From: Aequorivita aurantiaca
GTDB lineage: Bacteria; Bacteroidota; Bacteroidia; Flavobacteriales; Flavobacteriaceae
Direction of reading: 5' to 3'
Assembly: GCF_030410135.1 (NCBI RefSeq)
Contig: NZ_JAUGQQ010000009.1
Coordinates: 1 to 64,000 of the forward strand
Length of the DNA stretch: 64,000 bases
Each line of letters opens with the position of its first letter. The first letter of the stretch is position 1. A program made the position numbers and the translations under genes. Of the stretch, positions 1 to 64,000 are shown piece by piece. The notes under the pieces are model-generated. The model saw only the letters and a list, made by a program, of their open reading frames with translations. It was not told the DNA's origin and made no database searches.

Positions 1-762
1 GTAGTGACCAACATCCAAAACCAGGGGGATATTTATAACGAGATCATCTCAATCATCAACAGTACCACCGATATTTTTGTGGACAACGGCGATGGCACTT
101 TCACCCATACCGCCGCAGATGGTACCGTGGTTACATTTGATGCCAACACCCTTACCTTCGTAAACAATGGAAATGGCTCATATACCTTCACCAATGAAAA
201 CGGCGAGACTATTACCATTGATGTAATTGCCGATGTTGTGACAAACATCCAAAACCAGGGAGATATCTACAATGAAATTATCCAAATTTATGGAAGTCCA
301 TTAAAATCATTCGTTAAGTGTGAGGCAAGATCTCCATTAACCCTCGGGCTCGTTCTTTTAAATGGATATAAACTGGCTCGTTTTACCGAAACTGTCTTTG
401 ATGAGAACAATGAATTTGATGTAACAAATTCTGTATTTACCGCCAAACAAGATGGCATTTATAGCATTTTTCTTCAAGCCGATTCCGGCGGATTGATCAG
501 CGCTGCAGAATTCGGCGTGGGCATTTTTAAAAGAGCGAATGGTTCCGGGGTGGATGAATTGATAGCCGAAGAAAGATACCTAAGCATAAATATCAATCTT
601 GGATTATTGAGTATAGATGTTTCTCCCCCAACCCGCTCCACCGAAACTTTAGTAAAACTTAACGCAGGAGATCAAATTAGATTTGGAACGAAGGTACCGT
701 TGGTTAACCTTCAACTATTGGGCAGCAACCAAACGCATTTTACAATCCATCAAGTAAAATAG
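1..762 (+). CDS. Repeat surface protein with C1q-like C-terminal domain, 5' end outside window
   Basis: The reading frame is open to the left edge, so the true start lies outside the window. What remains is about 253 residues. A segment reading TNIQNQGDIYNEII occurs at the very start and again 78 residues later, with NGDGTFTHTAADGT and NGNGSYTFTNENGE stretches between them, so this is the end of an array of roughly 78-residue repeats. The last 150 residues (around FDVTNSVFTAKQDGIYSIFLQ and LNAGDQIRFGTK) look like a C1q/TNF-like jelly-roll domain, which usually mediates trimerisation or binding. It lies 54 bp upstream of a T9SS cargo gene and a PorP/SprF gene, which suggests an outer-surface protein. 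The repeat call is seen directly; the C1q call is by resemblance. Confidence 0.75.
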   Translation, partial: VVTNIQNQGDIYNEIISIINSTTDIFVDNGDGTFTHTAADGTVVTFDANTLTFVNNGNGSYTFTNENGETITIDVIADVVTNIQNQGDIYNEIIQIYGSPLKSFVKCEARSPLTLGLVLLNGYKLARFTETVFDENNEFDVTNSVFTAKQDGIYSIFLQADSGGLISAAEFGVGIFKRANGSGVDELIAEERYLSININLGLLSIDVSPPTRSTETLVKLNAGDQIRFGTKVPLVNLQLLGSNQTHFTIHQVK

Positions 763-816
763 GATAATGCTGAGTAGCAATACTTTCCTATGGTTTAATT
801 TCTAATCCACTTTTAT

Positions 817-2184
817 ATGAAAAATATTTTACTTCACTTCATACTTTTTGGAAACGAAAAGGTTCCCGGCATCAGCCATAACCGAAGCAGCATTTTCAAA
901 AAGAGCAATGAAATTTTTACCTTAAATAATATTTCTTCGTATAGAGCAACAACTTTATTTCTAATGCTAATGGCAAATTTAGGCAGTTTAGCCCAAAATG
1001 GGGAAGTTGTAAATGAAGGGATTTTTCAAATTGAACCGTCTACTATAGTTTCTGCGCTTGACGATTTCACAAATGAACAAACCGGAGCACTTACGAATGA
1101 TGGCAATTTGATCCTTAAAGCCGATTTTTCAAATTATGGCACCACAGGTTTTTCCGCATCTTCCGAAGGTTATACACGTTTTGAAGGAAATCTGGTTCAA
1201 GAATTGGCCGGCAGCGCCCCCATAAATTTAAACCATGTATTGTTTGCAAATACGGTTTCCGGCATCAGCTTCCATTTGAATAATGACGTGAATATTTATG
1301 GCCTGGCAGATTTTAACTCCGGAATTGTGGACAATACAAATTATATTGGTCGGCTAATCTTTCACGAAAATGCGGACCATACCAACACCTCCAATTTCAG
1401 CTATGTAGAAGGATCGGTTTACAAAATAGGAAAAAGCAATTTCACCTTTCCAATTGGAAAAGAAGGCCATTATCGCTGGGCGAGCATTGCCGACATACCT
1501 GGAGCAGCCACATTTAATGCCACCTATTTTCTGGAGAATTCAAACAATCTGCACCCCCACATCCTAAAGCCGGATGGAATTCAAAATATTGATGATGCCG
1601 AATATTGGATTCTCACAAAAGATATTCCTCATGATGAAGAAGTTTTAATATCCCTCTCTTGGGATGAGGAAACAACGCCTCCTTCCATTTACGCAGCTGC
1701 CGCAAGCAACGGCATAACTATAGTGCGCTGGGATGAAGCAAGCAACATGTGGATTGATGAAGGCGGCGTAGCCAATATGGATACAAAATCCGTAACCACT
1801 GCCATAAAATCCGATGGGATTTATACACTGGCACGCATTAACCAAGCCCAAACCTTGCCTTGCAATGTAATGGTTTATAACGCCGTAACCCCTAATGGCG
1901 ACAATGTAAATGATTATTTCAGAATTGATGTTGGGAATGACGATTGTGCCAAAAGTCTTAACGTTATGATTTTCAACCGTTGGGGCGTTAAAGTTTTTGA
2001 ATCCAATAATTATGGATTGGGAGGTGATTTATTTGACGGTTATTCCGCGGGCCGTTTGACCTTAAACGACGGGAAGCAATTGCCCAGTGGCACTTATTAT
2101 TACATATTGGATTATCAGTATGAATCCGGTTCCGGGGTAGACCAGCATAGAAAAGCAGGATTTTTGAACCTAAGCGGAAATTAA
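817..2184 (+). CDS. Secreted protein with type B T9SS sorting domain (gliding motility-associated C-terminal domain)
   Basis: The last 95 residues carry the hallmarks of the gliding-motility-associated CHU_C (type B) sorting domain: TPNGDNVNDYF, then MIFNRWGVKVFES, then PSGTYYYILDY. Such domains route proteins through the type IX secretion system to the cell surface. The middle part is a beta-rich region without a family I recognise. The N-terminus is odd: a hydrophobic stretch ending in NLGSLAQ looks like a signal peptide cleavage region but is preceded by about 40 polar residues, so either the signal is unusually long or the annotated start is too far upstream. A PorP/SprF gene follows after 16 bp. 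Such cargo-SprF pairs are common, and the SprF-like partner often supports secretion of its neighbour. Confidence 0.88.
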   Translation: MKNILLHFILFGNEKVPGISHNRSSIFKKSNEIFTLNNISSYRATTLFLMLMANLGSLAQNGEVVNEGIFQIEPSTIVSALDDFTNEQTGALTNDGNLILKADFSNYGTTGFSASSEGYTRFEGNLVQELAGSAPINLNHVLFANTVSGISFHLNNDVNIYGLADFNSGIVDNTNYIGRLIFHENADHTNTSNFSYVEGSVYKIGKSNFTFPIGKEGHYRWASIADIPGAATFNATYFLENSNNLHPHILKPDGIQNIDDAEYWILTKDIPHDEEVLISLSWDEETTPPSIYAAAASNGITIVRWDEASNMWIDEGGVANMDTKSVTTAIKSDGIYTLARINQAQTLPCNVMVYNAVTPNGDNVNDYFRIDVGNDDCAKSLNVMIFNRWGVKVFESNNYGLGGDLFDGYSAGRLTLNDGKQLPSGTYYYILDYQYESGSGVDQHRKAGFLNLSGN

Positions 2185-2200
2185 CCTCAAAAGATTTTTT

Positions 2201-3127
2201 ATGAAAATTAAAATACAATTATTATCATTTCTTCTCTTGGTGTGTTTGCTTTCGGTTGGATTTAAAGCATTTGCCCAACAAGAATCCCAATTCACCCAAT
2301 ATATGTACAACACCTCTAGCATCAATCCGGCATATGCTGGTTCCCGAGGTTCTTTAAGTATGCTGGGATTGTATCGTGCACAATGGGTAGGACTGGATGG
2401 CGCTCCGGAAACCTTAAATTTTGCAGCCCACACCCCGCTGGGCTCACAAGGCATTGGCCTAGGAATAGGATTTATGAGCGACAAAATTGGTGCCTCATCT
2501 GAAAACATAATCACGGCGGACGTTTCTTATACAATAACATTTGCAGAAAACGTAAAACTGGCTTTTGGTATAAAAGGAGGTCTGTCATTGCTGGACATAG
2601 ACCCTTCAAAACTTACAGCCTATAATCCAAACGATTATGATCTGGCCAAAAAAGGCTACGCTTCTCCAATGATTGGCGGTGGTTTATATCTGTATTCAGA
2701 CAAATGGTATTTGGGCTTATCCACTCCCAATTTTTTGGAAACGGAATTTTATGACGAAGTAAAGGTTTCCACAGCAACTGAAAAAGCACATTTTTATATG
2801 CTTGGCGGCTACGTTTTTGCCATAAATGATAATTTAAAATTGAAGCCATCCGCAATGATAAAAGGAGTTGTTGGCGCCCCAATGGCATTTGATGTGTCCG
2901 CAAATGCACTTATCTATAACAAAGTTAATTTCGGATTGGCATACAGATTTGATGCGGCGGTGAGTGCCCTGGCCGGTTTCCGGGTTACAGACCAAATAAT
3001 GATAGGATACGCCTATGATTACAGCACCTCCGAACTACAGGATTTTAATAACGGATCGCACGAAATATTCCTGCGCTTTGAAGTAGGATCCTTGTATAGT
3101 GCCAAAATGAGTCCACGATTCTTTTAA
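2201..3127 (+). CDS. PorP/SprF family type IX secretion membrane protein
   Basis: This 308-residue protein has a signal peptide (ending near FKAFAQQ) followed directly by ESQFTQYMYNTSSINPAYAGSRG, the diagnostic start of the PorP/SprF family. The rest alternates short beta strands, as expected for an outer-membrane barrel of about 300 residues, and ends in a Phe. Family members bind the PorV/T9SS machinery or anchor type B cargo at the cell surface. It sits between a type B T9SS cargo gene (16 bp upstream) and an OmpA-type gene (18 bp downstream), so the three form an operon that resembles the tail of sprCDF-like or porP-porE-like operons. Confidence 0.95.
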   Translation: MKIKIQLLSFLLLVCLLSVGFKAFAQQESQFTQYMYNTSSINPAYAGSRGSLSMLGLYRAQWVGLDGAPETLNFAAHTPLGSQGIGLGIGFMSDKIGASSENIITADVSYTITFAENVKLAFGIKGGLSLLDIDPSKLTAYNPNDYDLAKKGYASPMIGGGLYLYSDKWYLGLSTPNFLETEFYDEVKVSTATEKAHFYMLGGYVFAINDNLKLKPSAMIKGVVGAPMAFDVSANALIYNKVNFGLAYRFDAAVSALAGFRVTDQIMIGYAYDYSTSELQDFNNGSHEIFLRFEVGSLYSAKMSPRFF

Positions 3128-3145
3128 TATTCAACAATAGCACAA

Positions 3146-5089
3146 ATGAAAATCAAATATTACTTACGTCTAATTTTTGTATTGCTACTATCGCTGGCTC
3201 CAATAAACAAGGGAACTTCCCAAAATCCCCAACTTACAAAAGCGAATGAAAAATATGAAAATTATGGATATATAGATGCACTTAAGATTTATGAGAAAGT
3301 TGCTGAAAAAGGCTACGGCTCTGAAGAAATTTACATCAAATTGGGCAATAGCTACTATTTCAACGCGCAATATGACCAGGCCGCAAAATGGTATGAAAAA
3401 CTATTCACCATAAACCCAGAACCCAACAATAGTGCTTTGCTTCTTCGCTATTCACAAGCTTTAAATGCTATCGGCAGCAATGAAAAGGCCAGAACCCTTT
3501 ACAACCAATATTTAAAACTGAATCCAGTAAACTCCACTATTGATACCGCCATTGATTACATGCAGTTAATAAAGGAAAATTCGGATAGGTATAAATTTCA
3601 AAAAATGGCGTCGATTTTTGACCCGAACAACATTGCTTTCGGCAATACGAAGCTTAACGGGAAATTAATTTTCGCCTCCACCCATGATTCCAAAGGTCTC
3701 TTTAACCGCAAAAGTGCATGGGACGGATTGAACTTTTTGTCAATTTTTGAAATTGAGGTTGATAATGAAAATAATGCCGTGGGCCAACCCACCAAACTAT
3801 CGAACAATTTTAAAGGCAAGTATCACGAATCCTCATTAATTTATACCAAGGACCAAAACACGATTTACTATACTTCCAATAATAATTTGAAACCAAAGGA
3901 TGGAGAAAACCAAAATCTTAAAATATATAGACTCGTAAAAAAAGATGGCAAATGGAGTGAGCCGCAGGAATTGTTGCTCAATAGCGATCACTTTTCCAAT
4001 GCCCATCCAAGTTTAAGTCCCGATGAAAAAACTCTCTATTTTGCCTCAGATAGACCGGGCGGCGCGGGCGAGACAGATATCTACAAAGCTGCAATAAATG
4101 AAGATGGCAGTTTGGGCACCCCAATCAATTTGGGAACTAAAATAAACACGAGTGGCAAAGACACTTTTCCATTTGTTTCGGTAGATAATGAATTATACTT
4201 TTCTTCCAATGGTCATTTCGGCCTTGGAGGGTTGGATGTATTCTACATTGATTTAAACCCAGAAGACTATGGCGATTTGCTGAACGTGGGAGAGCCAATT
4301 AATTCCTATGCAGATGACTTTGCCTTTGGTATAGATAATAAAAATCGTAGAGGATTTGTAAGCTCAACCCGAGCCGAGGCTGTCGGGCATTTTGTTCATA
4401 GCAACATCTATAATTTCTTGGAACTAAAACCAATTCAGAATTTATATTTGGGAACTATCCATGGTAAGGCTACGGACGTTAAAACAGGCCAAGCCATTGC
4501 AGGTGCAACCATAACTATTACGGACGAAGAAAGAAATCCCATAATAAATGCGGTAACCGATGCAGAAGGTAATTATAGCGTTAAAGTGAATAAAACAAAA
4601 CGCTATTATGTAAAGGCCAGTCACGATAATTATGATACCGATGAAAAACAATCACAGCTCAATTTAGAGGAACAAGAGATTAATTTCCAATTGCAGCCAA
4701 ACAAAGTAGCGATAACTGGAGGCACTGATTTGGCCAAAGTGCTAAACATTCCATTGATCTATTTTGATTACAACAAGTGGAACATTCGCCCAGATGCAGA
4801 AGTTGAACTTGAAAAAATATTTATAACCCTGAATGAATATCCAGATTTAAAATTAAATATACGCGCACACTCCGACAGTCGCGGAAGTGTTCACTATAAC
4901 CAACAACTATCGGCACGACGGGCAACAGCAACAAAGGAATATTTGTTTGCCCAAGGGATCGAACCAGGCAGATTGAGCTCAGAAGGTTTAGGCGAAAGTG
5001 AATTATTAAACGAATGTAGCGACGATGTTCCCTGTTCGGAAGAAAAACACCAACTAAACAGAAGATCGGAATTTATTGTCATAAATTAA
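3146..5089 (+). CDS. OmpA-family protein with TPR, PD40-type propeller and carboxypeptidase-regulatory-like domain
   Basis: Architecture by residue: signal peptide 1-25, TPR-like helices about 30-150, a WD40-like (PD40) propeller about 165-410 with HPSLSPDEKTLYFASDRPGG as a clear blade, a carboxypeptidase-regulatory-like beta sandwich about 440-520 (GKATDVKTGQAIAGATITI), and an OmpA peptidoglycan-binding domain about 545-647 (YFDYNKWNIRPDAE, RAHSDSRGS, RRATATKEYL). The same layout is seen in PorE-type proteins that link T9SS components to peptidoglycan. It follows PorP/SprF by 18 bp and is the last gene of the operon, ending before a strong bidirectional terminator. Its likely role is to tether the neighbouring barrel and cargo to the cell wall; that is inference from context. 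Confidence 0.93.
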   Translation: MKIKYYLRLIFVLLLSLAPINKGTSQNPQLTKANEKYENYGYIDALKIYEKVAEKGYGSEEIYIKLGNSYYFNAQYDQAAKWYEKLFTINPEPNNSALLLRYSQALNAIGSNEKARTLYNQYLKLNPVNSTIDTAIDYMQLIKENSDRYKFQKMASIFDPNNIAFGNTKLNGKLIFASTHDSKGLFNRKSAWDGLNFLSIFEIEVDNENNAVGQPTKLSNNFKGKYHESSLIYTKDQNTIYYTSNNNLKPKDGENQNLKIYRLVKKDGKWSEPQELLLNSDHFSNAHPSLSPDEKTLYFASDRPGGAGETDIYKAAINEDGSLGTPINLGTKINTSGKDTFPFVSVDNELYFSSNGHFGLGGLDVFYIDLNPEDYGDLLNVGEPINSYADDFAFGIDNKNRRGFVSSTRAEAVGHFVHSNIYNFLELKPIQNLYLGTIHGKATDVKTGQAIAGATITITDEERNPIINAVTDAEGNYSVKVNKTKRYYVKASHDNYDTDEKQSQLNLEEQEINFQLQPNKVAITGGTDLAKVLNIPLIYFDYNKWNIRPDAEVELEKIFITLNEYPDLKLNIRAHSDSRGSVHYNQQLSARRATATKEYLFAQGIEPGRLSSEGLGESELLNECSDDVPCSEEKHQLNRRSEFIVIN

Positions 5090-5144
5090 GCAACACGATT
5101 TTGCGGAAAAACGCCTTCTTTAGCTTGATTTTTCAGAGAGAAAA

Positions 5145-5178
5145 AAACCCGTACAACAAGCTGTACGGGTTTTTTATT
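5145..5178. terminator. Bidirectional intrinsic terminator
   Basis: A perfect 11-bp stem (AAACCCGTACA pairing with TGTACGGGTTT) has a 6-base loop, with a run of A on the left and of T on the right. It lies between the convergent OmpA operon and the following minus-strand gene and can serve both. Confidence 0.9.
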
Positions 5179-5192
5179 TTAATACTAATTTC

Positions 5193-7469
5193 CTAAGGCT
5201 CCAACGCAAAGGCTGCAGTTTGGTGGTAATCCTGCGCAACGCGCCATATACCATCCGTAGCAGTGGAAAGAATGTGCAAGGTTTCAGCAAAGGCTGCTTT
5301 TCCAAATCCTTCTTCATAACACACCCCTAATAAATCCGCTGGCATGAAGGATTTGCTGTAAACGCCGGACATCGTATTTAAATGGTAGCCATCAGCGCTG
5401 TCTATCACCATTCCTCTTGCATTTGCAATGGAACCTCCCATGCAAGTTCCTTTTATTACGCCAAAACTGAACTCGGCAAAATCAGTGGGATGGGTTGCCT
5501 TAAAGCTCAGCTCAAGATCGGCCTCCACACCCTCGGGTTTGTACTTCACAAAACCACAACAGGTGGACGATGCCGGAACACCGCCCACATTTACTGTGTA
5601 GATCGCGCCTTCGCACTGCCCATTGTCAATTCTTATAAGCATTCTAAAGGCATCCGCATTGGAGGTAGTTGGATTTTCCAATAGTATGTTCGGCGCATTT
5701 TCACTATATCTTGCATCGTCATGCCTTGGTGTTTTAAAGTTAGCCTTGGGAATATTTTGTAATAAATTCCCAGCTTGGTCAAATAATTCCAACTTTAACT
5801 CGTATAATCCATTTTCAAAATCGTCTACAACAGTAGTATCAAAGTGGATGGTATCCATATTGTAAGTCTGCTGGTGCCAATGCGGGTGCGACGCAGCCGG
5901 CACATTAAACGGGGCCATTGTTGGCTCCTCTGGTGGAATTATGTAGAGGTTATCATTTGGACCCACCGAAAATGGTCCCAATTTTTTGCTTTCCGGTGCC
6001 CATTGCCAATCGCCGTTGCTATCCGTGTATCTATATTCGTATCCTTTTCGCACTTCACCTCCTTTGGGCGGCAAAGGATTATAGGTATCTCCAACAATCG
6101 TTAAATCTGCATTGGCACGTTGTCTATAACTCCATCGATAATAATAAACATTCGAGTTTGGCAATGCGGGAGCAAACCCCATTCGCAGCACAGGACTGCC
6201 GCCAAAGGGTCTTTTGTAATCATCTATTGTTGTGGTTATAAAACTATCGCCAGCTGCAGCTGCATCCGTTAGTCCTATTCTATCGTAAGGTACGGTCTGT
6301 CCTGGTGGTGCCAACAATTGATGCGTTTGTTTTATATGCGAAACGCTAGTATGGCCAACGGTACGAATCCAAACATCTTCCCCTATAAGTTCGCAATCGC
6401 AGCAACAATCGCCAGCCACCCGTGGATCGGACACATGAATATTGATGTCGGTACCGCACACGTAGTTCCAATGGGTATTGCAGGGCTTGGGTGGTTTATG
6501 CACGGTAGTCCATACCCCTCCAATCATATATTCCACCCAAATATAAATGTCCGGCTTGTCCCCAAAACAATGATAATAGATATTTTTTTCAAACCTGCCG
6601 GCGGCATTGGTCTCTACCACCGCCAACTCCTGGCATCGGTAAAAATGTGGCCACCACCACGGCCAGTAACAAAACCATGGATGAAAAAGGGCGTAGTTTT
6701 TTACGATGGCTTCCCTAATACTATTCAAATTGCCTGAAGATAATTGTTTCTTTATATCAGCACCCAATTCTGGCAAAACCGAAAGTGTTTCGTTTCGAAT
6801 TTGCTGGAGCGATTGGGTTTTAAAAATATTCTCTTCCTCCTGCCCGCTTATATTGGGAAAACGTTCCAATCGCCTAAATGGATCGGGATCGGGAATGGGA
6901 ATGGGCACTTCAAATTTTGGGTTCAATATCGCATCGGGTATTTTCGCAATAATGTGATCGGGTATTTTTTGGATCCAATAATTAATAGGATCAATTTCAC
7001 AAATATGAACCCTTGCACGGCAAACAGGAAGATCCTCCCAACCATTGCCGAAATTGAACCACTTTGATACTTTTCCACTTACCCGGCATTTACACTTAAG
7101 CCAAAAAATGGAAAGCCTTTCCGGAATGGGTAGGATGTCCAAAACATGGTTGTCATTCAGTCGCAGGATTGGCTCATAGGCTTTGAAACCTTGCAACTGT
7201 TCCATGGTTTTAACGCGGGTAATTTTCTTATCGGATGCGGGAGCAATAAATAGACGAAACTGCTCTGGATCCAATTTCCTTTCCATAGTTTTTTCGGACC
7301 TATTTTCTAGATTGAATTCCAGGAAATTTTCCTTCACATATTGCCATTGAAGCAATAATCCTTTACAATTGAAAAGGAAGCCAATAAGCGGTAAATCTAC
7401 TTGAGGTGGTTGTTCAAAATCTACTCGGATTCTGAAATTTCTGTCGGTGTATTCAGGATTTTTAGCCAT
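5193..7469 (-). CDS. Large Trp/Cys-rich protein with transthyretin-like segments, function unknown
   Basis: A 758-residue protein that starts MAKNPEYTDRNF and has no signal peptide or membrane helix. Residues about 120-160 (CKCRVSGKV, then LPVCRARVHICEIDP) and 278-320 (CQELAVVETNAAGRFEKNI) look like transthyretin/carboxypeptidase-regulatory-type beta sandwiches. Between them lies a proline-rich linker (about 185-197) and an aromatic cluster at 262-279 with FHPWFCYWPWWWPHF. A Cys cluster DCCCDC lies at 354-359. The C-terminal half is beta-rich with no family I can name. It stands alone, convergent with the T9SS operon and downstream of 313 bp of non-coding DNA. Structural or extracellular roles fit the composition, but the missing signal peptide argues for a cytoplasmic protein or a non-Sec export route. 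No function is assigned. Confidence 0.8.
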   Translation of the reverse strand: MAKNPEYTDRNFRIRVDFEQPPQVDLPLIGFLFNCKGLLLQWQYVKENFLEFNLENRSEKTMERKLDPEQFRLFIAPASDKKITRVKTMEQLQGFKAYEPILRLNDNHVLDILPIPERLSIFWLKCKCRVSGKVSKWFNFGNGWEDLPVCRARVHICEIDPINYWIQKIPDHIIAKIPDAILNPKFEVPIPIPDPDPFRRLERFPNISGQEEENIFKTQSLQQIRNETLSVLPELGADIKKQLSSGNLNSIREAIVKNYALFHPWFCYWPWWWPHFYRCQELAVVETNAAGRFEKNIYYHCFGDKPDIYIWVEYMIGGVWTTVHKPPKPCNTHWNYVCGTDINIHVSDPRVAGDCCCDCELIGEDVWIRTVGHTSVSHIKQTHQLLAPPGQTVPYDRIGLTDAAAAGDSFITTTIDDYKRPFGGSPVLRMGFAPALPNSNVYYYRWSYRQRANADLTIVGDTYNPLPPKGGEVRKGYEYRYTDSNGDWQWAPESKKLGPFSVGPNDNLYIIPPEEPTMAPFNVPAASHPHWHQQTYNMDTIHFDTTVVDDFENGLYELKLELFDQAGNLLQNIPKANFKTPRHDDARYSENAPNILLENPTTSNADAFRMLIRIDNGQCEGAIYTVNVGGVPASSTCCGFVKYKPEGVEADLELSFKATHPTDFAEFSFGVIKGTCMGGSIANARGMVIDSADGYHLNTMSGVYSKSFMPADLLGVCYEEGFGKAAFAETLHILSTATDGIWRVAQDYHQTAAFALEP

Positions 7470-7782
7470 GATTACTCTGTTTTAGGTTAGCGCCTACTCT
7501 GTTTTGAAATTGGATTTTGGGCATACTCCGTTCATTAATGTTGTCTATTAACAAAGTCAACAAGCATGTAGCATTAATTGGGAAGTCTCTAATGTATATT
7601 TTTACCAACGCAAGCGAATGCTTCGAATAGAGGAGGGAAATTCGGTTGGTTTATTTTCTTGCCATCAAATAAGTTGGAAAAGTACAAAGGGATATTTGGC
7701 TGTAATAGTACAAAAACGACGGATTATTTTAAGAAAAAACACCGCAACCAAAAATGAAATCTTCTTTCATCTTTCTAAACTT
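7470..7782. other. Intergenic region, 313 bp
   Basis: This region must hold the start signals of the minus-strand 758-residue gene. The phrase TACTCTGTTTT occurs twice near 7473 and 7495. I see no ORF, RNA gene or convincing promoter match. Confidence 0.5.
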
Positions 7783-8604
7783 TCAATTTGAAGCATTGGC
7801 AGTGATGTCCTGAAAAAGAGCCGTAGGATTGCTGCCTGTAAATTTTTTAAAATCATGGACCATATGCATTTGGTCATAATAGCCACAATCCAGCGCAATT
7901 TCTGTCCAACCCTTGCTTGGATCCATTAGTTTTTTTTCAATAGCGCGATTAAACCGCAGCAACCGGCAATAGAGTTTGGGCGAAACTCCCACCTGCCGGG
8001 CAAATTGCCTTTCAAAATTACGGACACTCATTTTCATCATTGCAGCATATTGTTCAATAGGTATGGTGCAATTATTTTTCAAAATACTGTTGGCAATAAA
8101 TGACAAGTCATTTTTAGCACGGCGGCTGTTGCAATTCAATAAAAAAGTTTCCAAATATGCATCAGTTAAGGTAGCCATTTCGACAGTGCATAATTCATTC
8201 CGCAATCGAACGTGGAGGTCCACAATGGTTTTTCCGAAAACCTCCTGGGCACCAATAAGTTTATTCCTGAATTCCTGTATGGGCAATTGAAAAAGCGCAT
8301 AAAATCCATTTGGCGTAAAGTGAATTCTGAAAATGGAATATTCGCCACAAAAAATCCATGTGCCGTTAAAGCGGGTAGAAATTCCTTTTAACAAACTGCA
8401 AGTGGATTCACTTTTACATAAAGCCGGATGATCCTTTCCAATACTCTTGGGCAGGGCTTCGAGAAAAAATAACAGGCACATTTCCGGTCCGGAATATCGG
8501 GGCCAACGCACTTCCCGACTATGTGTGTTGAATTGCAAAAAACTGTAATGCCGCACAAATGGCGCCAAGGAAATGGGGGGCGGTATATTGATTATTTTCG
8601 GCAA
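7783..8604 (-). CDS. AraC-family transcriptional regulator with DUF6597-type sensor domain
   Basis: The 273-residue protein has the common two-domain build of this subgroup. The N-terminal half (PPISLAPFVRHYSFLQF, GPEMCLLFFLEALP) resembles DUF6597, a cupin-like sensor that often starts with 'L..fVr.Y.f'. The C-terminal third holds two helix-turn-helix units: IPIEQYAAMMKMSVRNFERQF and GWTEIALDCGYYDQMHMVHDF, followed by FKKFTGSNPTALF, the classical AraC signature. It binds DNA as an activator or repressor; the ligand is unknown. It is divergent from the T9SS cargo gene at 8904 across 299 bp, which makes that gene a possible target, but the distance is large and no operator is obvious. Confidence 0.93.
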   Translation of the reverse strand: MPKIINIPPPISLAPFVRHYSFLQFNTHSREVRWPRYSGPEMCLLFFLEALPKSIGKDHPALCKSESTCSLLKGISTRFNGTWIFCGEYSIFRIHFTPNGFYALFQLPIQEFRNKLIGAQEVFGKTIVDLHVRLRNELCTVEMATLTDAYLETFLLNCNSRRAKNDLSFIANSILKNNCTIPIEQYAAMMKMSVRNFERQFARQVGVSPKLYCRLLRFNRAIEKKLMDPSKGWTEIALDCGYYDQMHMVHDFKKFTGSNPTALFQDITANASN

Positions 8605-8903
8605 TGTTTATTTCTAAATCTGGGTGATGAAATGTTGAAATGCTGCCGGAACAAAAAACAAATGGCGAAGTAATGATCGAATTATAAGCTGCGCTTGAAA
8701 GAGGAGATTCGTATAATTCTTCTGTTGAACCGAATCATACAAATTTAATAAATAATTGATAGTCAGTAAATTTTGATCCCAAAAACAATATCACCTCACT
8801 TTGAAACATCCTGTAAGATTGATATAGTTCTACAAATTCAAAAGCATTTTCACCAAAAAAAATAATTATATTTAGAAAAAAATAAACTTAAACCTCCCTT
8901 ATT

Positions 8904-10478
8904 ATGAAAATGAAATTACTCACCTTCATCTTTTGTCTTTTTGCGTTTATCAGTTTTTCACAACAATATGGCAGTTATGAAATAGACGCCAACGGTAAAC
9001 TTTTTTATACCGCAACGGCAATCCATCCCACAGATTCCCCCGAAAATAATTCCGGCCCTTCGGTATTGGAACTGGACTGGAGCAATCCAGATTTTAATGT
9101 TTCAAACAACCCAACCAAGGATTCGTGGGAAGTTCGTTTGGCAGTTGGCAATGGCGGCAATGCTTATGTTGTGTATAATGACAATCACTCCAACGGCCTG
9201 CAAAAAATAATGTTTCGAAAAAAGGTTGTCGGCCAGGAATGGACGGCTCCAATCTTCGTGGATACAGGTGGCGAGATTGGCGGTCGCAACAACCATTATC
9301 CTGCCATAGCAGCCTCGACCAATGGCGACCTTCACGTGGTTTATAACGTTTGGGCTATGGAGAACGTTCGAAATTATATTGGCTATTCTTATTATAATAG
9401 CGCCACTGACAGCTGGAGTGATGGCCTAAAAATTTCCGACCTCGGAGGCACGGTGAACCATACTCAAAGCCATCACGATATTTATAGCACTGATGATAAC
9501 CTTCCCGTGGTTGTTTGGGGATATGATTTCCGTGAAAACAATACAAATGAGGAAATATACATGACTTATTTTGACGGAAGCAATTGGAGCAACGATACGG
9601 CAGTTTCCGATGTGGCTGATAATCTAAACGCAGGTTACCCCTATATTAAAAGCATTGGCGACAATATGGCAATGATAGTTTATGCCGAAGGAGCATTCGG
9701 TTCTATGGAGCTTCGGTATAGGATTTATGACGAAACCACCCATAGCCTTAGTCCGGCAAAAGCTATCACTTCCAATAATATAATGTCAAATAATTATGTG
9801 CTTGCCACTTCCGGGACGGGCGAGGTAATGGTGATGACCATTCACAAAGCTGTAGCTCCCGATCGCGATGTGCTGCAAATGTATGATTATGACCACGCAA
9901 GTGACTCCTTCAGCCTTTCCTCCAATAGTTACGAAATGGCCGCAAATGCTGGGGGTCTTTTAAAGCGAATTGACCTTGACTGTAATGAAGACGGAGAATG
10001 TGGAATTGTATTCACCGATTTCCTTGCACAAATCAATACATTTTTAGACTACTACCCCACTACCGGTTTTGGCAGTCCCACCATCATAAATCAGGAAAAT
10101 CCAGGTTTGGATGCCCCATCCGCACGTTTTGACACTGACGGAAACCTGCATGTGGTGTGGTCCGATTATCGTTTTGATGATGGACAGGGTTTTGACGAAA
10201 GGGAGATTTTTTATGAAAAAGGGATTAATACAAACTTAAGTACTGCCACCAATTCAATTGGCAATATAAGTGTATATCCAAATCCTTCTGACGGAATATT
10301 TACCGTGGCAATTGATTCCCCGTGCACCTTGGAAATTGTGGATATATTGGGAAAACGCATTGGCATCCAATCATTAACAGGCACAACACAAGTGGCAACC
10401 AGTCTTGCTCCTGGTACATATTTTTTAAGGTTTAGTAATGAGAAGGGAACCGAAGTGAAAAAATTATTGGTGAAATAA
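8904..10478 (+). CDS. Secreted sialidase/BNR-like propeller protein with type A T9SS sorting domain
   Basis: The 524-residue product has a signal peptide (MKMKLLTFIFCLFAFISFSQ) and a type A T9SS C-terminal domain in the last 75 residues: NISVYPNPSDGIFTV, LEIVDILGKRIG, LAPGTYFLRF and a final KKLLVK. The body has repeated phrases such as HLVVYNVWAM-like and NLHVVWSDYRFDDGQ segments typical of exo-alpha-sialidase or BNR-type beta-propellers, but I see no complete set of sialidase catalytic residues, so enzymatic activity is not claimed. A TATATTTA element at 8867 resembles the -7 box TAnnTTTG, but its upstream partner is weak. It is a single-gene unit closed by an intrinsic terminator. Confidence 0.88.
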   Translation: MKMKLLTFIFCLFAFISFSQQYGSYEIDANGKLFYTATAIHPTDSPENNSGPSVLELDWSNPDFNVSNNPTKDSWEVRLAVGNGGNAYVVYNDNHSNGLQKIMFRKKVVGQEWTAPIFVDTGGEIGGRNNHYPAIAASTNGDLHVVYNVWAMENVRNYIGYSYYNSATDSWSDGLKISDLGGTVNHTQSHHDIYSTDDNLPVVVWGYDFRENNTNEEIYMTYFDGSNWSNDTAVSDVADNLNAGYPYIKSIGDNMAMIVYAEGAFGSMELRYRIYDETTHSLSPAKAITSNNIMSNNYVLATSGTGEVMVMTIHKAVAPDRDVLQMYDYDHASDSFSLSSNSYEMAANAGGLLKRIDLDCNEDGECGIVFTDFLAQINTFLDYYPTTGFGSPTIINQENPGLDAPSARFDTDGNLHVVWSDYRFDDGQGFDEREIFYEKGINTNLSTATNSIGNISVYPNPSDGIFTVAIDSPCTLEIVDILGKRIGIQSLTGTTQVATSLAPGTYFLRFSNEKGTEVKKLLVK

Positions 10479-10519
10479 TAAACCCCTTCAGAGAAATATT
10501 AATCCTTTTTGGCATTTTT

Positions 10520-10550
10520 AGACCCTCCTTAAATGAAGGGTCTTTTTTTT
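10520..10550 (+). terminator. Intrinsic terminator after T9SS cargo gene
   Basis: A stem AGACCCT/AGGGTCT with a 10-base loop is followed by eight T residues. It is good on the plus strand only; the other strand lacks a U run. Confidence 0.85.
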
Positions 10551-10558
10551 CGATATCA

Positions 10559-12751
10559 TTAATAACAATCCATCTTTAGAAAATTCCTTTGCATAAGCAC
10601 TTCCATGGAGAGCGATTCCCGTTGTTCCAATATTTTTTCCAGAACGCCAAGCACCCCGTGTTGCATGGTTAGGGAACCACAAATCATTATTACCCCACCG
10701 TTATCAATATTTTTCAAAATAATTTCCCGTTGTGCCATTACCAAATCTTGCACATATTGGTTTGGGTGTTCCCGTGAATAGCATTTTTGAGTTGCTGCTC
10801 CACTATTTTCCGGATCTACGGTATTCAAAATTTCCTCATAAATAGTTGCGGAGGCGTTTGTTCGGCCGCCCCAAAACAATTTTATGGCAGCGTGTTTGTG
10901 CTGGTCCATCATTCCCAAAAATGGGGCTATTCCCGTTCCGTTGGCTATCAATACTGCGGAATTATTTTTCTTCGGAAAATGGAAGTGGGAATTAGTTTCA
11001 ATGGCCGCGTTTAAAATATCCCCATTTTTCAATTCGTATAAATAAGTGGAGCCTTTTCCGAATGCATGCTTCTTTATGCTCAAAAGAATTTCATCACCCA
11101 TTTTCGCGATTGAATACTGTCGTGCGATATGAGAATTATGTGGAAAAACCGATAACAAATCGCCCGATGTAAATTTCACTCGTCTCTTTGGCTTTAGCCG
11201 TAGTAAAAATGTATCGTCCAGATTGAGCTCCGTTTTATGGATTACTTCAAATGGAAATTGGCGTAATTTTTTCTTCCGTTTGGGGGGTTCAATTTGCAAC
11301 GGGATTGCCGTTGCATCGCTCCATTTTTTTCCCCATTTTTGAAAATCGTTAAAATCGGAATTGTCAATTTTGTAAAGGGGCAAAACAGCCTGAAATCCTT
11401 TTTTGGATTTCATATCGGCCTCCACCTCTATGGCGAATTGGCAATAATTTGGATATTCCAAAGATCCAAAACCTACAACGGAATACTGAATTTCATTTGG
11501 CTGTTGAACCGATTTAAAAAGCGTGATGAATTTGCGCGCATTCGTTGGTGGCTCGCCCTCGCCGTAAGTTGCTGTTAAAACAATCAATTGTTTCGCCTTG
11601 GCATAGCTCGCGTAATTGTTCATTTCAGTGAAAAAAACCTTTTTGCCCGAAAGCACGAGGGCATTGTATAGTCTTCGCGAAAAATCGAAAGTTGTTCCCG
11701 TTTCTGAGCCCACCAATATTACAATTTCACAATCATCCTTATCAGTTATTGATGAAGTGGGGATGGTGTTTTTTCTTCGTTTTAAGGTCATTACAAACCC
11801 GGAATACATAAAAAAAACAATGGAAGCGCTGGCCGCCAAAAGAATGATGGCCCAAACCACATTACCTTCGCCCGTGTGCAAAACCAAGCTCAATCGGGAT
11901 GCGAGCACCACGAAGGGATATTCAGCACTGCTAACAATAGCTCCCGTTTGCTGATTGAGTTTTACATCTTTATCGTTTAATGCAATATTGAACAAATCCT
12001 GGGGATCTTCAGAAAAAGGGAAATCCACTTTTCTAACTTGGGAAAGGTTTGTTTCCATAAAAAAGGGAATTTGGGAAAGATCTTCAAAAAGCTGCGTTTC
12101 TTCGGAAGTAATATTCTCTTGAAATTCCAACGGAGCATTCGGCAGTAAATCAAACTTTTCCGCAGAAAGATATACTCCGGTAAACGCAACAATTATAATT
12201 GGGATGAAGAATATCCTGCTTAAAACAACGTGGTAGCGCATTTCAAAATATTCCTTCTGCACTTTGGAAAAGAATTTTTTGAATCCGCCCTGTCTTTTCG
12301 CGAGTAACAAAATTCCGGTAACGGCAATCAGAAAAAGCAGAAATGACACCAGGCCAACAAAAAAGCGGCCGATACTCTTCAAAAATAACGACCGGTGAAG
12401 ATTGGTGGCAAAACTGTAGATTTCGGGGCGTTTGGCTACTTCGCCAATCTTTTCGCCCGTTTTCGGATTGATATAAATATCCTTCGTCTCCCAATCCTCT
12501 GTTAGAACGGAGGCTTTTACGAAGCCGGACGATTCCACCTGCAATGAAAATACTTCGTCATAGTTTTTTCTTAAACCCTCAATTGCAGTGGCCAGCGTGA
12601 CCTCATCCAAATTTTCCACAGCAAACCCCTTTGCTTGATGCGAAATGGGTTCCACCGCCAAAATAACCCCGGTAACCGAAGCAACCAGCAGAAAAATAGA
12701 CGAAGCGATGGCGAGTACTAAATGACTGTACCTCCAAATGGAAAGGGTCAT
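10559..12751 (-). CDS. PepSY-flavodoxin-ferredoxin reductase fusion (NADPH-dependent haem/iron-reductase-like)
   Basis: A 730-residue membrane flavoprotein. Residues 1-330 form a PepSY-TM region with helices near 10-33, 128-152, 178-196 and 298-322 and His residues in or near them (H10, H119, H174, H292) that could bind haem. Residues 343-475 are a flavodoxin domain with the FMN loop GSETGTT (348-354) and TATYGEGEPP (393-402). Residues 495-730 are a sulfite-reductase-type FAD/NADPH module: RQYS (544-547) for FAD, GTGIAPF (605-611) and CGS (691-693) for NADPH. Similar fusions accompany TonB-dependent iron or haem uptake and are thought to pass electrons from cytoplasmic NADPH across the membrane. 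Here it is the last gene of a haem operon, which supports that role by context. Confidence 0.92.
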   Translation of the reverse strand: MTLSIWRYSHLVLAIASSIFLLVASVTGVILAVEPISHQAKGFAVENLDEVTLATAIEGLRKNYDEVFSLQVESSGFVKASVLTEDWETKDIYINPKTGEKIGEVAKRPEIYSFATNLHRSLFLKSIGRFFVGLVSFLLFLIAVTGILLLAKRQGGFKKFFSKVQKEYFEMRYHVVLSRIFFIPIIIVAFTGVYLSAEKFDLLPNAPLEFQENITSEETQLFEDLSQIPFFMETNLSQVRKVDFPFSEDPQDLFNIALNDKDVKLNQQTGAIVSSAEYPFVVLASRLSLVLHTGEGNVVWAIILLAASASIVFFMYSGFVMTLKRRKNTIPTSSITDKDDCEIVILVGSETGTTFDFSRRLYNALVLSGKKVFFTEMNNYASYAKAKQLIVLTATYGEGEPPTNARKFITLFKSVQQPNEIQYSVVGFGSLEYPNYCQFAIEVEADMKSKKGFQAVLPLYKIDNSDFNDFQKWGKKWSDATAIPLQIEPPKRKKKLRQFPFEVIHKTELNLDDTFLLRLKPKRRVKFTSGDLLSVFPHNSHIARQYSIAKMGDEILLSIKKHAFGKGSTYLYELKNGDILNAAIETNSHFHFPKKNNSAVLIANGTGIAPFLGMMDQHKHAAIKLFWGGRTNASATIYEEILNTVDPENSGAATQKCYSREHPNQYVQDLVMAQREIILKNIDNGGVIMICGSLTMQHGVLGVLEKILEQRESLSMEVLMQRNFLKMDCY

Positions 12752-12772
12752 ATTTCGAAGGATTAGGGATTG

Positions 12773-12818
12773 GGAATTAGGGATTTGTTATGCAAACTAA
12801 TACCAAATCCCTAATTCC
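12773..12818. repeat. Perfect 15-bp inverted repeat within haem operon
   Basis: GGAATTAGGGATTTG at 12773-12787 pairs with CAAATCCCTAATTCC at 12804-12818 around a 16-base loop. It lies in the 76-bp gap between the DUF2271 and reductase genes. There is no U run, so it looks more like an mRNA-processing or stabilising hairpin, or a mobile palindrome, than a terminator. Confidence 0.75.
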
Positions 12819-12827
12819 AAATGCTAT

Positions 12828-13325
12828 TTATTGTGTGAGCATTCGAACGTAACGGATAAAACCTTTGCCCTCCTGCTTGCTTTTCAAATTTTCTGAGGTA
12901 AGCGGAAACTGCAGATCGTCTTTATAATATTTTACATCCTCAACGGAAGTTTCAAAACGCAAACTGTAGCCTTTGTCAATTTTATCAGTGGGAATTTGAA
13001 GCACGCTCACCGTACGTTCACCGCCGCTGATGGTTTCTCCCGAAATTGCATCGATATTTGGCCGACGCTTCCCATAGAATTTCCACCATTCGCTAATCTC
13101 ACTGTACCATTCGGGGTCCTTTCCCAAAACCTGTAAAGTTTCTTCATATTCGCCGTTGGGATTGATTAAGGAAACTATAATGTATGCGCCTTCCCCGGTA
13201 TAATTGGTCATTTGGATCATACATTTTACCGATTTCTTTTCAACCGTTGTGAAACCTACGATTAGAAAACTGACAATCAATAATGCGGGAATTATTTTTA
13301 AGATATTCTTCATTTCGCTATTCAT
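12828..13325 (-). CDS. DUF2271 domain protein, exported
   Basis: A 165-residue protein with an N-terminal hydrophobic segment (KIIPALLIVSFLIVGFTTV) that acts as signal peptide or anchor. The remainder matches the DUF2271 pattern: a MIQMTNYTGEGAYIIVSLINPNG-type beta core, WYSEISEWWKFYGKR and DAISGETISGGERTVSV. DUF2271 proteins are typical partners of PepSY flavoproteins and FMN-linked periplasmic redox proteins, so a periplasmic role next to the reductase is likely. A second Met four codons in (MKNILK, start at 13313) is an equally good start. It is 58 bp after the ankyrin gene and 76 bp before the reductase gene, in the same operon. Confidence 0.85.
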   Translation of the reverse strand: MNSEMKNILKIIPALLIVSFLIVGFTTVEKKSVKCMIQMTNYTGEGAYIIVSLINPNGEYEETLQVLGKDPEWYSEISEWWKFYGKRRPNIDAISGETISGGERTVSVLQIPTDKIDKGYSLRFETSVEDVKYYKDDLQFPLTSENLKSKQEGKGFIRYVRMLTQ

Positions 13326-13383
13326 TTAAAAATGATTTCACCGGTCGTCCCGTGGAAAAACCACGGACTCCGAAGTGAAAATT

Positions 13384-14874
13384 TTATTTTAAAAAATTCA
13401 AATCTAAATTTTCCTTTTGCAACATTTCATTTTCCATTGCCAAATCGAAAGCAGTTTCCCCGAAGTCGGTTTTTGCATTTTTATCGGCACCAATGGAGAT
13501 TAAAAATTTCATCATTTCGTTATTTTGGGCCTTCATCGCTGCTTGGTGCAATGCCGTTAATCCTTCGCTATTGGTGGCATTCACCGGTATTTCGAATTTT
13601 GAGATTGCTTTCAGTAGCTCAAGATTATTTTCCTTTGCCGCAAAGTGGTACAGCGTGTTGCCGTCCTCTTGAACGGTGTTCAATTTCACACCTTTTTCTT
13701 GTAGCATTTTCAGTTTCTTTTCGAAATCCTCCGGCTTTGTGGCATCGAAGGAATCAGCCAAATAATAAGCCACGGAATTGCCATTGGCATCCTTGGCCAT
13801 TGCGTTGCTTCCATTTTGCAATAGAAATGCCACTACCTCGGCGTCATTGCCTTTAACGGCTAACATAACAGGGGTTTGGCCTTTATTGTTTGCCACATTG
13901 AAATCCTGCACTGATTTGGAAAGCAATTCTACAATTTCAAATTTATTTCGGGACGCCGCATTTAAAAATGGGGTGTTTCCCTCAGCATCCTTCTGGTTTA
14001 CGTCTGCGCCTGCGGCAATAAAAAATTCAATAGTCGCCTTGTCAGAATTTGCGTAAGCCAAGCGGTGCAAAGGGGTGTATCCTTCCTTGGTTACTACGTT
14101 TTGCTGAAGCCCCAGGCTTTTTAAATATTCATAAACTTCCAGGTTATTTTCAAAGCCACGGGTGCCCTGTGCCGCAAATAGAAAGGCATTCCCGCCTTTT
14201 TTATTTAATGTTTTATAATCAGCACCTTTGGCGGCAAGCGCCTTCAACAAATTTATATTCCCTCTTTTTGCTGCATAATTAAAAACACCGTTGCCGTCAT
14301 TGTCAGTGCTGTTGAGGGAAATTCCCTTTACAATAAAATAATCCATATCCTTTACTTCCTTAAAATAGGGCGCGGCGAGCAAAAGCGTATTGGCACCATC
14401 CTGATTTGTTTCTTCGGAAAGATTTACGCCGTTTGCAATAAACAAATCATAAATGTCAGTATCGGTAAGGCCCGAGGCTGCTGCAAAGGCTAAAGGAGTG
14501 GCACCGTGACTGTCCAAAGCAGTTATTGATGAACCCTTCTTCAAAAGCGTTTTGACCATTTCGGTTTTTCCGGCATAGGCTGCCCAGTGCAGATAAATGC
14601 GGCTGTCGTGGGTGCGTTTATCCACCGAGTTACCTTCCAAAGCCAATAAATGGTTAATGACCTCGTCATTTGCCTTCTCCAGCAATGCATAAACCGTGGC
14701 ATCAAAACCATTTTCATTTAATGCGGTGGCATCATTGCCTTCAGCAATTTTCTGTTTTACGGTTGCCACGCTTGGGTTTTCCTTCCAAAAAGCACGTTCC
14801 CAAAAAACATTTTTTTGTTGTGCGAAGGAACTAAAGGCTATTAAAAAAAGAAAGGTTTTGATGAAAAGTTTCAT
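13384..14874 (-). CDS. Exported ankyrin-repeat protein of the haem operon
   Basis: The 496-residue protein begins with a signal peptide (MKLFIKTFLFLIAFSSFAQ) and then carries about a dozen ankyrin repeats across nearly its whole length. Clear copies are RIYLHWAAYAGKTEMVKTLL, HGATPLAFAAASGL, GYTPLHRLAYAN, NTPFLNAASRNKFEIVELL and LTALHQAAMKAQNNEMMKFL. Ankyrin solenoids bind other proteins; the signal peptide places this one in the periplasm. Its position between DUF6607 and DUF2271 genes suggests it scaffolds or protects components of the haem-uptake or reductase apparatus, which is inference. The last repeats are ordinary and the protein ends LDLNFLK, so it appears complete. Confidence 0.93.
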   Translation of the reverse strand: MKLFIKTFLFLIAFSSFAQQKNVFWERAFWKENPSVATVKQKIAEGNDATALNENGFDATVYALLEKANDEVINHLLALEGNSVDKRTHDSRIYLHWAAYAGKTEMVKTLLKKGSSITALDSHGATPLAFAAASGLTDTDIYDLFIANGVNLSEETNQDGANTLLLAAPYFKEVKDMDYFIVKGISLNSTDNDGNGVFNYAAKRGNINLLKALAAKGADYKTLNKKGGNAFLFAAQGTRGFENNLEVYEYLKSLGLQQNVVTKEGYTPLHRLAYANSDKATIEFFIAAGADVNQKDAEGNTPFLNAASRNKFEIVELLSKSVQDFNVANNKGQTPVMLAVKGNDAEVVAFLLQNGSNAMAKDANGNSVAYYLADSFDATKPEDFEKKLKMLQEKGVKLNTVQEDGNTLYHFAAKENNLELLKAISKFEIPVNATNSEGLTALHQAAMKAQNNEMMKFLISIGADKNAKTDFGETAFDLAMENEMLQKENLDLNFLK

Positions 14875-14895
14875 AATCTTATTTTATATCGTTTT

Positions 14896-14948
14896 AAAAC
14901 ATCCCAACTTGCCTCCCCATAAAAGGGGAGGTTGGGTGGGGATGTTTT
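14896..14948. repeat. GC-rich imperfect hairpin between DUF6607 and ankyrin genes
   Basis: CCTCCCC and GGGGAGG form the inner stem around ATAAAA, extended outward by CCCAA/TTGGG and CATCCC/GGGATG with bulges. It resembles the REP-like GC palindromes scattered in flavobacterial genomes. On the minus strand only four T residues follow, so it may attenuate rather than stop the operon. Confidence 0.6.
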
Positions 14949-14949
14949 T

Positions 14950-15858
14950 TTATTTCTTTACAAAGGAATCAATAACCCCATCAATTGAGGCTTTGTCACT
15001 ATAACCTTCGTCTTGGAACAAAAATTTGTATAGGTGTTTATTGTCAACTTTTTCCTCAAGGGAAAGATCCTTTTTGCGGGCATAAACCTGGTCCCATTTA
15101 TCACGCACCAAGGCCCATTTTTGGGAATTGTCCTTCCACCACTTTGCGGCCACGGCACATCTGCTGTCATCTACTTTCACGTAAGTATTATATCCTTTTT
15201 CTTTCGCCAATAGAACATCTTCATTGCCGGCTTCACGAATAATCTTATCGTTGTCCTGGTCGTGTATCCAACCGTTATCGGTAATTTCTACGCGATTTCG
15301 GCGAAGGGTGAGATTGTAATCACTGCGGGTGGTGATTTCGCGTCTTGGCAATGGAGCTTCGCTGGTGTTTTCCCAGTAATTTTTTCCATCCACATGCACC
15401 CACGTTCCCGAACCCTCATAACGCGGACTGTCATCAACCTGATATACTTTTTGGGTCCATTGGCCCTTTACCTCCGCGGCGGGTTTGGTAACATACTGCC
15501 AGCTATCGTTGGCGTTATAGGTGTAAAATTCCGTGTTTTCATAAAGCCAGTCCTGGCGCCAGTGCTTCACCACCATGGGTTCAGCGGGATTGCCAACTTG
15601 CAGCAAATGTTGGATTACTATTTTATTGTCTTCATCTGTTATCATTTCTGCCCATTCCAGACCGGATGAAATTTCGTCATGCGAAGGTTTGTAGAGCGAA
15701 TCCTTGCTGTAGTTAAAGGTTTCGGTAAAATTGAAGGTAACTTCATAACACCCGCACATGTCTTTGATGGATTGTTTGTCCATTTCTTTTTTGTTTTGTG
15801 CCTGAAGCACGATTCCTGAAAAAAACAGGGCAAGAAGGAAGGAAATTTGCTTTTTCAT
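14950..15858 (-). CDS. DUF6607 family exported protein
   Basis: A 302-residue protein with a signal peptide (MKKQISFLLALFFSGIVLQAQ) followed by KDMCGCYEVTFNFTETF, the recognisable start of the DUF6607 family. The body is beta-rich and full of Trp and charged residues, for example VVKHWRQDWLYENTEF and GQWTQKVYQVDDSPRYEG, consistent with a lipocalin-like or beta-barrel small-molecule binder. No biochemical role is known to me. Its location directly after two HmuY-like genes (6-bp gap) points to haem binding or handling in the periplasm. The family call is by recognition of the N-terminal signature and length; the function is inference. Confidence 0.82.
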   Translation of the reverse strand: MKKQISFLLALFFSGIVLQAQNKKEMDKQSIKDMCGCYEVTFNFTETFNYSKDSLYKPSHDEISSGLEWAEMITDEDNKIVIQHLLQVGNPAEPMVVKHWRQDWLYENTEFYTYNANDSWQYVTKPAAEVKGQWTQKVYQVDDSPRYEGSGTWVHVDGKNYWENTSEAPLPRREITTRSDYNLTLRRNRVEITDNGWIHDQDNDKIIREAGNEDVLLAKEKGYNTYVKVDDSRCAVAAKWWKDNSQKWALVRDKWDQVYARKKDLSLEEKVDNKHLYKFLFQDEGYSDKASIDGVIDSFVKK

Positions 15859-15864
15859 TTTAAA

Positions 15865-17103
15865 TTAATTTAGGATAAGTTTTTTTGAAATACTGTTGTT
15901 TCCGGCTTTAAACTGCACTATATACATTCCGTTTTGCAGGGCAGACAAGTCAAGGGTTTTGCTGAAGAAGCCGTTGTTTGCCTCCACTTTTGAAGTATGT
16001 ACCAATTGGCCTTGGATGTTATAAACCGAAATCAGGTTTTCCTGCGCGGTGGCATTCTTCAAATCGTAAACGAGGTTTACTTTTTTATCGTTTGAAGGGT
16101 TAGGATACATTCCGAAAGTAACGCCTTCGGTGATATTCTCCAAGCCCAAAAGCCCTGAAACATCTTCAAAGTTGAAGCTGAGGTTCCCTGTGGAAGTTCC
16201 CTCGAACGACTCAAAAACCAAACGATACACAGTGTTTTCGTCATATTTAATATAGTAAGCCATATCGGAATTGATATCATATTCAGTTCCATTGAAGGTT
16301 TTCCAATCGTACCCGATCGTGTTTATTTCTTCGGAATAAAACAATCCATTCGGATTTCCATTTCCGGTGGGCTCTTCATTTTTCGCCACGGTCACGTTTG
16401 GATTGTGGAGCGCTCCGGTAACGCCGTAAAACATTCCCCCGCCAACATCGGTAACGTATTTTGTGAAAACCATATCCCACGCGTTTTCAGCAGGTTCGGC
16501 AACAACTTCGGTGTTGTTTTGCAGCGAATAGTAGTTGTAGCGATTTTCCGGATTGCTGGTGTTGGACAACGTAACGGTGGTTTCACCCACCCAAGCCGTT
16601 CCATTCCAAGTGGCGTATTTGAAGGTATATTCGCCAAAATAATCTTCATTTATAAATTTGCGGTAGGTACCATCGGCATATTTTAGAACAAAAACAATGC
16701 TTCCGCTAATGTGGTGGTTGGCGGGGTTGTATTCGCCCCAGCCATATGTAGCGGAACCTTGCATAAAGGCGCCATTGTCCCAATTGGTGGCGTCATTATA
16801 AAGCGGGATCCAGCTTGCTTCATCCGCTACGCTAATATTGTTCCAGTCCGAAGCACTATTTGCCGCCTCAAAAACTTGAATACCGATGCCCCCATTCACG
16901 CGGATACCGTGGTTGAAAGTGTTGTTTCGCAAAAAGGCGATGTCCCAACTTGCTGCGGTATAAGTATGGCTTTCTCCTGATGAAAGTTTGTAGTACACTT
17001 CATTGCTATAGTTGGCGCCCATGGAAAGTGTAACGTTGGTTTGTTGCGCCGCCGCCGTAAGGCTTATGAGCGCGAAAGCCGCTATTTGTAATGCTTTTTT
17101 CAT
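15865..17103 (-). CDS. HmuY-like haem-binding protein carrying a type A T9SS sorting domain
   Basis: The 412-residue protein has a signal peptide (ending SLTAAAQ) and no lipobox. Its body has the HmuY pattern twice: YKLSSGESHTYTAASWDIAFLRN with GIRVNGGIG, then NAWDMVFTKYVTDVG with a later GYDWKTF. HmuY proteins capture haem at the cell surface and pass it to a TonB receptor. The final 75 residues form a type A T9SS sorting domain: FGMYPNPSNDKKVNL, LISVYNIQGQLVH, LQNGMYIVQF and a final KKLILN. It is thus predicted to be secreted or surface-attached by T9SS, unlike its lipoprotein neighbour. It lies 33 bp downstream of the lipoprotein HmuY gene. Confidence 0.9.
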   Translation of the reverse strand: MKKALQIAAFALISLTAAAQQTNVTLSMGANYSNEVYYKLSSGESHTYTAASWDIAFLRNNTFNHGIRVNGGIGIQVFEAANSASDWNNISVADEASWIPLYNDATNWDNGAFMQGSATYGWGEYNPANHHISGSIVFVLKYADGTYRKFINEDYFGEYTFKYATWNGTAWVGETTVTLSNTSNPENRYNYYSLQNNTEVVAEPAENAWDMVFTKYVTDVGGGMFYGVTGALHNPNVTVAKNEEPTGNGNPNGLFYSEEINTIGYDWKTFNGTEYDINSDMAYYIKYDENTVYRLVFESFEGTSTGNLSFNFEDVSGLLGLENITEGVTFGMYPNPSNDKKVNLVYDLKNATAQENLISVYNIQGQLVHTSKVEANNGFFSKTLDLSALQNGMYIVQFKAGNNSISKKLILN

Positions 17104-17136
17104 TTGTATTGGTTTATTTTGATTTTAGTTTGGTTT

Positions 17137-18540
17137 TTATTGCAATAGCTCGTATTTGAATTCCGGATAACCGCGCTCTCCAAATTCGCTTAAAAGTGCC
17201 GTGAACTTCAGTTTGTAAACATTGTTGTTGGCATCCTTAATGATGTAGAAAATGGTATCCACCAAATCTTTTTCGTTATTCATCACATCACGCCAGCTAG
17301 CACCAATCACGCGTTGGTCTGCCTTAAAATTGCTGTCGATAATGTTGCCTGGCAGGAAAGTGTCAAATTCATACTGATCGGTAGTAACACTATAGGCGGT
17401 AACGCCGCCTTTACGGTTGTGCAAGACCACATCGGAATAGCCATAGGAACCGGCACCATCAATAATATTGGTGAATACCGTAAAATTCAAGTCCCATTTA
17501 TCCGCCTCCGGCTCCACATTTACTACTGAATTGGAAGTAAAACTGAAGAAGGTTGCATTATACTCGGGCGATTTATTAATGTTTATTTCCCGGTGTGTAG
17601 TGTCGTTGAGGTTGGCATATTGCAAAACATAGCCATCGCCATTGCGAAGCACTCTTATCTTCTTCCAGCCACGGGCATTTCCGGTTAGGGCCACACTTCC
17701 ATTTGCCGGGACTTCGGTGCCCACTTCAAAGCCAAGGTTCACTAAATAGACTTTATTTTCGGCTTCATCCAAGCTAATTTCACTGATCGCGGTTCGGTTT
17801 ATATCACCATCCGGATAATCAATATAAGCTTCATTGGAAGGTTCAAATGTGCCCACGGCCACTTGTGGCATAAGGTCTTCCACATCGTCTTGGCTAATAT
17901 TGTCAATATTTGTTTCGTTCAATTGGGCGGCGGCCATAAAAATGGAACCGTTTATGCCCACTCGGAATCCATCCTTGGAAAAGAACGCCAGATCCCAACT
18001 ATCGCGCTGTACTTTTATTGTCGATTTATTGCTTAAATCCACATAAACCTGAAATTGCTGGTTCGGCCCACCAACTTCCGGGGCAATGCCACCGCCCTCG
18101 GATGCTGAACTGTTTAGTTTGAAAGTGTTGTATCCGCGGATGGCAGCATTCGGATATTCAATATTGGTTACGGTAAATGTTAACTGTGTAGTTTCATCCA
18201 GGTCCGGATTAAGTTTATGGAACGCAATGGCATTCGTGTTTTGGCCCTTCGATATCTGTAGGGTAATCTTACCATCAACACTGGCGGGTTCCGTGGTAAA
18301 GTCGATGCCATAAGTTGCATTTTCTGCATTGACGGATACGGTGAAAACCCCATCGCTTTCGGCGTAATCGGAATAGATAATTGCAATATTCTCGGAACCA
18401 TTGATTGCTCCCAAGTTTTTGGAAGGTTCAACAAAAGCCACTACAAACGGATCGGAAGTTAGATAGTTATCGTCTGAGCTGCAGGAGGAAATACCCAAGG
18501 CAACAAGGCAGATAAAGAGAATTTGTTTTAGAATATTCAT
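17137..18540 (-). CDS. HmuY-family haem-binding lipoprotein
   Basis: A 467-residue protein with a lipoprotein signal, LVALGISSC, placing the lipidated Cys at position 20. Residues about 35-145 look like a Calx-beta or similar sandwich (ATYGIDFTTEPASVDGKITLQI). The rest is HmuY-like: VDLSNKSTIKVQRDSWDLAFFSKDGFRVGING, then a second motif DKWDLNFTVFTNI. HmuY lipoproteins bind haem on the outer face of the outer membrane. The gene starts 3 bp after the TonB receptor gene ends, so the two are translationally close, in the hmuR-hmuY order. The protein is about twice the length of Porphyromonas HmuY because of the added N-terminal domain. Confidence 0.92.
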   Translation of the reverse strand: MNILKQILFICLVALGISSCSSDDNYLTSDPFVVAFVEPSKNLGAINGSENIAIIYSDYAESDGVFTVSVNAENATYGIDFTTEPASVDGKITLQISKGQNTNAIAFHKLNPDLDETTQLTFTVTNIEYPNAAIRGYNTFKLNSSASEGGGIAPEVGGPNQQFQVYVDLSNKSTIKVQRDSWDLAFFSKDGFRVGINGSIFMAAAQLNETNIDNISQDDVEDLMPQVAVGTFEPSNEAYIDYPDGDINRTAISEISLDEAENKVYLVNLGFEVGTEVPANGSVALTGNARGWKKIRVLRNGDGYVLQYANLNDTTHREININKSPEYNATFFSFTSNSVVNVEPEADKWDLNFTVFTNIIDGAGSYGYSDVVLHNRKGGVTAYSVTTDQYEFDTFLPGNIIDSNFKADQRVIGASWRDVMNNEKDLVDTIFYIIKDANNNVYKLKFTALLSEFGERGYPEFKYELLQ

Positions 18541-18543
18541 AAT

Positions 18544-20676
18544 TTAAAAGTTTAGATTATAGGCCAGTTTCAAAAAGTAGGACCTGCCATAGGCCAAGGG
18601 CACTTGGTTCAGCGTGCCGGTGTGCGCGCCATCAAAAGCACTGGAATTTACCGATGTAACGTCAAAAAGATTGCGGCAACCAAGGGTTGTTTCAAATGTG
18701 TTTTGGAAAAAGGATTTTGTGATGGTGGCATCCATCCAACTGTAGGCATCAATTACTCCTGTCTCAAAAACCTGTTCGCCCGCGGCATTTGTTTTTTCAA
18801 CAAATTGTTGCTGTTCTCCTGTATATTTAAAAAACGCTGAAAAAGTGGTGTTCCATTTTGGAAGAGTATAGGCAAGGTTCGCATTTAGCTGCAGGTTGAA
18901 AAGATAATCATCATCAGTTTCCCGGGTTTCCAAAACTTTTGAAATACCCTGTAAGGATGCGCCAAGTTGGGCCTTAAAGTTTCCGAAGAAAATTTCATTT
19001 TCCGTGAACGCGCCAATGGTACGGTAACTGTCAATATTGCTGTATTCATATTTAAGTGGGTTTTGCTCCACCACTATCAATTCAATCCTATCGTTTATTC
19101 CCAAAAAATTAAAACTCAGTTTGTTCTTCAGTCGAATTTTCCCATTTCCAAGTTCACTGCTTTTCTTAATATGAAGGAAGGCGGAAAGCCCCCTTTCCGG
19201 CAGTAAGTCAGGATTGCCCAGTACAATGTGGTTTATGTTTACGAAATAGGTGTACAATTCGTCGTAATTCGGGGTTCTGTTTGCTGAGCCCAATACGGCA
19301 CGGAGCTCCCAATCATTTTGCAACGTCTGTTTTGCGCTAAGGGAACCCATAAACTGCGGCTGAAATATATTGCTAAAGGACACTCTTGCGCCCGGCCGAA
19401 GCGATAGATTTTCCGAAATAGCAATTTCAGCCGATGCAAAGGCATCATAATTATCAAGATTTTGGGTTACGGTTTGCCCGCCCTGGTTAATTTCCAACGA
19501 AATGGCAGAGCCACTGCCGCGCTCGTTGGTGATTTCATAGCCTGCCTCCACGCTTGCCAATTTCGATTTGATAAAATTGCTGAAGGTACCACGGGAAAAG
19601 AAAGCACTTCGGGCCTGATATTCGCCTTCCTCCACATTCTGTTTTTCATCTTTTCTTATCACATAGGTGTAGCGCTCCACATCCTTAGTCTGTTCCTGAT
19701 AGCTTACCGAAATGTTATAATTTATTCTTTCCGCAAAACTGCCGGTTGCGTTAAGATGGTGATAAAAGCGATTGTTGGTGAACATCCGGTCCTGTGCAAC
19801 AGGATTGGAGGTGCCTGTGGAGCCTATTTCACGCGGATCGACAGTTTGGCTGTATTCCTCAATCTGCTCGTTCAAATAATCGAAGCGATAGAAAATGCTA
19901 AAGTTATTTTTGGAATATGATAGCAGCATTTTTGCGTTCTGCTGTAATTTGGGCAACCATTCGTGCCCTCGGCCGCCATCATCCTTATCATATTTTTCAC
20001 CGAAACGGCCATTCCAAAACCCGGCAAAATCATTGCGTGTGTAAACCGCATTGGCATAAAAGTTTTCATTGAAGTTGTGGCCTAAATGAATGCTCTGTAT
20101 ATGTCGGCCACGGTTGAACCATTCGTATTCCTCGCCCACAGTTTCCTCTTGCACATAGGCTCCAATTTCCCATTTCTTTTTGGCGGATTTTTTGGTTATC
20201 ACGTTTATTATTCCCGAAACCGCATTAGCGCCATATTGCACGCCCATTGCCCCTTCCACTATTTCAATGCGCTCCACATCGTCCAAATTGATAAGGGTTA
20301 AATCTGTATTGTTCCCAATGCCTTCCTCATTAATGATTGGCACATTATCCACAAGTACCTTAAAATATTGGCTGTCCAGCCCAAAAAGACTCACTCCGCT
20401 TTTTCCATTGGCGGTGTTCGGCGAAATATTGATGTTTAATGTATTGTTGAGAATGTCGGCCAGGTTATTTCCCGCTTGCCTTTCAATATCATTGCGGGAA
20501 ATTACCTTTACCTCAAAAACAGATTTGCGCACGGATTGTGGATTGTGCTGTCCGGTAACCACCACCTCATCAAGGCTTTCAACTTTGGTTGTATCCTTTA
20601 TGGCCGGGGCCTGTTGAGAATACAAGCTAAAAATTGATAAAAATAAAGCGAGGAAAAGAAAGTTTTGTGGACCCAT
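18544..20676 (-). CDS. TonB-dependent haem receptor (HmuR-like)
   Basis: A 710-residue outer-membrane receptor. It has a signal peptide (1-21), a TonB box around DEVVVTGQ (36-43), a plug domain (50-165) with VDNVPI and VEGAMGVQYGANAVSGIINVITKK, and a 22-strand type barrel to the C-terminal Phe. In the barrel, NRTPNYDEL (466-474), H483 and NPDL (488-491) reproduce the FRAP/His/NPDL layout of haem receptors such as HmuR and HemR, in which the His between the boxes is a haem ligand. This supports haem rather than siderophore or cobalamin as substrate. It is the first gene of a seven-gene operon and is preceded by a recognisable Bacteroidota-type promoter. Confidence 0.93.
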   Translation of the reverse strand: MGPQNFLFLALFLSIFSLYSQQAPAIKDTTKVESLDEVVVTGQHNPQSVRKSVFEVKVISRNDIERQAGNNLADILNNTLNINISPNTANGKSGVSLFGLDSQYFKVLVDNVPIINEEGIGNNTDLTLINLDDVERIEIVEGAMGVQYGANAVSGIINVITKKSAKKKWEIGAYVQEETVGEEYEWFNRGRHIQSIHLGHNFNENFYANAVYTRNDFAGFWNGRFGEKYDKDDGGRGHEWLPKLQQNAKMLLSYSKNNFSIFYRFDYLNEQIEEYSQTVDPREIGSTGTSNPVAQDRMFTNNRFYHHLNATGSFAERINYNISVSYQEQTKDVERYTYVIRKDEKQNVEEGEYQARSAFFSRGTFSNFIKSKLASVEAGYEITNERGSGSAISLEINQGGQTVTQNLDNYDAFASAEIAISENLSLRPGARVSFSNIFQPQFMGSLSAKQTLQNDWELRAVLGSANRTPNYDELYTYFVNINHIVLGNPDLLPERGLSAFLHIKKSSELGNGKIRLKNKLSFNFLGINDRIELIVVEQNPLKYEYSNIDSYRTIGAFTENEIFFGNFKAQLGASLQGISKVLETRETDDDYLFNLQLNANLAYTLPKWNTTFSAFFKYTGEQQQFVEKTNAAGEQVFETGVIDAYSWMDATITKSFFQNTFETTLGCRNLFDVTSVNSSAFDGAHTGTLNQVPLAYGRSYFLKLAYNLNF

Positions 20677-20693
20677 TTTTTACTAATTCGGCA

Positions 20694-20725
20694 CAAAACT
20701 ATGATTTATTCTTATTTAGAACAAA
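20694..20725 (-). promoter_or_regulatory. Bacteroidota-type promoter of the haem operon
   Basis: On the minus strand TTTG (20725-20722), a 20-base spacer and TAGTTTTG (20701-20694) fit the Bacteroidota pattern TTTG-N19-TAnnTTTG with one extra spacer base. The box ends 17 bases before the TonB-receptor start codon, giving a short leader. The spacer is A/T-rich with a partial dyad (TATTTAGAACA and TTAAAATA) that could be a metal-repressor site, but the symmetry is poor. Confidence 0.6.
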
Positions 20726-20891
20726 TTAAAATAGTGAATAATTATTACCAAATGTAGGGGATCAAATACCATTTCACAGGAATGCGACTGGTTTACAGGC
20801 TAAAGATGCCTATGTTACAGTGAAATAAATTCTTGAGGAGTGAAGGTCTCGCCACCAATCCAATCAAATCAAATTATGATTAAAGGAAAAA

Positions 20892-21473
20892 TCAGTTCCG
20901 GCCGGCATACCATTCTTCTTCCAATGAATGCGAAACGAGCCACGAAAGGTCTTCCGGAAAAATAACCACATCTCCATACCATAAATTGAAGAGCTCTTCA
21001 GATGCCTTTTCGGCCAAATCTGCCATTTTCAATTTTAACAATGGGGCAAAGTTCAAATAATGCAGATATACATCCTCGTCCCGCAGCCCCAATCTTGTTA
21101 TTGCTTTTGTTAATGCATCACTTGCAGATTCAATGGAACCTATTGGCTTTAAAGGCGGTACGTACCGCAACGGATTGATGCTGGGGTATTGATCAAACAA
21201 AACGGGAAGTTGGTTAAATGCCATCGATTCTCCCCAAGCCATTGTATAAGGATGATCGGGGATTTTCGAAAGAGCATCTTTTAAGTGTGGCGCCCATTCT
21301 TCTTTTATGCCCACAAGGTCCACCATCGTATACTCGATATTTGCTCGCTGCAGCGTTTCCAAAATCTCATTAAAGGGAAGAACTTGGGTCTTAAGAAAAT
21401 CCTCTGCTTCCAATCTCATTTGCAACTTCAACTTCAAAATTTGTAAACGTTCGATATTCTGTGACATCTTCAT
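20892..21473 (-). CDS. Conserved-looking hypothetical protein, 193 aa
   Basis: I do not recognise this protein. It is 193 residues long, acidic and soluble, with no signal peptide or membrane helix. The N-terminal 60 residues are largely helical (MSQNIERLQILKLKLQMRLEAEDF), followed by a mixed region with MAWGESMAFNQLPVLFDQYPSINPL and YVPPLKP, then helices ending SHSLEEEWYAGRN. Codon use matches neighbouring genes, so it is probably a real gene. It is upstream of the haem operon promoter and reads in the same direction, separated by 215 bp. Either Met1 or Met3 could be the start; neither has a clear Shine-Dalgarno sequence. Confidence 0.7.
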   Translation of the reverse strand: MKMSQNIERLQILKLKLQMRLEAEDFLKTQVLPFNEILETLQRANIEYTMVDLVGIKEEWAPHLKDALSKIPDHPYTMAWGESMAFNQLPVLFDQYPSINPLRYVPPLKPIGSIESASDALTKAITRLGLRDEDVYLHYLNFAPLLKLKMADLAEKASEELFNLWYGDVVIFPEDLSWLVSHSLEEEWYAGRN

Positions 21474-21650
21474 TTTTCAATTGCTCTTTACGTATTGTTT
21501 TACTTGAAAGGGGCGGATAATTTCTGTAGAAGGGATTTTTCTTTCGTAAATTTAGTGATTCAAACTTCGGAAATATTATTTTTATAGAATTCATTTTTAA
21601 AACAAGTAACACAAATAAATTTTATATCCACTATTAAAAAACTCTGCCTT

Positions 21651-21779
21651 ATGGATGATAAAGAAGAAGAAACACGACCAGAACAAAGTCCCGTTGATCC
21701 CGAAAAGAACAATGCGAAACAGGAACGTGAATACAGAAAGGATAAAAGAGACGGAAAATTGGATGGAGAGGAAGAGTAA
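21651..21779 (+). CDS. Small highly charged protein, 42 aa
   Basis: ATG at 21651 opens a 43-codon frame ending TAA at 21777. The product starts MDDKEEETRPEQSPVDPEK and ends RDGKLDGEEE. It is almost entirely charged and polar, predicted to be disordered, and codon choice looks ordinary. Short acidic proteins of this type are common but rarely annotated in Bacteroidota. It sits alone in the 450-bp gap between a hypothetical gene and the aldo/keto reductase. The function is unknown, and coding status rests on composition only. Confidence 0.5.
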   Translation: MDDKEEETRPEQSPVDPEKNNAKQEREYRKDKRDGKLDGEEE

Positions 21780-21923
21780 CACCAGCTTACGTAGAACCAA
21801 GTCCAATCTTTTTTTTAAATATAACCTTTTATTAACGCCCAAGAAATAGCGAAGTTTCTAATTTTAAAATTATAACGATTTAGGCTGACATAATTTACGC
21901 CTTTATCAAATTAGTGAATTGCT

Positions 21924-22910
21924 ATGAAAAAATTAGAAATAAACAAGGCCCATTCCCTTGGCCTTGGCGGCGTGGCCATTGGTACCGCCTTTGAAGATAT
22001 AGGCGATGAGCGTGCCGAAAGCATTTTGGAACAAGCTTGGGACCTGGGCATCCGTTATTTTGACACTTCTCCTTGGTACGGGCTTACCAGAAGTGAACGG
22101 CGCTTTGGTGCTTTTTTAAGAAAAAAGCCGCGGGAGGAATTTCTTTTTTCCACCAAAGTAGGGCGCCTGTTCAACCCGGTGGAGCAAAGCGAGGTGCCGC
22201 CAACAATGTGGGAAAATCCATTGAATTTTGATTTTAAACATGACTATTCTGCTGATGCGGTTAAGCGTTCCATTGAGGCCAGCTTGGAAAGAACGGGACT
22301 CGATAGCATTGATATCGTATTTGTTCACGACCTTTCCGAGGATCAGGTTGGCGACCGGTATGATTACCATTTGGAAATTGCTAAGAAAGGTGCCTTTAAA
22401 ATCTTATCCGATTATAGATCGCAGGGCATCATAAAAGCTTGGGGAATAGGCGTTAACAAGATAAAACCCATTTTGGATTGTATTGAAGCTGCTGATCCGG
22501 ACATTTGCCTTTCGGCAACCCAATATTCCATTTTAGAACATGAGGAGGCAGTGGATAGGCTATTGCCTGCCGTGCGGAAGCATGGAGTGAAATTAGTTTC
22601 CGGCGCGGGTTATAATTCTGGCTTTATTGCAGGACGGGAGCGTTACAATTACAAGCCCCACATACCGAAAGGTATGGAAAAGAAGCGCGACAAAATTGCG
22701 AAGATCGCAAAAAGTCATGGCACCGATATTATTGCGGCGGCCATACATTTTGTGCTTGCCACAAAGGAGTTTGCCGCCATTATTCCCGGAGCAAGCAAGC
22801 CGGAACAGGTTGCAGACAATGTGCGGGCCTGGAAAAGTGAAATCCCAAAGGCATTTTGGAAGGAATTGAAGAAAGAAGGATTAATTTATGAAAAGGCGGA
22901 AATTGAATAA
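21924..22910 (+). CDS. Aldo/keto reductase (D-threo-aldose 1-dehydrogenase-like)
   Basis: A 328-residue TIM-barrel oxidoreductase. Markers are LGLGGVAIGTAF near the start, DTSPWYGLTRSERRFGAFL (about 47-65, containing the catalytic Asp and Tyr), FSTKVGR with the catalytic Lys, DIVFVHDL (catalytic His), and the NADPH-binding end IIPGASKPEQVADNVRAW. The DTSPWYG-x-SE spacing is that of the D-threo-aldose (L-fucose) 1-dehydrogenase/pyridoxal dehydrogenase subgroup, so sugar oxidation is likely though the substrate cannot be fixed. It forms a single-gene unit ending before a strong bidirectional terminator. Confidence 0.92.
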   Translation: MKKLEINKAHSLGLGGVAIGTAFEDIGDERAESILEQAWDLGIRYFDTSPWYGLTRSERRFGAFLRKKPREEFLFSTKVGRLFNPVEQSEVPPTMWENPLNFDFKHDYSADAVKRSIEASLERTGLDSIDIVFVHDLSEDQVGDRYDYHLEIAKKGAFKILSDYRSQGIIKAWGIGVNKIKPILDCIEAADPDICLSATQYSILEHEEAVDRLLPAVRKHGVKLVSGAGYNSGFIAGRERYNYKPHIPKGMEKKRDKIAKIAKSHGTDIIAAAIHFVLATKEFAAIIPGASKPEQVADNVRAWKSEIPKAFWKELKKEGLIYEKAEIE

Positions 22911-23010
22911 AACTTTTATCCTAAAGCCTAAAACGTCCCATTAAATTTCCCTTATCCCACAAAGCGTGAAGAGCTTCCAATTTTCCCTGTAGGTTATAAC
23001 CAAAAAAGGA

Positions 23011-23046
23011 AAAGCAGGCTTTATATTTATTCGGCCTGCTTTTTTT
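23011..23046. terminator. Bidirectional intrinsic terminator
   Basis: A 9-bp stem AAAGCAGGC/GCCTGCTTT with a 14-base A/T-rich loop is followed by seven T residues on the plus strand, with A residues to its left. It lies between the convergent aldo/keto reductase and M23 peptidase genes. Confidence 0.88.
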
Positions 23047-23056
23047 CAGTGGAATT

Positions 23057-25207
23057 CTACTTGGACCAAATACCTTCGTAACGGGCTTTATTCCCATCCT
23101 CATAACCAACTACACATCGGGTATAATAACCTTTTGAAAGCATGTCAGTATATTCTGTTTGGTATTGGGCTCCGGATAAATGGTGCTTTTCCCACCAGGC
23201 ATTGTAGTCAGGTGCATTTTTATACCATATCCCGCTCAATCGTGGTTTGCCGGCTTTTACGTAGGCATCCAAATACACCAATTTAAACTTTTTGGTTTCT
23301 GTATAATCCTTAAAGGCATCCTTAAAACTTTGTAGGGTCATATCCGGACGTAAATAAAAACCGCCGGTATTTTTCTTCTCCCACAGAGCGGTAACATAGG
23401 TTTTTGAACCAATACTCACACAGGAAACATTTGCGGGTACCCACCCGGCCTTATGGTGCTTTTCAAAGTTCGCCTCGTGCCAGGTAAGCGATTGGCCGTG
23501 ATACGCCATCCACTTAACGGCATTGTCCTTTTTCCAAACTGCCGCATAGCGCAACTTGCCTTTCAGCAAATAGGAATTGATGTTTATCAGCCTATATCCG
23601 GCCTCTACCCATTTATCAAACTCTGTTTGGTATTTCTTGCCGTCCATATTATGGCGGGCTACCCATGCCACATTTTTGGAAGGACGGAAAATTACGTTGA
23701 AGTAGGTTTCGCCATTAACATCAAATCCATCTACCCAAATTGGATAATAGCCACAGGTCCAAATTTTATCGAATTCCGATTGATAATTGGCATTGGAAAT
23801 TCCGTGCTTTGCCACCTCGCCCCAATGCGTCGGATATTCGCAATACGGATGGTCCATGGAAACATAGGACGCCTTGCTCTTCTTCCCAGGAATCCCTTGA
23901 TTATTGAGCTTAGACCAGTTTATATTGGATTTTGGGGTTTTGTAGTGCTCCTTTCCAATGGTATAACCCGTGTTGAACAATAAAGGTCTAAAGGCGCCAC
24001 TGTCCGGTTCGCTATCGCTTTTATAGGTTTTTAAATGAATGTGCAAATGCGGTGCGGTGGAATTGCCCGAATTGCCAGCCTTTCCAAGCACGTCTCCTTT
24101 CTTTACCTTCGCTCCGTTTTTCATTAAGCTACTGGTGAGGGAACCTTTTTGCATATGGGCATACAAGGCTACCACATTGCCATGACGGATATAGAAATGG
24201 TTGCCGCCGCCGCCAAAATCAAAAGAGCCCCAAAGTTCGTCCTTTTGTTTTTTCATTCCCGCATCGGATCCATCGGGTTTCCAGTTGTTCGGGATGTTGT
24301 TCTCAAAATGGAGCACGGTGCCATCAGCCATTGCCCTTATGGGTTTGCCCCATATGCGATACGATTCATTTTTCTTCTTATCATCCCACAGGCCGGTAAA
24401 CTTTTTATCATAGCCTGCCACGCCCAGATCATATGCAAAAACCTGACTACCGCCACCGTGCATTGAATAGCCGGAAACAAACTCATTCTCTCCAAAATCG
24501 GCTTTGCTGAAGGGCAGGGCGAGGGCGTGGGAATAAGGCTGAATGTTTTTGGTAACGGAAAGGGCTCCGGTATAATTTTTAAAATGAAAGCTAAGCTTTA
24601 CTTTATTGGGATAGGGCGCATCCAAGAAAACCACATCTCCATTTTCATGGTATTCGCGGCTGTTCTGCCACGTGGCGGAATGATCCTTCTCTATAACAAG
24701 CTTGTCGGAAGGCAGAAAAACATCCTTTTTTACCGTAGTATTTTCAGTTTTGTATTCAAGCACCACCTTGTCCAGATCAACGGTTTCCGAGCCTTTATTA
24801 TATATCCTTACCCTAATGGACAATTGCGCTAAAGGTGGTTCTTGGTTGGTAAAGCCCGGCGTAGGGTGAAACAGCACCACGTCACCTTCCGTTGGCTCCA
24901 TTACAAACTCGATGTTGTCAGGGGAATTGGCTCCTCGTTTAAAAACCTGGGCATGCACCATTTTAGGATCAAAGCGCGTTGGTTTGTCCTCGGTAAATTT
25001 GAAATGTCTTACTTGAGCTATAGCTCCCACGTTTTTTAAGGTAGTGGCAGAAACCCTTGCCGATTTTCCAATTGGATTTTTTCGGATAGGCGATTTTTCA
25101 GCTGGTTTGATGATAGACCTGGAAGCCGGCTTTCGCGCGGTTGTCGTTTTTGCGGAAGCTACCTTTTTTTCGGAAGCCTTCGCCATAATGGTTTTCTTGG
25201 CAGTCAT
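23057..25207 (-). CDS. M23-family metallopeptidase with C-terminal bacterial tandem repeats (polyglycine-hydrolase-like)
   Basis: A 716-residue protein with three parts. The N-terminal 55 residues are Lys/Ala/Ser-rich (KKTIMAKASEKKVASAK, KPAEKSPIRKNPIGKSAR), histone-H1-like, and contain no signal peptide. After a beta sandwich (about 60-230) comes an M23/LytM domain with RHGNVVALYAHM and the zinc motif HLHIHL after GNSGNSTAP. The C-terminal 260 residues are repeats of about 45 residues with W-A-Y/R-H, Y-x-x-E-F/N-x-W/H and a Gly-Tyr turn, matching the bacterial tandem repeat domain found in polyglycine hydrolases. M23 enzymes cut peptidoglycan cross-bridges or glycine-rich peptides. The absent signal peptide is odd for a cell-wall enzyme; Met8 does not add one. 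Confidence 0.88.
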   Translation of the reverse strand: MTAKKTIMAKASEKKVASAKTTTARKPASRSIIKPAEKSPIRKNPIGKSARVSATTLKNVGAIAQVRHFKFTEDKPTRFDPKMVHAQVFKRGANSPDNIEFVMEPTEGDVVLFHPTPGFTNQEPPLAQLSIRVRIYNKGSETVDLDKVVLEYKTENTTVKKDVFLPSDKLVIEKDHSATWQNSREYHENGDVVFLDAPYPNKVKLSFHFKNYTGALSVTKNIQPYSHALALPFSKADFGENEFVSGYSMHGGGSQVFAYDLGVAGYDKKFTGLWDDKKKNESYRIWGKPIRAMADGTVLHFENNIPNNWKPDGSDAGMKKQKDELWGSFDFGGGGNHFYIRHGNVVALYAHMQKGSLTSSLMKNGAKVKKGDVLGKAGNSGNSTAPHLHIHLKTYKSDSEPDSGAFRPLLFNTGYTIGKEHYKTPKSNINWSKLNNQGIPGKKSKASYVSMDHPYCEYPTHWGEVAKHGISNANYQSEFDKIWTCGYYPIWVDGFDVNGETYFNVIFRPSKNVAWVARHNMDGKKYQTEFDKWVEAGYRLININSYLLKGKLRYAAVWKKDNAVKWMAYHGQSLTWHEANFEKHHKAGWVPANVSCVSIGSKTYVTALWEKKNTGGFYLRPDMTLQSFKDAFKDYTETKKFKLVYLDAYVKAGKPRLSGIWYKNAPDYNAWWEKHHLSGAQYQTEYTDMLSKGYYTRCVVGYEDGNKARYEGIWSK

Positions 25208-25565
25208 AGTTTCAACAGTTTATGGAGTTAGTTAACATGTAAGAAACAACTCGGAAGGAAAATTACCGAATAAGAAGCACGAGGCTTAAAAGAGGAGAGT
25301 TTCATTTGGTTAGCAGTATATAAATGCTGACCAACGTAAATGTAGTAAATTACTGAATACCAATTGTTTTAAAATTATTTTTTTAAATAAAAAATAATTT
25401 TATGTTGTTTATAGTGCAAAAATTCTAATATTACAAAAGTTAGGTCCACTAATATTGTATCGAAAAAACGCACCTATTTGTAAGACAAATGAATGAATAG
25501 GAATTTGATAATTATAAGGGCTATTATATTTCAAACCCAAAAAATTGTTTCTTCACAAAAATTGA
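25208..25565. other. AT-rich intergenic region, 358 bp
   Basis: It lies upstream of the minus-strand M23 gene and downstream of the DUF1989 gene. It is strongly A/T-rich with homopolymer runs (around 25376-25400). No ORF, hairpin with U run or clear promoter match was seen. Confidence 0.5.
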
Positions 25566-26147
25566 TTATTCCAAAATCTCATAATGGATCGGTTTAAACC
25601 TGCCGCCATTGCTATCTTCCGCTGAACAGGCCGTAAGTGCCACGATGAGGTCCATTTCGGCTTCGAACAATACAAAGTCCCCGGCTTTGCTTAAGGGAGG
25701 CAATACACTTAATTTCCCATCGGCGGCAAACTGTACGTTCATAAAAATATTAAAGGCCGTTGGTACATCATCTGGTTGGATATCAAATTGTTTGAGATTG
25801 GTGTACAAATTTTCGAAACAACTGGGATGGTAGCCTCCATAATTATACATTATTTTAAATGTTTCGGGGCTGCAGGGGGCCAACAGAAAATCGTTACGGC
25901 CATTGGTGTCCTCCAAAATTCGCATCATTTTGTTGCTTCTGTTGCTCCATAAATAATGGTTGGTGGTAATGAGAATTGTTTCTTCAAAATCCAGAGTTTT
26001 GCCTGACGAAATCTTTTCCCGGGTATCGGAAGCATTGAATAGTACCATGTCGCTTACCTGTCCACCTATGGGATCTATCACTTTTAGTTGTTGTCCCTTT
26101 TTCAATGTAAAGGCAACGCCGGATTGTTTTTCGATTTTACAGATCAT
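25566..26147 (-). CDS. DUF1989 / urea carboxylase-associated family protein
   Basis: The 193-residue protein carries the DUF1989 pattern: GVAFTLKKGQQLKVIDPIGGQVSDMVLFNA, a FDFEETILITTNHYLWSNR-like block (DFEETI, TNHYLWSNRSNKMM), LLAPCSPETFKIMY and HPSCFENLYTNLKQF, with PTAFNIFMNV and a Cys near the C-terminus. Family members accompany urea carboxylase and allophanate hydrolase genes, and recent work ties relatives to guanidine or amino-acid degradation; a metal-bound catalytic role is suspected. Here no urea carboxylase is nearby, but a PaiB-like gene overlaps its start by 11 bp and a GntA-like N-hydroxylase gene lies just upstream, so a role with guanidino or amine compounds is plausible inference. 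Confidence 0.88.
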   Translation of the reverse strand: MICKIEKQSGVAFTLKKGQQLKVIDPIGGQVSDMVLFNASDTREKISSGKTLDFEETILITTNHYLWSNRSNKMMRILEDTNGRNDFLLAPCSPETFKIMYNYGGYHPSCFENLYTNLKQFDIQPDDVPTAFNIFMNVQFAADGKLSVLPPLSKAGDFVLFEAEMDLIVALTACSAEDSNGGRFKPIHYEILE

Positions 26148-26751
26148 GCTTTTCGTTTAAAAGTTTGCTTATGGGATGCAATGGACATTCCGCAGTGTCA
26201 TTCAACTTTTTTTTGATGGTTATAATATCTTTCTTTTCAAAACCTTGATGGAGCTTTTCTATTCCCACCGCCTTAAATGGAAATAACCAAAACCCGGTTA
26301 TATTCTTAAAATTTTCAGCCCACATATCATCGGGAATATCCTTACTAGCTATGGGATGGGATTGGTCTTTTTCAAAATGATCGATCAATTGGTCCAAGGA
26401 CCAATGTAGCTCTTCCTCGGTCTGCAACTGTATCTTGGCATTAATATGAACAGCGGTATAATCCCAAGTGGGAATATTGGGATCCGCATACCAAGAAGAG
26501 GAAACGTAAGCATCGGGTCCCTTAAAAATGAGCAGCATTTCCTTATGGTCCATAAGATGCTCCCGCATTGGGTTATGATTCGCGATATGGGCAAACAGTT
26601 TATAGTCGGACGCCGTGCCATCTACCAATACAGGAATATGCGTGGCCAAAAGCTCCTCCCCTCGCATCACCACCGTGGCAAAGGGATGTTGCTTTATAGA
26701 TCTAAAAATATATTCTGGATCGTTATTTTTATACTTGGGGGGTTGGTACAT
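26137..26751 (-). CDS. PaiB-family FMN-binding protein
   Basis: A 204-residue protein starting MYQPPKYKNNDPEYIFRSIKQHPFATVV, the signature of the PaiB/FMN-binding split-barrel family. Further markers are HIPVLVD, HIANHNPM, LLIFKGPDAYVSSSWYADP, PTWDYTAVH and the late DDMWAENFKNITGFWLF. PaiB was named a negative regulator of sporulation and degradative enzymes in Bacillus but is structurally an FMN-binding protein with no DNA-binding motif, so an enzymatic role is equally possible. The gene overlaps the DUF1989 gene by 11 bp, implying co-translation. Confidence 0.93.
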   Translation of the reverse strand: MYQPPKYKNNDPEYIFRSIKQHPFATVVMRGEELLATHIPVLVDGTASDYKLFAHIANHNPMREHLMDHKEMLLIFKGPDAYVSSSWYADPNIPTWDYTAVHINAKIQLQTEEELHWSLDQLIDHFEKDQSHPIASKDIPDDMWAENFKNITGFWLFPFKAVGIEKLHQGFEKKDIITIKKKLNDTAECPLHPISKLLNEKHDL

Positions 26752-26922
26752 TTTTCGAATTGGTGTTGTTGAAAGAACCGATATTATTTTATGGTTTAGG
26801 GGAATAAAGTTACAAACACGGCTTGAAAAAACAAGTAATGAAAATTTTAATATTGAAAAGGCGCAGGAGAAAGTCCTACTTTATTATTTGCCAGTCCACC
26901 ATATTTACTGCCGATGTGCACT

Positions 26923-27609
26923 CTATGATTTTGCGGAATGGAAAGGACATTTCCACTGTTCGCCCACATTTCTACCGCTATATTGCCGCGCCTCACTGCT
27001 CTCTCCGAAATCTTCCAAAACAGGATTTATATTTCCCTGTAACGCTGCGTCCCGTTGCCTAATTTTGTCGCGCACTTTATGATATGCTCCCATTTCGCGC
27101 AGTTTTTCAAATTGCCAATGCAGGTTAAAAACTAGTGTTACATACGGAGCCCGTCTTGCCAACCTTGAGCTTTTTGGGTGCATTCCTACAACGTAAAAGG
27201 CGCGGCCCCCAATACTGAAACTGAAATTTGAATTTTCCGGATCATCACTTACGTTCGGGTCCCATTCATCCGTATCCTTCTCGTGGATAAATTGCAATTG
27301 CCGCCATAAAAGATTTTCAAACTCTATTTCTGAAACTGTTTCCGCATTGGGAAAAACTGCGATAAAAGTTTTGAACTTGTTATCGGTAAAATTATAATTT
27401 TCCAAATATACTTTCAGGTCCTTCAAGATTTCCTTAGCCGTGGTTCTGCTTCCAAATGTTTCATAATCATGGATTTCATAGTCGCCCATAGAGAATACTG
27501 TATTTGCCATAATACAGGGATGCTTTTGTTCAATAATGAAATTCTTGAATTTCTCTTCAATCTGTTCAGGAAAGTATTGGCTTGAGTGCAAGGGAGTAGT
27601 CGTTTTCAT
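26923..27609 (-). CDS. YqcI/YcgG (GntA-like) haem-dependent N-hydroxylase family protein
   Basis: The 228-residue protein matches the YqcI/YcgG family: HPCIMANTVFSMGDYEIHDYETFGS, FIAVFPNAETVSEIEFENLLWRQLQ, WDPNVSDDPENSNFSFSIGGRAFYVVGMHP, SRLARRAPYVTLVFN and a final GEQWKCPFH. GntA, from the same family, hydroxylates a guanidino nitrogen in guanitoxin biosynthesis using haem. The HP-x-x dipeptides (HPC near 29, HPKSS) and WKCPFH tail are typical of these enzymes and may supply haem ligands. It is encoded 171 bp upstream of the PaiB-like and DUF1989 genes on the same strand. Substrate is unknown; amino-acid or guanidine N-hydroxylation is inferred from the family. Confidence 0.9.
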   Translation of the reverse strand: MKTTTPLHSSQYFPEQIEEKFKNFIIEQKHPCIMANTVFSMGDYEIHDYETFGSRTTAKEILKDLKVYLENYNFTDNKFKTFIAVFPNAETVSEIEFENLLWRQLQFIHEKDTDEWDPNVSDDPENSNFSFSIGGRAFYVVGMHPKSSRLARRAPYVTLVFNLHWQFEKLREMGAYHKVRDKIRQRDAALQGNINPVLEDFGESSEARQYSGRNVGEQWKCPFHSAKS

Positions 27610-28001
27610 TTTTTTTATTTGAAATTTATAATGAAAATCCTGAACAATAATCCACTTTAATAAGCCTTTAGCAGAGGTTTAATAGATTTTTAAGATGCGA
27701 AAAGGGTTTGTGTTATTAGCTGTTTGAAAAGTGTCAGTATTTCAATTAAGATGTATATACTCCCAAAAAGGGAATTCATATTTTCTTTTAATTATTTCAA
27801 TATTAAATGTTGGTTAGTAAAAAGCTAAGAATATGCTATATGAGAATACGGTAAAAAATTTCCCATTGCCCCATGCTTTTTGTCGTAGATGCCCCATTAT
27901 TTAGAAGAAATTCTTTTCTATTTTTACAGTACACAATTGAAAATGAATTATCTAGACAAGTGTTCAAAAACTTTATCCATTCAACCCAAAATTCAAAAGC
28001 C

Positions 28002-28592
28002 ATGAAATTTATATTCACTACCTTTTTTCTTTTATTAGTTGTCCTGCCCATCACTGCACAACACGATAAGCAGTATCTGTTGGATTATTTTGCCCAAACC
28101 GAAAACCGATTGCAAGAAGACATTGCTGGCCTGAGTTCGGCGCAAATGTTATATAAGGCTACGCCCGAAAGTTGGTCCATCAGTCAATGTTTGGAACATA
28201 TAATACTAACGGAGAAAATGATTTTTGATATGATAAAGACCAATCTGGAGCAACCGGTGAACACCGCCTTGGGCGTCCCAGTGAATACTGATGAACAAAT
28301 CCAGACTATGGTAACGGACAGAAGTTCCAAACACAAAGCCCCTGAGGCCTTGGTGCCGGAAGGAAAATACACCTCCCCCGATGCTGCGCTTTCAGATTTG
28401 CAATCAGGCCGAATGGAGATATTCGCACTTATTGACGCCACTCCGGATGCGAGCCTACGCAGCCACGTGTCCGAAACTCCCGCTGGAGTGGTGGATGCCT
28501 ATCAAAACTTACTTTTTCTTGCCGGACATACAGCCCGGCATACCTTGCAAATAGAAGAGGTGAAGGCCGAACCAGGATTTCAGAAGCTTTAG
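28002..28592 (+). CDS. Exported DinB-like four-helix protein
   Basis: The frame is open from 27873, but ATG at 28002 begins a convincing signal peptide (MKFIFTTFFLLLVVLPITAQ), so this start is preferred and gives 196 residues. The mature part has the DinB/YfiT-like helical bundle with putative metal ligands: SWSISQCLEHIILTE (His in helix 2) and LFLAGHTARHTLQIEEV (two His in helix 4). DinB-fold proteins bind zinc or nickel and often act in thiol transfer or are uncharacterised. Proteins of this type with a signal peptide are common in Flavobacteriia. It is a single gene on the plus strand, divergent from the GntA-like gene. Confidence 0.88.
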   Translation: MKFIFTTFFLLLVVLPITAQHDKQYLLDYFAQTENRLQEDIAGLSSAQMLYKATPESWSISQCLEHIILTEKMIFDMIKTNLEQPVNTALGVPVNTDEQIQTMVTDRSSKHKAPEALVPEGKYTSPDAALSDLQSGRMEIFALIDATPDASLRSHVSETPAGVVDAYQNLLFLAGHTARHTLQIEEVKAEPGFQKL

Positions 28593-28728
28593 GGATACAA
28601 TCTGGGTAAGAGTCAATTGCCTTGGCGGATTCAATTGGTTTGTGCTGGACACTCGGCGATAAATGGCCAGAACGGGATTAAGAAAAAATTCATGGATAAA
28701 GTGAGTTTTTATCGCATAGGGCTTTTCT

Positions 28729-29172
28729 TTATAGCATCATAAAAATCAAAATCTCAATGGGTATTTCACCTGATACGGTATATAAAACAGGGTTATAGTC
28801 CCCTTTTCCTTGTCGAAGATATTTTCCATCCCACGTATACAGCACGGTTTCGTAATCCCCTTTTCCCTGCCGCACATATTTTCCGTCCCACGTGTATAGC
28901 ACGGGATTATAGTCCCCTTTGCCCTGCCGTAGATATTTGCCGTCCCAGGTTGCCAAAACTGTATTGTAATCTCCTTTCCCCTGGCGGATGTACTTATCCG
29001 TTAGTGTATATAGTACGGTTTCATAACTCCCCTTGCCCTGCCTGAGATACTTGCCATCCCAAGTAGCCAAAACGGTATTGTATTCTCCCTTTCCTTCCCT
29101 GATATAGCTTTGGGAATAATGGATCAATGGAAAAAGAAACAGCGTAGCTATAGCAATGAATTTAATTGACAT
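28729..29172 (-). CDS. Exported protein made of six 19-residue YxRxGKGxY repeats
   Basis: The 147-residue product has a signal peptide (1-21, ending IHYSQ), then exactly six tandem 19-residue units (22-135), for example KYLRQGKGDYNTVLATWDG and KYVRQGKGDYETVLYTWDG, and a hydrophobic 12-residue tail EIPIEILIFMML. The repeat has a fixed Y-x-R-x-GKG-x-Y core and alternates at the end of each unit (ATWDG/YTWDG), so it should form a regular stack of short beta hairpins, somewhat MORN-like but shorter. At DNA level the units are 57 bp and well conserved, implying recent duplication or strong selection. I know no function for it. It is a lone gene on the minus strand, convergent with the DinB-like gene. 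Confidence 0.8.
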   Translation of the reverse strand: MSIKFIAIATLFLFPLIHYSQSYIREGKGEYNTVLATWDGKYLRQGKGSYETVLYTLTDKYIRQGKGDYNTVLATWDGKYLRQGKGDYNPVLYTWDGKYVRQGKGDYETVLYTWDGKYLRQGKGDYNPVLYTVSGEIPIEILIFMML

Positions 29173-29474
29173 ATTTTCTTTCCTTTTAATTTTTAAAATT
29201 AGAACAATATAATAATAGAGAGGCCTTTGGCAAAATTTGTTATGGTTTGAAATTTATTTCGTTTTCATTAAAAACCTTTAAAGGTCTTTTCGTAGTAGGA
29301 CGACAATTTCCAGTTTCTAAAAAATCGCTTCACTAAGTTTAAAAACTTGTGTTTTTAAATATTTTTTCTTGATTGTGCAGTAATTTGATATTCCAAAAAT
29401 TTGGAGAATCCTCAGGTTTTATTTATTAATAAGGAAATATTCATTTACCTTATGGTTATAAAAAACTGCGGACT
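29173..29474. other. AT-rich divergent intergenic region, 302 bp
   Basis: It separates the repeat-protein gene (-) from the BCCT gene (+). It holds a perfect 9-bp inverted repeat TTTAAAAAC/GTTTTTAAA (29338-29359) with a 4-base loop followed by a T-rich tail, which looks like a terminator on the plus strand although no plus-strand gene precedes it. It could end a short untranslated transcript or act as an operator. No ORF was seen. Confidence 0.5.
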
Positions 29475-31438
29475 ATGAAAAAGAAATTACGATCAACCTT
29501 CAGCTGGGGAATTATGGTACCCAGTCTAATTTTTATTCTAGGATTAAGCCTGCTATCGGCGCTTCTGCCACAATTTACCCAAAGCCTTTTGGAAATTGCC
29601 AAGGAATATATCTTTCGGAATCTCAATTGGGTTTATGTTTGGTCTGTAACTTTCTTCGTACTGGTTTTGATTTATTTAATGATCAGCAAATACGGAAAGA
29701 TTCGTTTGGGACCCAACGACAGCAAGCCGGAACATTCTTTTTTCTCGTGGATTGCGATGCTCTTTGCCGCGGGTATGGGAATTGGGTTGATGTATTTCAG
29801 CGTAGCGGAACCCATGCAGCACTTTTCCGACCCATTGTTTGCCGGGGAACCGTTTTCCGCTCGTGCCAAAGACGCTCAATTGTTCACCTTCTTCCATTGG
29901 GGAATCCATGCGTGGGCCATTTATGCCGTGGTGGGGCTTTCACTTTCTTATTTCGCCTTTCGTTATAGACTGCCACTTTCCCTGCGCAGTTGTTTCTATC
30001 CATTATTAAAGGAAAGGATAAAGGGAAATTGGGGAAATGCCATCGACATTTTTGCCCTCTGCAGCACCTTTTTTGGAATTACCACTACTCTGGGCTTTGG
30101 CGTAGTACAAATAAACGCCGGCCTGCAAATTCTCAATGTCCTGCCATCTACCGAATTTATATATCAGGTTTTAATTGTGGCAACTTTAGTGTCACTGGCC
30201 ATTTTCTCGGCCACAACTGGGGTGAATAAAGGAATAAAAGTATTGAGTAGCATAAACATCATTGGCGTGGTTTGCCTATTGATTTTTGTATTGGTCTTTG
30301 GTCCAACGGTATATTTAATAGGCAGCTTTACCGAAGGTTTAGGCTATTATCTCAGCAATTTTATGGAGCTCACTTTTAGCACGCATGTGTATAATGAGGA
30401 GCGCCTGCCGTGGTTTTATAATTGGACAATACTGTATTGGGCTTGGTGGATCTCCTGGTCTCCTTACGTAGGTCTGTTTATTGCCAGGATTTCTAAGGGA
30501 AGAACCATTCGCGAGTTTATAGCGGCAGTATTAATAGTACAATTTGGATAGATTTTTATGAGGCCGGCGGCGCGCTGAGCCAATTGGCCACCAATGCCGA
30601 TGCGCTTACTTTTCGGCTTCTGGAATATTTGCCGCTTACTTCCATTACCAGTTTCATGGTGATTGCCATTATCATTATCTTCTTTGTCACTTCCGCCGAT
30701 TCGGGAATTTTGGTAATGAACAGCATTTCTACAAAGAATTTCCCGAAATCCCCCAAGTGGCAGATGGTATTTTGGGGGGTGGCCTTAGCCGCTTTGGCAT
30801 TGCTGCTACTGAACGCCGGTGGGTTGCAATCGCTGCAAACTATGACGCTTTTGACCGCCCTTCCATTTTCAATTATAATGATTCTTTTTGTGGTAAGTCT
30901 TTTGAAGGGACTTATGGTTGACAAAAGTTATTATGACCGAAAACTTTCGGCATACACCGTTCCTTGGTCTGGGGAATTTTGGAAGGAAAGGTTAAAGCAG
31001 ATTATCTCCATAAACGATAAACCGTCCGTCGATACTTTTATTCAGACTACCGTCAAGGCGGCCTTTACGGATCTTCAGATGGAATTTCAGCAAAATGGAA
31101 TTCCCACGGAAATAAATACATTGTCAAACCCTACGCGCATAGAAATTACGGTACAATATAACCGATTGAACAATTTCCTTTATGGGGTAAAAAATCAATC
31201 GCAGACAGTTTCAAACTTTGTAATCGAGGAGAGCAACCTGCCCAATGTGGAAGATAGCAAACGCTATTTTCCTGAAGCCTATTTCGGGGATCAGCGCGAA
31301 GGTTATGACGTACAATATTTCACTAAAAACGAATTGATTTCGGATGTTTTAAAACATTACGAACGCTATTTGGAAATTGTTGCTGCGGAAGAAAATGAAT
31401 TGTTCGTAAGTAGTGATGCCAATAAGAGGATGTATTGA
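29475..31438 (+). pseudogene. BCCT-family (betaine/choline/carnitine) transporter broken by an internal deletion and frameshift
   Basis: The first 358 codons encode a normal BCCT start: FAAGMGIGLMYFSVAEPM, FFHWGIHAWAIYAVVGL, FFGITTTLGFGV and YWAWWISWSPYVGLFIARISKGRTIREF. The frame then ends at TAG (30549-30551) after AAVLIVQFG. The gene continues in another frame with STIWIDFYEAGGALSQLATNADALTF, FFVTSADSGILVMN and a cytoplasmic C-terminal tail like that of BetT-type transporters. In intact BCCT proteins about 15 residues (a Pro-containing helix ending in Trp...Phe-Gly-Asn) lie between these points; they are missing. Thus a small deletion not divisible by three, rather than a single-base error, best explains the break. 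The TM bundle is cut, so transport is probably lost. The C-terminal fragment has an internal ATG (30584). Confidence 0.85.
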
Positions 31439-31532
31439 TTCCTCTTTCAATATAACCAATGCAGAATGCATCCATAATTAAATAATTCGATACTTCCCAT
31501 AAAATAAAAGGCAGATAATCCTAGCCAATAAA

Positions 31533-31563
31533 AAAACCTATATCATAAACTGATATAGGTTTT
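31533..31563. terminator. Bidirectional intrinsic terminator
   Basis: A perfect 13-bp stem AAAACCTATATCA/TGATATAGGTTTT with a 5-base loop is flanked by an A run on the left and T on the right. It ends the minus-strand Asn/Gln-rich gene and can also end BCCT transcripts. Confidence 0.88.
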
Positions 31564-31587
31564 TCAACATTATTACCAATAATATTT

Positions 31588-31926
31588 TTATTGGTTTCTT
31601 TGATTTTGATCGCGTTGGTTCTGACCGCGCTGATTTTGATCGCGCTGACTTTCGTCCCATTGATCCTCAGCCTGATTCTGACCTTGCTGGTTCTGATCTC
31701 TTTGGTTTTGATCTTGCTGATTTTGTCCTCTTTGGTTTTGATCTTGCTGATTTTGGCCTCTTTGGTTTTGATCCTGCTGATTTTGGCCTCTTTGGTTTTG
31801 ATCCTGCTGATTTTGATCTCTTTGGTTTTGACCTTGCTGGTTTTGATCTCTCTGGTTTTGATCCCTTTGATTATCACCCTGTTGGTTCTGATTCTGTTGG
31901 TTCTGATTTTCTCTTGAATTGTTCAT
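31588..31926 (-). CDS. Low-complexity Asn/Gln/Arg/Asp repeat protein, 112 aa
   Basis: The product begins MNNSRENQNQQNQNQQ and consists almost wholly of 5-residue steps DQNQR, GQNQQ and variants, arranged as 10-residue (30-bp) units; only AEDQWDESQ near residue 85 interrupts them. It is very hydrophilic and should be disordered. The gene ends 25 bp before a strong terminator that works on this strand, which favours this strand over the Leu/Ile-rich frame on the other. No signal peptide is present. Function is unknown; stress-related or phase-separating roles would be guesses. The chance that the ORF is only a by-product of a 30-bp DNA repeat is real. Confidence 0.55.
   Translation of the reverse strand: MNNSRENQNQQNQNQQGDNQRDQNQRDQNQQGQNQRDQNQQDQNQRGQNQQDQNQRGQNQQDQNQRGQNQQDQNQRDQNQQGQNQAEDQWDESQRDQNQRGQNQRDQNQRNQ
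31681..31860. repeat. Tandem 30-bp repeat (two 15-bp halves)
   Basis: About six units of the form TTTGGTTTTGATCTTGCTGA plus TTTTGGCCTC follow one another with few changes, each made of two related 15-bp halves. They encode the DQNQRGQNQQ decapeptides of the overlapping minus-strand gene. Tracts like this change copy number by slippage. Confidence 0.85.
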
Positions 31927-32211
31927 AGCTGTAATTTTTATTATTATTAATATTTCTAAATTACACCACTATTATAGATAAAATAATATATAATCTGTTA
32001 ATTGGATAATTTTTAACCCAATTTATCCGATAAGGTTCGTTTGGTTTTCAATAAAGCACTTCCTTCCTTCAATATCATATTCATTGAAAATTTAATTTGA
32101 TATTTACTACATAACCGAAACGCTATAGCTTTTTTAGATTTGAAGAAGGTGGTTATAGTTTTAATCAGCAGTTCAAACGAAAAGCGCCAGTCTTTCAAAG
32201 GCCAAACCGCT

Positions 32212-32895
32212 TTATAAAGGAATGCGCGGATAATTGTGAATTTCCTTTTCCTGCCCATCCTTTACATTAAGAATTTTACTGGGGCGAAACTTTTCGGCAA
32301 TTTCCCTCGCCTTATTACATGCATCCTCTTCATTGTCAAAAGCTTTTACCAATTCCTGGTTATGGTCGAAAACGTACCACTGCTTTTTCCCGCCGTGCCA
32401 CTGCACCCGAAAGGTTCTCTCTTTTAGAATGGAATTTCTTCCCCTCAAAATATCCAAAATTATTTTACCATCACTAAAATTCCCATCGGGATAAGGCATG
32501 GGAAGAAGTGCGAAAAAAATGTAGTAAAGGGAAAAATAGGTAAATTGATAAGTAAATATGCTGGTTTCTATTAACTGTTGCTGTATCAAAATGATTACGG
32601 CAACCAACCCCAGCAGGTTAAATAAGCTTCCTCCCGCGAATATCAGGATATTGCTCCATTTTCTGTTAATGCGTAAATTTTCAAAGGTGCACAGGCCGTA
32701 CCAAAAGTAATATTTACGAACTTCGATCATTCCCACTTTAAAGATTGGTTTACCCGTGCCCACACTCACTTTAATGTTTTTCCCACCCATCAACCATGCG
32801 AAAAAAACATGGCCGCCCTCATGCAAAATTGAAATGAGCGGCATTACCAAAAAGAAGGCGAGAAAGAATTTCGGTAAGTCGCTAATTTCAAACAT
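32212..32895 (-). CDS. M50-like (site-2-protease type) membrane metalloprotease
   Basis: A 227-residue membrane protein. Helix 1 (about 8-36) carries ISILHEGGHVFFAWLMGG, an HExxH zinc motif as in M50 peptidases. Two further helices follow (WSNILIFAGGSLFNLLGLVAVI and FSLYYIFFALLPMPYPDG); PMPYPDGNFSDGKI corresponds to the second zinc-binding motif NxxPxxxxDG. The last 65 residues are a soluble domain with WHGGKKQWYVFDHNQELVKAFDNEEDA. M50 proteases cut substrates within the membrane, often anti-sigma factors. The protein is short and lacks a PDZ domain, like the minimal YhfN/SpoIVFB-type members. No candidate substrate is encoded nearby. Confidence 0.85.
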   Translation of the reverse strand: MFEISDLPKFFLAFFLVMPLISILHEGGHVFFAWLMGGKNIKVSVGTGKPIFKVGMIEVRKYYFWYGLCTFENLRINRKWSNILIFAGGSLFNLLGLVAVIILIQQQLIETSIFTYQFTYFSLYYIFFALLPMPYPDGNFSDGKIILDILRGRNSILKERTFRVQWHGGKKQWYVFDHNQELVKAFDNEEDACNKAREIAEKFRPSKILNVKDGQEKEIHNYPRIPL

Positions 32896-33145
32896 TTCCG
32901 TTGTTTTTTATGGGCGGCGTAGAGACATCCCCAATTTCTTATGGGTTAAGACGTTGCATATAAGCAATAATACCTACAAATATTATGAAAATGAAAATCG
33001 AAAAAAAGAAATTAACAGAATTTAGAAACAGGTTTTGGGTATCAACCAGCTTTGAATTCGATCTCAGCTTTTAGCGTAGATGAGATTGAATTAAATCACT
33101 GAAAAAGCCATCTACTAAAGCATAAATAGTAAACGAATATATCCC

Positions 33146-35191
33146 TCAACTAAAATCAAATCCAAAGTCCAAATCAATTTTGTTTTCCTTCTTGGCATCC
33201 TGAGCTTTGGAAAAAGTAGTATGCGGCTGTTCCTGCACTACCAGATTTTCTGGAAGGCCTTCCAAAAAGTAAGCGCTATTTATTTCCTCTTGGGAAAAGG
33301 GATTCATTGCATTGCTGTGGTGTGCATTCAGGGAGTCGGTGGTTCGGGTAATAATCAGTTCATTCTTGGCCCTTGTCAGCGCTACATACAGTACGCGCCT
33401 TTCTTCCTCTATCTCGTCCGTGCTTCCCAAGCTATAGGAGGATGGATAGGTTTTTGGCGATACATTCAGGACAAAGCATACGTCGGCTTCCAAACCCTTA
33501 GCGGAATGCACCGTGGAAATAACCACATGATCCTTATGTTCGGTAGTTTTTATTTTGGAACCTTCCAACACCGGGCTGCCTCCTAGGCTAATTGAATTGT
33601 CCAAAATACCTTCGGTAATAAATTCCCCGAGGGTGGAATAGTGTTCGGCCAATAATTCCAAAACCGGAAAATCCCCCTTTCTCTTTTCCTCCCAATCCTT
33701 TGCATATTTAAAGGCCAGGTCCAGCTCCATCTCCTTATACAATTCCTTTATGGCCTGCCTTACATTGCCTTTGTTGTTTTGGACCGCATTGTAATAGGTT
33801 TTTATTTTTTCGCCTTCCTTTCCGGGAATAATACTTTTTAAAAAGTCGCCATCCAGCTTAACACTATCCACGCCCATTATCTCCTTCAAATAATTGCTCG
33901 CCCTTACCTCGCCTATTCCATGTGCAAAAGTGAGATAGCGCATCCAAGCTATTTGGTCTGATGGATTGTTTACCACCCTTAAAATCGAAATCAGGTCCTT
34001 GATGTGTGCCGCTTCCAAAAATTTGCGACCGCCATAGGTTTCATAGGGAATTTTCTTTTGCAAAAATACTGCCTGTAGGGGTTTTGTATAATACTGGGAC
34101 CGACTGAGCACTAAAAAGTCTGAAAACATCTTTCCCCCCTCACGGAAGTCCGTCAATATTTTTTCAGCTATATAATTGGCCTCCTCAAATTGGTTTGATA
34201 CATTCACAACAACGGGCATCTTTCCTGGGCCTCTATGGGCGGTCAGTTTCTTATCATAAATAATGGGCGAGCGCTCGAGCAGCCAATTTGAAACGTCCAA
34301 TATTTCCTGCGTAGAACGATAATTCTTGTTCAATTTCTTTACTTCGGAATCCTGAACGCGTTCGCCGAAGGAATGTACATTTTTAAAATCCGCACCTCGG
34401 AAGGAATAGATGGACTGGGCATCGTCGCCCACGCAGAAAAGTTTACAAATATTTTCAAAAGGCGCCAGTAAATACCATTGCAACGGATTAGTATCCTGCA
34501 TCTCGTCCACCAGAATATAATCATAAGCCTTGGAGAGTATTGCCCTGGCCTCTTCATCTTTATGCAGCCTATTTCCCACTACCAGCAAGAGGTCATCATA
34601 GTCCAGATATTTTTGCTCCATTTTCAAGGCTTGGTATTCCTTTATTAACAGTTCCAATACCGGTCTCAGTTCCTCTATTTCCTCATTTGTTTCAACGTCA
34701 TCCTTGCCTCGGAACATTTGTTTTCTGATGGTTTCGGTGAGGTTGGTTCTGGTATTGCGCGCAAAGGAAAACAAATCCAGAATCTCTTGGGGCTTTATGC
34801 GTATCTGGCCATAGATTGTCTTGTCCTTGCCACAGGCCATTTTCATCAAGCTGAGCTGATCGTCCGAGTCGATTACCGTATAATTGGCCGCCCCAAAAAG
34901 ATTTGGAAAGCTGCTGATAAGCTGGTTGCACCAACTGTGAAAGGTGGAACCGTTGAGCGCCTGGGCATTCCTTCCCGGAATTCCAGCCTTCACCCGCTCC
35001 ACTATTTCACTTGCGGCACGTTTGGTAAAGGTGAGAATTTGGATCTTCTCAGCCGGGGTGCCATTTTCGATTAAATGTGCCGCCCGCCCAACAATGGTTT
35101 TTGTTTTTCCCGTGCCCGCCCCCGCAAGTAATAGTAAATGTTTTCCTTCAAAACGAATGGCTTCCTTTTGCTCTTGATTATATATTTCCAA
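33146..35191 (-). CDS. UvrD/PcrA/Rep-family SF1A DNA helicase
   Basis: The 681-residue protein has the SF1A motif set in order: Q motif near YNQEQKEAI, motif I LLAGAGTGKTKT (18-29), Ia ILTFTKRAASEI, II YILVDEMQDTN, III CVGDDAQSIYSFRGA, IV KLNKNYRSTQEIL, V VVISTVHSAKGLE and VI EERRVLYVALTRAK. It is a 3'-to-5' DNA translocase or helicase. The C-terminal 40 residues are variable and polar. It is close to PcrA/UvrD in length (usual 650-750), but I cannot tell housekeeping UvrD from a paralogue. It is divergent, 88 bp apart, from a gene for a UvrC-type GIY-YIG nuclease, which suggests joint work in DNA repair. Confidence 0.95.
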   Translation of the reverse strand: MEIYNQEQKEAIRFEGKHLLLLAGAGTGKTKTIVGRAAHLIENGTPAEKIQILTFTKRAASEIVERVKAGIPGRNAQALNGSTFHSWCNQLISSFPNLFGAANYTVIDSDDQLSLMKMACGKDKTIYGQIRIKPQEILDLFSFARNTRTNLTETIRKQMFRGKDDVETNEEIEELRPVLELLIKEYQALKMEQKYLDYDDLLLVVGNRLHKDEEARAILSKAYDYILVDEMQDTNPLQWYLLAPFENICKLFCVGDDAQSIYSFRGADFKNVHSFGERVQDSEVKKLNKNYRSTQEILDVSNWLLERSPIIYDKKLTAHRGPGKMPVVVNVSNQFEEANYIAEKILTDFREGGKMFSDFLVLSRSQYYTKPLQAVFLQKKIPYETYGGRKFLEAAHIKDLISILRVVNNPSDQIAWMRYLTFAHGIGEVRASNYLKEIMGVDSVKLDGDFLKSIIPGKEGEKIKTYYNAVQNNKGNVRQAIKELYKEMELDLAFKYAKDWEEKRKGDFPVLELLAEHYSTLGEFITEGILDNSISLGGSPVLEGSKIKTTEHKDHVVISTVHSAKGLEADVCFVLNVSPKTYPSSYSLGSTDEIEEERRVLYVALTRAKNELIITRTTDSLNAHHSNAMNPFSQEEINSAYFLEGLPENLVVQEQPHTTFSKAQDAKKENKIDLDFGFDFS

Positions 35192-35279
35192 CGCAATAAA
35201 TTTTTGGCATAAAGATAAGTGATATAACCCATACTTGGAAATATTCCATAATTTTGCCGTTTTTCCAATTTAAGTTAAA

Positions 35280-36614
35280 ATGAATTTTTCCTTTGTCAGC
35301 GTAAAAGCTTCCAGCAACAACATTAAAACCGCCAGATTATTACAAGTGACTATCTTAGCGGTGGAGGATGGCGATGTTATTGGGAAATTTGAGAGCTATA
35401 TAAAGCCAGTTCCCCGGTTGACATTTGCTGAAAGAAATAGTATTCCGGCCGAGTATTCAAAGATAAAATCCGCATCGGCCTTTTGTGATGTGGCAATTGA
35501 AATGATTCCCTTATTGGAAAACGGCCAGACCATTTTTGTGGACCGATTTTCGGAAAGGATATTCATCAAGAGTTTTAGGGAAATCGGATATCCCGTGGGC
35601 AGGGCGACTTATCTTTTACAACAGATTTTTAAAAAGCGCCAACCCACCACAGTGCCCTTCACCCTCCCCTATGCCCTTCAAAGCCTGAATTTGAAAATGA
35701 AATTGGACACCTGTTTAGAAGAATGCAGGGCCATGAAGCAAATATTTTTCGACCTTTTGGAGAGGAAGACCGCTGTCGCAGAAATGCCTACCCCCATTTG
35801 CCGAAGGGAGCCGCAGGTAGATTTCAGCATGCTGCCCACCACCCCGGGAGTATATTTCTTTCGGAATAAGGAAGGCGAAGTGCTTTATGTGGGCAAGGCG
35901 GTCAATATTTTAAAAAGGGTACGGAGCCATTTTTCCGCAACCCAGATTTTTGAAAGGGAATTGTGCGAACAAACCGCCTCGGTTGATTTTGAGGAGACGG
36001 GCAACGATACGCTGGCGCTACTATTGGAATCACATTATATCACTACCCTTAAACCCCCATTGAACACCAGCCAAAAGGAATTGATAAACCCTTATATCAT
36101 TACTTCCAAAATGGATAGCAAGGGTATTTTACGAGTACAATTGGTACAGAAATCCTATGTGGATAGTGAGAACGAGTTTTATTACAATCGGGAATCGGTA
36201 TTGAAGAAGATGCTGGAAGTGCAACGCAAGTTCGGGCTTTGCCGCCGATTTACGGGGATTGAAAGAAGTGCCTCCCAGTGTAGTGATAAAGAGTTTTGCC
36301 GGGGTATATGTATTGGCGATGAAGGGAAAGATATTTATAATTCGCGGGTGCAGCAAGCCCTTGATTATATAGTGAATGAAAGACCCAGTTATATTTTAAA
36401 ATTAAAAGGTCGGAATTCTTACGAATCTGCCTGCATCCTGGTGAAACAAGGAATTTACCAAGGATTTGGATTTATTGGGAATGAGGAGCAAATCAATTCC
36501 GTGGCTGATATTGAAGGATACATTAAAAAATATGCCCATAATTATTTTACTTCCAGAATTATTGATCAATATTTTTGTTCGGGGTTTAGAATGGATAATT
36601 GTTTGATTGTTTAA
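35280..36614 (+). CDS. UvrC/Cho-like GIY-YIG nuclease with degenerate DnaQ-type exonuclease domain
   Basis: The 444-residue protein has two recognisable parts. Residues 1-160 follow the DnaQ/epsilon exonuclease fold (IKPVPRLTFAERNSIPAE corresponds to the 'i.P...i......hGI' region, NGQTIFVDRFSERIF to ExoII, CLEECRAMKQIF to ExoIII), yet the first strand reads FSFVSVKASSN where active enzymes have DxE, and other acidic residues are missing. Residues 185-265 are a GIY-YIG nuclease: PGVYFFRNKEGEVLYVGKA, LKRVRSHF, the catalytic Glu in LLLESHYI and LKPPLN. The remainder resembles the Cys-containing region after GIY-YIG in Cho (FGLCRRF, CSDKEFCRGICIG). Exonuclease-GIY-YIG fusions are known from actinobacteria and Bacteroidota. 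A nicking role in excision repair is likely. Confidence 0.88.
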   Translation: MNFSFVSVKASSNNIKTARLLQVTILAVEDGDVIGKFESYIKPVPRLTFAERNSIPAEYSKIKSASAFCDVAIEMIPLLENGQTIFVDRFSERIFIKSFREIGYPVGRATYLLQQIFKKRQPTTVPFTLPYALQSLNLKMKLDTCLEECRAMKQIFFDLLERKTAVAEMPTPICRREPQVDFSMLPTTPGVYFFRNKEGEVLYVGKAVNILKRVRSHFSATQIFERELCEQTASVDFEETGNDTLALLLESHYITTLKPPLNTSQKELINPYIITSKMDSKGILRVQLVQKSYVDSENEFYYNRESVLKKMLEVQRKFGLCRRFTGIERSASQCSDKEFCRGICIGDEGKDIYNSRVQQALDYIVNERPSYILKLKGRNSYESACILVKQGIYQGFGFIGNEEQINSVADIEGYIKKYAHNYFTSRIIDQYFCSGFRMDNCLIV

Positions 36615-36660
36615 TTGTTTGATGGTTTAATTGTTGAAATGTTGAATCGATGAATCGTTG

Positions 36661-36772
36661 AGCAGTACCGTTATTGCGAGCGCAGCGTGGCAATCCCATG
36701 AGGCTGCTTTTTATCATGATTAGGAACTATACCTCGGCAGATTGCTTCAGTCGTGCCTCCTTCGCAATGACG
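36661..36772. repeat. Intergenic repeat copy 1 (about 112 bp)
   Basis: The unit starts AGCAGTACCGTTATTGCGAG and ends CGCAATGACG; its ends are inverted (CATTGCGAG near CTCGCAATG type), and GCAATCCC/AGATTGCTTCAGTCGTGCC are the conserved core. The 36615-37414 gap contains three copies plus short GATTGTTG/TTAATTGTT tracts between them and no gene. Confidence 0.85.
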
Positions 36773-36822
36773 TTTGTTTATGGATTGTTGGATTGTGGGA
36801 TTGTTTGATGGTGGGATTGTTG

Positions 36823-36933
36823 AGCAGTACCGTCATTGCGAGCGTAGCGAAGCAATCCCATGATGCTGCTTGTTCTCATGATTGAAACTACACCTCAGCA
36901 GATTGCTTCAGTCGTGTCTCCTTCGCATTGACG
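36823..36933. repeat. Intergenic repeat copy 2 (about 111 bp)
   Basis: It has the same order of motifs as copy 1: AGCAGTACCGTCATTGCGAG, GCGTAGCGAAGCAATCCC, CTCAGCAGATTGCTTCAGTC, ending CGCATTGACG. It is preceded by TGGATTGTTGGATTGTGGGA-type short repeats. Confidence 0.85.
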
Positions 36934-36983
36934 TCTGCTTATGGATTTTTGGATTGTTGGATTGTTGAATCGTTGAATTGTTG

Positions 36984-37102
36984 AGCAGTACCGTCATTGC
37001 GAGCGTAGCGAAGCAATCCCATGATGATGCTTGTTATCATGATTGAAACTACACCTCAGCAGATTGCTTCAGTCGTGCCTTTGGTCGCTCGTTCGCAATG
37101 AT
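36984..37102. repeat. Intergenic repeat copy 3 (about 119 bp)
   Basis: It is nearly identical to copy 2 over its first 90 bases, then has a longer end (TTGGTCGCTCGTTCGCAATG). This copy restores the complement of the left end CATTGCGAGCG, which supports a palindromic, possibly transposable unit of the MITE/REP kind. Confidence 0.82.
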
Positions 37103-37414
37103 ATCTGCTTATGGATTTTTCCTTTTTAAACCTATTTAAAGATTGAAAATTAGCCCAGCTGCCAACAATTTATAAACGCAATATCGGTTTGAGTGTAAAC
37201 TTGAACCGTTTTTTATTTTAATTCAATAACTTGTAGCCTAAAATAAAATGGATTTCAAATCGATACTTCCTTTATAATATACCATACTATTGGAAAATTT
37301 AATAGAAACAAAACACGTCTAATCTCACCGATTATTTTCTAATAACTACACAAATAAAGCAGAGCTTTTATTAACTCAAGCCTCAAAATTACACTCAAAA
37401 ACATCTTGACATTT

Positions 37415-40400
37415 ATGGCTAAAATTATTTTTTTCATTTCTCTAGTTCTACTCTTGTTTTCGAAAATTGCCATTGCACAGCCTGGTAATTTTTACAATTA
37501 TTCAAGTGGTACAGATAGTATTTTTTTGAAAAAGAAATTAGTTGTCAGAAATGCTTCTAAGGATACGTTAGAAATTGCGGCATTAAAAAATGGCAAAAAA
37601 CACGGAAAACAAACCTTGTTCTACAACAATGGAGAGGTACAGCGAATATCAAATTTTAAAAATGGATTGCTCAACGGAAAAGTAGAATACTTTGCACAAG
37701 GTAATGAAGCTTTGATTCGACTTGAACATTTCAAAGCATTTCCGAAAGAAGGTATATCAAAATTACACGGTGTGTATAAAAGTTTTGACTCTAATGGCAA
37801 TCTCGCCGAATTTACCCATTATAAAAATGGCATCAAAAATGGAAAATACGAATTATACCACAACAATGGAAAACTAAGGGAAAAGGGAACATATGAGGAC
37901 AACCTAAATATTGGCAACAAACGCTCTTTTACTGCTGATAGCAAATTGCTCCGAGATGAAAATTATATTATTATCGACAATCCCAAATACATTGAGCCTT
38001 CCAAAGAAACAAACGCCATAAGCGAAGACATTAAAAGAATTCCAAAAGAACCCAAAAAACTTTCTGTATTACACGGTAAAGTAAAATATTATGATTTCAA
38101 TGGAAATATTTCAGCAGATTTCACCTTCAAAAACGGAAAAAAAGATGGCTTAAACAAAGAATATCACCAGGATAATAACAATACCTTAAAATCGGAAGTG
38201 GTTTTTAAAGAAGGATTGGAACACGGAACTTATGTTCATTACCGTTCAAATGGAAATTTAGAGAGAAAAGGGATCTATTATCGTGAGATTGCAGTTGGCG
38301 ATACGATTCTTCAAAATGTGTATGACGGCACCATTGAAGTTTACCAAGAAAACGGAAAAAGACACCGTATAGAAAATTGGAAGAACTTTAAAAAGAACGG
38401 CGTTCAGGAAAATTATTATTATAAATCGGGCGAGTTATCTGAGCGTTCTTATATTATTGACAACCTATTGAGCGGAACTGTCGAGCGTTTTGACAAAGAA
38501 GGGAACAAAACGTATGAAGCTTTTCACGAAATTGTGGAGAAAGAAGGAAAAAATGTCTCCCAGCAAATAGGAACTGAAACCTATTGGGAAAAGAACAAAA
38601 TAAAAACTATCGTTGAATGGAAAGATGGAATGCAAAATGGAGTAACTAAAACTTATTATGCAAATGGACAGCTGGAAAAAATAATGCATTTTGAAAACGG
38701 AAAACTGCACGGTTCTTACCAAACATTTAATGAAAATGGGCAGCTGACAGAGGATTACAATAAACATATTTGGGCTGGAACAGGAAATTCTGAAAATGTG
38801 GGTTGGAACACAGTTTATGATGAATCAGGAACTATTACACGAAAGTTTTATGCAGACGAAACAGGAAAAAACCTTATAGAACACAATTTTGAAAATGGAA
38901 AACGAAAGGAAATGGGTGTCAACAATATATTCAAATTGACTTTTTCCGAATCACATCAACTAAATTCCGTTCATTGGTTACATTGGGCTGGATCCTCATT
39001 AGGTTTTGATTTGTTCAGCAACCAACAAGTACGACGAGTCCAATTTTCAATGGATAAACTTCCTGCTTTAACTGCAAATTTCGCTTCTAACGGTGATGTG
39101 GTTCAAATAGTGGACGCAACCGGAAAACGTATTGAAAACAAAACAGCGATTGAAACAGCTGAAAAAATTGTTCAACAATACAACCCAAAATGGAAAGATA
39201 AAAAACTGGCTTCTGACGATTTCCCGGATGGAAAATACCAATGGAAATATGCTGACGGCTCTGCGTTCTTTGAACTGGAATTTAAAGATGATCTGTCGCA
39301 CGGACAATGGATGTTGCACAACCCGATTATTAAAGACACCCTTTTTTATGGCGAGTTTCACAAAGGATTTCCCGTTGGAAGTTTAGTTAGAAAAAAAATA
39401 GATGGTACTCTTGAATTACGACAAGAATATTATCCGAACCACCATTTGAAAGAAAGTTACAGGTATGATAATGACGGAATGATTAGCAATGTTACAAAAA
39501 ACGATACGCTTGGTAAGCAGACTTTTTCCGAAGAATATTATGAAGGCGGAATTATTAAAAATAGAAATTTCCATACTTCGAGCAGCTACATACACTTTTC
39601 CGCAAAAGGCGATACTATAGGATATCGATTGTTAGCACCCAGTAAAGATTCCATAATAATCAGGCGACAGTTTTATGATGATAACAAGTTGAAATCTGAC
39701 AGGCAGTACAACTTGACAACAGGCGGTGGCTATGTAAAAACCTATTTTGAAAATGGGCAGATTCAGACTTCACACCAATTGAATAATGATAAGCCACACG
39801 GCGTTTATCAAAAATATAGCGAAAGCGGAACATTACTCACATCAGGTAATTTTAAGGATGGGGAACGACACGGAAAATGGATAAATTACAACGAAAACGG
39901 AAAAGAAGAAATTTCGTATTTCAAGGACGGTGAGATTTCCATTGAGGATATTGCTGAAACTGAAAATGCCGAAAGCAGCTGCAGATGTTATGACACTTCG
40001 TTGGCAGGAGGTAAAATAGGGTTTGCCAATTTGTTAAACTACTTTGCTGATTACAAGTCCATAAAACCCTATATTCCAAAAAGTATATTTCCAGTAAACG
40101 CTTGGAATTACGACAAAATATTCTACGTAAACCTTAATACCCATAACGACAGAAGAAGTGGTGCTACAAATTTAAAACTCTTGTTATTTAATGATTTTTC
40201 TTTTTATTACCCAACAAAAAACCACCTTAATATAACCCTGAACCCTTGTAAAACAGAAGGATATATTGGCAATATAGATGCAAATGTGAGTTACAACTTT
40301 GAAAGCAAAGAAGTAATGTACGCCCAATTAAGCCCCAAAAGAATTTCAGTAGGTTTGGAAAACAATCCGTTGGGCGATGCCAAGGATAAAAGTGTTTATA

Positions 40401-40888
40401 CCGCTTATTTTGATACCGATTATATGAATTTCAATGCAAGTGGGATAGAATCCATCCATTTCTCAAAAGAGAAAAATGAGTGTTATCCGTTGGGGATTAT
40501 CAACGATTTTATGGAAATAAAAATTGAAACCGCAAATTTAGAAATTCAGCCGCACAACAGATTATCCAATGCAGGTGTTCCACTTTTGGCGAGTGAAACA
40601 AATCAATTTTACGGATTGGAAATCAATGCTGCAGCTATCAGTTTTATGGTTGATGCGATAAAAGTTGAAGCCTCATGCGATAAAATACTTGCCGGCGCTA
40701 ATTATGTTGCGGGTAGACTATCTGTGGGTGGAAATCTGACCAAGGAAGATGAATTTACACTTGCAGACGGAAAGGGGCTTATCAATATTAAAAACCTCCA
40801 AAAGACATTAGAACAAAATGGTTTTTACCGAGTGAAAACAGAAGTAATTGAAAACAGACTAATGATTGAATTTTATGCAGAAAAATAA
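37415..40888 (+). CDS. Giant exported MORN/YwqK-repeat protein
   Basis: A frame opens at TTG 37406, but ATG at 37415 starts a good signal peptide (MAKIIFFISLVLLLFSKIAIAQ), giving 1157 residues. From residue about 45 to 850 there are many copies of a 22-24 residue MORN-like unit: KNGKKHGKQTLFYNNGEVQR, KNGLLNGKVEYF, YKNGIKNGKYELYHNNGKL, ENGKLHGSYQTFNENGQL and FKDGERHGKWINYNENGKE. This is the repeat annotated as 'YwqK family antitoxin', a name based on a Bacillus gene; no toxin partner is evident here. The C-terminal 300 residues start with SSCRCYDTS and are an unrecognised domain. The gene is AT-richer than its left neighbours. A second exported protein follows 1 bp later, so the two probably act together at the cell surface. 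Confidence 0.88.
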   Translation: MAKIIFFISLVLLLFSKIAIAQPGNFYNYSSGTDSIFLKKKLVVRNASKDTLEIAALKNGKKHGKQTLFYNNGEVQRISNFKNGLLNGKVEYFAQGNEALIRLEHFKAFPKEGISKLHGVYKSFDSNGNLAEFTHYKNGIKNGKYELYHNNGKLREKGTYEDNLNIGNKRSFTADSKLLRDENYIIIDNPKYIEPSKETNAISEDIKRIPKEPKKLSVLHGKVKYYDFNGNISADFTFKNGKKDGLNKEYHQDNNNTLKSEVVFKEGLEHGTYVHYRSNGNLERKGIYYREIAVGDTILQNVYDGTIEVYQENGKRHRIENWKNFKKNGVQENYYYKSGELSERSYIIDNLLSGTVERFDKEGNKTYEAFHEIVEKEGKNVSQQIGTETYWEKNKIKTIVEWKDGMQNGVTKTYYANGQLEKIMHFENGKLHGSYQTFNENGQLTEDYNKHIWAGTGNSENVGWNTVYDESGTITRKFYADETGKNLIEHNFENGKRKEMGVNNIFKLTFSESHQLNSVHWLHWAGSSLGFDLFSNQQVRRVQFSMDKLPALTANFASNGDVVQIVDATGKRIENKTAIETAEKIVQQYNPKWKDKKLASDDFPDGKYQWKYADGSAFFELEFKDDLSHGQWMLHNPIIKDTLFYGEFHKGFPVGSLVRKKIDGTLELRQEYYPNHHLKESYRYDNDGMISNVTKNDTLGKQTFSEEYYEGGIIKNRNFHTSSSYIHFSAKGDTIGYRLLAPSKDSIIIRRQFYDDNKLKSDRQYNLTTGGGYVKTYFENGQIQTSHQLNNDKPHGVYQKYSESGTLLTSGNFKDGERHGKWINYNENGKEEISYFKDGEISIEDIAETENAESSCRCYDTSLAGGKIGFANLLNYFADYKSIKPYIPKSIFPVNAWNYDKIFYVNLNTHNDRRSGATNLKLLLFNDFSFYYPTKNHLNITLNPCKTEGYIGNIDANVSYNFESKEVMYAQLSPKRISVGLENNPLGDAKDKSVYTAYFDTDYMNFNASGIESIHFSKEKNECYPLGIINDFMEIKIETANLEIQPHNRLSNAGVPLLASETNQFYGLEINAAAISFMVDAIKVEASCDKILAGANYVAGRLSVGGNLTKEDEFTLADGKGLINIKNLQKTLEQNGFYRVKTEVIENRLMIEFYAEK

Positions 40889-40889
40889 T

Positions 40890-42620
40890 ATGAAAAAATC
40901 ATTGTACATACTGCTTACTATTATTTTTTACCACCTATCAGGAAATGCTCAGGTTGTTGATGTTTTTCAAAATAAAGAATATGAGTATTCTACTTATGTT
41001 TTAGAGGCTACATCAAATAAAGAATATGCTCCATCTAAGTTGGAAATTTATCAGGATAAGAATAAAGAGGAAAACAAAAATTGGCAAAACATAGAAAGCC
41101 AATTAAATACGATTGCTTTGCAACAAATTGAGAATGAAATAGCTTTCTTTCAATTGCATACCAAAGCGGTAAATTACCTAAAACAGTTAGAAGAGTTAAA
41201 AAGACTTGAAAATCCGCGTCACGAAGGTTCAAAATTCAATCCCTCATTTAAGAACCTGAAAATTAATTTGGTGAGCGTTGTGAATAATCGGGGTGTTTAC
41301 TTTATTCAATATAACTTTGATGATGTTCACGTAAAGAATTATTATTTAGCAGATTATCAAAATAATAAAGTAATAGAAATAAATGAAGCTCCCAATGTAA
41401 GGCAACAGGAAGCATTAAAAAAAAGTACGTTATCCAGACTTACGGCTCTGTATCTTTTGCAAACAAAAAAATTGGAGGTAAGTAATGTAGAAAGAATAAG
41501 GGCAACACAGTCCGAAGAGGAAAAGCTGCCAGATTTTTCTAATCGTGTTGATTATTCCGAAGCATTGGTTTACCCGTATTTCTCAGGATTAATGATAGAG
41601 TTTCCTGCCAATTCAAAATCATCCGGAATTTTTGACAATAAAGCTTTCAGAGTATTAGTGACCGGAAAAGAGCTCACTGAGGTACTGGATGTTTTTCCGG
41701 ATTTTAAACCAATTTTCAGGCAACCATTAAAACATCCCACTAAATCTGTAATCGAGATATTAAATAATGACCAAAACTTTGATTTATCAAGATTTAGCAG
41801 AGCACCGAAAGAATTACAGCTGTTAGAAAGTTTGCCTCTTTCCCAAACCGATAAAAAGCCTTTTTCATTAACGATAAGTAACTATCAGAAAAGCGATACC
41901 ATAAAAAAGTTTATAGGAGCTAAAAAATTTCTCTTTGATGAAAACGGTACTATCTTAAGAATAGAAGAACGAAACGACAGAAATGATATAGCACGAGAAG
42001 AAAAATATTCATACAACGAAAGTAATCAGCTAACCGATATTCGAATTTTAGGCTATGGCAACAATCTGAAACTCCAAAATTATGATAATGACCTATTAAG
42101 CTACGTTCAAACTATAGAGATTGAAGACTACCAAAATGCTTATGGCAAAGAACTTAGGGACTTAAATATTCACGAACAGCATTTTGCGTATAATACTAAT
42201 TACCGTTACGTTTTAGAGTTTAATGTTGTTGGGGATTTTGACCAATACAGAACAATACAAAGCAGACATATTGCTGACAATGGATACTGCACTTACAATT
42301 TTTGTTTACTCACCAATAACGATGGACAGGTTATTGCCGTGAAGAAAAACACAGGTTCGCCCATGGATATATTATTAAATTCAAAAGGTCAACCAATAGA
42401 AAGCTACTTGGATAACAATAGGCATCATCATAAATTTACATACGATGATAGTGATCGAATTAAAACATTTTCTACAATTTCCGACCGAAGAAACACAAAT
42501 TTTAATGAATATCAATATCATGGGAATATCGAAAAACCAGTTACCATTACCGAGACAAAATCAGATCATTCCACTACTATACTAATTCAAGAATATGAAA
42601 TTGCATTTTGGGAGGATTGA
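40890..42620 (+). CDS. Exported protein of unknown function, partner of the MORN-repeat protein
   Basis: The ATG at 40890 lies just after the stop of the previous gene and gives MKKSLYILLTIIFYHLSGNAQ, a clean signal peptide; an in-frame upstream TTG (40866) would destroy it. The 576-residue protein is not one I recognise. Residues 30-150 are helical and Glu/Lys-rich. The last 200 residues have YD/RHS-like strand phrases such as IGAKKFLFDENGTILRIEE, EKYSYNESNQLTDIRI, LNSKGQPIESYLDNN and HKFTYDDSDRIKTF, similar to repeats in other surface proteins. The 1-bp spacing to the MORN gene means the two are co-translated. Low GC is shared by both, consistent with acquisition as a pair. Confidence 0.8.
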   Translation: MKKSLYILLTIIFYHLSGNAQVVDVFQNKEYEYSTYVLEATSNKEYAPSKLEIYQDKNKEENKNWQNIESQLNTIALQQIENEIAFFQLHTKAVNYLKQLEELKRLENPRHEGSKFNPSFKNLKINLVSVVNNRGVYFIQYNFDDVHVKNYYLADYQNNKVIEINEAPNVRQQEALKKSTLSRLTALYLLQTKKLEVSNVERIRATQSEEEKLPDFSNRVDYSEALVYPYFSGLMIEFPANSKSSGIFDNKAFRVLVTGKELTEVLDVFPDFKPIFRQPLKHPTKSVIEILNNDQNFDLSRFSRAPKELQLLESLPLSQTDKKPFSLTISNYQKSDTIKKFIGAKKFLFDENGTILRIEERNDRNDIAREEKYSYNESNQLTDIRILGYGNNLKLQNYDNDLLSYVQTIEIEDYQNAYGKELRDLNIHEQHFAYNTNYRYVLEFNVVGDFDQYRTIQSRHIADNGYCTYNFCLLTNNDGQVIAVKKNTGSPMDILLNSKGQPIESYLDNNRHHHKFTYDDSDRIKTFSTISDRRNTNFNEYQYHGNIEKPVTITETKSDHSTTILIQEYEIAFWED

Positions 42621-42732
42621 AATAGTCACCACCCAAACAGATATTTATAAATGTGACGCTTAAATTTTACGAATGAGGTTTAATGATAGAAGCAACATCG
42701 GCAAATCGACTTCCTTCCCGATTAATTAAAAA

Positions 42733-42755
42733 AGCCCTTTTGGGGCTCTTTTATT
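42733..42755 (+). terminator. Intrinsic terminator after the MORN operon
   Basis: AGCCC/GGGCT form a short GC stem with a loop of five T/G bases, preceded by A residues and followed by TCTTTTATT. It is short but in the right place after the 576-residue gene and before the convergent cupin gene. Confidence 0.65.
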
Positions 42756-42822
42756 GTGGAAAATAGTAGTAGGAATTTATTATTTATTCCTTTCATTTTT
42801 TGGAATCCAGCATAAAGGAGCG

Positions 42823-43239
42823 TCAGTCGAATGTAAACTCTTCTTTTTCTTCAATTGCCAATGTCAACAGGAAAAAACTACTGGTTAGTGCGATTATGCT
42901 ATATGGAATATTATTCTGCAAGGCCACCATTTGGCCTTTTTTCAATTTGGAGTTTTGCTTGTCTGTTAGTACTTCTATGAGACCCTCCAATACCTGTACA
43001 CTCAGCACTCCGTTTGATCTATGAGGTTTTAATGCAGCGTTTTGATGAAGGCCCATAAGAACAATTCGAAGGCTGTCTGACTTGAAAAGGGTAATGGAAT
43101 TCCTATCGCTGTCCTTCCATGATACCTCCCCTTTTAATTGTTCTATCAAAGCGATTAAGTCCATTTCCACCAAGGGGGCGTTTAATAGCCGGTTTCCCTC
43201 TGGGCGTTGGGGAGTAGCGTCATTAGCTTTGTATTCCAC
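42823..43239 (-). CDS. Cupin-domain protein
   Basis: A 138-residue single-domain cupin. The motif pair is partly visible: LHQNAALKPHRSNGVLSVQVLEGLIEVL (cupin motif 1, with the His in PH and a Glu) and LKKGQMVALQNNIPYSIIAL (motif 2, where the usual His after P is replaced by Tyr). Loss of that His suggests weak or no metal binding. The N-terminus ATPQRPEGNRLLNAPLVEMDL is typical of small cytoplasmic cupins of Bacteroidota, often near stress genes. It is followed on the same strand by a 43-residue basic protein gene upstream at 43300. Confidence 0.85.
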   Translation of the reverse strand: MEYKANDATPQRPEGNRLLNAPLVEMDLIALIEQLKGEVSWKDSDRNSITLFKSDSLRIVLMGLHQNAALKPHRSNGVLSVQVLEGLIEVLTDKQNSKLKKGQMVALQNNIPYSIIALTSSFFLLTLAIEEKEEFTFD

Positions 43240-43299
43240 GATAAGTTAATTTATTATTTTATTTCTATATCAAAACGTAAAAATGCCACAACAGGCATA

Positions 43300-43431
43300 T
43301 TAATCTCCTTTTGTATGTTTATGCGGTTTTAGCGAAGGCGTGTTACCTGGAGATTTCTTATTGTCACGTTGACGTTTGTCTGGCTTGCCCGTGGACTCTG
43401 CAGTTTTCTTTGGACCTGGTTTAATTCCCAT
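43300..43431 (-). CDS. Small basic protein, 43 aa
   Basis: ATG at 43431 (minus strand) opens a 44-codon frame ending TAA at 43300. The product starts MGIKPGPKKTAESTGKPDK and ends PSLKPHKHTKGD. It is Lys/Pro/Gly-rich, very basic and without hydrophobic segments. Its wobble positions and length look like those of the unannotated small basic proteins common in this group. It lies 60 bp upstream of the cupin gene on the same strand and may be co-transcribed. Nucleic-acid binding is possible from charge alone. Confidence 0.55.
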   Translation of the reverse strand: MGIKPGPKKTAESTGKPDKRQRDNKKSPGNTPSLKPHKHTKGD

Positions 43432-43612
43432 AACATTTGGTTTTAGTTATTAATAATTTTAATTACAAGTTCTAAAATTTTAGGGGATGTGGTTGCTAAA
43501 ATTTTGTAAAAGTTTCAGGTTTATTTATTCCCCCAAACTAGGAGATTGTTGACGAAGGAGTGATTATAGTGCAATGGGCAGGTAGCTATTGGCTGTTAGC
43601 GATAGTAATGGA

Positions 43613-43641
43613 ACCGCCACTTCTAAATGGAAAGTGGCGGT
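43613..43641 (-). terminator. GC-rich hairpin downstream of the alcohol dehydrogenase gene
   Basis: A perfect 10-bp stem ACCGCCACTT/AAGTGGCGGT with a 9-base loop lies 32 bp past the dehydrogenase stop codon. It lacks a U run, so it is a hairpin that may act as transcript end or 3' stabiliser. Confidence 0.55.
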
Positions 43642-43673
43642 GTATCATAAAATTAGTTTATAATGGTTGATGC

Positions 43674-44831
43674 TTAAGGAGTCAATACCACTTTTACGCA
43701 GTTATCCTTTTTATTATTGAAAATATCATACATCTTTGAAGCGTCGGCCAATGGAACCTTATGGGTTATGATATCATCCAGCACCACCTTCCCCGTATTT
43801 ACCAAATCTATTAAATGATCTATATAGTTATGGACAAACGCTTGGCCGCCTCTAATCTTTACGCCTTTGTCGAACCATTGATGCACCGGAAAATTATCGT
43901 AGGGAGACCCATAAACCCCCACAACGGTAACCGTACCTCCACGTCTTACCGCATCTAAGCAGTACCCGATTATTTTCATGGTGCCAACTTCGCCCTGAAT
44001 CAAGTTTTTAGCTCTAGACAGGAGGCCATGTTCGGCTTCCATCCCTACGGCATCTACACATACATCGGCGCCATAGCCTCCGGTCATGTCGCGAATTAGC
44101 TGTACGGCATCTGATTTCTTGCCGTTGATAACTTCAACATTGGCGGCCTTTTTTGCCATCTCGAGTCTGTAATCCTCAATATCAATTCCTATTACACGAC
44201 CTGCGCCCTGCAACCAAGCGGACTTCATTGCCATAATGCCCACGGGGCCACAGCCAAAGACTGCCACGGTTTCCCCTCCTTTCAATTCTGCCCAATCGAT
44301 GGCTGCCCAACCTGTGGGAAAGATATCGGTAAGGAAAAGGGATTGGGAATCACTGAGGTTTTCAGGGACAATGCGGGGGCCGTTATCTGCATAGGGAACG
44401 CGCACGTATTCGGCTTGGCCGCCACTATATCCTCCGTAAAGATCTGTGTATCCAAAAATGCCACCTCCTTTGCCCTTTACGAGTCCACCTTCGGGGCCGT
44501 AGTTTTCGGGGTTACTATTTTCACAATGGGTGGGAAGCGCCATATTGCAGAAATGGCAACTGCCGCAGGAAATGGGAAAAGGCACTACTACCCGATCCCC
44601 TACCTTGAGATTGCGCACGCCCTGGCCAACTTCCTGGACAATCCCCATAAACTCATGGCCCATTACCATATCCTTGGCCTGGGGGATATAACCATTATAA
44701 ATATGAAGGTCGGAGCCACAGATTGCCGTGGAGGTAACCTTTAAAATGACGTCCTTACTATCCTCAATTTTTGGATCATCAACTGTTTCTACCTGAATAT
44801 CCTTGGGTTTGTGGAATACTGCTGCTTTCAT
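43674..44831 (-). CDS. Zinc-dependent alcohol dehydrogenase (formaldehyde-dehydrogenase-like MDR)
   Basis: The 385-residue protein is a medium-chain zinc dehydrogenase. Catalytic zinc ligands are in AICGSDLHIYNG (Cys38) and MGHEFMG (His-Glu 59-60 region); the structural zinc loop is CGSCHFCNMALPTHC with four Cys. The Rossmann domain has AVFGCGPVGIMAM (GxGxxG) and VIGIDIEDYRLEMAKK, where the Asp implies NAD. The long loop GGLVKGKGGGIFGYTDLYGGYSGGQAEYV is characteristic of the glutathione-independent formaldehyde dehydrogenase/threonine dehydrogenase-like branch. Substrate is uncertain; a detoxifying or general alcohol role is likely. It is a single-gene unit. Confidence 0.93.
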   Translation of the reverse strand: MKAAVFHKPKDIQVETVDDPKIEDSKDVILKVTSTAICGSDLHIYNGYIPQAKDMVMGHEFMGIVQEVGQGVRNLKVGDRVVVPFPISCGSCHFCNMALPTHCENSNPENYGPEGGLVKGKGGGIFGYTDLYGGYSGGQAEYVRVPYADNGPRIVPENLSDSQSLFLTDIFPTGWAAIDWAELKGGETVAVFGCGPVGIMAMKSAWLQGAGRVIGIDIEDYRLEMAKKAANVEVINGKKSDAVQLIRDMTGGYGADVCVDAVGMEAEHGLLSRAKNLIQGEVGTMKIIGYCLDAVRRGGTVTVVGVYGSPYDNFPVHQWFDKGVKIRGGQAFVHNYIDHLIDLVNTGKVVLDDIITHKVPLADASKMYDIFNNKKDNCVKVVLTP

Positions 44832-45259
44832 AATTTTTCTTTTTAAGGTTTAACTTTGAATTTTTTATTTGAAATTAAATAACCCAACTTGAAATTTTGA
44901 TAAATAAAACTTAATGTTTGAGAAAAAGTTCTATCAAATCCATATTGCCGACGTGGCCGTCCATATCATCCAATGGGTTACAGCCCCCCGACTCTACATT
45001 TTGCTTTGAAGGTTTATTTGATTTTTTTACAAAATGATGATTTCGATACATTGACAATTGGGAAATACTCGAATTGACAGGCATGGAGTTAAAGAGAGTA
45101 TCAGGAACGAGCAAGGCTAGTAAATGTTACAGAGCAACAGTAAAGTAGAATTCGTATATCTTTAGAACTAACGAATTCGCTTGAAGCGGGATATTTTTGC
45201 GAAAGGCTAGATGGATGCCGTAGATAGATTCTAAAATTTACTTAACTTTTCATGGATTT
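44832..45259. other. Intergenic region, 428 bp, mostly non-coding
   Basis: The region separates divergent genes. It may contain one small minus-strand ORF (44911-45114, listed separately). An 8-bp inverted repeat GAATTCGT (45148-45155) and ACGAATTC (45171-45178) lies 82 bp before the TPR-regulator start and could be an operator. No promoter of the TTTG/TAnnTTTG kind was found. Confidence 0.45.
44911..45114 (-). CDS. Possible small protein, up to 67 aa
   Basis: The open frame begins at ATG 45114 and ends near 44911. Only the last 40 residues look protein-like: RNHHFVKKSNKPSKQN, then ESGGCNPLDDMDGHVGNMDL and a final IELFLKH; the preceding part is less convincing, and Met at about residue 22 could be the start. 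It has no hydrophobic segment and no recognised family. It is upstream of the alcohol dehydrogenase gene on the same strand, with an 79-bp gap. Coding status is uncertain. Confidence 0.3.
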   Translation of the reverse strand: MLVPDTLFNSMPVNSSISQLSMYRNHHFVKKSNKPSKQNVESGGCNPLDDMDGHVGNMDLIELFLKH

Positions 45260-46678
45260 ATGAGAATGCATCCTAAAATATCGCTGTTATTTTTTCTCCT
45301 TACCCTGGGAATATTTGCACAGGAAAATATGGATTCCAAATTGCTGTTGAAGCGAATTGACAAAGGCTTTCAATTATTGGAGAATAGTCCCGAAGAAGCA
45401 TTTAGGGAATCGAAAACCATAGAAATGGAAGCCCGAAACCTAAATATCCACGAGGCGGAATTGCCTGCCATAGTGATACAATGTATTTATTACAGGGGGA
45501 AAAATGATTTTAAGGAGATGATGACACGGGCCAAACTGTTACAAAAGAAGGCGGAAATGTATGAGGAGGTTCCCTATCAAATAATGGCAAAAAGATATCT
45601 ATTTGAGGCTTATTTTTTTAGTGGCTTGCCCAAGAGAGCATTGGAGGAGCTGGAGCGGGGTCTGGAAATCGCCAATGGGTTGACTAGGGAAGATTCCCTG
45701 AGCTTAGTGAGCCGGGGAAATATGAGCATAGCTATGTCCAATTTTTACGCGAGGGAGGGGGATTATAGGGAACAGTTAAAATTTTTGCACCGCGCGGGCC
45801 GAGAGTTTGAAAAAATGCCAAATAAGGTCTATAGAAAGAAACTTCTTTATATTCATTACGCTAATCTTGCGGCAGCATATAATGAAATAAACAAACTCGA
45901 TTCGGCCAAATATTTTACCGGTCTTTCCCAGTCATTAAATGAACACCTTTTACAGGACAATACAAATAATACCAATTTATGGGTATTGGGCAGTGTTGCC
46001 ATGAAGGAGTATGACTATAAAAAAGCATTGCGCTATTTTAAGGAAGCCGAGAAAATGGAAGGGTATAAAAACCATTTGAATATAGAAAATCTGTACAATA
46101 ACATTATTCTATCCTATACAGAATTAAAGAAATTGGATTCCGCGAGGATTTACGAATTAAAAAAGGATTCATTAAAACTGCGTATCACCGAAAACCAAAA
46201 TAGGTCGCTTCAAAATCTTCTGAATGAAAGAAGCGAAAACCGGTTTCCCTATGTTTATGTAATTACATCGTTCTTTCTAATTTTCGCAGGAATCTTGTTT
46301 GTGGTTTTAAGGAAGAATAAAATTTATAGGCAGCAGGAACAAGAAAGCCGGAAATATTTAGAGAAATTACCCGGCACCCGAATTTCCAGAAATTACACAC
46401 AGCTACTCCAATTATTGGAAGAAGGTGACCCTTCCTATATGAATTATTTTGATGAGATGTTTCCGGATTTTGCAAAAAAACTGTTGGCTATAAACCCACA
46501 GATAGTGCAATCGGAAATAGAATTCTGTTCCCTGTTGAAGCTTAAAATACCTACCAAGGACATTGCACGGTACAAATATATTACCCCGAAAACCGTACAG
46601 AATAAAAAATACCTGATCCGCAAGAAGTTGGACATTCCCAAAGATGTGGACATTTACCAGTGGTTTGACTCTTTTTAA
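45260..46678 (+). CDS. TPR membrane protein with C-terminal LuxR-type helix-turn-helix
   Basis: A 472-residue regulator of the type common in Bacteroidota. It has a signal peptide or N-anchor (MRMHPKISLLFFLLTLGIFAQ), a TPR-like helical domain about 25-310, and one transmembrane helix about 330-350 (YVYVITSFFLIFAGILFVVL), followed by a cytoplasmic coiled linker and a LuxR-type DNA-binding end (IEFCSLLKLKIPTKDIARYKYITPKTVQNKKYLIRKKL). The layout lets a periplasmic TPR sensor control transcription directly. The final residues WFDSF close a complete HTH. It is followed at 127 bp by a T9SS cargo gene on the same strand, a plausible target or partner. Confidence 0.9.
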   Translation: MRMHPKISLLFFLLTLGIFAQENMDSKLLLKRIDKGFQLLENSPEEAFRESKTIEMEARNLNIHEAELPAIVIQCIYYRGKNDFKEMMTRAKLLQKKAEMYEEVPYQIMAKRYLFEAYFFSGLPKRALEELERGLEIANGLTREDSLSLVSRGNMSIAMSNFYAREGDYREQLKFLHRAGREFEKMPNKVYRKKLLYIHYANLAAAYNEINKLDSAKYFTGLSQSLNEHLLQDNTNNTNLWVLGSVAMKEYDYKKALRYFKEAEKMEGYKNHLNIENLYNNIILSYTELKKLDSARIYELKKDSLKLRITENQNRSLQNLLNERSENRFPYVYVITSFFLIFAGILFVVLRKNKIYRQQEQESRKYLEKLPGTRISRNYTQLLQLLEEGDPSYMNYFDEMFPDFAKKLLAINPQIVQSEIEFCSLLKLKIPTKDIARYKYITPKTVQNKKYLIRKKLDIPKDVDIYQWFDSF

Positions 46679-46805
46679 TTATACAGGTTGCCATTTTTAA
46701 ATTTTAGGGGCATCGGGAAGATTTTGAGGAGGCGTTTTTTTGCTTAAAACCTTCTTATCCAGTAAACTTGTTTATGAATTTTTGAACTTTAAAATAAATA
46801 AACAG

Positions 46806-48962
46806 ATGATACATAAAACTACTTTACTGGTAATGTTGCTAATCCACAGTTTGATTTCTGCCCAAACCTGGGACCCCGTTAACGGACCTTTTGGAGGCAG
46901 TGTTCAAGCCATGACCCTAAATGAAGACGGGGATATATTTATAGGCACCCAAGGAGGTGGAGTGTTTCGATCAATGGACGGAGCCATCCAATGGGAGGAT
47001 GTGAACGATGGGATAACCAACAATGTGATATGGTCGCTGACTGTCGCGCCGAATGGAAATGTTTTTGCCGGGACCTTGGGCGGAGGTGTTTTTCGATCAA
47101 TCAATAATGGAGCTAGTTGGAACGCCGTGAACAGCGGATTAAGCGATGTGAATATAAGTGCACTTCTGGCAACGGCCAATGGGTATTTATTTGCTGGCAC
47201 CACCAATGGGGGGGTATTTCGTTCAACGGATAACGGTGATAATTGGAGCATACATTCCAATGGTATTAGCACTAACTATATTACGGCCTTTGCGGCAAAC
47301 ACTGCAGGGGACATTTTTGCCGGCACCTTCGGCGGAGGCACCTTCCGATCTGCAGACTACGGAGATAACTGGATTTCCGTGGGGGGACCCGCCTCCTGTC
47401 AAATACCGTTATGTTACACCATTGCGGCCAATGGAGATATTTTCGTCGGCTCCGATTTTGATGATGGAATTTATCTCTCTACGGATAATGGTGATACCTG
47501 GGATCATTTGCCGGCCTTGGGGACCTCAACAAATTACAGTGTTTATGAAATCCTTATTTTAGATAATGGGGATATTTTAGCCGCAACCTATGGAGCAGGA
47601 ATTTTTCGTTCTTCCGATTATGGAAATTCTTGGAGCGAAAGCAATAGTGGACTTACCGATCCGAGAGTAACTACCTTGGGAATGGATGCGGACAATCGAA
47701 TTTTTGCCGGCACTTTTTTAGGAAATGCATTATTCGCAAGTGATGATGACGGGGGGAATTGGAGTAAGGAAAACACAGGCATAACTGCGCTTGATATACG
47801 GGCAGTATTAGCCGATGATGCCAGTGGAAATATGTTTGTAGGTACTTATGGTGCCGGAATTTTCCGAACCGTGGATGTGGGGGAAAATTGGGTACAGATA
47901 AATAATGGACTTGCCGCGAAGTTTATTAAAACAATTGCAAAAACGCCTGATGGAACGCTGTTCGGAGGCGCCGAGTTTATTGATGGGGAGGGCGGTGTGT
48001 ATCGTTCCACTAATAATGGCGATTCATGGGAAGAAATCAACCAAGGGACAATTGCCTCAGGTATAAATGCCTTAGTAGCAAACCCCCAGGGAGATCTTTT
48101 TGCCGCCACCGCCTATGATGGAGTTTATAGGTCGGCCGACAATGGAGATTCGTGGGTGCAAATGAATTCCGGACTTAGCTGTATTAATCTTCTGGCCTTA
48201 ACTATCAATTCCAACGGGGATCTATTTGTCGGAAGCACGGGATGTGGAGAAGGGGTATTTCGTTCTACCAACAACGGCAGCACCTGGACCCTGGTGAACA
48301 ACGGACTGACAATTACGGATATAAACAGTCTTGCAATTGATGCCAATAACCGTATATATGCCACGGCGTCCACGTTTACAGGCAGCAGTTTTTTAGGGAC
48401 CATCTTCCTTTCGGATGATAGTGGAGACAATTGGACTGAAATAGCAACAGGGTTACCAGACATAAATCCGCAAACGCTCAGCATAAATGCGCAAAATCGT
48501 GTTTTTGTGGGGACTGATGTCGGGGTATTTACCAAGACCAATAATGGGACGACCTGGATGGGATTGAGCGAGGGGCTATTCAATCGTGATACCCGTGCCT
48601 TAGCCGTGGATGACAATGGTTTCCTTTTTGCGGGAACCAATGGCGGGGGACTTTATAAAATTGGTTCCAATTTGGGAATAGAAACCAATATTGCGTTACA
48701 GGGGGTAGGGTTGAAACAGAATATTCCCAATCCATGTTCCACCATTACACAAATTCCCTTTAAACTGGATTATCCAACAGAAATTTCCCTGATAGTATAT
48801 GATATATTAGGACGGGAATTGAATACAATAAATGTAGGACCCAAAGGTCCAGGCGAGCATTCCATTTATCTGAATGTGTCGGATTGGGATGCAGGGGTTT
48901 ATTTTTATACCCTTAATGCAGATGGAAAGCAGTTTACAAGGAAAATGGTAGTGAACCATTAA
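46806..48962 (+). CDS. Beta-propeller (Ycf48/sortilin-like) surface protein with type A T9SS sorting domain
   Basis: The frame is open from a TTG at 46740, but ATG 46806 gives MIHKTTLLVMLLIHSLISAQ, a proper signal peptide, so the mature product is 718 residues. Residues 22-630 contain about fourteen repeats with the core G-G-GVFRS-x-D/N-NG-x-x-W-x-x-x-N-x-G, for example GGGVFRSINNGASW and GAGIFRSSDYGNSW, giving one or two large propellers as in two-component-regulator or BNR-type proteins. The last 80 residues are a type A T9SS domain: LKQNIPNPCSTITQIPF, ISLIVYDILGREL, WDAGVYFYTL and FTRKMVVNH. It is likely a secreted or surface adhesin or polymer binder. Confidence 0.92.
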   Translation: MIHKTTLLVMLLIHSLISAQTWDPVNGPFGGSVQAMTLNEDGDIFIGTQGGGVFRSMDGAIQWEDVNDGITNNVIWSLTVAPNGNVFAGTLGGGVFRSINNGASWNAVNSGLSDVNISALLATANGYLFAGTTNGGVFRSTDNGDNWSIHSNGISTNYITAFAANTAGDIFAGTFGGGTFRSADYGDNWISVGGPASCQIPLCYTIAANGDIFVGSDFDDGIYLSTDNGDTWDHLPALGTSTNYSVYEILILDNGDILAATYGAGIFRSSDYGNSWSESNSGLTDPRVTTLGMDADNRIFAGTFLGNALFASDDDGGNWSKENTGITALDIRAVLADDASGNMFVGTYGAGIFRTVDVGENWVQINNGLAAKFIKTIAKTPDGTLFGGAEFIDGEGGVYRSTNNGDSWEEINQGTIASGINALVANPQGDLFAATAYDGVYRSADNGDSWVQMNSGLSCINLLALTINSNGDLFVGSTGCGEGVFRSTNNGSTWTLVNNGLTITDINSLAIDANNRIYATASTFTGSSFLGTIFLSDDSGDNWTEIATGLPDINPQTLSINAQNRVFVGTDVGVFTKTNNGTTWMGLSEGLFNRDTRALAVDDNGFLFAGTNGGGLYKIGSNLGIETNIALQGVGLKQNIPNPCSTITQIPFKLDYPTEISLIVYDILGRELNTINVGPKGPGEHSIYLNVSDWDAGVYFYTLNADGKQFTRKMVVNH

Positions 48963-49193
48963 ATTTTGTTATTATGAAATGACAAGTTACGTCTGAGAAG
49001 GTGAGTACGGGGTACTATTGGTGTTGAGTATCACTTTAGCGATAATACGAACGGAGAGTCTCGATCCATTCACCAACGGCGGACACTCGTCTTGACATTT
49101 CGTGACTAATTGCGTGGCTAGATACAGCCGCCTGAGGCGGATACAGTACCTGAGAGTTTATTATTTAATATACCGGACGGTTGTGGGTTCTAT

Positions 49194-49454
49194 TTACCAA
49201 CTATCAGTATCGATTATCCGGTTTTGGAGGCTTGTTTTTAGCAGGTTAAGGAGTTTGGATTGATTGGTTTTCCGCAATTTTATTTCCTGGAAGGTGCGGT
49301 AGCAATCGCCCAGATCGATATTGAAGATATGCTCGAGGGTAGAACCGAATTGTCTGATGCCTATATTGCCGTTATTCACTACACCGGAGGCCTGGAGGGC
49401 GTAGATGAGTTCCACGAGATCTACTTTCTGGCCCGGCCACCAATTGTGATGCAG
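49194..49454 (-). pseudogene. rteC: RteC C-terminal remnant (conjugative-transposon regulator)
   Basis: An in-frame segment of about 86 residues reads LHHNWWPGQKVDLVELIYAL, then QASGVVNNGNIGIRQFGSTL, EHIFNIDLGDCYRTFQEIKL and RKTNQSKLLNLLKTSL, ending at TAA 49194. This is the conserved C-terminus of RteC, the tetracycline-responsive activator of excision genes in CTnDOT-like elements. A TAG codon lies in frame shortly upstream (about 49462) and no rest of the gene (normally about 280 residues) is found, so it is a 5'-truncated pseudogene. A small GC hairpin CCGCC/GGCGG flanked by two GATACAG copies lies near 49121-49147. The position suggests the defence genes beyond it came with, or into, such an element. 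Confidence 0.82.
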
Positions 49455-49477
49455 AGTGTAACTCTATATATTCATAA

Positions 49478-50839
49478 TTATACAGTTATTAATTCAAGAT
49501 TCGTGATGTTTGCGATTTTCTTTATTTCGAGTAAATCATTTGAAGTAAGATCTTCGGTTGTAATTACTTTAATATCATCCGTAAAATCGACGAATTTATT
49601 TTGCTCTTGTATTTTTAACTTGGATGAATCAATTACAATAAATTTGTTTTTGCAGTTCTTCAATATTTCTCTTTTAGACCTTATTTCGTAATTGCTGTGT
49701 ACCGCAAAACCTTCATTCTTATAAACCCCATTCGCGCCTACAAAGCAGATATCTGCCCCGCCAAGTTTAGATATTGTCTCTTGGAAACCAGAATCAACAT
49801 TCTGATAAATTTCGTCATCATTAACAACGGCTAAAGAATTGGGTCTTATCCGACCTTCTGTCATAAACACACTTAAAATATTATTATTATCAACCAAACC
49901 CAACTTACTCGAATACGTTAAAAGCTCCTGAGCTATAGGAATGGAATTAGTAACTATTTTTAAATTATCCCATAATCCCATTTCTAAGCCTTTATTAATT
50001 TCTTTCGCAATAGCTAAGGTCGTGGAACCTGAGTCTAGTGCTAAAATAAAATTAGAATTAATAAACTTTATTGCTCGTTTTGCGATTTTCTCCTTATTTT
50101 TTGAATGGATTGCCAATTTCCATGAATAATGTTCTTGTTTAACCCAAATATATTCACCATCACTTACAATTCCGGTTAAATGGTTCTGTTTTATTATTCG
50201 AGTAATTAAATCTTTGAAAGAGAAAATAGAAATATCCACTAACTCATTTTGCTCTTTAAGCATCTCTAAAAGCTGAATTAAGTCGAGAGGATTATTTTGA
50301 CGATATGGATAAACTAACAATCTTACTTTTTCTGCAATTTCCTTAATAAAATGGTCAGCTTCATCTAATAAATCTAAGGAGGACTTTTGATCTGAACCTA
50401 AGCCACTGCCATATAGCTCCTTACAGGTCCAGGCAAATAATTGATGGATTAAATTTTTAGCGGTCAAAGCAATAGCCTCATCTGAAAATTCATAGCATGG
50501 AAGGAAAAATCTTTTTTTTATATTTAAATCTTCTATAGAATCCCATATATCTTTTTCCAAAACAATTGGAAGGACGAAGGGCCTACTAAGTTTCAATTCC
50601 TTTTTAATTCCCCAATCAAATTCCTGCATAACCCAATTAGATTCAACCGCATTTCTATCAATAATTAGAACTAAGAAATTAATATCCTCTTCAATAGTTT
50701 TTTTAATAGTGTTTTGAACTTCTTCTCCAATAAGAAGTTTTTTTTCGTCAATCCATAATTCAATAAAATCCGGCATATGTTTTCTTAATTCTTTAATAAA
50801 TAGCTTTTGTCTTTGACTATGACTTATGAATATTTTCAT
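49478..50839 (-). CDS. TIR domain fused to a DeoR-type effector-sensing domain
   Basis: A 453-residue protein. Residues 1-145 are a TIR domain: MKIFISHSQRQKLFIKEL, LWIDEKKLLIGEEVQNTIKK, FLVLIIDRNAVESNWVMQEF with the expected catalytic Glu at position 73. TIR domains in bacterial defence hydrolyse NAD or make cyclic ADP-ribose signals. Residues about 183-234 could be a degenerate winged helix. Residues 240-450 match the DeoR C-terminal domain: KNKEKIAKRA, LDSGSTT (268-274), VTNSIPIAQEL, GADICFVGANG (361-371), a paired KRE (389-391) and FIVIDSSKL. In DeoR regulators this fold binds sugar phosphates. Fusion of the two suggests that a metabolite gates TIR activity. The start is 1 bp after the stop of the membrane-protein gene, so the genes are translationally coupled. 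Confidence 0.88.
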   Translation of the reverse strand: MKIFISHSQRQKLFIKELRKHMPDFIELWIDEKKLLIGEEVQNTIKKTIEEDINFLVLIIDRNAVESNWVMQEFDWGIKKELKLSRPFVLPIVLEKDIWDSIEDLNIKKRFFLPCYEFSDEAIALTAKNLIHQLFAWTCKELYGSGLGSDQKSSLDLLDEADHFIKEIAEKVRLLVYPYRQNNPLDLIQLLEMLKEQNELVDISIFSFKDLITRIIKQNHLTGIVSDGEYIWVKQEHYSWKLAIHSKNKEKIAKRAIKFINSNFILALDSGSTTLAIAKEINKGLEMGLWDNLKIVTNSIPIAQELLTYSSKLGLVDNNNILSVFMTEGRIRPNSLAVVNDDEIYQNVDSGFQETISKLGGADICFVGANGVYKNEGFAVHSNYEIRSKREILKNCKNKFIVIDSSKLKIQEQNKFVDFTDDIKVITTEDLTSNDLLEIKKIANITNLELITV

Positions 50840-50840
50840 T

Positions 50841-51251
50841 TTATTGCGAATTGAGGGTTAATAAAAACAAATATGCACTTAACGTTAATATTATTAATAT
50901 CAAATACAAAAAGAAAATAGAGAATCTAAACAAAATAGGCAAAAAGGATATCTTTTTCTTAAGGGCAGTAATATCTAAATTTAAATTTGACTGTTGACTA
51001 GCAACTTCGTTCGTATAAAATAATCGATAGATTTTTTCTAACCAGAGATAATAAGAATCTAGAACCCAAAAAATAATAATTATTGGTATCCCTGAAATGA
51101 GTATTATTACTTTTTGCTTATCCAAACTTAATGCTATCAATCCAGTAATGAGCGTAATACACCATCCCTTTATTAGAAATGAATTTGTGCTCAATCGGGT
51201 GATAACATTCTGTATAAATTCAAGATGTTTTATTTTAAATTGTTCATCCAT
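50841..51251 (-). CDS. Small membrane protein coupled to TIR-DeoR
   Basis: A 136-residue protein with a soluble N-terminal helix (MDEQFKIKHLEFIQNVITRL), two hydrophobic helices (about 28-43 FLIKGWCITLITGLIA, 47-64 VIILISGIPIIIIFWVL), a polar middle (YYLWLEKIYRLFY...) and a long final hydrophobic region (about 108-133). The opening, SxxFLIKGWxxTLI..L and FWxLDxYYLWLEKIYR match a widespread but uncharacterised small membrane family that turns up near immune-like genes; SLATT-type 2TM effector proteins are similar in layout. It is the first gene of the operon. Its likely part is membrane effector, receptor or anchor for the TIR protein; that is inference. Confidence 0.82.
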   Translation of the reverse strand: MDEQFKIKHLEFIQNVITRLSTNSFLIKGWCITLITGLIALSLDKQKVIILISGIPIIIIFWVLDSYYLWLEKIYRLFYTNEVASQQSNLNLDITALKKKISFLPILFRFSIFFLYLILIILTLSAYLFLLTLNSQ

Positions 51252-51279
51252 CGAAATTTAGTTTAAAGCTTTTATAGTA

Positions 51280-51344
51280 TACAATATTGGATAAAACTTC
51301 GCCGTGCTTACAATATTGACGTTATAAAAGGACAACTATTGTTG
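51280..51344. promoter_or_regulatory. Repeated palindromes upstream of the TIR-DeoR operon
   Basis: TACAATATTG occurs twice, at 51280-51289 and 51309-51318, each containing the 8-bp palindrome CAATATTG, 29 bp apart; CAACTATTGTTG (51333-51344) is a third imperfect dyad. They lie 29-93 bp before the first start codon, where an operator of a DeoR-type repressor would be expected. In AT-rich DNA chance copies are possible. Confidence 0.45.
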
Positions 51345-51475
51345 AAAACCTAAATTACTCATTTTTAGTAATTAAAAATATAGAAAATTGGGTTACGAAT
51401 ATTTCGAAGGTATAGTTTAAAATTTAAATCGATGTAAGCATTGGAGTAAATATATATTTACCTAATTAAACGCAT

Positions 51476-54442
51476 CTAATAATACTCTTTTATATATGCA
51501 TAGGCCCGCTCAAAAAGCACCTGGTCTTTATGAAGCCTATATTTTAAAAGCGCTTTTCTAAGCGATTGCTGAACTTCCCGCTCACCTGAACTTGTTGTTT
51601 GCCACCCAGGAAAACTTACCATTCTTACGATACCATCTATATCATTTACGATACGTTCTACTACTGCGGGAGTTTGATCGGTTTTAAGCTCTATAAATAA
51701 TTCCGTTAATGCTGCTTGCGGCGTTTTTTCCTGTATCAGCTCTTCTATTTCTTTTTCTGCCTGTACTGTTTCCTTGGCAAGTTTACAAAGTTCTTTTACA
51801 AACTCAATTGAAGTAATTAACCCCTGTTCCGCCTGATCTCTTAGTGCTTCCAGCCGCTCACTTAACTTTTTAAATTTTGGATCACCAGCGTGTCTCTTAA
51901 ATCTTTTTACGAGGATTTTTTCAAGCTTTTTAGCATTTGAAGGATCGGGATTATTAAAGATATTTTCTATTACATCTGCATCCAATCTATATTCTTCCAA
52001 AGTATGCACATCGCCAACGTGGATATTTTCATGCATTAATTTTGTAGTCTGTGCTCCCAAAGCTATCCATAACAATTTACCCAAATTGTCACCCGCAGGC
52101 CTTACAGACTCGAACACTTGAGATAACCATTTATAATCTTCTTGATAAATATCGAGCATTCTATCTGGTGATAAGGACTCCCATAATTTGGATAGATACT
52201 TATAATCTTTTGCAAAGGCATCTTTCTTCTTGTCATCCTTAATGGCATTTTGCGCCTTTTCCAATCCCTCAAAACCTTCAATCGTTCTATCTACTCCTTC
52301 AAAATGAGATAAAGCATTCTTTACAGCTTCGGGTAATTTAGTTCGCAATAAGGATAGATTGGTAATTACCGTTTTAACTGATTCCTCATCAAACTGCAAT
52401 GCTTTTGCCGCATCATCAAAGACTCCGAAATAATCCACAATACGTCCAAATGTTTTGTTAGGATATAGTCTGTTTGTTCTACAAATAGCTTGCAAAAGCG
52501 TATGATCTTTCAAGGACTTATCCAGATACATTGTTTGCAATATCGGCGCATCAAAGCCTGTAAGAAGTTTTGCAGTTACTATAATAAATTTAAGTTCCGC
52601 TTGCGGATCATTAAATTCATCTATGATTTTTTCTTGCTGACTTTTATCAATCCCCCACTGCTGTTTAAATTCAAAAGAATCATTAGCAGAGGTTGAAAAA
52701 ACAACGCTACTCGCTTCTGGAATAAAATATTTATCCAGCTCTTCTTTATATTGCACACAAGCATAACGGTCTGGTGTAATAATCATAGCTTTAAACCCTT
52801 GCGGAGCTACTTTTTCTTTAAAATGAATTGAAATATCCTTCACAATGCGCTCCACACGTTCGGGCGCTTTTAAAAAAGCTGCCATACGTGCGGCTTTCTT
52901 GTTTAAGGCATCGGCTTCTTCATCGCTTAGCGCTGCGCTTTCAGCAAATTCTTTAAATGCTTTATCTATTGTTTCCTTATCTACGTGAACATCTACCAAT
53001 CGCGGTTCAAAATGTAATGGCAGGGTGGCATTGTCTCTGATAGAATCGTGAAAGGTATAGCGGGACATATAGGCTCCTTTATCTTCCTCGGCCCCAAAAG
53101 CCCAAAAAGTATTTTTATCTGCTTTATTTACGGGCGTTCCAGTCAATCCAAATAAAAATGCATTGGGTAAAGCTGCACGCATTTGTCTTCCCAAATCTCC
53201 TTCCTGGGTTCTATGTGCCTCATCAACCAATACAATAATATTTTCGCGAATATTCATATTAGGTTTCGCATCGCGAAACTTATGAATCATAGAGATAATT
53301 ATTTTCCGCGTATCTCTTTCCAGCAACCTTTGTAAGTCTTTAATATTATCGGTGGTTTCCACATTGGCTACATCTGCAGCGTTGAAGGTTCCAGATATTT
53401 GAGTGTCTAGATCAGTTCGGTCAACAAGAATAATAACTGTGGGACTTTTAAGCGATGCTTCCCTCCGCAACTTTTGCGCGGCAAAAACCATCAATAAGGA
53501 TTTACCAGAACCTTGAAAATGCCACAACAATCCTTTTTTAATTGATCCTTCTTTAACACGCTCCACTATTTTATTGGCGCCCTCATACTGCTGAAAGCGA
53601 CAGATAATTTTGATTCGCTGTTTTTTATTATTGGTTGAAAAAAGAGAAAAGTTTTGTAGTATATCTAATAACCTTTTTGGACTTAACAGATCAGTCAACT
53701 GTTTGCCGATTCCCTCTAATCCTAATTGTTGTGCCAAATCCATCTTATCTGCCTCCAGGCGCCATGGAGCCCAAAATTCTAAAGGAGTTCTAATTGCACC
53801 ATAATAAAGTTCTTTTCCTTCTGTGGCAAAGGAAAGTATGTTAGGTACAAATAATTGTGGTACCGCATTTTCATATATTTCGTGAACCTCATAAGCACCA
53901 TCCAACCAACTTACAGCAGGTCTTATAGGTGTCTTTGCCTCCCCAATTACAATTGGTATGCCATTAATTAGCATTACAATATCCGGAATCTTGGTTTCCC
54001 TATTGTGAATTCTATATTGGTTGGTAATTATATAGCTGTTGTTTTCTATGGTCTCAAAATCTATTAGCCTTACTGGAACGTGCCGATTGTTTTTCCCAAA
54101 AGGCATGGTTTTATCGCCAGACATCCATTTAAAAAATTCCTCATTGGCCCGTACCAAACCTGTTTGGTTTACTGAAAGCAGAATAGCACGAAGTTTATAA
54201 ATAACCTCATCTGCCAAAGTTGGGTTTTGATTGATCTCAGGGTTTAATCTGATTAATGACTCTTTCAACTCATTTTCCAGCAACACTTCATTTACACCAC
54301 GCTTTAATTCTTGGGCAGTTTTAAAAACCCATTGCTTGCCATAGGCTGCATTGGGCTCTGAAATATCTGGTCGATTTAGATTGCTTCCGCTTAGTTGGTA
54401 GATGATGTAGTTTTCTACACTGTTTAGCTCGTTAAAGGCCAT
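51476..54442 (-). CDS. hsdR: Type I restriction endonuclease subunit R
   Basis: The 988-residue protein is HsdR. Residues about 125-165 carry the PD-(D/E)XK nuclease core, IPDIVMLINGIPIVIGEAKTP. The SF2 motor follows: motif I WHFQGSGKSLLMVFAA, DEAD-type motif II VLVDEAHRTQEGD, motif III FGLTGTP, and motif VI-like LLTGFDAPILQTMYLDKSL with LLQAICRTNRLYP. The C-terminal 300 residues are helical and contact the methylase-specificity core. It translocates DNA using ATP and cuts remote from unmethylated target sites. GC content of sampled stretches (about 48%) is higher than that of the three genes placed between it and hsdS. It ends the operon; its start lies 5 bp after the GHKL gene. Confidence 0.96.
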   Translation of the reverse strand: MAFNELNSVENYIIYQLSGSNLNRPDISEPNAAYGKQWVFKTAQELKRGVNEVLLENELKESLIRLNPEINQNPTLADEVIYKLRAILLSVNQTGLVRANEEFFKWMSGDKTMPFGKNNRHVPVRLIDFETIENNSYIITNQYRIHNRETKIPDIVMLINGIPIVIGEAKTPIRPAVSWLDGAYEVHEIYENAVPQLFVPNILSFATEGKELYYGAIRTPLEFWAPWRLEADKMDLAQQLGLEGIGKQLTDLLSPKRLLDILQNFSLFSTNNKKQRIKIICRFQQYEGANKIVERVKEGSIKKGLLWHFQGSGKSLLMVFAAQKLRREASLKSPTVIILVDRTDLDTQISGTFNAADVANVETTDNIKDLQRLLERDTRKIIISMIHKFRDAKPNMNIRENIIVLVDEAHRTQEGDLGRQMRAALPNAFLFGLTGTPVNKADKNTFWAFGAEEDKGAYMSRYTFHDSIRDNATLPLHFEPRLVDVHVDKETIDKAFKEFAESAALSDEEADALNKKAARMAAFLKAPERVERIVKDISIHFKEKVAPQGFKAMIITPDRYACVQYKEELDKYFIPEASSVVFSTSANDSFEFKQQWGIDKSQQEKIIDEFNDPQAELKFIIVTAKLLTGFDAPILQTMYLDKSLKDHTLLQAICRTNRLYPNKTFGRIVDYFGVFDDAAKALQFDEESVKTVITNLSLLRTKLPEAVKNALSHFEGVDRTIEGFEGLEKAQNAIKDDKKKDAFAKDYKYLSKLWESLSPDRMLDIYQEDYKWLSQVFESVRPAGDNLGKLLWIALGAQTTKLMHENIHVGDVHTLEEYRLDADVIENIFNNPDPSNAKKLEKILVKRFKRHAGDPKFKKLSERLEALRDQAEQGLITSIEFVKELCKLAKETVQAEKEIEELIQEKTPQAALTELFIELKTDQTPAVVERIVNDIDGIVRMVSFPGWQTTSSGEREVQQSLRKALLKYRLHKDQVLFERAYAYIKEYY

Positions 54443-54447
54443 ATTTA

Positions 54448-57231
54448 TTATCCTTTTAGACTTTTTATAATCGCAGTTTCAAGCTCTAAAATCGATTTTG
54501 ATTTACTCTTCAGAAATTCGTAATCTATGCTACATCTAAAATCTGCATTAAGCATTAATAATTTCGCTTCTTTAGCCCTACTAGTGCTTTCCACAACCTT
54601 TTTATGATCATCATATACTGTTTCTAAAAAATCCCCTGGTTTTGATATAAACTTCAAATTTTTCAAAACATAATCCTCGTCCATATCTTTAATATCCTTT
54701 GTGCGCTCAATGAGAGCAATACAATAATGCTCTTTATATTTTGGATTTACAGCTCTCTCCAATTGAGAAATGGCAAGTTTTATCGAATCAGTATTACCTT
54801 GACGAACAGACTTCATCTCAATGTAGAAAGACTTACCGTTTACAGGATTAGTTATCCTAAAATCATATGACCCTCCCCCAGCATAAACAAAATCAATTGC
54901 ATCTAAATCTACTTTTTCAACAATTAAACCTAAATGCATTTTCTCGAATGCTGACTTAAACAATTTTTCAACATCACTTCCTATCAAAGACTTTGTGTCA
55001 AAGTCACGTTTTTTTTCACCCTCCTCACGAGCAATATTCATTACAGCTATAGGAATGGTATTTGGGAATAAATCTGCTAGCTCTTTAAGCTGAGTTAGAT
55101 TTGTTCCCGAATCAATTATACTTACAATTTGATTTATCTCAGATATATTGTCTAAAACCTTATTTAATTCTTCTTGAGTAACTTCAGATTCTGCAAGTTT
55201 AACTAAAGTATCTTGCTTACCACTATCTCGAATTGTTATCGCTTTTACTCTTTCTTCTTCATCAAAACTCTCAAGAAAAAAATTTGTATAGGAACTATTA
55301 AAAGTTGGAAAATAAATTGGTAAATCACCCCATTTTGGAAATCCTTTACTTTTTAACCATTTTAAAAGTTTGCTCAATCCTTCTATTTCCTGTTTTGATA
55401 ATCTAGAATTTGCATCAAGACGAATTCTAAAAATATCATCAATTTCCTTTGCTAAAGTTTTCCATGTCTTAAATTTATTATCAGGTAATAGATTAGGAAT
55501 CTTTTTATTTATATCATTGTTTAAAAGCTTATTTCTATAGTCCTCACCTCTCATTTTATTGTATACTTCTATCAAATCAGGAAAAACTCCTTTATCAGTA
55601 AAAATTTCAGCATCCCTATTTACAAAATCACCTTTTTCTGACTGACTGGGGAGTATTTTAAAATTAGTAAGTAATCCGGCATCATTAACTTTAACATATT
55701 TAATAAAATTTCCTAACCACTCAACTGTATCTTCTTCATTTTTATTAATATAATCGGCAAGTTGTATTAAATTTTTTTTATCCTCAACCATTTTTACAGC
55801 TGCTTCCAATCTGAAAGGAACGGATTTAAATATAGTAAAGTCAATATTTTTTAACCATTTCAAATATTCTACTCTGGCGGGAACTTCATTTAAAATTAAA
55901 TCACGGGTAATATCATAAAATTCCAAATCCTTTGACTCAGTTTTATTTTCGGGTATAAAAGGAAGTTTCAGTTTGGAATACGAAATGGACTTACCATTAC
56001 AATTAATAAAATCTACTTCATCAAGAACTATTTTAATTTCTTTTTCAATATTTTTCTGAAACCAGTCAGAATTACTTGATAGAGCTTTTATCCTATCACT
56101 TTTTAATTGAACTAAATTATATAGATTTCCAATTTCATCATTAGCCAAGTTCTCAAGCAATTTTTTAAAAGCTTTTACTCCATTCAGTAGGTTGGTTCTG
56201 TTTTCAATATCATTGTCTGATATATTTATTCCATTACGCTCGGTTTCAGGTTTAAATTTTGGAGAATTTATTGTTACCGGAAAAGGAAATCTTTCGGAAC
56301 CAATCATAGGAAGATATAAAAAAAGTACTGCAATCTCTTCTTGATACTCTACTACCCTATTATTTTCTATTTCTGTTGCTACAATTACATCTGCTTCTTT
56401 AAAATACCTTACTTCAATATCATTCTGAGGTTTAGAGTTAATATTCAAGCCTATTTCACATTTTCCTATTTCTTCGTTTCTACTTTTTTGATAAAATAAT
56501 TTTTCTTCCAAACCATTTTTGTGCTGTATAATTTTAACAGATTTAAGTTTTGGTAAGAAAGTAAAGACTAAAGGCAATACTTTAATTGCATACTTAATAC
56601 CTGACAGCGCGTATTCTTTTGAATTTAAGCCAGGTAAGCTATTGGATAAATCATAAGTGAATTTGTTGTCGAATGATCCTGATAAATAATCCACTGATTT
56701 ATAATCAGTCTTTAATTGATCTTCAGATTCTTTAATAGAATCAATTAAAAGTTTTTTTGAATTATAATCTTTTCTATTTAATTCAAACTTAAAACTATAA
56801 TGTTCGGTGTCCCGATACTTATCTTTAACCAAACCTTCAACAGTTATAAAAGCAGAAAGGACGTGTGTAGATATAAAACCACTCCCAAATCGCCCAATAT
56901 AATCTTCATCAATATCATCATCATCTTTATCAGAATCTGGTGTTATTAAATTTTCTACATCTACCAATTTAAAAGGCTTACCATTGTGCCTAAAAATCAA
57001 CTTGTCCTCCTTAAGTTCTAATTCAATATCAACTTCATCATTAAAATCACTTGCATTTTGAACTAATTCCCAAAACCATCTATATTGAAGTGACTGAATT
57101 TTACTAGGAATTGGCTCTAATTTCTCCATCAATCTTTTAGCAGGAATACTTAACTTCTTTTCAATTTCCGTTTCCTTAATTTGCTCTTCAAATGAAATAA
57201 TTTTTTCGATTCCAATAATTTTTTCTTCCAT
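54448..57231 (-). CDS. Sacsin-like GHKL/HSP90-type ATPase with C-terminal PD-(D/E)XK-like (DUF3883-type) nuclease domain
   Basis: A 927-residue protein. The GHKL ATP-binding site is clear: N box FWELVQNASDF (53-63) with Glu55 and Asn59, HNGKPF (82-87) in place of the usual DxGxG as in sacsin-like HSP90 relatives, and the lid loop GRFGSGFIST (113-122). Residues 150-760 are long, unrecognised and helix-rich. Near the C-terminus, YDFRIT (789-794) followed by FYIEMKS with E807-x-K809 and QLERA fits a D..ExK nuclease core, as in DUF3883-type domains. It is embedded in the hsd operon, 5 bp before hsdR. The DNA is AT-rich (about 30% in sampled lines). A DNA- or phage-triggered ATP-gated nuclease is a reasonable reading, unproven. 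Confidence 0.85.
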   Translation of the reverse strand: MEEKIIGIEKIISFEEQIKETEIEKKLSIPAKRLMEKLEPIPSKIQSLQYRWFWELVQNASDFNDEVDIELELKEDKLIFRHNGKPFKLVDVENLITPDSDKDDDDIDEDYIGRFGSGFISTHVLSAFITVEGLVKDKYRDTEHYSFKFELNRKDYNSKKLLIDSIKESEDQLKTDYKSVDYLSGSFDNKFTYDLSNSLPGLNSKEYALSGIKYAIKVLPLVFTFLPKLKSVKIIQHKNGLEEKLFYQKSRNEEIGKCEIGLNINSKPQNDIEVRYFKEADVIVATEIENNRVVEYQEEIAVLFLYLPMIGSERFPFPVTINSPKFKPETERNGINISDNDIENRTNLLNGVKAFKKLLENLANDEIGNLYNLVQLKSDRIKALSSNSDWFQKNIEKEIKIVLDEVDFINCNGKSISYSKLKLPFIPENKTESKDLEFYDITRDLILNEVPARVEYLKWLKNIDFTIFKSVPFRLEAAVKMVEDKKNLIQLADYINKNEEDTVEWLGNFIKYVKVNDAGLLTNFKILPSQSEKGDFVNRDAEIFTDKGVFPDLIEVYNKMRGEDYRNKLLNNDINKKIPNLLPDNKFKTWKTLAKEIDDIFRIRLDANSRLSKQEIEGLSKLLKWLKSKGFPKWGDLPIYFPTFNSSYTNFFLESFDEEERVKAITIRDSGKQDTLVKLAESEVTQEELNKVLDNISEINQIVSIIDSGTNLTQLKELADLFPNTIPIAVMNIAREEGEKKRDFDTKSLIGSDVEKLFKSAFEKMHLGLIVEKVDLDAIDFVYAGGGSYDFRITNPVNGKSFYIEMKSVRQGNTDSIKLAISQLERAVNPKYKEHYCIALIERTKDIKDMDEDYVLKNLKFISKPGDFLETVYDDHKKVVESTSRAKEAKLLMLNADFRCSIDYEFLKSKSKSILELETAIIKSLKG

Positions 57232-57254
57232 ATCGTTAGCGTTGTGATTATTAT

Positions 57255-57848
57255 TTAAAATTTTGTTAGAGCTATTTTTCTACACTCTCTTCTTAATAGT
57301 GTTAATTCTTCAATTGCGGAAGGATTATAAGTAGTATTTAAAAAAGGACGATTATTTTCTATTATTGTAGATTCAATTAATTTTAAATTATTATCTATTG
57401 TAATCCAATTTACTGTCAAATTGGTTTCAATCCATTCTATAATTTCTGATTGATCTTTATAAGAAAACCTGTAATTTTTTTGATTGGCTTTACCGATTAA
57501 AGACCCAATTGGCGGGGTATATCTTAAAATAGCGCCTAAAGTTCTAAAAAAAGTGCCAGGACCTTTTGCGTATAATTCCTGATTCAATCTCTTCTTTAAG
57601 CTTATTGAGGCCATCCCTATATATAGCAAGTTGTGACCACTGCTAAGAATTGTATTAATTATATCATTAAATAAATCTGGTTCTTTACTTAATTGTAATT
57701 TTGCTTTTAAATTTGCGGGATTTGCTAAACGTATTGCATATACTCCAGGTTCTGCTGGAATTTCTTTGATTGCTCTAATAACAGGAATAAACCAAGTATC
57801 CTTTATCAATTTGTTACTTATTTCAGTGATATTCTCTGATGCTTTCAT
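57255..57848 (-). CDS. GIY-YIG nuclease-like protein
   Basis: A 197-residue protein with a GIY-YIG core: EPGVYAIRLANP (first strand), NLLYIGMASISLKKRLNQEL (YIG strand and the Arg helix), a Glu in LIESTIIENNRPFLN corresponding to the catalytic acid, and the closing NPSAIEELTLLRRECRKIA. The catalytic Tyr, Tyr, Arg, Glu and Asn positions all look filled. It is soluble and has no additional domain. It lies between the two GHKL genes in the hsd operon with gaps of 23 and 105 bp, so it may supply a nicking activity to their products. Small single-domain GIY-YIG proteins of this kind are seen in restriction and DNA-repair loci. Confidence 0.85.
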   Translation of the reverse strand: MKASENITEISNKLIKDTWFIPVIRAIKEIPAEPGVYAIRLANPANLKAKLQLSKEPDLFNDIINTILSSGHNLLYIGMASISLKKRLNQELYAKGPGTFFRTLGAILRYTPPIGSLIGKANQKNYRFSYKDQSEIIEWIETNLTVNWITIDNNLKLIESTIIENNRPFLNTTYNPSAIEELTLLRRECRKIALTKF

Positions 57849-57953
57849 AAACTTATTTTTGCTTTTACATAACGGTCAAATCGAACGAATAGATCAATAA
57901 GCTTTAATTAAATTAACATAGAGTAATCTATTACTCTCCTAATTCCTAAAACA

Positions 57954-59987
57954 TTAAATCCCTAACTTATTGAACAATACTTTATTTCTTTTCTTTGCAT
58001 TTGATAACACTTGGTTAAAAGGCATAACATCAATTACGCATTTCAAACTTTTATTATAACCATAGTATCCCAGGCCATCGTAAGTTTTTTCTAATTGAGC
58101 ATTTTCAGAATATTCAATTATCTTTTCGTTTATATCACAAATTAAATAACAGTAGAATCGAGTGTACTCATTTATATCATACGTTCTTCCATCTGCTGTC
58201 AACTTTTTACCATTGCGAATTTTTCTAACATAATCGTATAATTGAACTATAGGATTGTCAACATATTCATTATAGCCTTTTCGCATAGGCCTTTTAAATT
58301 CAACAAGAACAACAGAATTAAACGGAGCTTCATCACCCTCTATATAGGAAATTGGATTATTAAATATCATTAAATCAGGTCGATCCTTTGGATCTCCTTC
58401 AAAATCCTCGATTGTATTTAATGCTCTATCGGAAGATAAAAAAGTATGAAAACTTAAGCGTTCATCTAGAATCCAAAGATTCTGATTGTTATAGTCTATT
58501 TCGTTGGATGTAGTTTTTGTGGGATAAATAATACTATGAACTGTATCTTCTAATTCATATTTACCTTGCACATTTAATCCAAGTGATTTTTCAAACAATT
58601 CTAATATATATTTTCTATGCACTACATATTGAGAAAGTTTAGATTTGTTTAAATCAGTAAGCTCCTCAAATATTTTCAAATATTTTTGTTTTAAAACATC
58701 AGCATTCTCATCTCTAGCATCATCTGTCAATACTGAATTAACATCTCTTCTTGTACCAAATTCAACGTCTTGTAACAGTCTGTATAATTTTAAATCTAAT
58801 TCTTGCTCCGAAGTATTTTCAGTAACCACTACATCATCAAAAGATTCAACATACTTATTTAAAATTCTATATTGTGGTGCTTTTTCAGCAATGAAATCTG
58901 AAATTCTTTCTAATTTTTCAGCTTTAAATTTTTCTACTTCTTCACTAAAATGTTTTTTAATTACTGGAATCAATTCTTTATATAAATCACTTTCCGCTAT
59001 TAATTCTTCATCTAGAATCCCATTTTTACTAAATCTTATTTCAGTACGTTCATCATTTATGTTATCATCGAAATACTTACCCTCAATATATCCTACAATA
59101 AGATAATTTTGAGCTGTTGTTGAATCCTTAATTTTACCACTTACATCGGGAAGTACTTTATTGATATTAAAGTTTTCTACTTCTCTATGATTGGCAGACA
59201 AGGAAATTCTATGAAAAGTTAATTCCTCATGTTCAAACCATTTTAAAAGAGTTATTTTAAAGTCATTAGTCCCCACATTAAACTTTTCGGAAAATCGATT
59301 ACCCCTTGTGATTTTATCAAAGTAATTGTTTAAATTAATTTTATCAGAACCATCTAGTAAATTAATATTAGGACAATTTTCATTTAAAAAATAAATTAAA
59401 CAATGTTCAACAATTCTATTGGCAATAGTGTCAATTCGTTTAGGACATTTTGATCTATATGGATCCTTGTAACCATTAAGGGTTATTATGGTTTTCTTTT
59501 TTGGATTTCCTTCCAATTTATTTACAACTGGATGCTCGATTCCATCCGTGGTTCTTAGATTAAAGGAAAAACTTCTTTTCTGTGGTTTTAAACCTTCATA
59601 ATAAATACTTTCAATTGTAACATTGTAAAATGCTTTTAACCACATAAATCGTCCAATACCCAAACCACCCCTTTCAGCTTTGTGAGTAGAATACTCTCTT
59701 TTAAAAGATTCATAATTCTCTTCATTAAATCCAATACCATTGTCTTCTATTTCAAATCCTATAATTTCCGGAGTTAATCGACCAATTTCAAATTCAATAC
59801 TTGATTGAGAGGAACGAATTAATTTGATGTTAATTTCTCCTTTTGGACTTTTGGTATCTTCAATTGCGTGGATAGAATTAATTATGGCTTCAAACAAAGG
59901 CAGAAGCATATTTCGTTCCGCTAACTTTAATCGATTTACTCTACCTTTTAAATCAATTCCTATTTTATCTGTTGTAGTTTTTGCCAT
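57954..59987 (-). CDS. GHKL/HSP90-type ATPase with C-terminal PD-(D/E)XK-like nuclease domain
   Basis: A 677-residue protein, unrelated in sequence to the 927-residue one apart from the fold. The ATPase site is canonical: LFEAIINSIHAIED (Glu33, Asn37), FEIEDNGIGFNEEN (79-91) and the lid RGGLGIGRFMWLKAF (106-120). The C-terminal region has RPDLMIF (536-542), VVLVEFKRPM with E563-x-K565 and a following PIVQLYDYVRKI helix, matching PD-(D/E)XK nucleases, often annotated as 'ATP-binding protein' in defence loci. It lies 10 bp after hsdS, and 105 bp before the GIY-YIG gene. The DNA is AT-rich. It may use ATP binding to control nuclease activity; substrate unknown. Confidence 0.87.
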   Translation of the reverse strand: MAKTTTDKIGIDLKGRVNRLKLAERNMLLPLFEAIINSIHAIEDTKSPKGEINIKLIRSSQSSIEFEIGRLTPEIIGFEIEDNGIGFNEENYESFKREYSTHKAERGGLGIGRFMWLKAFYNVTIESIYYEGLKPQKRSFSFNLRTTDGIEHPVVNKLEGNPKKKTIITLNGYKDPYRSKCPKRIDTIANRIVEHCLIYFLNENCPNINLLDGSDKINLNNYFDKITRGNRFSEKFNVGTNDFKITLLKWFEHEELTFHRISLSANHREVENFNINKVLPDVSGKIKDSTTAQNYLIVGYIEGKYFDDNINDERTEIRFSKNGILDEELIAESDLYKELIPVIKKHFSEEVEKFKAEKLERISDFIAEKAPQYRILNKYVESFDDVVVTENTSEQELDLKLYRLLQDVEFGTRRDVNSVLTDDARDENADVLKQKYLKIFEELTDLNKSKLSQYVVHRKYILELFEKSLGLNVQGKYELEDTVHSIIYPTKTTSNEIDYNNQNLWILDERLSFHTFLSSDRALNTIEDFEGDPKDRPDLMIFNNPISYIEGDEAPFNSVVLVEFKRPMRKGYNEYVDNPIVQLYDYVRKIRNGKKLTADGRTYDINEYTRFYCYLICDINEKIIEYSENAQLEKTYDGLGYYGYNKSLKCVIDVMPFNQVLSNAKKRNKVLFNKLGI

Positions 59988-59997
59988 ATTTAAATAC

Positions 59998-61137
59998 TTA
60001 AAACACTTGATTGATTAAACTTTTTTGGAGGGATTTTGAACTAGATATTTTTAATTCAACCAACTTAATGCTATTATTCAAGGAGTTAAAAAGATTGATT
60101 ATTACCTCTTGATCTATTTTAGTTAACTTTGGAATTTCAATATTTTCTATCATTCCTGGATCCACGTGGGGTATTGCAGAGCCAACCGTAGCTCTTTTTA
60201 TATCATTTGTTTTGAATCTTAAAAATTGAAAAACAAAATCTTTTAAAAAGCCTTCTTTTTTAATAATTAGCTTACACATTGTACTAGCTAAAAACCCTTC
60301 TTTTCCGAAGAGCATTTCGCCTGCATTGGAACCATCCCATAAAATTAAAATATCTGTCTCATCAATTTTAATAGATTTATTCCAAGACTCTTTTGGAACA
60401 ATTGATTCAATTTTTCCAGTTCGTAAATACTTTGCTGTACAATATGGAAGACCATCTCCTTCCTCTAATAAAACAGGTGGCTTTTTTCCTTTTTTAACCG
60501 AAACTATATGTTTAAGTTTAATTCTTTCTGAATTTTTATCATCATAAAAATAATGCTTAAGGTATGCTAAATCCTCTTTAATTAGTTTCTCTAAAACCTC
60601 ATTCTCCCTCGCAATAACCTCATCCATCGTCCAAAGCAATTCGGCCAGTTGGGCTTGTTGGTCTTTGGGTGGGAGGAGGAATTCTTGTTCTTTTAATTGT
60701 CCCCAGTTTATAGTAGGAGAAAGACCTCCAACAGAAATATCAACCGCTTTGTGCATAAATAAATCTGAATGCAAAAAGAAAGGAAATAACTTTGGATCAA
60801 TTACTTTAGGATTCGCTCTTAAAACAAAGGCGTGTGCAGAACATATTCCTTCAAAATCAACAATTGCTGCCTTGCGTTGATAGGCGCGACGTTTTCCGAA
60901 AATAACATCGCCAGGATAACATTTTAATTTTCCGCCGCTTACATCTGCTGGCGTACCTTGTCTGTTTATATGAATACTCTCGGCATCTATGTGTTCTAAA
61001 CCAATATAGATTTCTAAATCAGTGGTATTGGGATCGACGGTTTCTGATATTTTATTTGCAATTTGATCAAACCGAAAACTTTTCCAATTTGTTTTATCCA
61101 GGTTTTTCAAAACAATATTTTGCTTCATTGTCATCAT
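59998..61137 (-). CDS. hsdS: Type I restriction specificity subunit S
   Basis: The 379-residue protein has the two target-recognition domains expected of HsdS. Domain 1 (about 1-165) includes LPPKDQQAQLAELLWTMDEVIARENEVL, the conserved helix at the end of a half. Domain 2 starts at about 200 and closes with IPKLTKIDQEVIINLFNSL and the final helix KISSSKSLQKSLINQVF. HsdS decides the bipartite DNA site. Base composition changes in the middle of the gene: the part coding for domain 1 samples at 43-50% GC and domain 2 at about 27%. The start lies 2 bp after the hsdM stop. Confidence 0.94.
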   Translation of the reverse strand: MMTMKQNIVLKNLDKTNWKSFRFDQIANKISETVDPNTTDLEIYIGLEHIDAESIHINRQGTPADVSGGKLKCYPGDVIFGKRRAYQRKAAIVDFEGICSAHAFVLRANPKVIDPKLFPFFLHSDLFMHKAVDISVGGLSPTINWGQLKEQEFLLPPKDQQAQLAELLWTMDEVIARENEVLEKLIKEDLAYLKHYFYDDKNSERIKLKHIVSVKKGKKPPVLLEEGDGLPYCTAKYLRTGKIESIVPKESWNKSIKIDETDILILWDGSNAGEMLFGKEGFLASTMCKLIIKKEGFLKDFVFQFLRFKTNDIKRATVGSAIPHVDPGMIENIEIPKLTKIDQEVIINLFNSLNNSIKLVELKISSSKSLQKSLINQVF

Positions 61138-61139
61138 CC

Positions 61140-62600
61140 TTAATTCAAGATTTGAAATAATTCATCCATACTATTTTTAAGAGCGCATGATGATTCGTTC
61201 CAGTTTTTTAAGGCATCTTCAACAGAGAGTTGAATGCTATCAGTATCTACATTGCTAACATATTGCGCAATGTTCAAGCTACTTTTATTGTTTAAAATTT
61301 CTTCATTGTCTAGTACCTTACAAAATCCTTCCTCATCTTTAAATAAGTTATATGTTTTATAAATTTTCTCAATATGTTTAGTTTCCAGATAGGCTATATT
61401 TTTCTCTTGTTTTACTTCTTTAACCGCATTAATAATCAAAACCTTTCCTTTTCTATTTTCCTTTTTATTGGTTGTTGTAATCAGCAAACAAGCCTCCATA
61501 GGCGAATTATAAAACAAGTTTGGGCCAAGTCCAATAACACATTCAACCAAGTCTTCCTCTATCATTTTTCTACGCATTTCCGCTTCGGCATCACGAAACA
61601 AAACACCGTGCGGCCATAAGGATATAGACCGACCATTGTTAGCATCCAAACTTTTCTGTATATGCTGCTGAAAGGCATAATCTGCACAGCCCTGTGGCGG
61701 TGTACCCCAAAGGTTACGGCCATAAGGATCGTTTACAAATGCTTTTTGGTCCCACGCTTTTATAGAGTAAGGTGGATTGGCAAGAATTACATTAAAGGTT
61801 TTTAATTGGTCGTTATGTAAAAAAGCGGGCCGCGCCAAGGTATCGCCCCGTACAATGCTAAATTCTTCTATGCCGTGCATAAACATATTCATACGTGCAA
61901 TGGCTGAGGTTATCAGGTTTATTTCCTGCCCATATAATTTTAGTGTCCGGTATTCCTTGCCTTCTTCCTTTAAATGCAAGGCGCAGTTAAGTAACAAACC
62001 GCCCGAACCGCAGGTAGGATCGTAAACACTTTCTCTGGGTTGCGGGTCCATTATCATCGTCATCAGTTTTACTACCGTGCGGTTGGTGTAAAACTCTGCG
62101 GCGGTATGGCCACTGTCATCGGCAAATTCCTTTATCAAATATTCATAGGCATTCCCTAATTTATCATCGGGCACAGTCGCCAGATTTAGTTTGTGTTGGG
62201 AGTAATGCTCAATTAGGTTGGTAAGCGTTTCATCGCTCAGTCGGTTTTTATTGGTCCAAGAGGCATCACCAAATATACCATATAGCGTATCTGGGTTGGC
62301 GGTTTCAATAGCACGCATAGCTTCTTGCAAGGCAATGCCAACATTTGTAGTGGTTTCACGTACATTGTTCCAATGCGCCCCTTCGGGAATTTGAAAGTGG
62401 TGGTTTTCAGCAAAGGAAGCATATTCCATATCGCCATCACTTTCAGCTAATGCTTTTTCAAACTCTTCGTCATACACATCGCAAATTCGTTTAAAAAACA
62501 ATAGTGGGAAGATATACTGTTTGTAATCTCCTGCATCTATGGTTCCGCGCAATTGCGTTGCCGCACCCCAAAGGTATTTTTCTAGTTGTTGTTGGGTCAT
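61140..62600 (-). CDS. hsdM: Type I DNA methyltransferase subunit M
   Basis: The 486-residue protein is an N6-adenine methylase of the type I class. Residues about 1-150 are the HsdM helical N-terminus (LEKYLWGAATQLRGTIDAGDYKQYIFPLLFFKRICDV). Motif I is YDPTCGSGGLLL and motif IV ILANPPYSIKAWD, with FMHGIEEFSIVRGDTLARP between them. It methylates the HsdS-selected site and holds the complex together. It is short by about 20-40 residues compared with most HsdM, but all catalytic motifs are there. GC of sampled stretches is about 48%, like hsdR. Its start is 2 bp after the stop of the HNH/DUF262 gene. Confidence 0.96.
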   Translation of the reverse strand: MTQQQLEKYLWGAATQLRGTIDAGDYKQYIFPLLFFKRICDVYDEEFEKALAESDGDMEYASFAENHHFQIPEGAHWNNVRETTTNVGIALQEAMRAIETANPDTLYGIFGDASWTNKNRLSDETLTNLIEHYSQHKLNLATVPDDKLGNAYEYLIKEFADDSGHTAAEFYTNRTVVKLMTMIMDPQPRESVYDPTCGSGGLLLNCALHLKEEGKEYRTLKLYGQEINLITSAIARMNMFMHGIEEFSIVRGDTLARPAFLHNDQLKTFNVILANPPYSIKAWDQKAFVNDPYGRNLWGTPPQGCADYAFQQHIQKSLDANNGRSISLWPHGVLFRDAEAEMRRKMIEEDLVECVIGLGPNLFYNSPMEACLLITTTNKKENRKGKVLIINAVKEVKQEKNIAYLETKHIEKIYKTYNLFKDEEGFCKVLDNEEILNNKSSLNIAQYVSNVDTDSIQLSVEDALKNWNESSCALKNSMDELFQILN

Positions 62601-62602
62601 AT

Positions 62603-64000
62603 CTATTCGTTATCTTCTAAGACCTCCATTTTCTTCATATACGGTCTTATGATTGATGTAAACCATAAAATAGCGGCTTCGCCGTCTTTAATGGTTGCAT
62701 CGGTTATATCTCTACTATGTCTTATTGAATTTCTTAATTCGGCAATTTGATTAAACCTAACTTCCAAAGTGCCTTTGCTACCAAATACCTCTTCAAAGGA
62801 AGGATAAGCAGGTTTTGATATAATTACATCTTTATACTCTTGCATATCAAAAAAATCCATCCTCCTTCTCAAACCTAAAAACTGATTCTTGTCTTCACCC
62901 GAATTTTTACCCAGCCAATTTTTAATCCTTCCATCTACTTTTATTTTTATATGGTCAGGTACCAACTCTTGATAAGCATCTAACTCACAAGCTAATTCTA
63001 ACTTATCTGAAATTATATTACGTAAGGAAATTTCAATCCTTTCTATTTCTTGGTCATAGTGTTGTAGATCTTGATTTATGACATCTTTTGAGTTATCCTT
63101 ATAAAAGGATTTTAGAAAATTATTTATTCCATCTGTCAGCTTTTTTCTTCTTTGGTCTAGAAAACTTTCATAATTTTCTAAAGAATAAAGGGTACTGTCT
63201 GTGGGTACAAATTGTTTTCTAAGTTGTTCAGTATTTATTTTTGGTAAATATTCCGCAGGATCACCATCTAATATTTCCATATTTGATTTTTGGGTGATAA
63301 AGGCAATATTTGCAATTTCATTTACTAATGCCTTATGAATGGAGTTCCCCGAATTATATTTTTTATATAGAAAGGCTTTTGGAAAGATATGATGTCTTTC
63401 AAGTTTGTTATTATAGCCTACGCTTTTAGAATAAAGACTTAACACTGGATTCGTCCAATCTTTTGCATTTTGCGCTCTAACAGAGCTATAAAACAGATTA
63501 TAGATTCTACTTCTAACACCTTGCATAGTTATATCTTCGGGACGTAGGTATAAATTTGTTCCTCTGAACAGATGCATTTCTTCTATTAAAGCATCAATGG
63601 TATTATGCTCTTTAATGGCATTGATATCTTTTTCAAGGAAAGATTCTGAAGAACCACTAAATCTTCCCCAAAGAAGGGACGTGAACATCCAATAAATTGC
63701 CTTATTAGCTTCTTCTTCAGATTTAAATTGCCCACCATTCTTCTTTAAGTAATAACCTAAAACATAAAATACATATAACGAGCTGAAACTATCGGAAGAA
63801 TCAATATAAGCCTTGTCTCTTAAAATATTAATTAAATAAGAAAGTATTTTATTTATTTCTTTCCATGATTCTTCAAAATCTTCAGGAGTTATGGTACTTA
63901 TCTCATCAGAATATTTTCCTCGTTCAGTAGTGAAGATATTTAATAATCTCGTATAATTTCTAAAGCTAAAGTCATAATTGTATTTGGCAAACTCTACGGA
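62603..64000 (-). CDS. DUF262/DUF1524 (GmrSD-like) HNH endonuclease, 5' end outside window
   Basis: The frame stays open to the right edge of the window, so the N-terminal part, expected to hold the DUF262 NTPase-like domain, is cut off. The visible 465 residues include FYVLGYYLKKNGGQF and EANKAIYWMFTSLLWGRFSGSSE, typical of the DUF262 C-terminal half, then a DUF1524 HNH site with RHHIFPKAFLYKK and ANIAFITQKSNMEILDGDP. GmrSD-type enzymes cut modified phage DNA (type IV restriction). The last 150 residues are helical with RNSIRHSRDI. It is directly upstream of hsdM (2-bp gap) and is presumably co-expressed with it; the operon promoter lies outside the window. Confidence 0.88.
   Translation of the reverse strand, partial: SVEFAKYNYDFSFRNYTRLLNIFTTERGKYSDEISTITPEDFEESWKEINKILSYLINILRDKAYIDSSDSFSSLYVFYVLGYYLKKNGGQFKSEEEANKAIYWMFTSLLWGRFSGSSESFLEKDINAIKEHNTIDALIEEMHLFRGTNLYLRPEDITMQGVRSRIYNLFYSSVRAQNAKDWTNPVLSLYSKSVGYNNKLERHHIFPKAFLYKKYNSGNSIHKALVNEIANIAFITQKSNMEILDGDPAEYLPKINTEQLRKQFVPTDSTLYSLENYESFLDQRRKKLTDGINNFLKSFYKDNSKDVINQDLQHYDQEIERIEISLRNIISDKLELACELDAYQELVPDHIKIKVDGRIKNWLGKNSGEDKNQFLGLRRRMDFFDMQEYKDVIISKPAYPSFEEVFGSKGTLEVRFNQIAELRNSIRHSRDITDATIKDGEAAILWFTSIIRPYMKKMEVLEDNE

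Follow-up and report, generated by a model that had tools for sequence, protein, structure and literature searches.

A TIR domain fused to the sugar-phosphate-sensing part of a DeoR regulator, and encoded directly behind a gene for a small membrane protein, raises the question of whether the two genes constitute a new immune system, as the initial annotation had proposed. We addressed this question in a window of 64,000 nucleotides of Aequorivita aurantiaca (contig NZ_JAUGQQ010000009.1), the relevant features of which are collected in Table 1. The proposal stood in part: judged by sequence comparison, the TIR-DeoRC fusion is a conserved architecture and a maintained family, whereas the membrane gene was found beside only two of the four fusions and belongs to PDC-M50A, an existing PADLOC family. 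As its predicted genes read, the locus is a TIR module that resembles PDC-M50 but carries an unusual sensor.

Table 1. Positions within the window of the fusion gene, the membrane gene and the adjoining type I restriction operon.
Feature	Position	Strand	Basis
TIR-DeoRC fusion protein, 453 aa	49478..50839	(-)	ORF and Pfam; three further full-length relatives
TIR domain, residues 3-97	50549..50833	(-)	Pfam TIR_2, E 1.2e-11
Glu73 in SNWVMQE (TIR)	codon 50621-50623	(-)	S67, W69 and E73 invariant in 4/4
Middle region, residues 98-244	50108..50548	(-)	Without Pfam domain; RLLVYPYR (173-180) invariant in 4/4
DeoRC sugar-phosphate-sensor domain, residues 245-427	49559..50107	(-)	Pfam, PF00455 search of own genome, Foldseek
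136-aa three-helix membrane protein, PADLOC PDC-M50A family	50841..51251	(-)	PADLOC 8.5e-33; AF2; alignment A6
HsdR, type I restriction subunit	51476-54442	(-)	NCBIfam hsdR 2.4e-161; 224 bp upstream of the pair
Rest of type I operon	54448..62600	(-)	Pfam, PADLOC and NCBIfam scans
Sacsin-type ATP-binding N-terminus / NO VEIN C-terminus, 927 aa	54448-57231	(-)	PADLOC TmtA 1.5e-135
HsdS	59998-61137	(-)	Type I operon
HsdM	61140-62600	(-)	Type I operon

Domains and distribution of the fusion protein

The prediction that a TIR domain and a DeoR C-terminal fold share one 453-residue protein was confirmed, as both score above the curated Pfam cut-offs (TIR_2, 45.6 bits against 28; DeoRC, E 5.3e-24 and 85.4 bits against 31.8). 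A second Pfam TIR model also matched (TIR, 9.6e-07), and in PADLOC the fusion matched the PDC-S66, SAVED_TIR and short-Ago TIR models. The glutamate of SxWxxxE, which we take to be the catalytic-glutamate motif of TIR NADases, is present. The AlphaFold input was alignment A5, and given that it has only three rows across the TIR half and that almost every position of residues 1-242 has a pLDDT below 50, the TIR assignment rests on sequence. Alignments A3 and A4, which contained TIR-only rows, were dropped, as TIR rows had become aligned with DeoR rows in them.

With regard to the DeoRC half, the AlphaFold model is mostly confident. It resembles the part of E. coli DeoR that binds the effector (7l6l; TMt 0.74-0.80 over four chains, with a best Foldseek E of 1.6e-10), also matches ribose-5-phosphate isomerases (RpiA), and the profile of this half matched 7l6l at 6e-20. 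The phosphate loop LDSGSTTL (L268-L275) is invariant in all four fusions, as are TNSIP (T297-P301), GRIRPNSLA (G329-A337), GFAVH (G377-H381) and the single residues E385, D404, S406 and K407. The PF00455 search gave no second DeoRC match in the window's genome.

The N-terminal winged HTH of DeoR was not detected when residues 141-243 were compared by hhalign with 13 DeoR proteins. The probabilities were 0.1% for whole DeoR and 0.4% for the HTH part, with a thin profile of three sequences (Neff 1.2), and an HTH in the middle region is thus unsupported. Single-sequence DeoR alignments reach weakly into this region (of the three shown, two begin at residue 179 and one at 209), which makes a degenerate HTH remnant conceivable, and the middle region may hold one. 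No Rfam family matched between positions 44000 and 58000, and promoter and terminator scans yielded no more than the same scans of shuffled sequences.

Other proteins combining TIR and DeoRC were sought, and three further full-length copies were found, all of which keep Glu73 and the phosphate loop. The four fusions measure 452-454 aa and come from three genera and two families. Identity to the window's copy is 92.9% in genome G402, 69.1% in G513 and 42.1% in G1171, the last being made up of 45.0% over residues 1-120, 38.5% over 121-243 and 42.6% over 244-453. A total of 163 positions, including the three TIR residues named in Table 1, are invariant across the four.

Of the 28 genomes in the genus search, two carried the fusion, namely the window's and G402 (93%). 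At the level of the family, 12 of 397 genomes matched at 1e-7; those of the window and of G513 (70%), which is another genus, were full length, and the remaining matches were single-domain. Among the 386 genomes of the order search, the window's was the only one with a full-length match, and G1053 gave a TIR-only match. The class search, run with an alignment of three, matched in 2 of 355 genomes at 1e-14 and included the full-length fusion of G1171, from another family, and the phylum search matched in 68 of 395 at 1e-3, with both domains covered in the window's genome only. These four copies come from 1,561 overlapping genome draws, all within the phylum, which differed in their E-value limits and in which scoring covered a few top candidates from each genome; fusions may therefore have been missed. 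No fusion was confirmed in viral contigs, and no plasmid or phage record had a site covering 80% of the query; 22 plasmid and 5 phage records matched one part only.

Between the window and G402, its closest relative, dN is 0.040 and dS approximately 2.2 (near saturation), and the resulting ratio of 0.018 argues that the fusion is maintained by selection. The corresponding ratio for the membrane gene is 0.12. The conserved length, the invariant positions and the low ratio together point to selection over the whole length of the fusion.

The membrane protein, its family and known TIR systems

The coordinates confirm that the fusion starts 1 bp after the stop of the 136-residue membrane protein, a single base (50840) separating TAA from ATG (CAATAAAATG). 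In G402, the only other one of the four genomes in which the two genes were found as neighbours, the gap is 11 bp. The membrane gene was not found in the G513 genome by a search that was positive in two genomes, nor in the G1171 genome by a search without a positive control, and none was found near the G1171 fusion either. The initial annotation had tied its proposal to a lasting linkage of the two genes, and because the membrane gene accompanies two of the four fusions, a fixed two-gene system was rejected.

The PADLOC PDC-M50A match covers residues 1-128 of the membrane protein, and the AF2 model (pLDDT 94.1) comprises long helices at 3-41, 54-84 and 110-135. The model gave no significant match among solved structures, and a sequence search of solved structures gave no match. 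Across the 66 sequences of alignment A6, R19, S24, K28 and F61 do not vary, whereas Q14, I17, W30, E72, R76 and Y79 are nearly invariant.

Of the 417 relatives that a scan of genome contigs yielded for the membrane gene, the best 80 were analysed; by record title, these 80 belong to Bacteroidota, Proteobacteria, Clostridiales, Actinobacteria, Patescibacteria, Cyanobacteria and an uncultured archaeon. Together with 17 loci from whole genomes (L032-L048) and 11 viral contigs they make up 108 loci, from which the window (L031) and two loci with broken frames in the match (L049, L050) were left out. With TIR profiles built partly from the very neighbours counted, after grouping, a same-strand TIR-type gene was found within 150 bp at 86 of the 108 loci, in support of a link between TIR proteins and this membrane family, and on both sides at 19; among the best 80 of 417, the neighbour was present at 63 when any overlap was allowed and at 57 of the same loci when overlap was at most 60 bp, compared with 34 of 470 other ORFs of these loci. 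One member of each of five TIR groups was checked with Pfam and PADLOC (the ThsB270 group with PADLOC only), and a sixth profile was derived from rows of A3. As for the 22 loci failing the rule, the profiles missed a Pfam TIR gene that lies 102 bp off in L041, L135 has a TIR/SEFIR gene directly behind the membrane gene, L037, L083, L086, L091 and L137 have TIR-type genes further away or on the opposite strand, and in L077 and L079 the sequence stops less than 150 bp from the membrane gene.

The TIR partners of the family comprise ThsB (PF08937), TIR_2, LRR-Roc-TIR (L136) and TIR/SEFIR-TPR (L135) proteins. Since PDC-M50A occurs with many other TIR types, the membrane gene is no partner special to the fusion. 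Relatives were also present in 112 plasmid records, 73 of them typed conjugative, and in three phage records, from Vibrio. Six of these 115 records were inspected: the TIR gene was adjacent in five and one gene off in one, and the five of these six TIR proteins that were scanned match PADLOC ThsB or M50B models. The defence role of PDC-M50A, a candidate family, is a prediction of PADLOC.

Among the outer neighbours of the PDC-M50A loci (A8), 131 of 146 were scanned (120-900 aa). Ten match TIR_2, a few of these hits being adjacent TIR genes missed by the profiles, and no SIR2 or macro family with at least two members appeared among the families shown for the 131. Four of the 131 match the SLOG cluster-3 domain PF18180, a possible binder of nucleotide derivatives. 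NLR-like partners were seen twice: a PDC-M50A relative adjoins an LRR-Roc-TIR protein at L136:5974-9919, and another lies 188 bp from a TIR-NTPase-TPR protein at L083:5953-9746. In a Vibrio phage element (14 kb, PQ189363.1; L171:1347-2635), an annotated integrase, an annotated ThsB and a PDC-M50A relative stand in a row, the latter two possibly forming two-gene defence cargo.

The PADLOC candidate PDC-M50 (M50A and M50B) shares with the locus its membrane component and a TIR gene as operon neighbour. However, the M50B model spans 162 positions and describes a TIR of the ThsB type, whereas the partner in the window is the 453-aa TIR_2-DeoRC protein. The PADLOC M50B model gave no match to this fusion at E up to 1, and it does match ThsB-type TIR proteins beside other relatives of the membrane gene. 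In Thoeris (ThsB and ThsA, especially the TM-macro ThsA; PMC11204291), a TIR-type protein is likewise encoded with a membrane protein, and the loci with TIR genes on both sides resemble Thoeris in that several ThsB may share one ThsA. In contrast to Thoeris, the window pair has no SIR2, SLOG or macro match, and the three-helix membrane protein has no ligand domain. The ThsB-type TIR models (PF08937 and those of PADLOC) gave no match to the window's fusion at E up to 1, and the G1171 fusion has a weak PADLOC ThsB match (1.4e-05). A scan of eight ORFs between 49478 and 62600 (HsdR with PADLOC and NCBIfam only) found no ThsA, either SIR2-SLOG or TM-macro. As the M50B/ThsB and ThsA features were looked for and not found, the locus was filed as neither Thoeris nor PDC-M50, although it may work like both.

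The C-terminal half of the fusion, a DeoRC domain with its phosphate loop, follows DeoR regulators and the ribose-5-phosphate isomerase fold, but it is joined to a TIR domain and lacks a detected HTH. TIR-STING is another combination of TIR with a small-molecule sensor. TIR-SAVED (a PADLOC model) and Cat1 CARF-TIR similarly join a TIR enzyme to a ligand-binding domain. The ligands of all three are cyclic nucleotides made by a dedicated synthase, and no match to such a synthase was found among the window genes scanned.

Genomic surroundings of the four copies

The restriction operon reported beside the pair is real, as HsdR, HsdS and HsdM were all matched, and the pair follows HsdR. Other products of the operon are a GIY-YIG protein and a protein of 677 aa that matches HATPase weakly. 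A homologous type I operon without the pair is present in G416, of the same genus, with an hsdR that is 81% identical at the DNA level and with different inner genes; the type I operon may therefore be a platform for exchangeable genes. By eye, the inner genes of the G416 operon (L181:2821-13530) include an AbiE-like pair. Just behind the window's fusion, a short ORF (49194-49415) resembles, again by eye, the end of an RteC gene.

In G402, approximately the last 290 codons of hsdR are kept, together with the pair. One flank is the sensor-kinase region that borders the operon of G416 (79% over 2.5 kb), and the other flank is unmatched. The simplest reading would be that the restriction genes were lost and the pair retained. 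Between the window and G402, dS is 0.61 for the hsdR tails, 2.2 for the fusion and 1.4 for the membrane gene. The spacers failed to align, and given these differences, the cassette and hsdR may differ in history. An NT5C-type 5'-deoxyribonucleotidase gene lies 0.75 kb behind the G402 fusion (L052:8730-9533), with one small ORF between them, and on account of this intervening gene it was not counted as a metabolic partner.

At L183:2499-4657, the G1171 fusion gene is overlapped by 4 bp by an upstream gene for a Cof-type HAD hydrolase (Hydrolase_3 1.2e-59, sucrose-6-phosphate phosphatase profile S6PP 3.2e-12). Its surroundings include a DNA methylase, a PDC-S18-like protein and, by eye, an integrase. 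A divergent 401-aa gene starting 100 bp off (4758-5963) shows two C-terminal hydrophobic segments by eye and has no Pfam match. Defence-type neighbours, which the initial annotation had proposed to look for, are seen at three of the four loci (the restriction operon in the window, the hsdR remnant in G402 and the methylase in G1171), but not in G513. There the fusion, a single gene, follows a gene for a DinB-type polymerase (PF00817), and a LexA-like S24 regulator is encoded nearby. By eye, a gene 3.3 kb from the G513 fusion is integrase-like.

A proposed metabolite-gated TIR protein and its alternatives

DeoRC domains of transcription factors bind phosphorylated sugars, the ligand of E. coli DeoR being a small monophosphate, deoxyribose-5-phosphate, and the Cof-type HAD family includes many sugar phosphatases. 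Phosphosugar sensing by the fusion therefore fits the gene overlap seen in G1171. Of the independent hints at a sugar phosphate, this one case is the best, and it leans toward an ordinary sugar phosphate as the ligand; the ADP-ribose-like molecule of the initial annotation gained no support over it.

The reading that we prefer, with a probability of about one half, is that the fusion is a metabolite-gated TIR NADase or signal maker, governed by a DeoR-type phosphosugar-binding switch without a recognisable DNA-binding part. For the defence function, the ligand and the role of the membrane protein, we infer the following course. Phage infection would shift a phosphorylated sugar or a nucleotide breakdown product, and the DeoRC domain would read the change. 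This signal would free or assemble the TIR domains, leading to NAD+ consumption or to synthesis of an ADP-ribose-type signal. Where present, the membrane protein could be a downstream membrane effector, as proposed for TM-macro ThsA in Thoeris; in genomes without the membrane protein, the loss of NAD+ would by itself be the effector. Many TIR sensors would be served by the membrane family, the one in the window being a metabolite-binding domain.

Several observations count against a metabolite-gated immune TIR. A phage sensor that evolves fast would not usually show a ratio of 0.018, which would also fit a housekeeping regulator, the G513 fusion has no defence gene beside it, and two fusions lack the membrane gene. 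The fusion might instead be a metabolic or stress regulator whose TIR domain makes or degrades NAD+-derived molecules according to the sugar-phosphate state. Such a role would agree with the strong purifying selection and with the polymerase and LexA-like neighbours in G513, and the HAD phosphatase of G1171 fits metabolism equally. We nevertheless consider it unlikely, in view of the sporadic distribution, the differing genomic contexts, the restriction-type neighbours at three of four copies and the presence of a TIR-associated membrane family at two. The purifying selection, the polymerase context and the purely predicted function keep a non-immune role open.

The locus could also be a PDC-M50/Thoeris-like module in which the DeoRC domain provides a scaffold for oligomerisation and, as in other TIR sensors, a phage protein acts as the trigger. 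DeoRC proteins do oligomerise, and protein-binding repeats (LRR, TPR) occur in other partners of the membrane family. A mere scaffold, however, would need no ligand motifs, and those of the DeoRC domain are invariant in all four fusions; with a HAD phosphatase as one operon partner, this makes the scaffold improbable as well. Less probable still is the earlier idea that the DeoRC domain reads the TIR domain's own product, ADP-ribose or ribose phosphate. ADP-ribose includes ribose-5-phosphate, and the DeoRC fold is that of ribose-5-phosphate isomerase, but E. coli DeoR binds a small monophosphate, and no feature pointing to a nucleotide ligand was found in the fusion sequence.

No description of a TIR-DeoRC fusion was found among the literature matches listed, and nothing under the name PDC-M50, in searches with thin coverage of subscription journals. 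PMC8195603 was set aside, as its two 'DeoR' matches are an author's name. Given that the membrane gene is already known as a member of the PDC-M50A candidate family, the unusual part of the locus is the DeoRC sensor on a TIR protein. The bolder proposal that this is a TIR immune receptor with a phosphosugar of central metabolism as ligand, and that the widespread three-helix membrane protein is the common output of many TIR sensors, is tentative and rather doubtful. If true, a metabolite, and not a phage protein or a cyclic nucleotide, would set off immunity, the ligand being, for example, deoxyribose or ribose phosphate freed when a phage degrades host DNA, and the TIR sensors of the membrane protein would span ThsB-type to NLR-like proteins.

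For most bacterial TIR proteins, the way in which infection is sensed is an open question, and the fusion suggests phosphosugars as a candidate class of ligands. In addition, both bacteria and archaea carry a small and structurally simple membrane family beside TIR-type genes that differ greatly in design, and this recurrence makes its role tractable.
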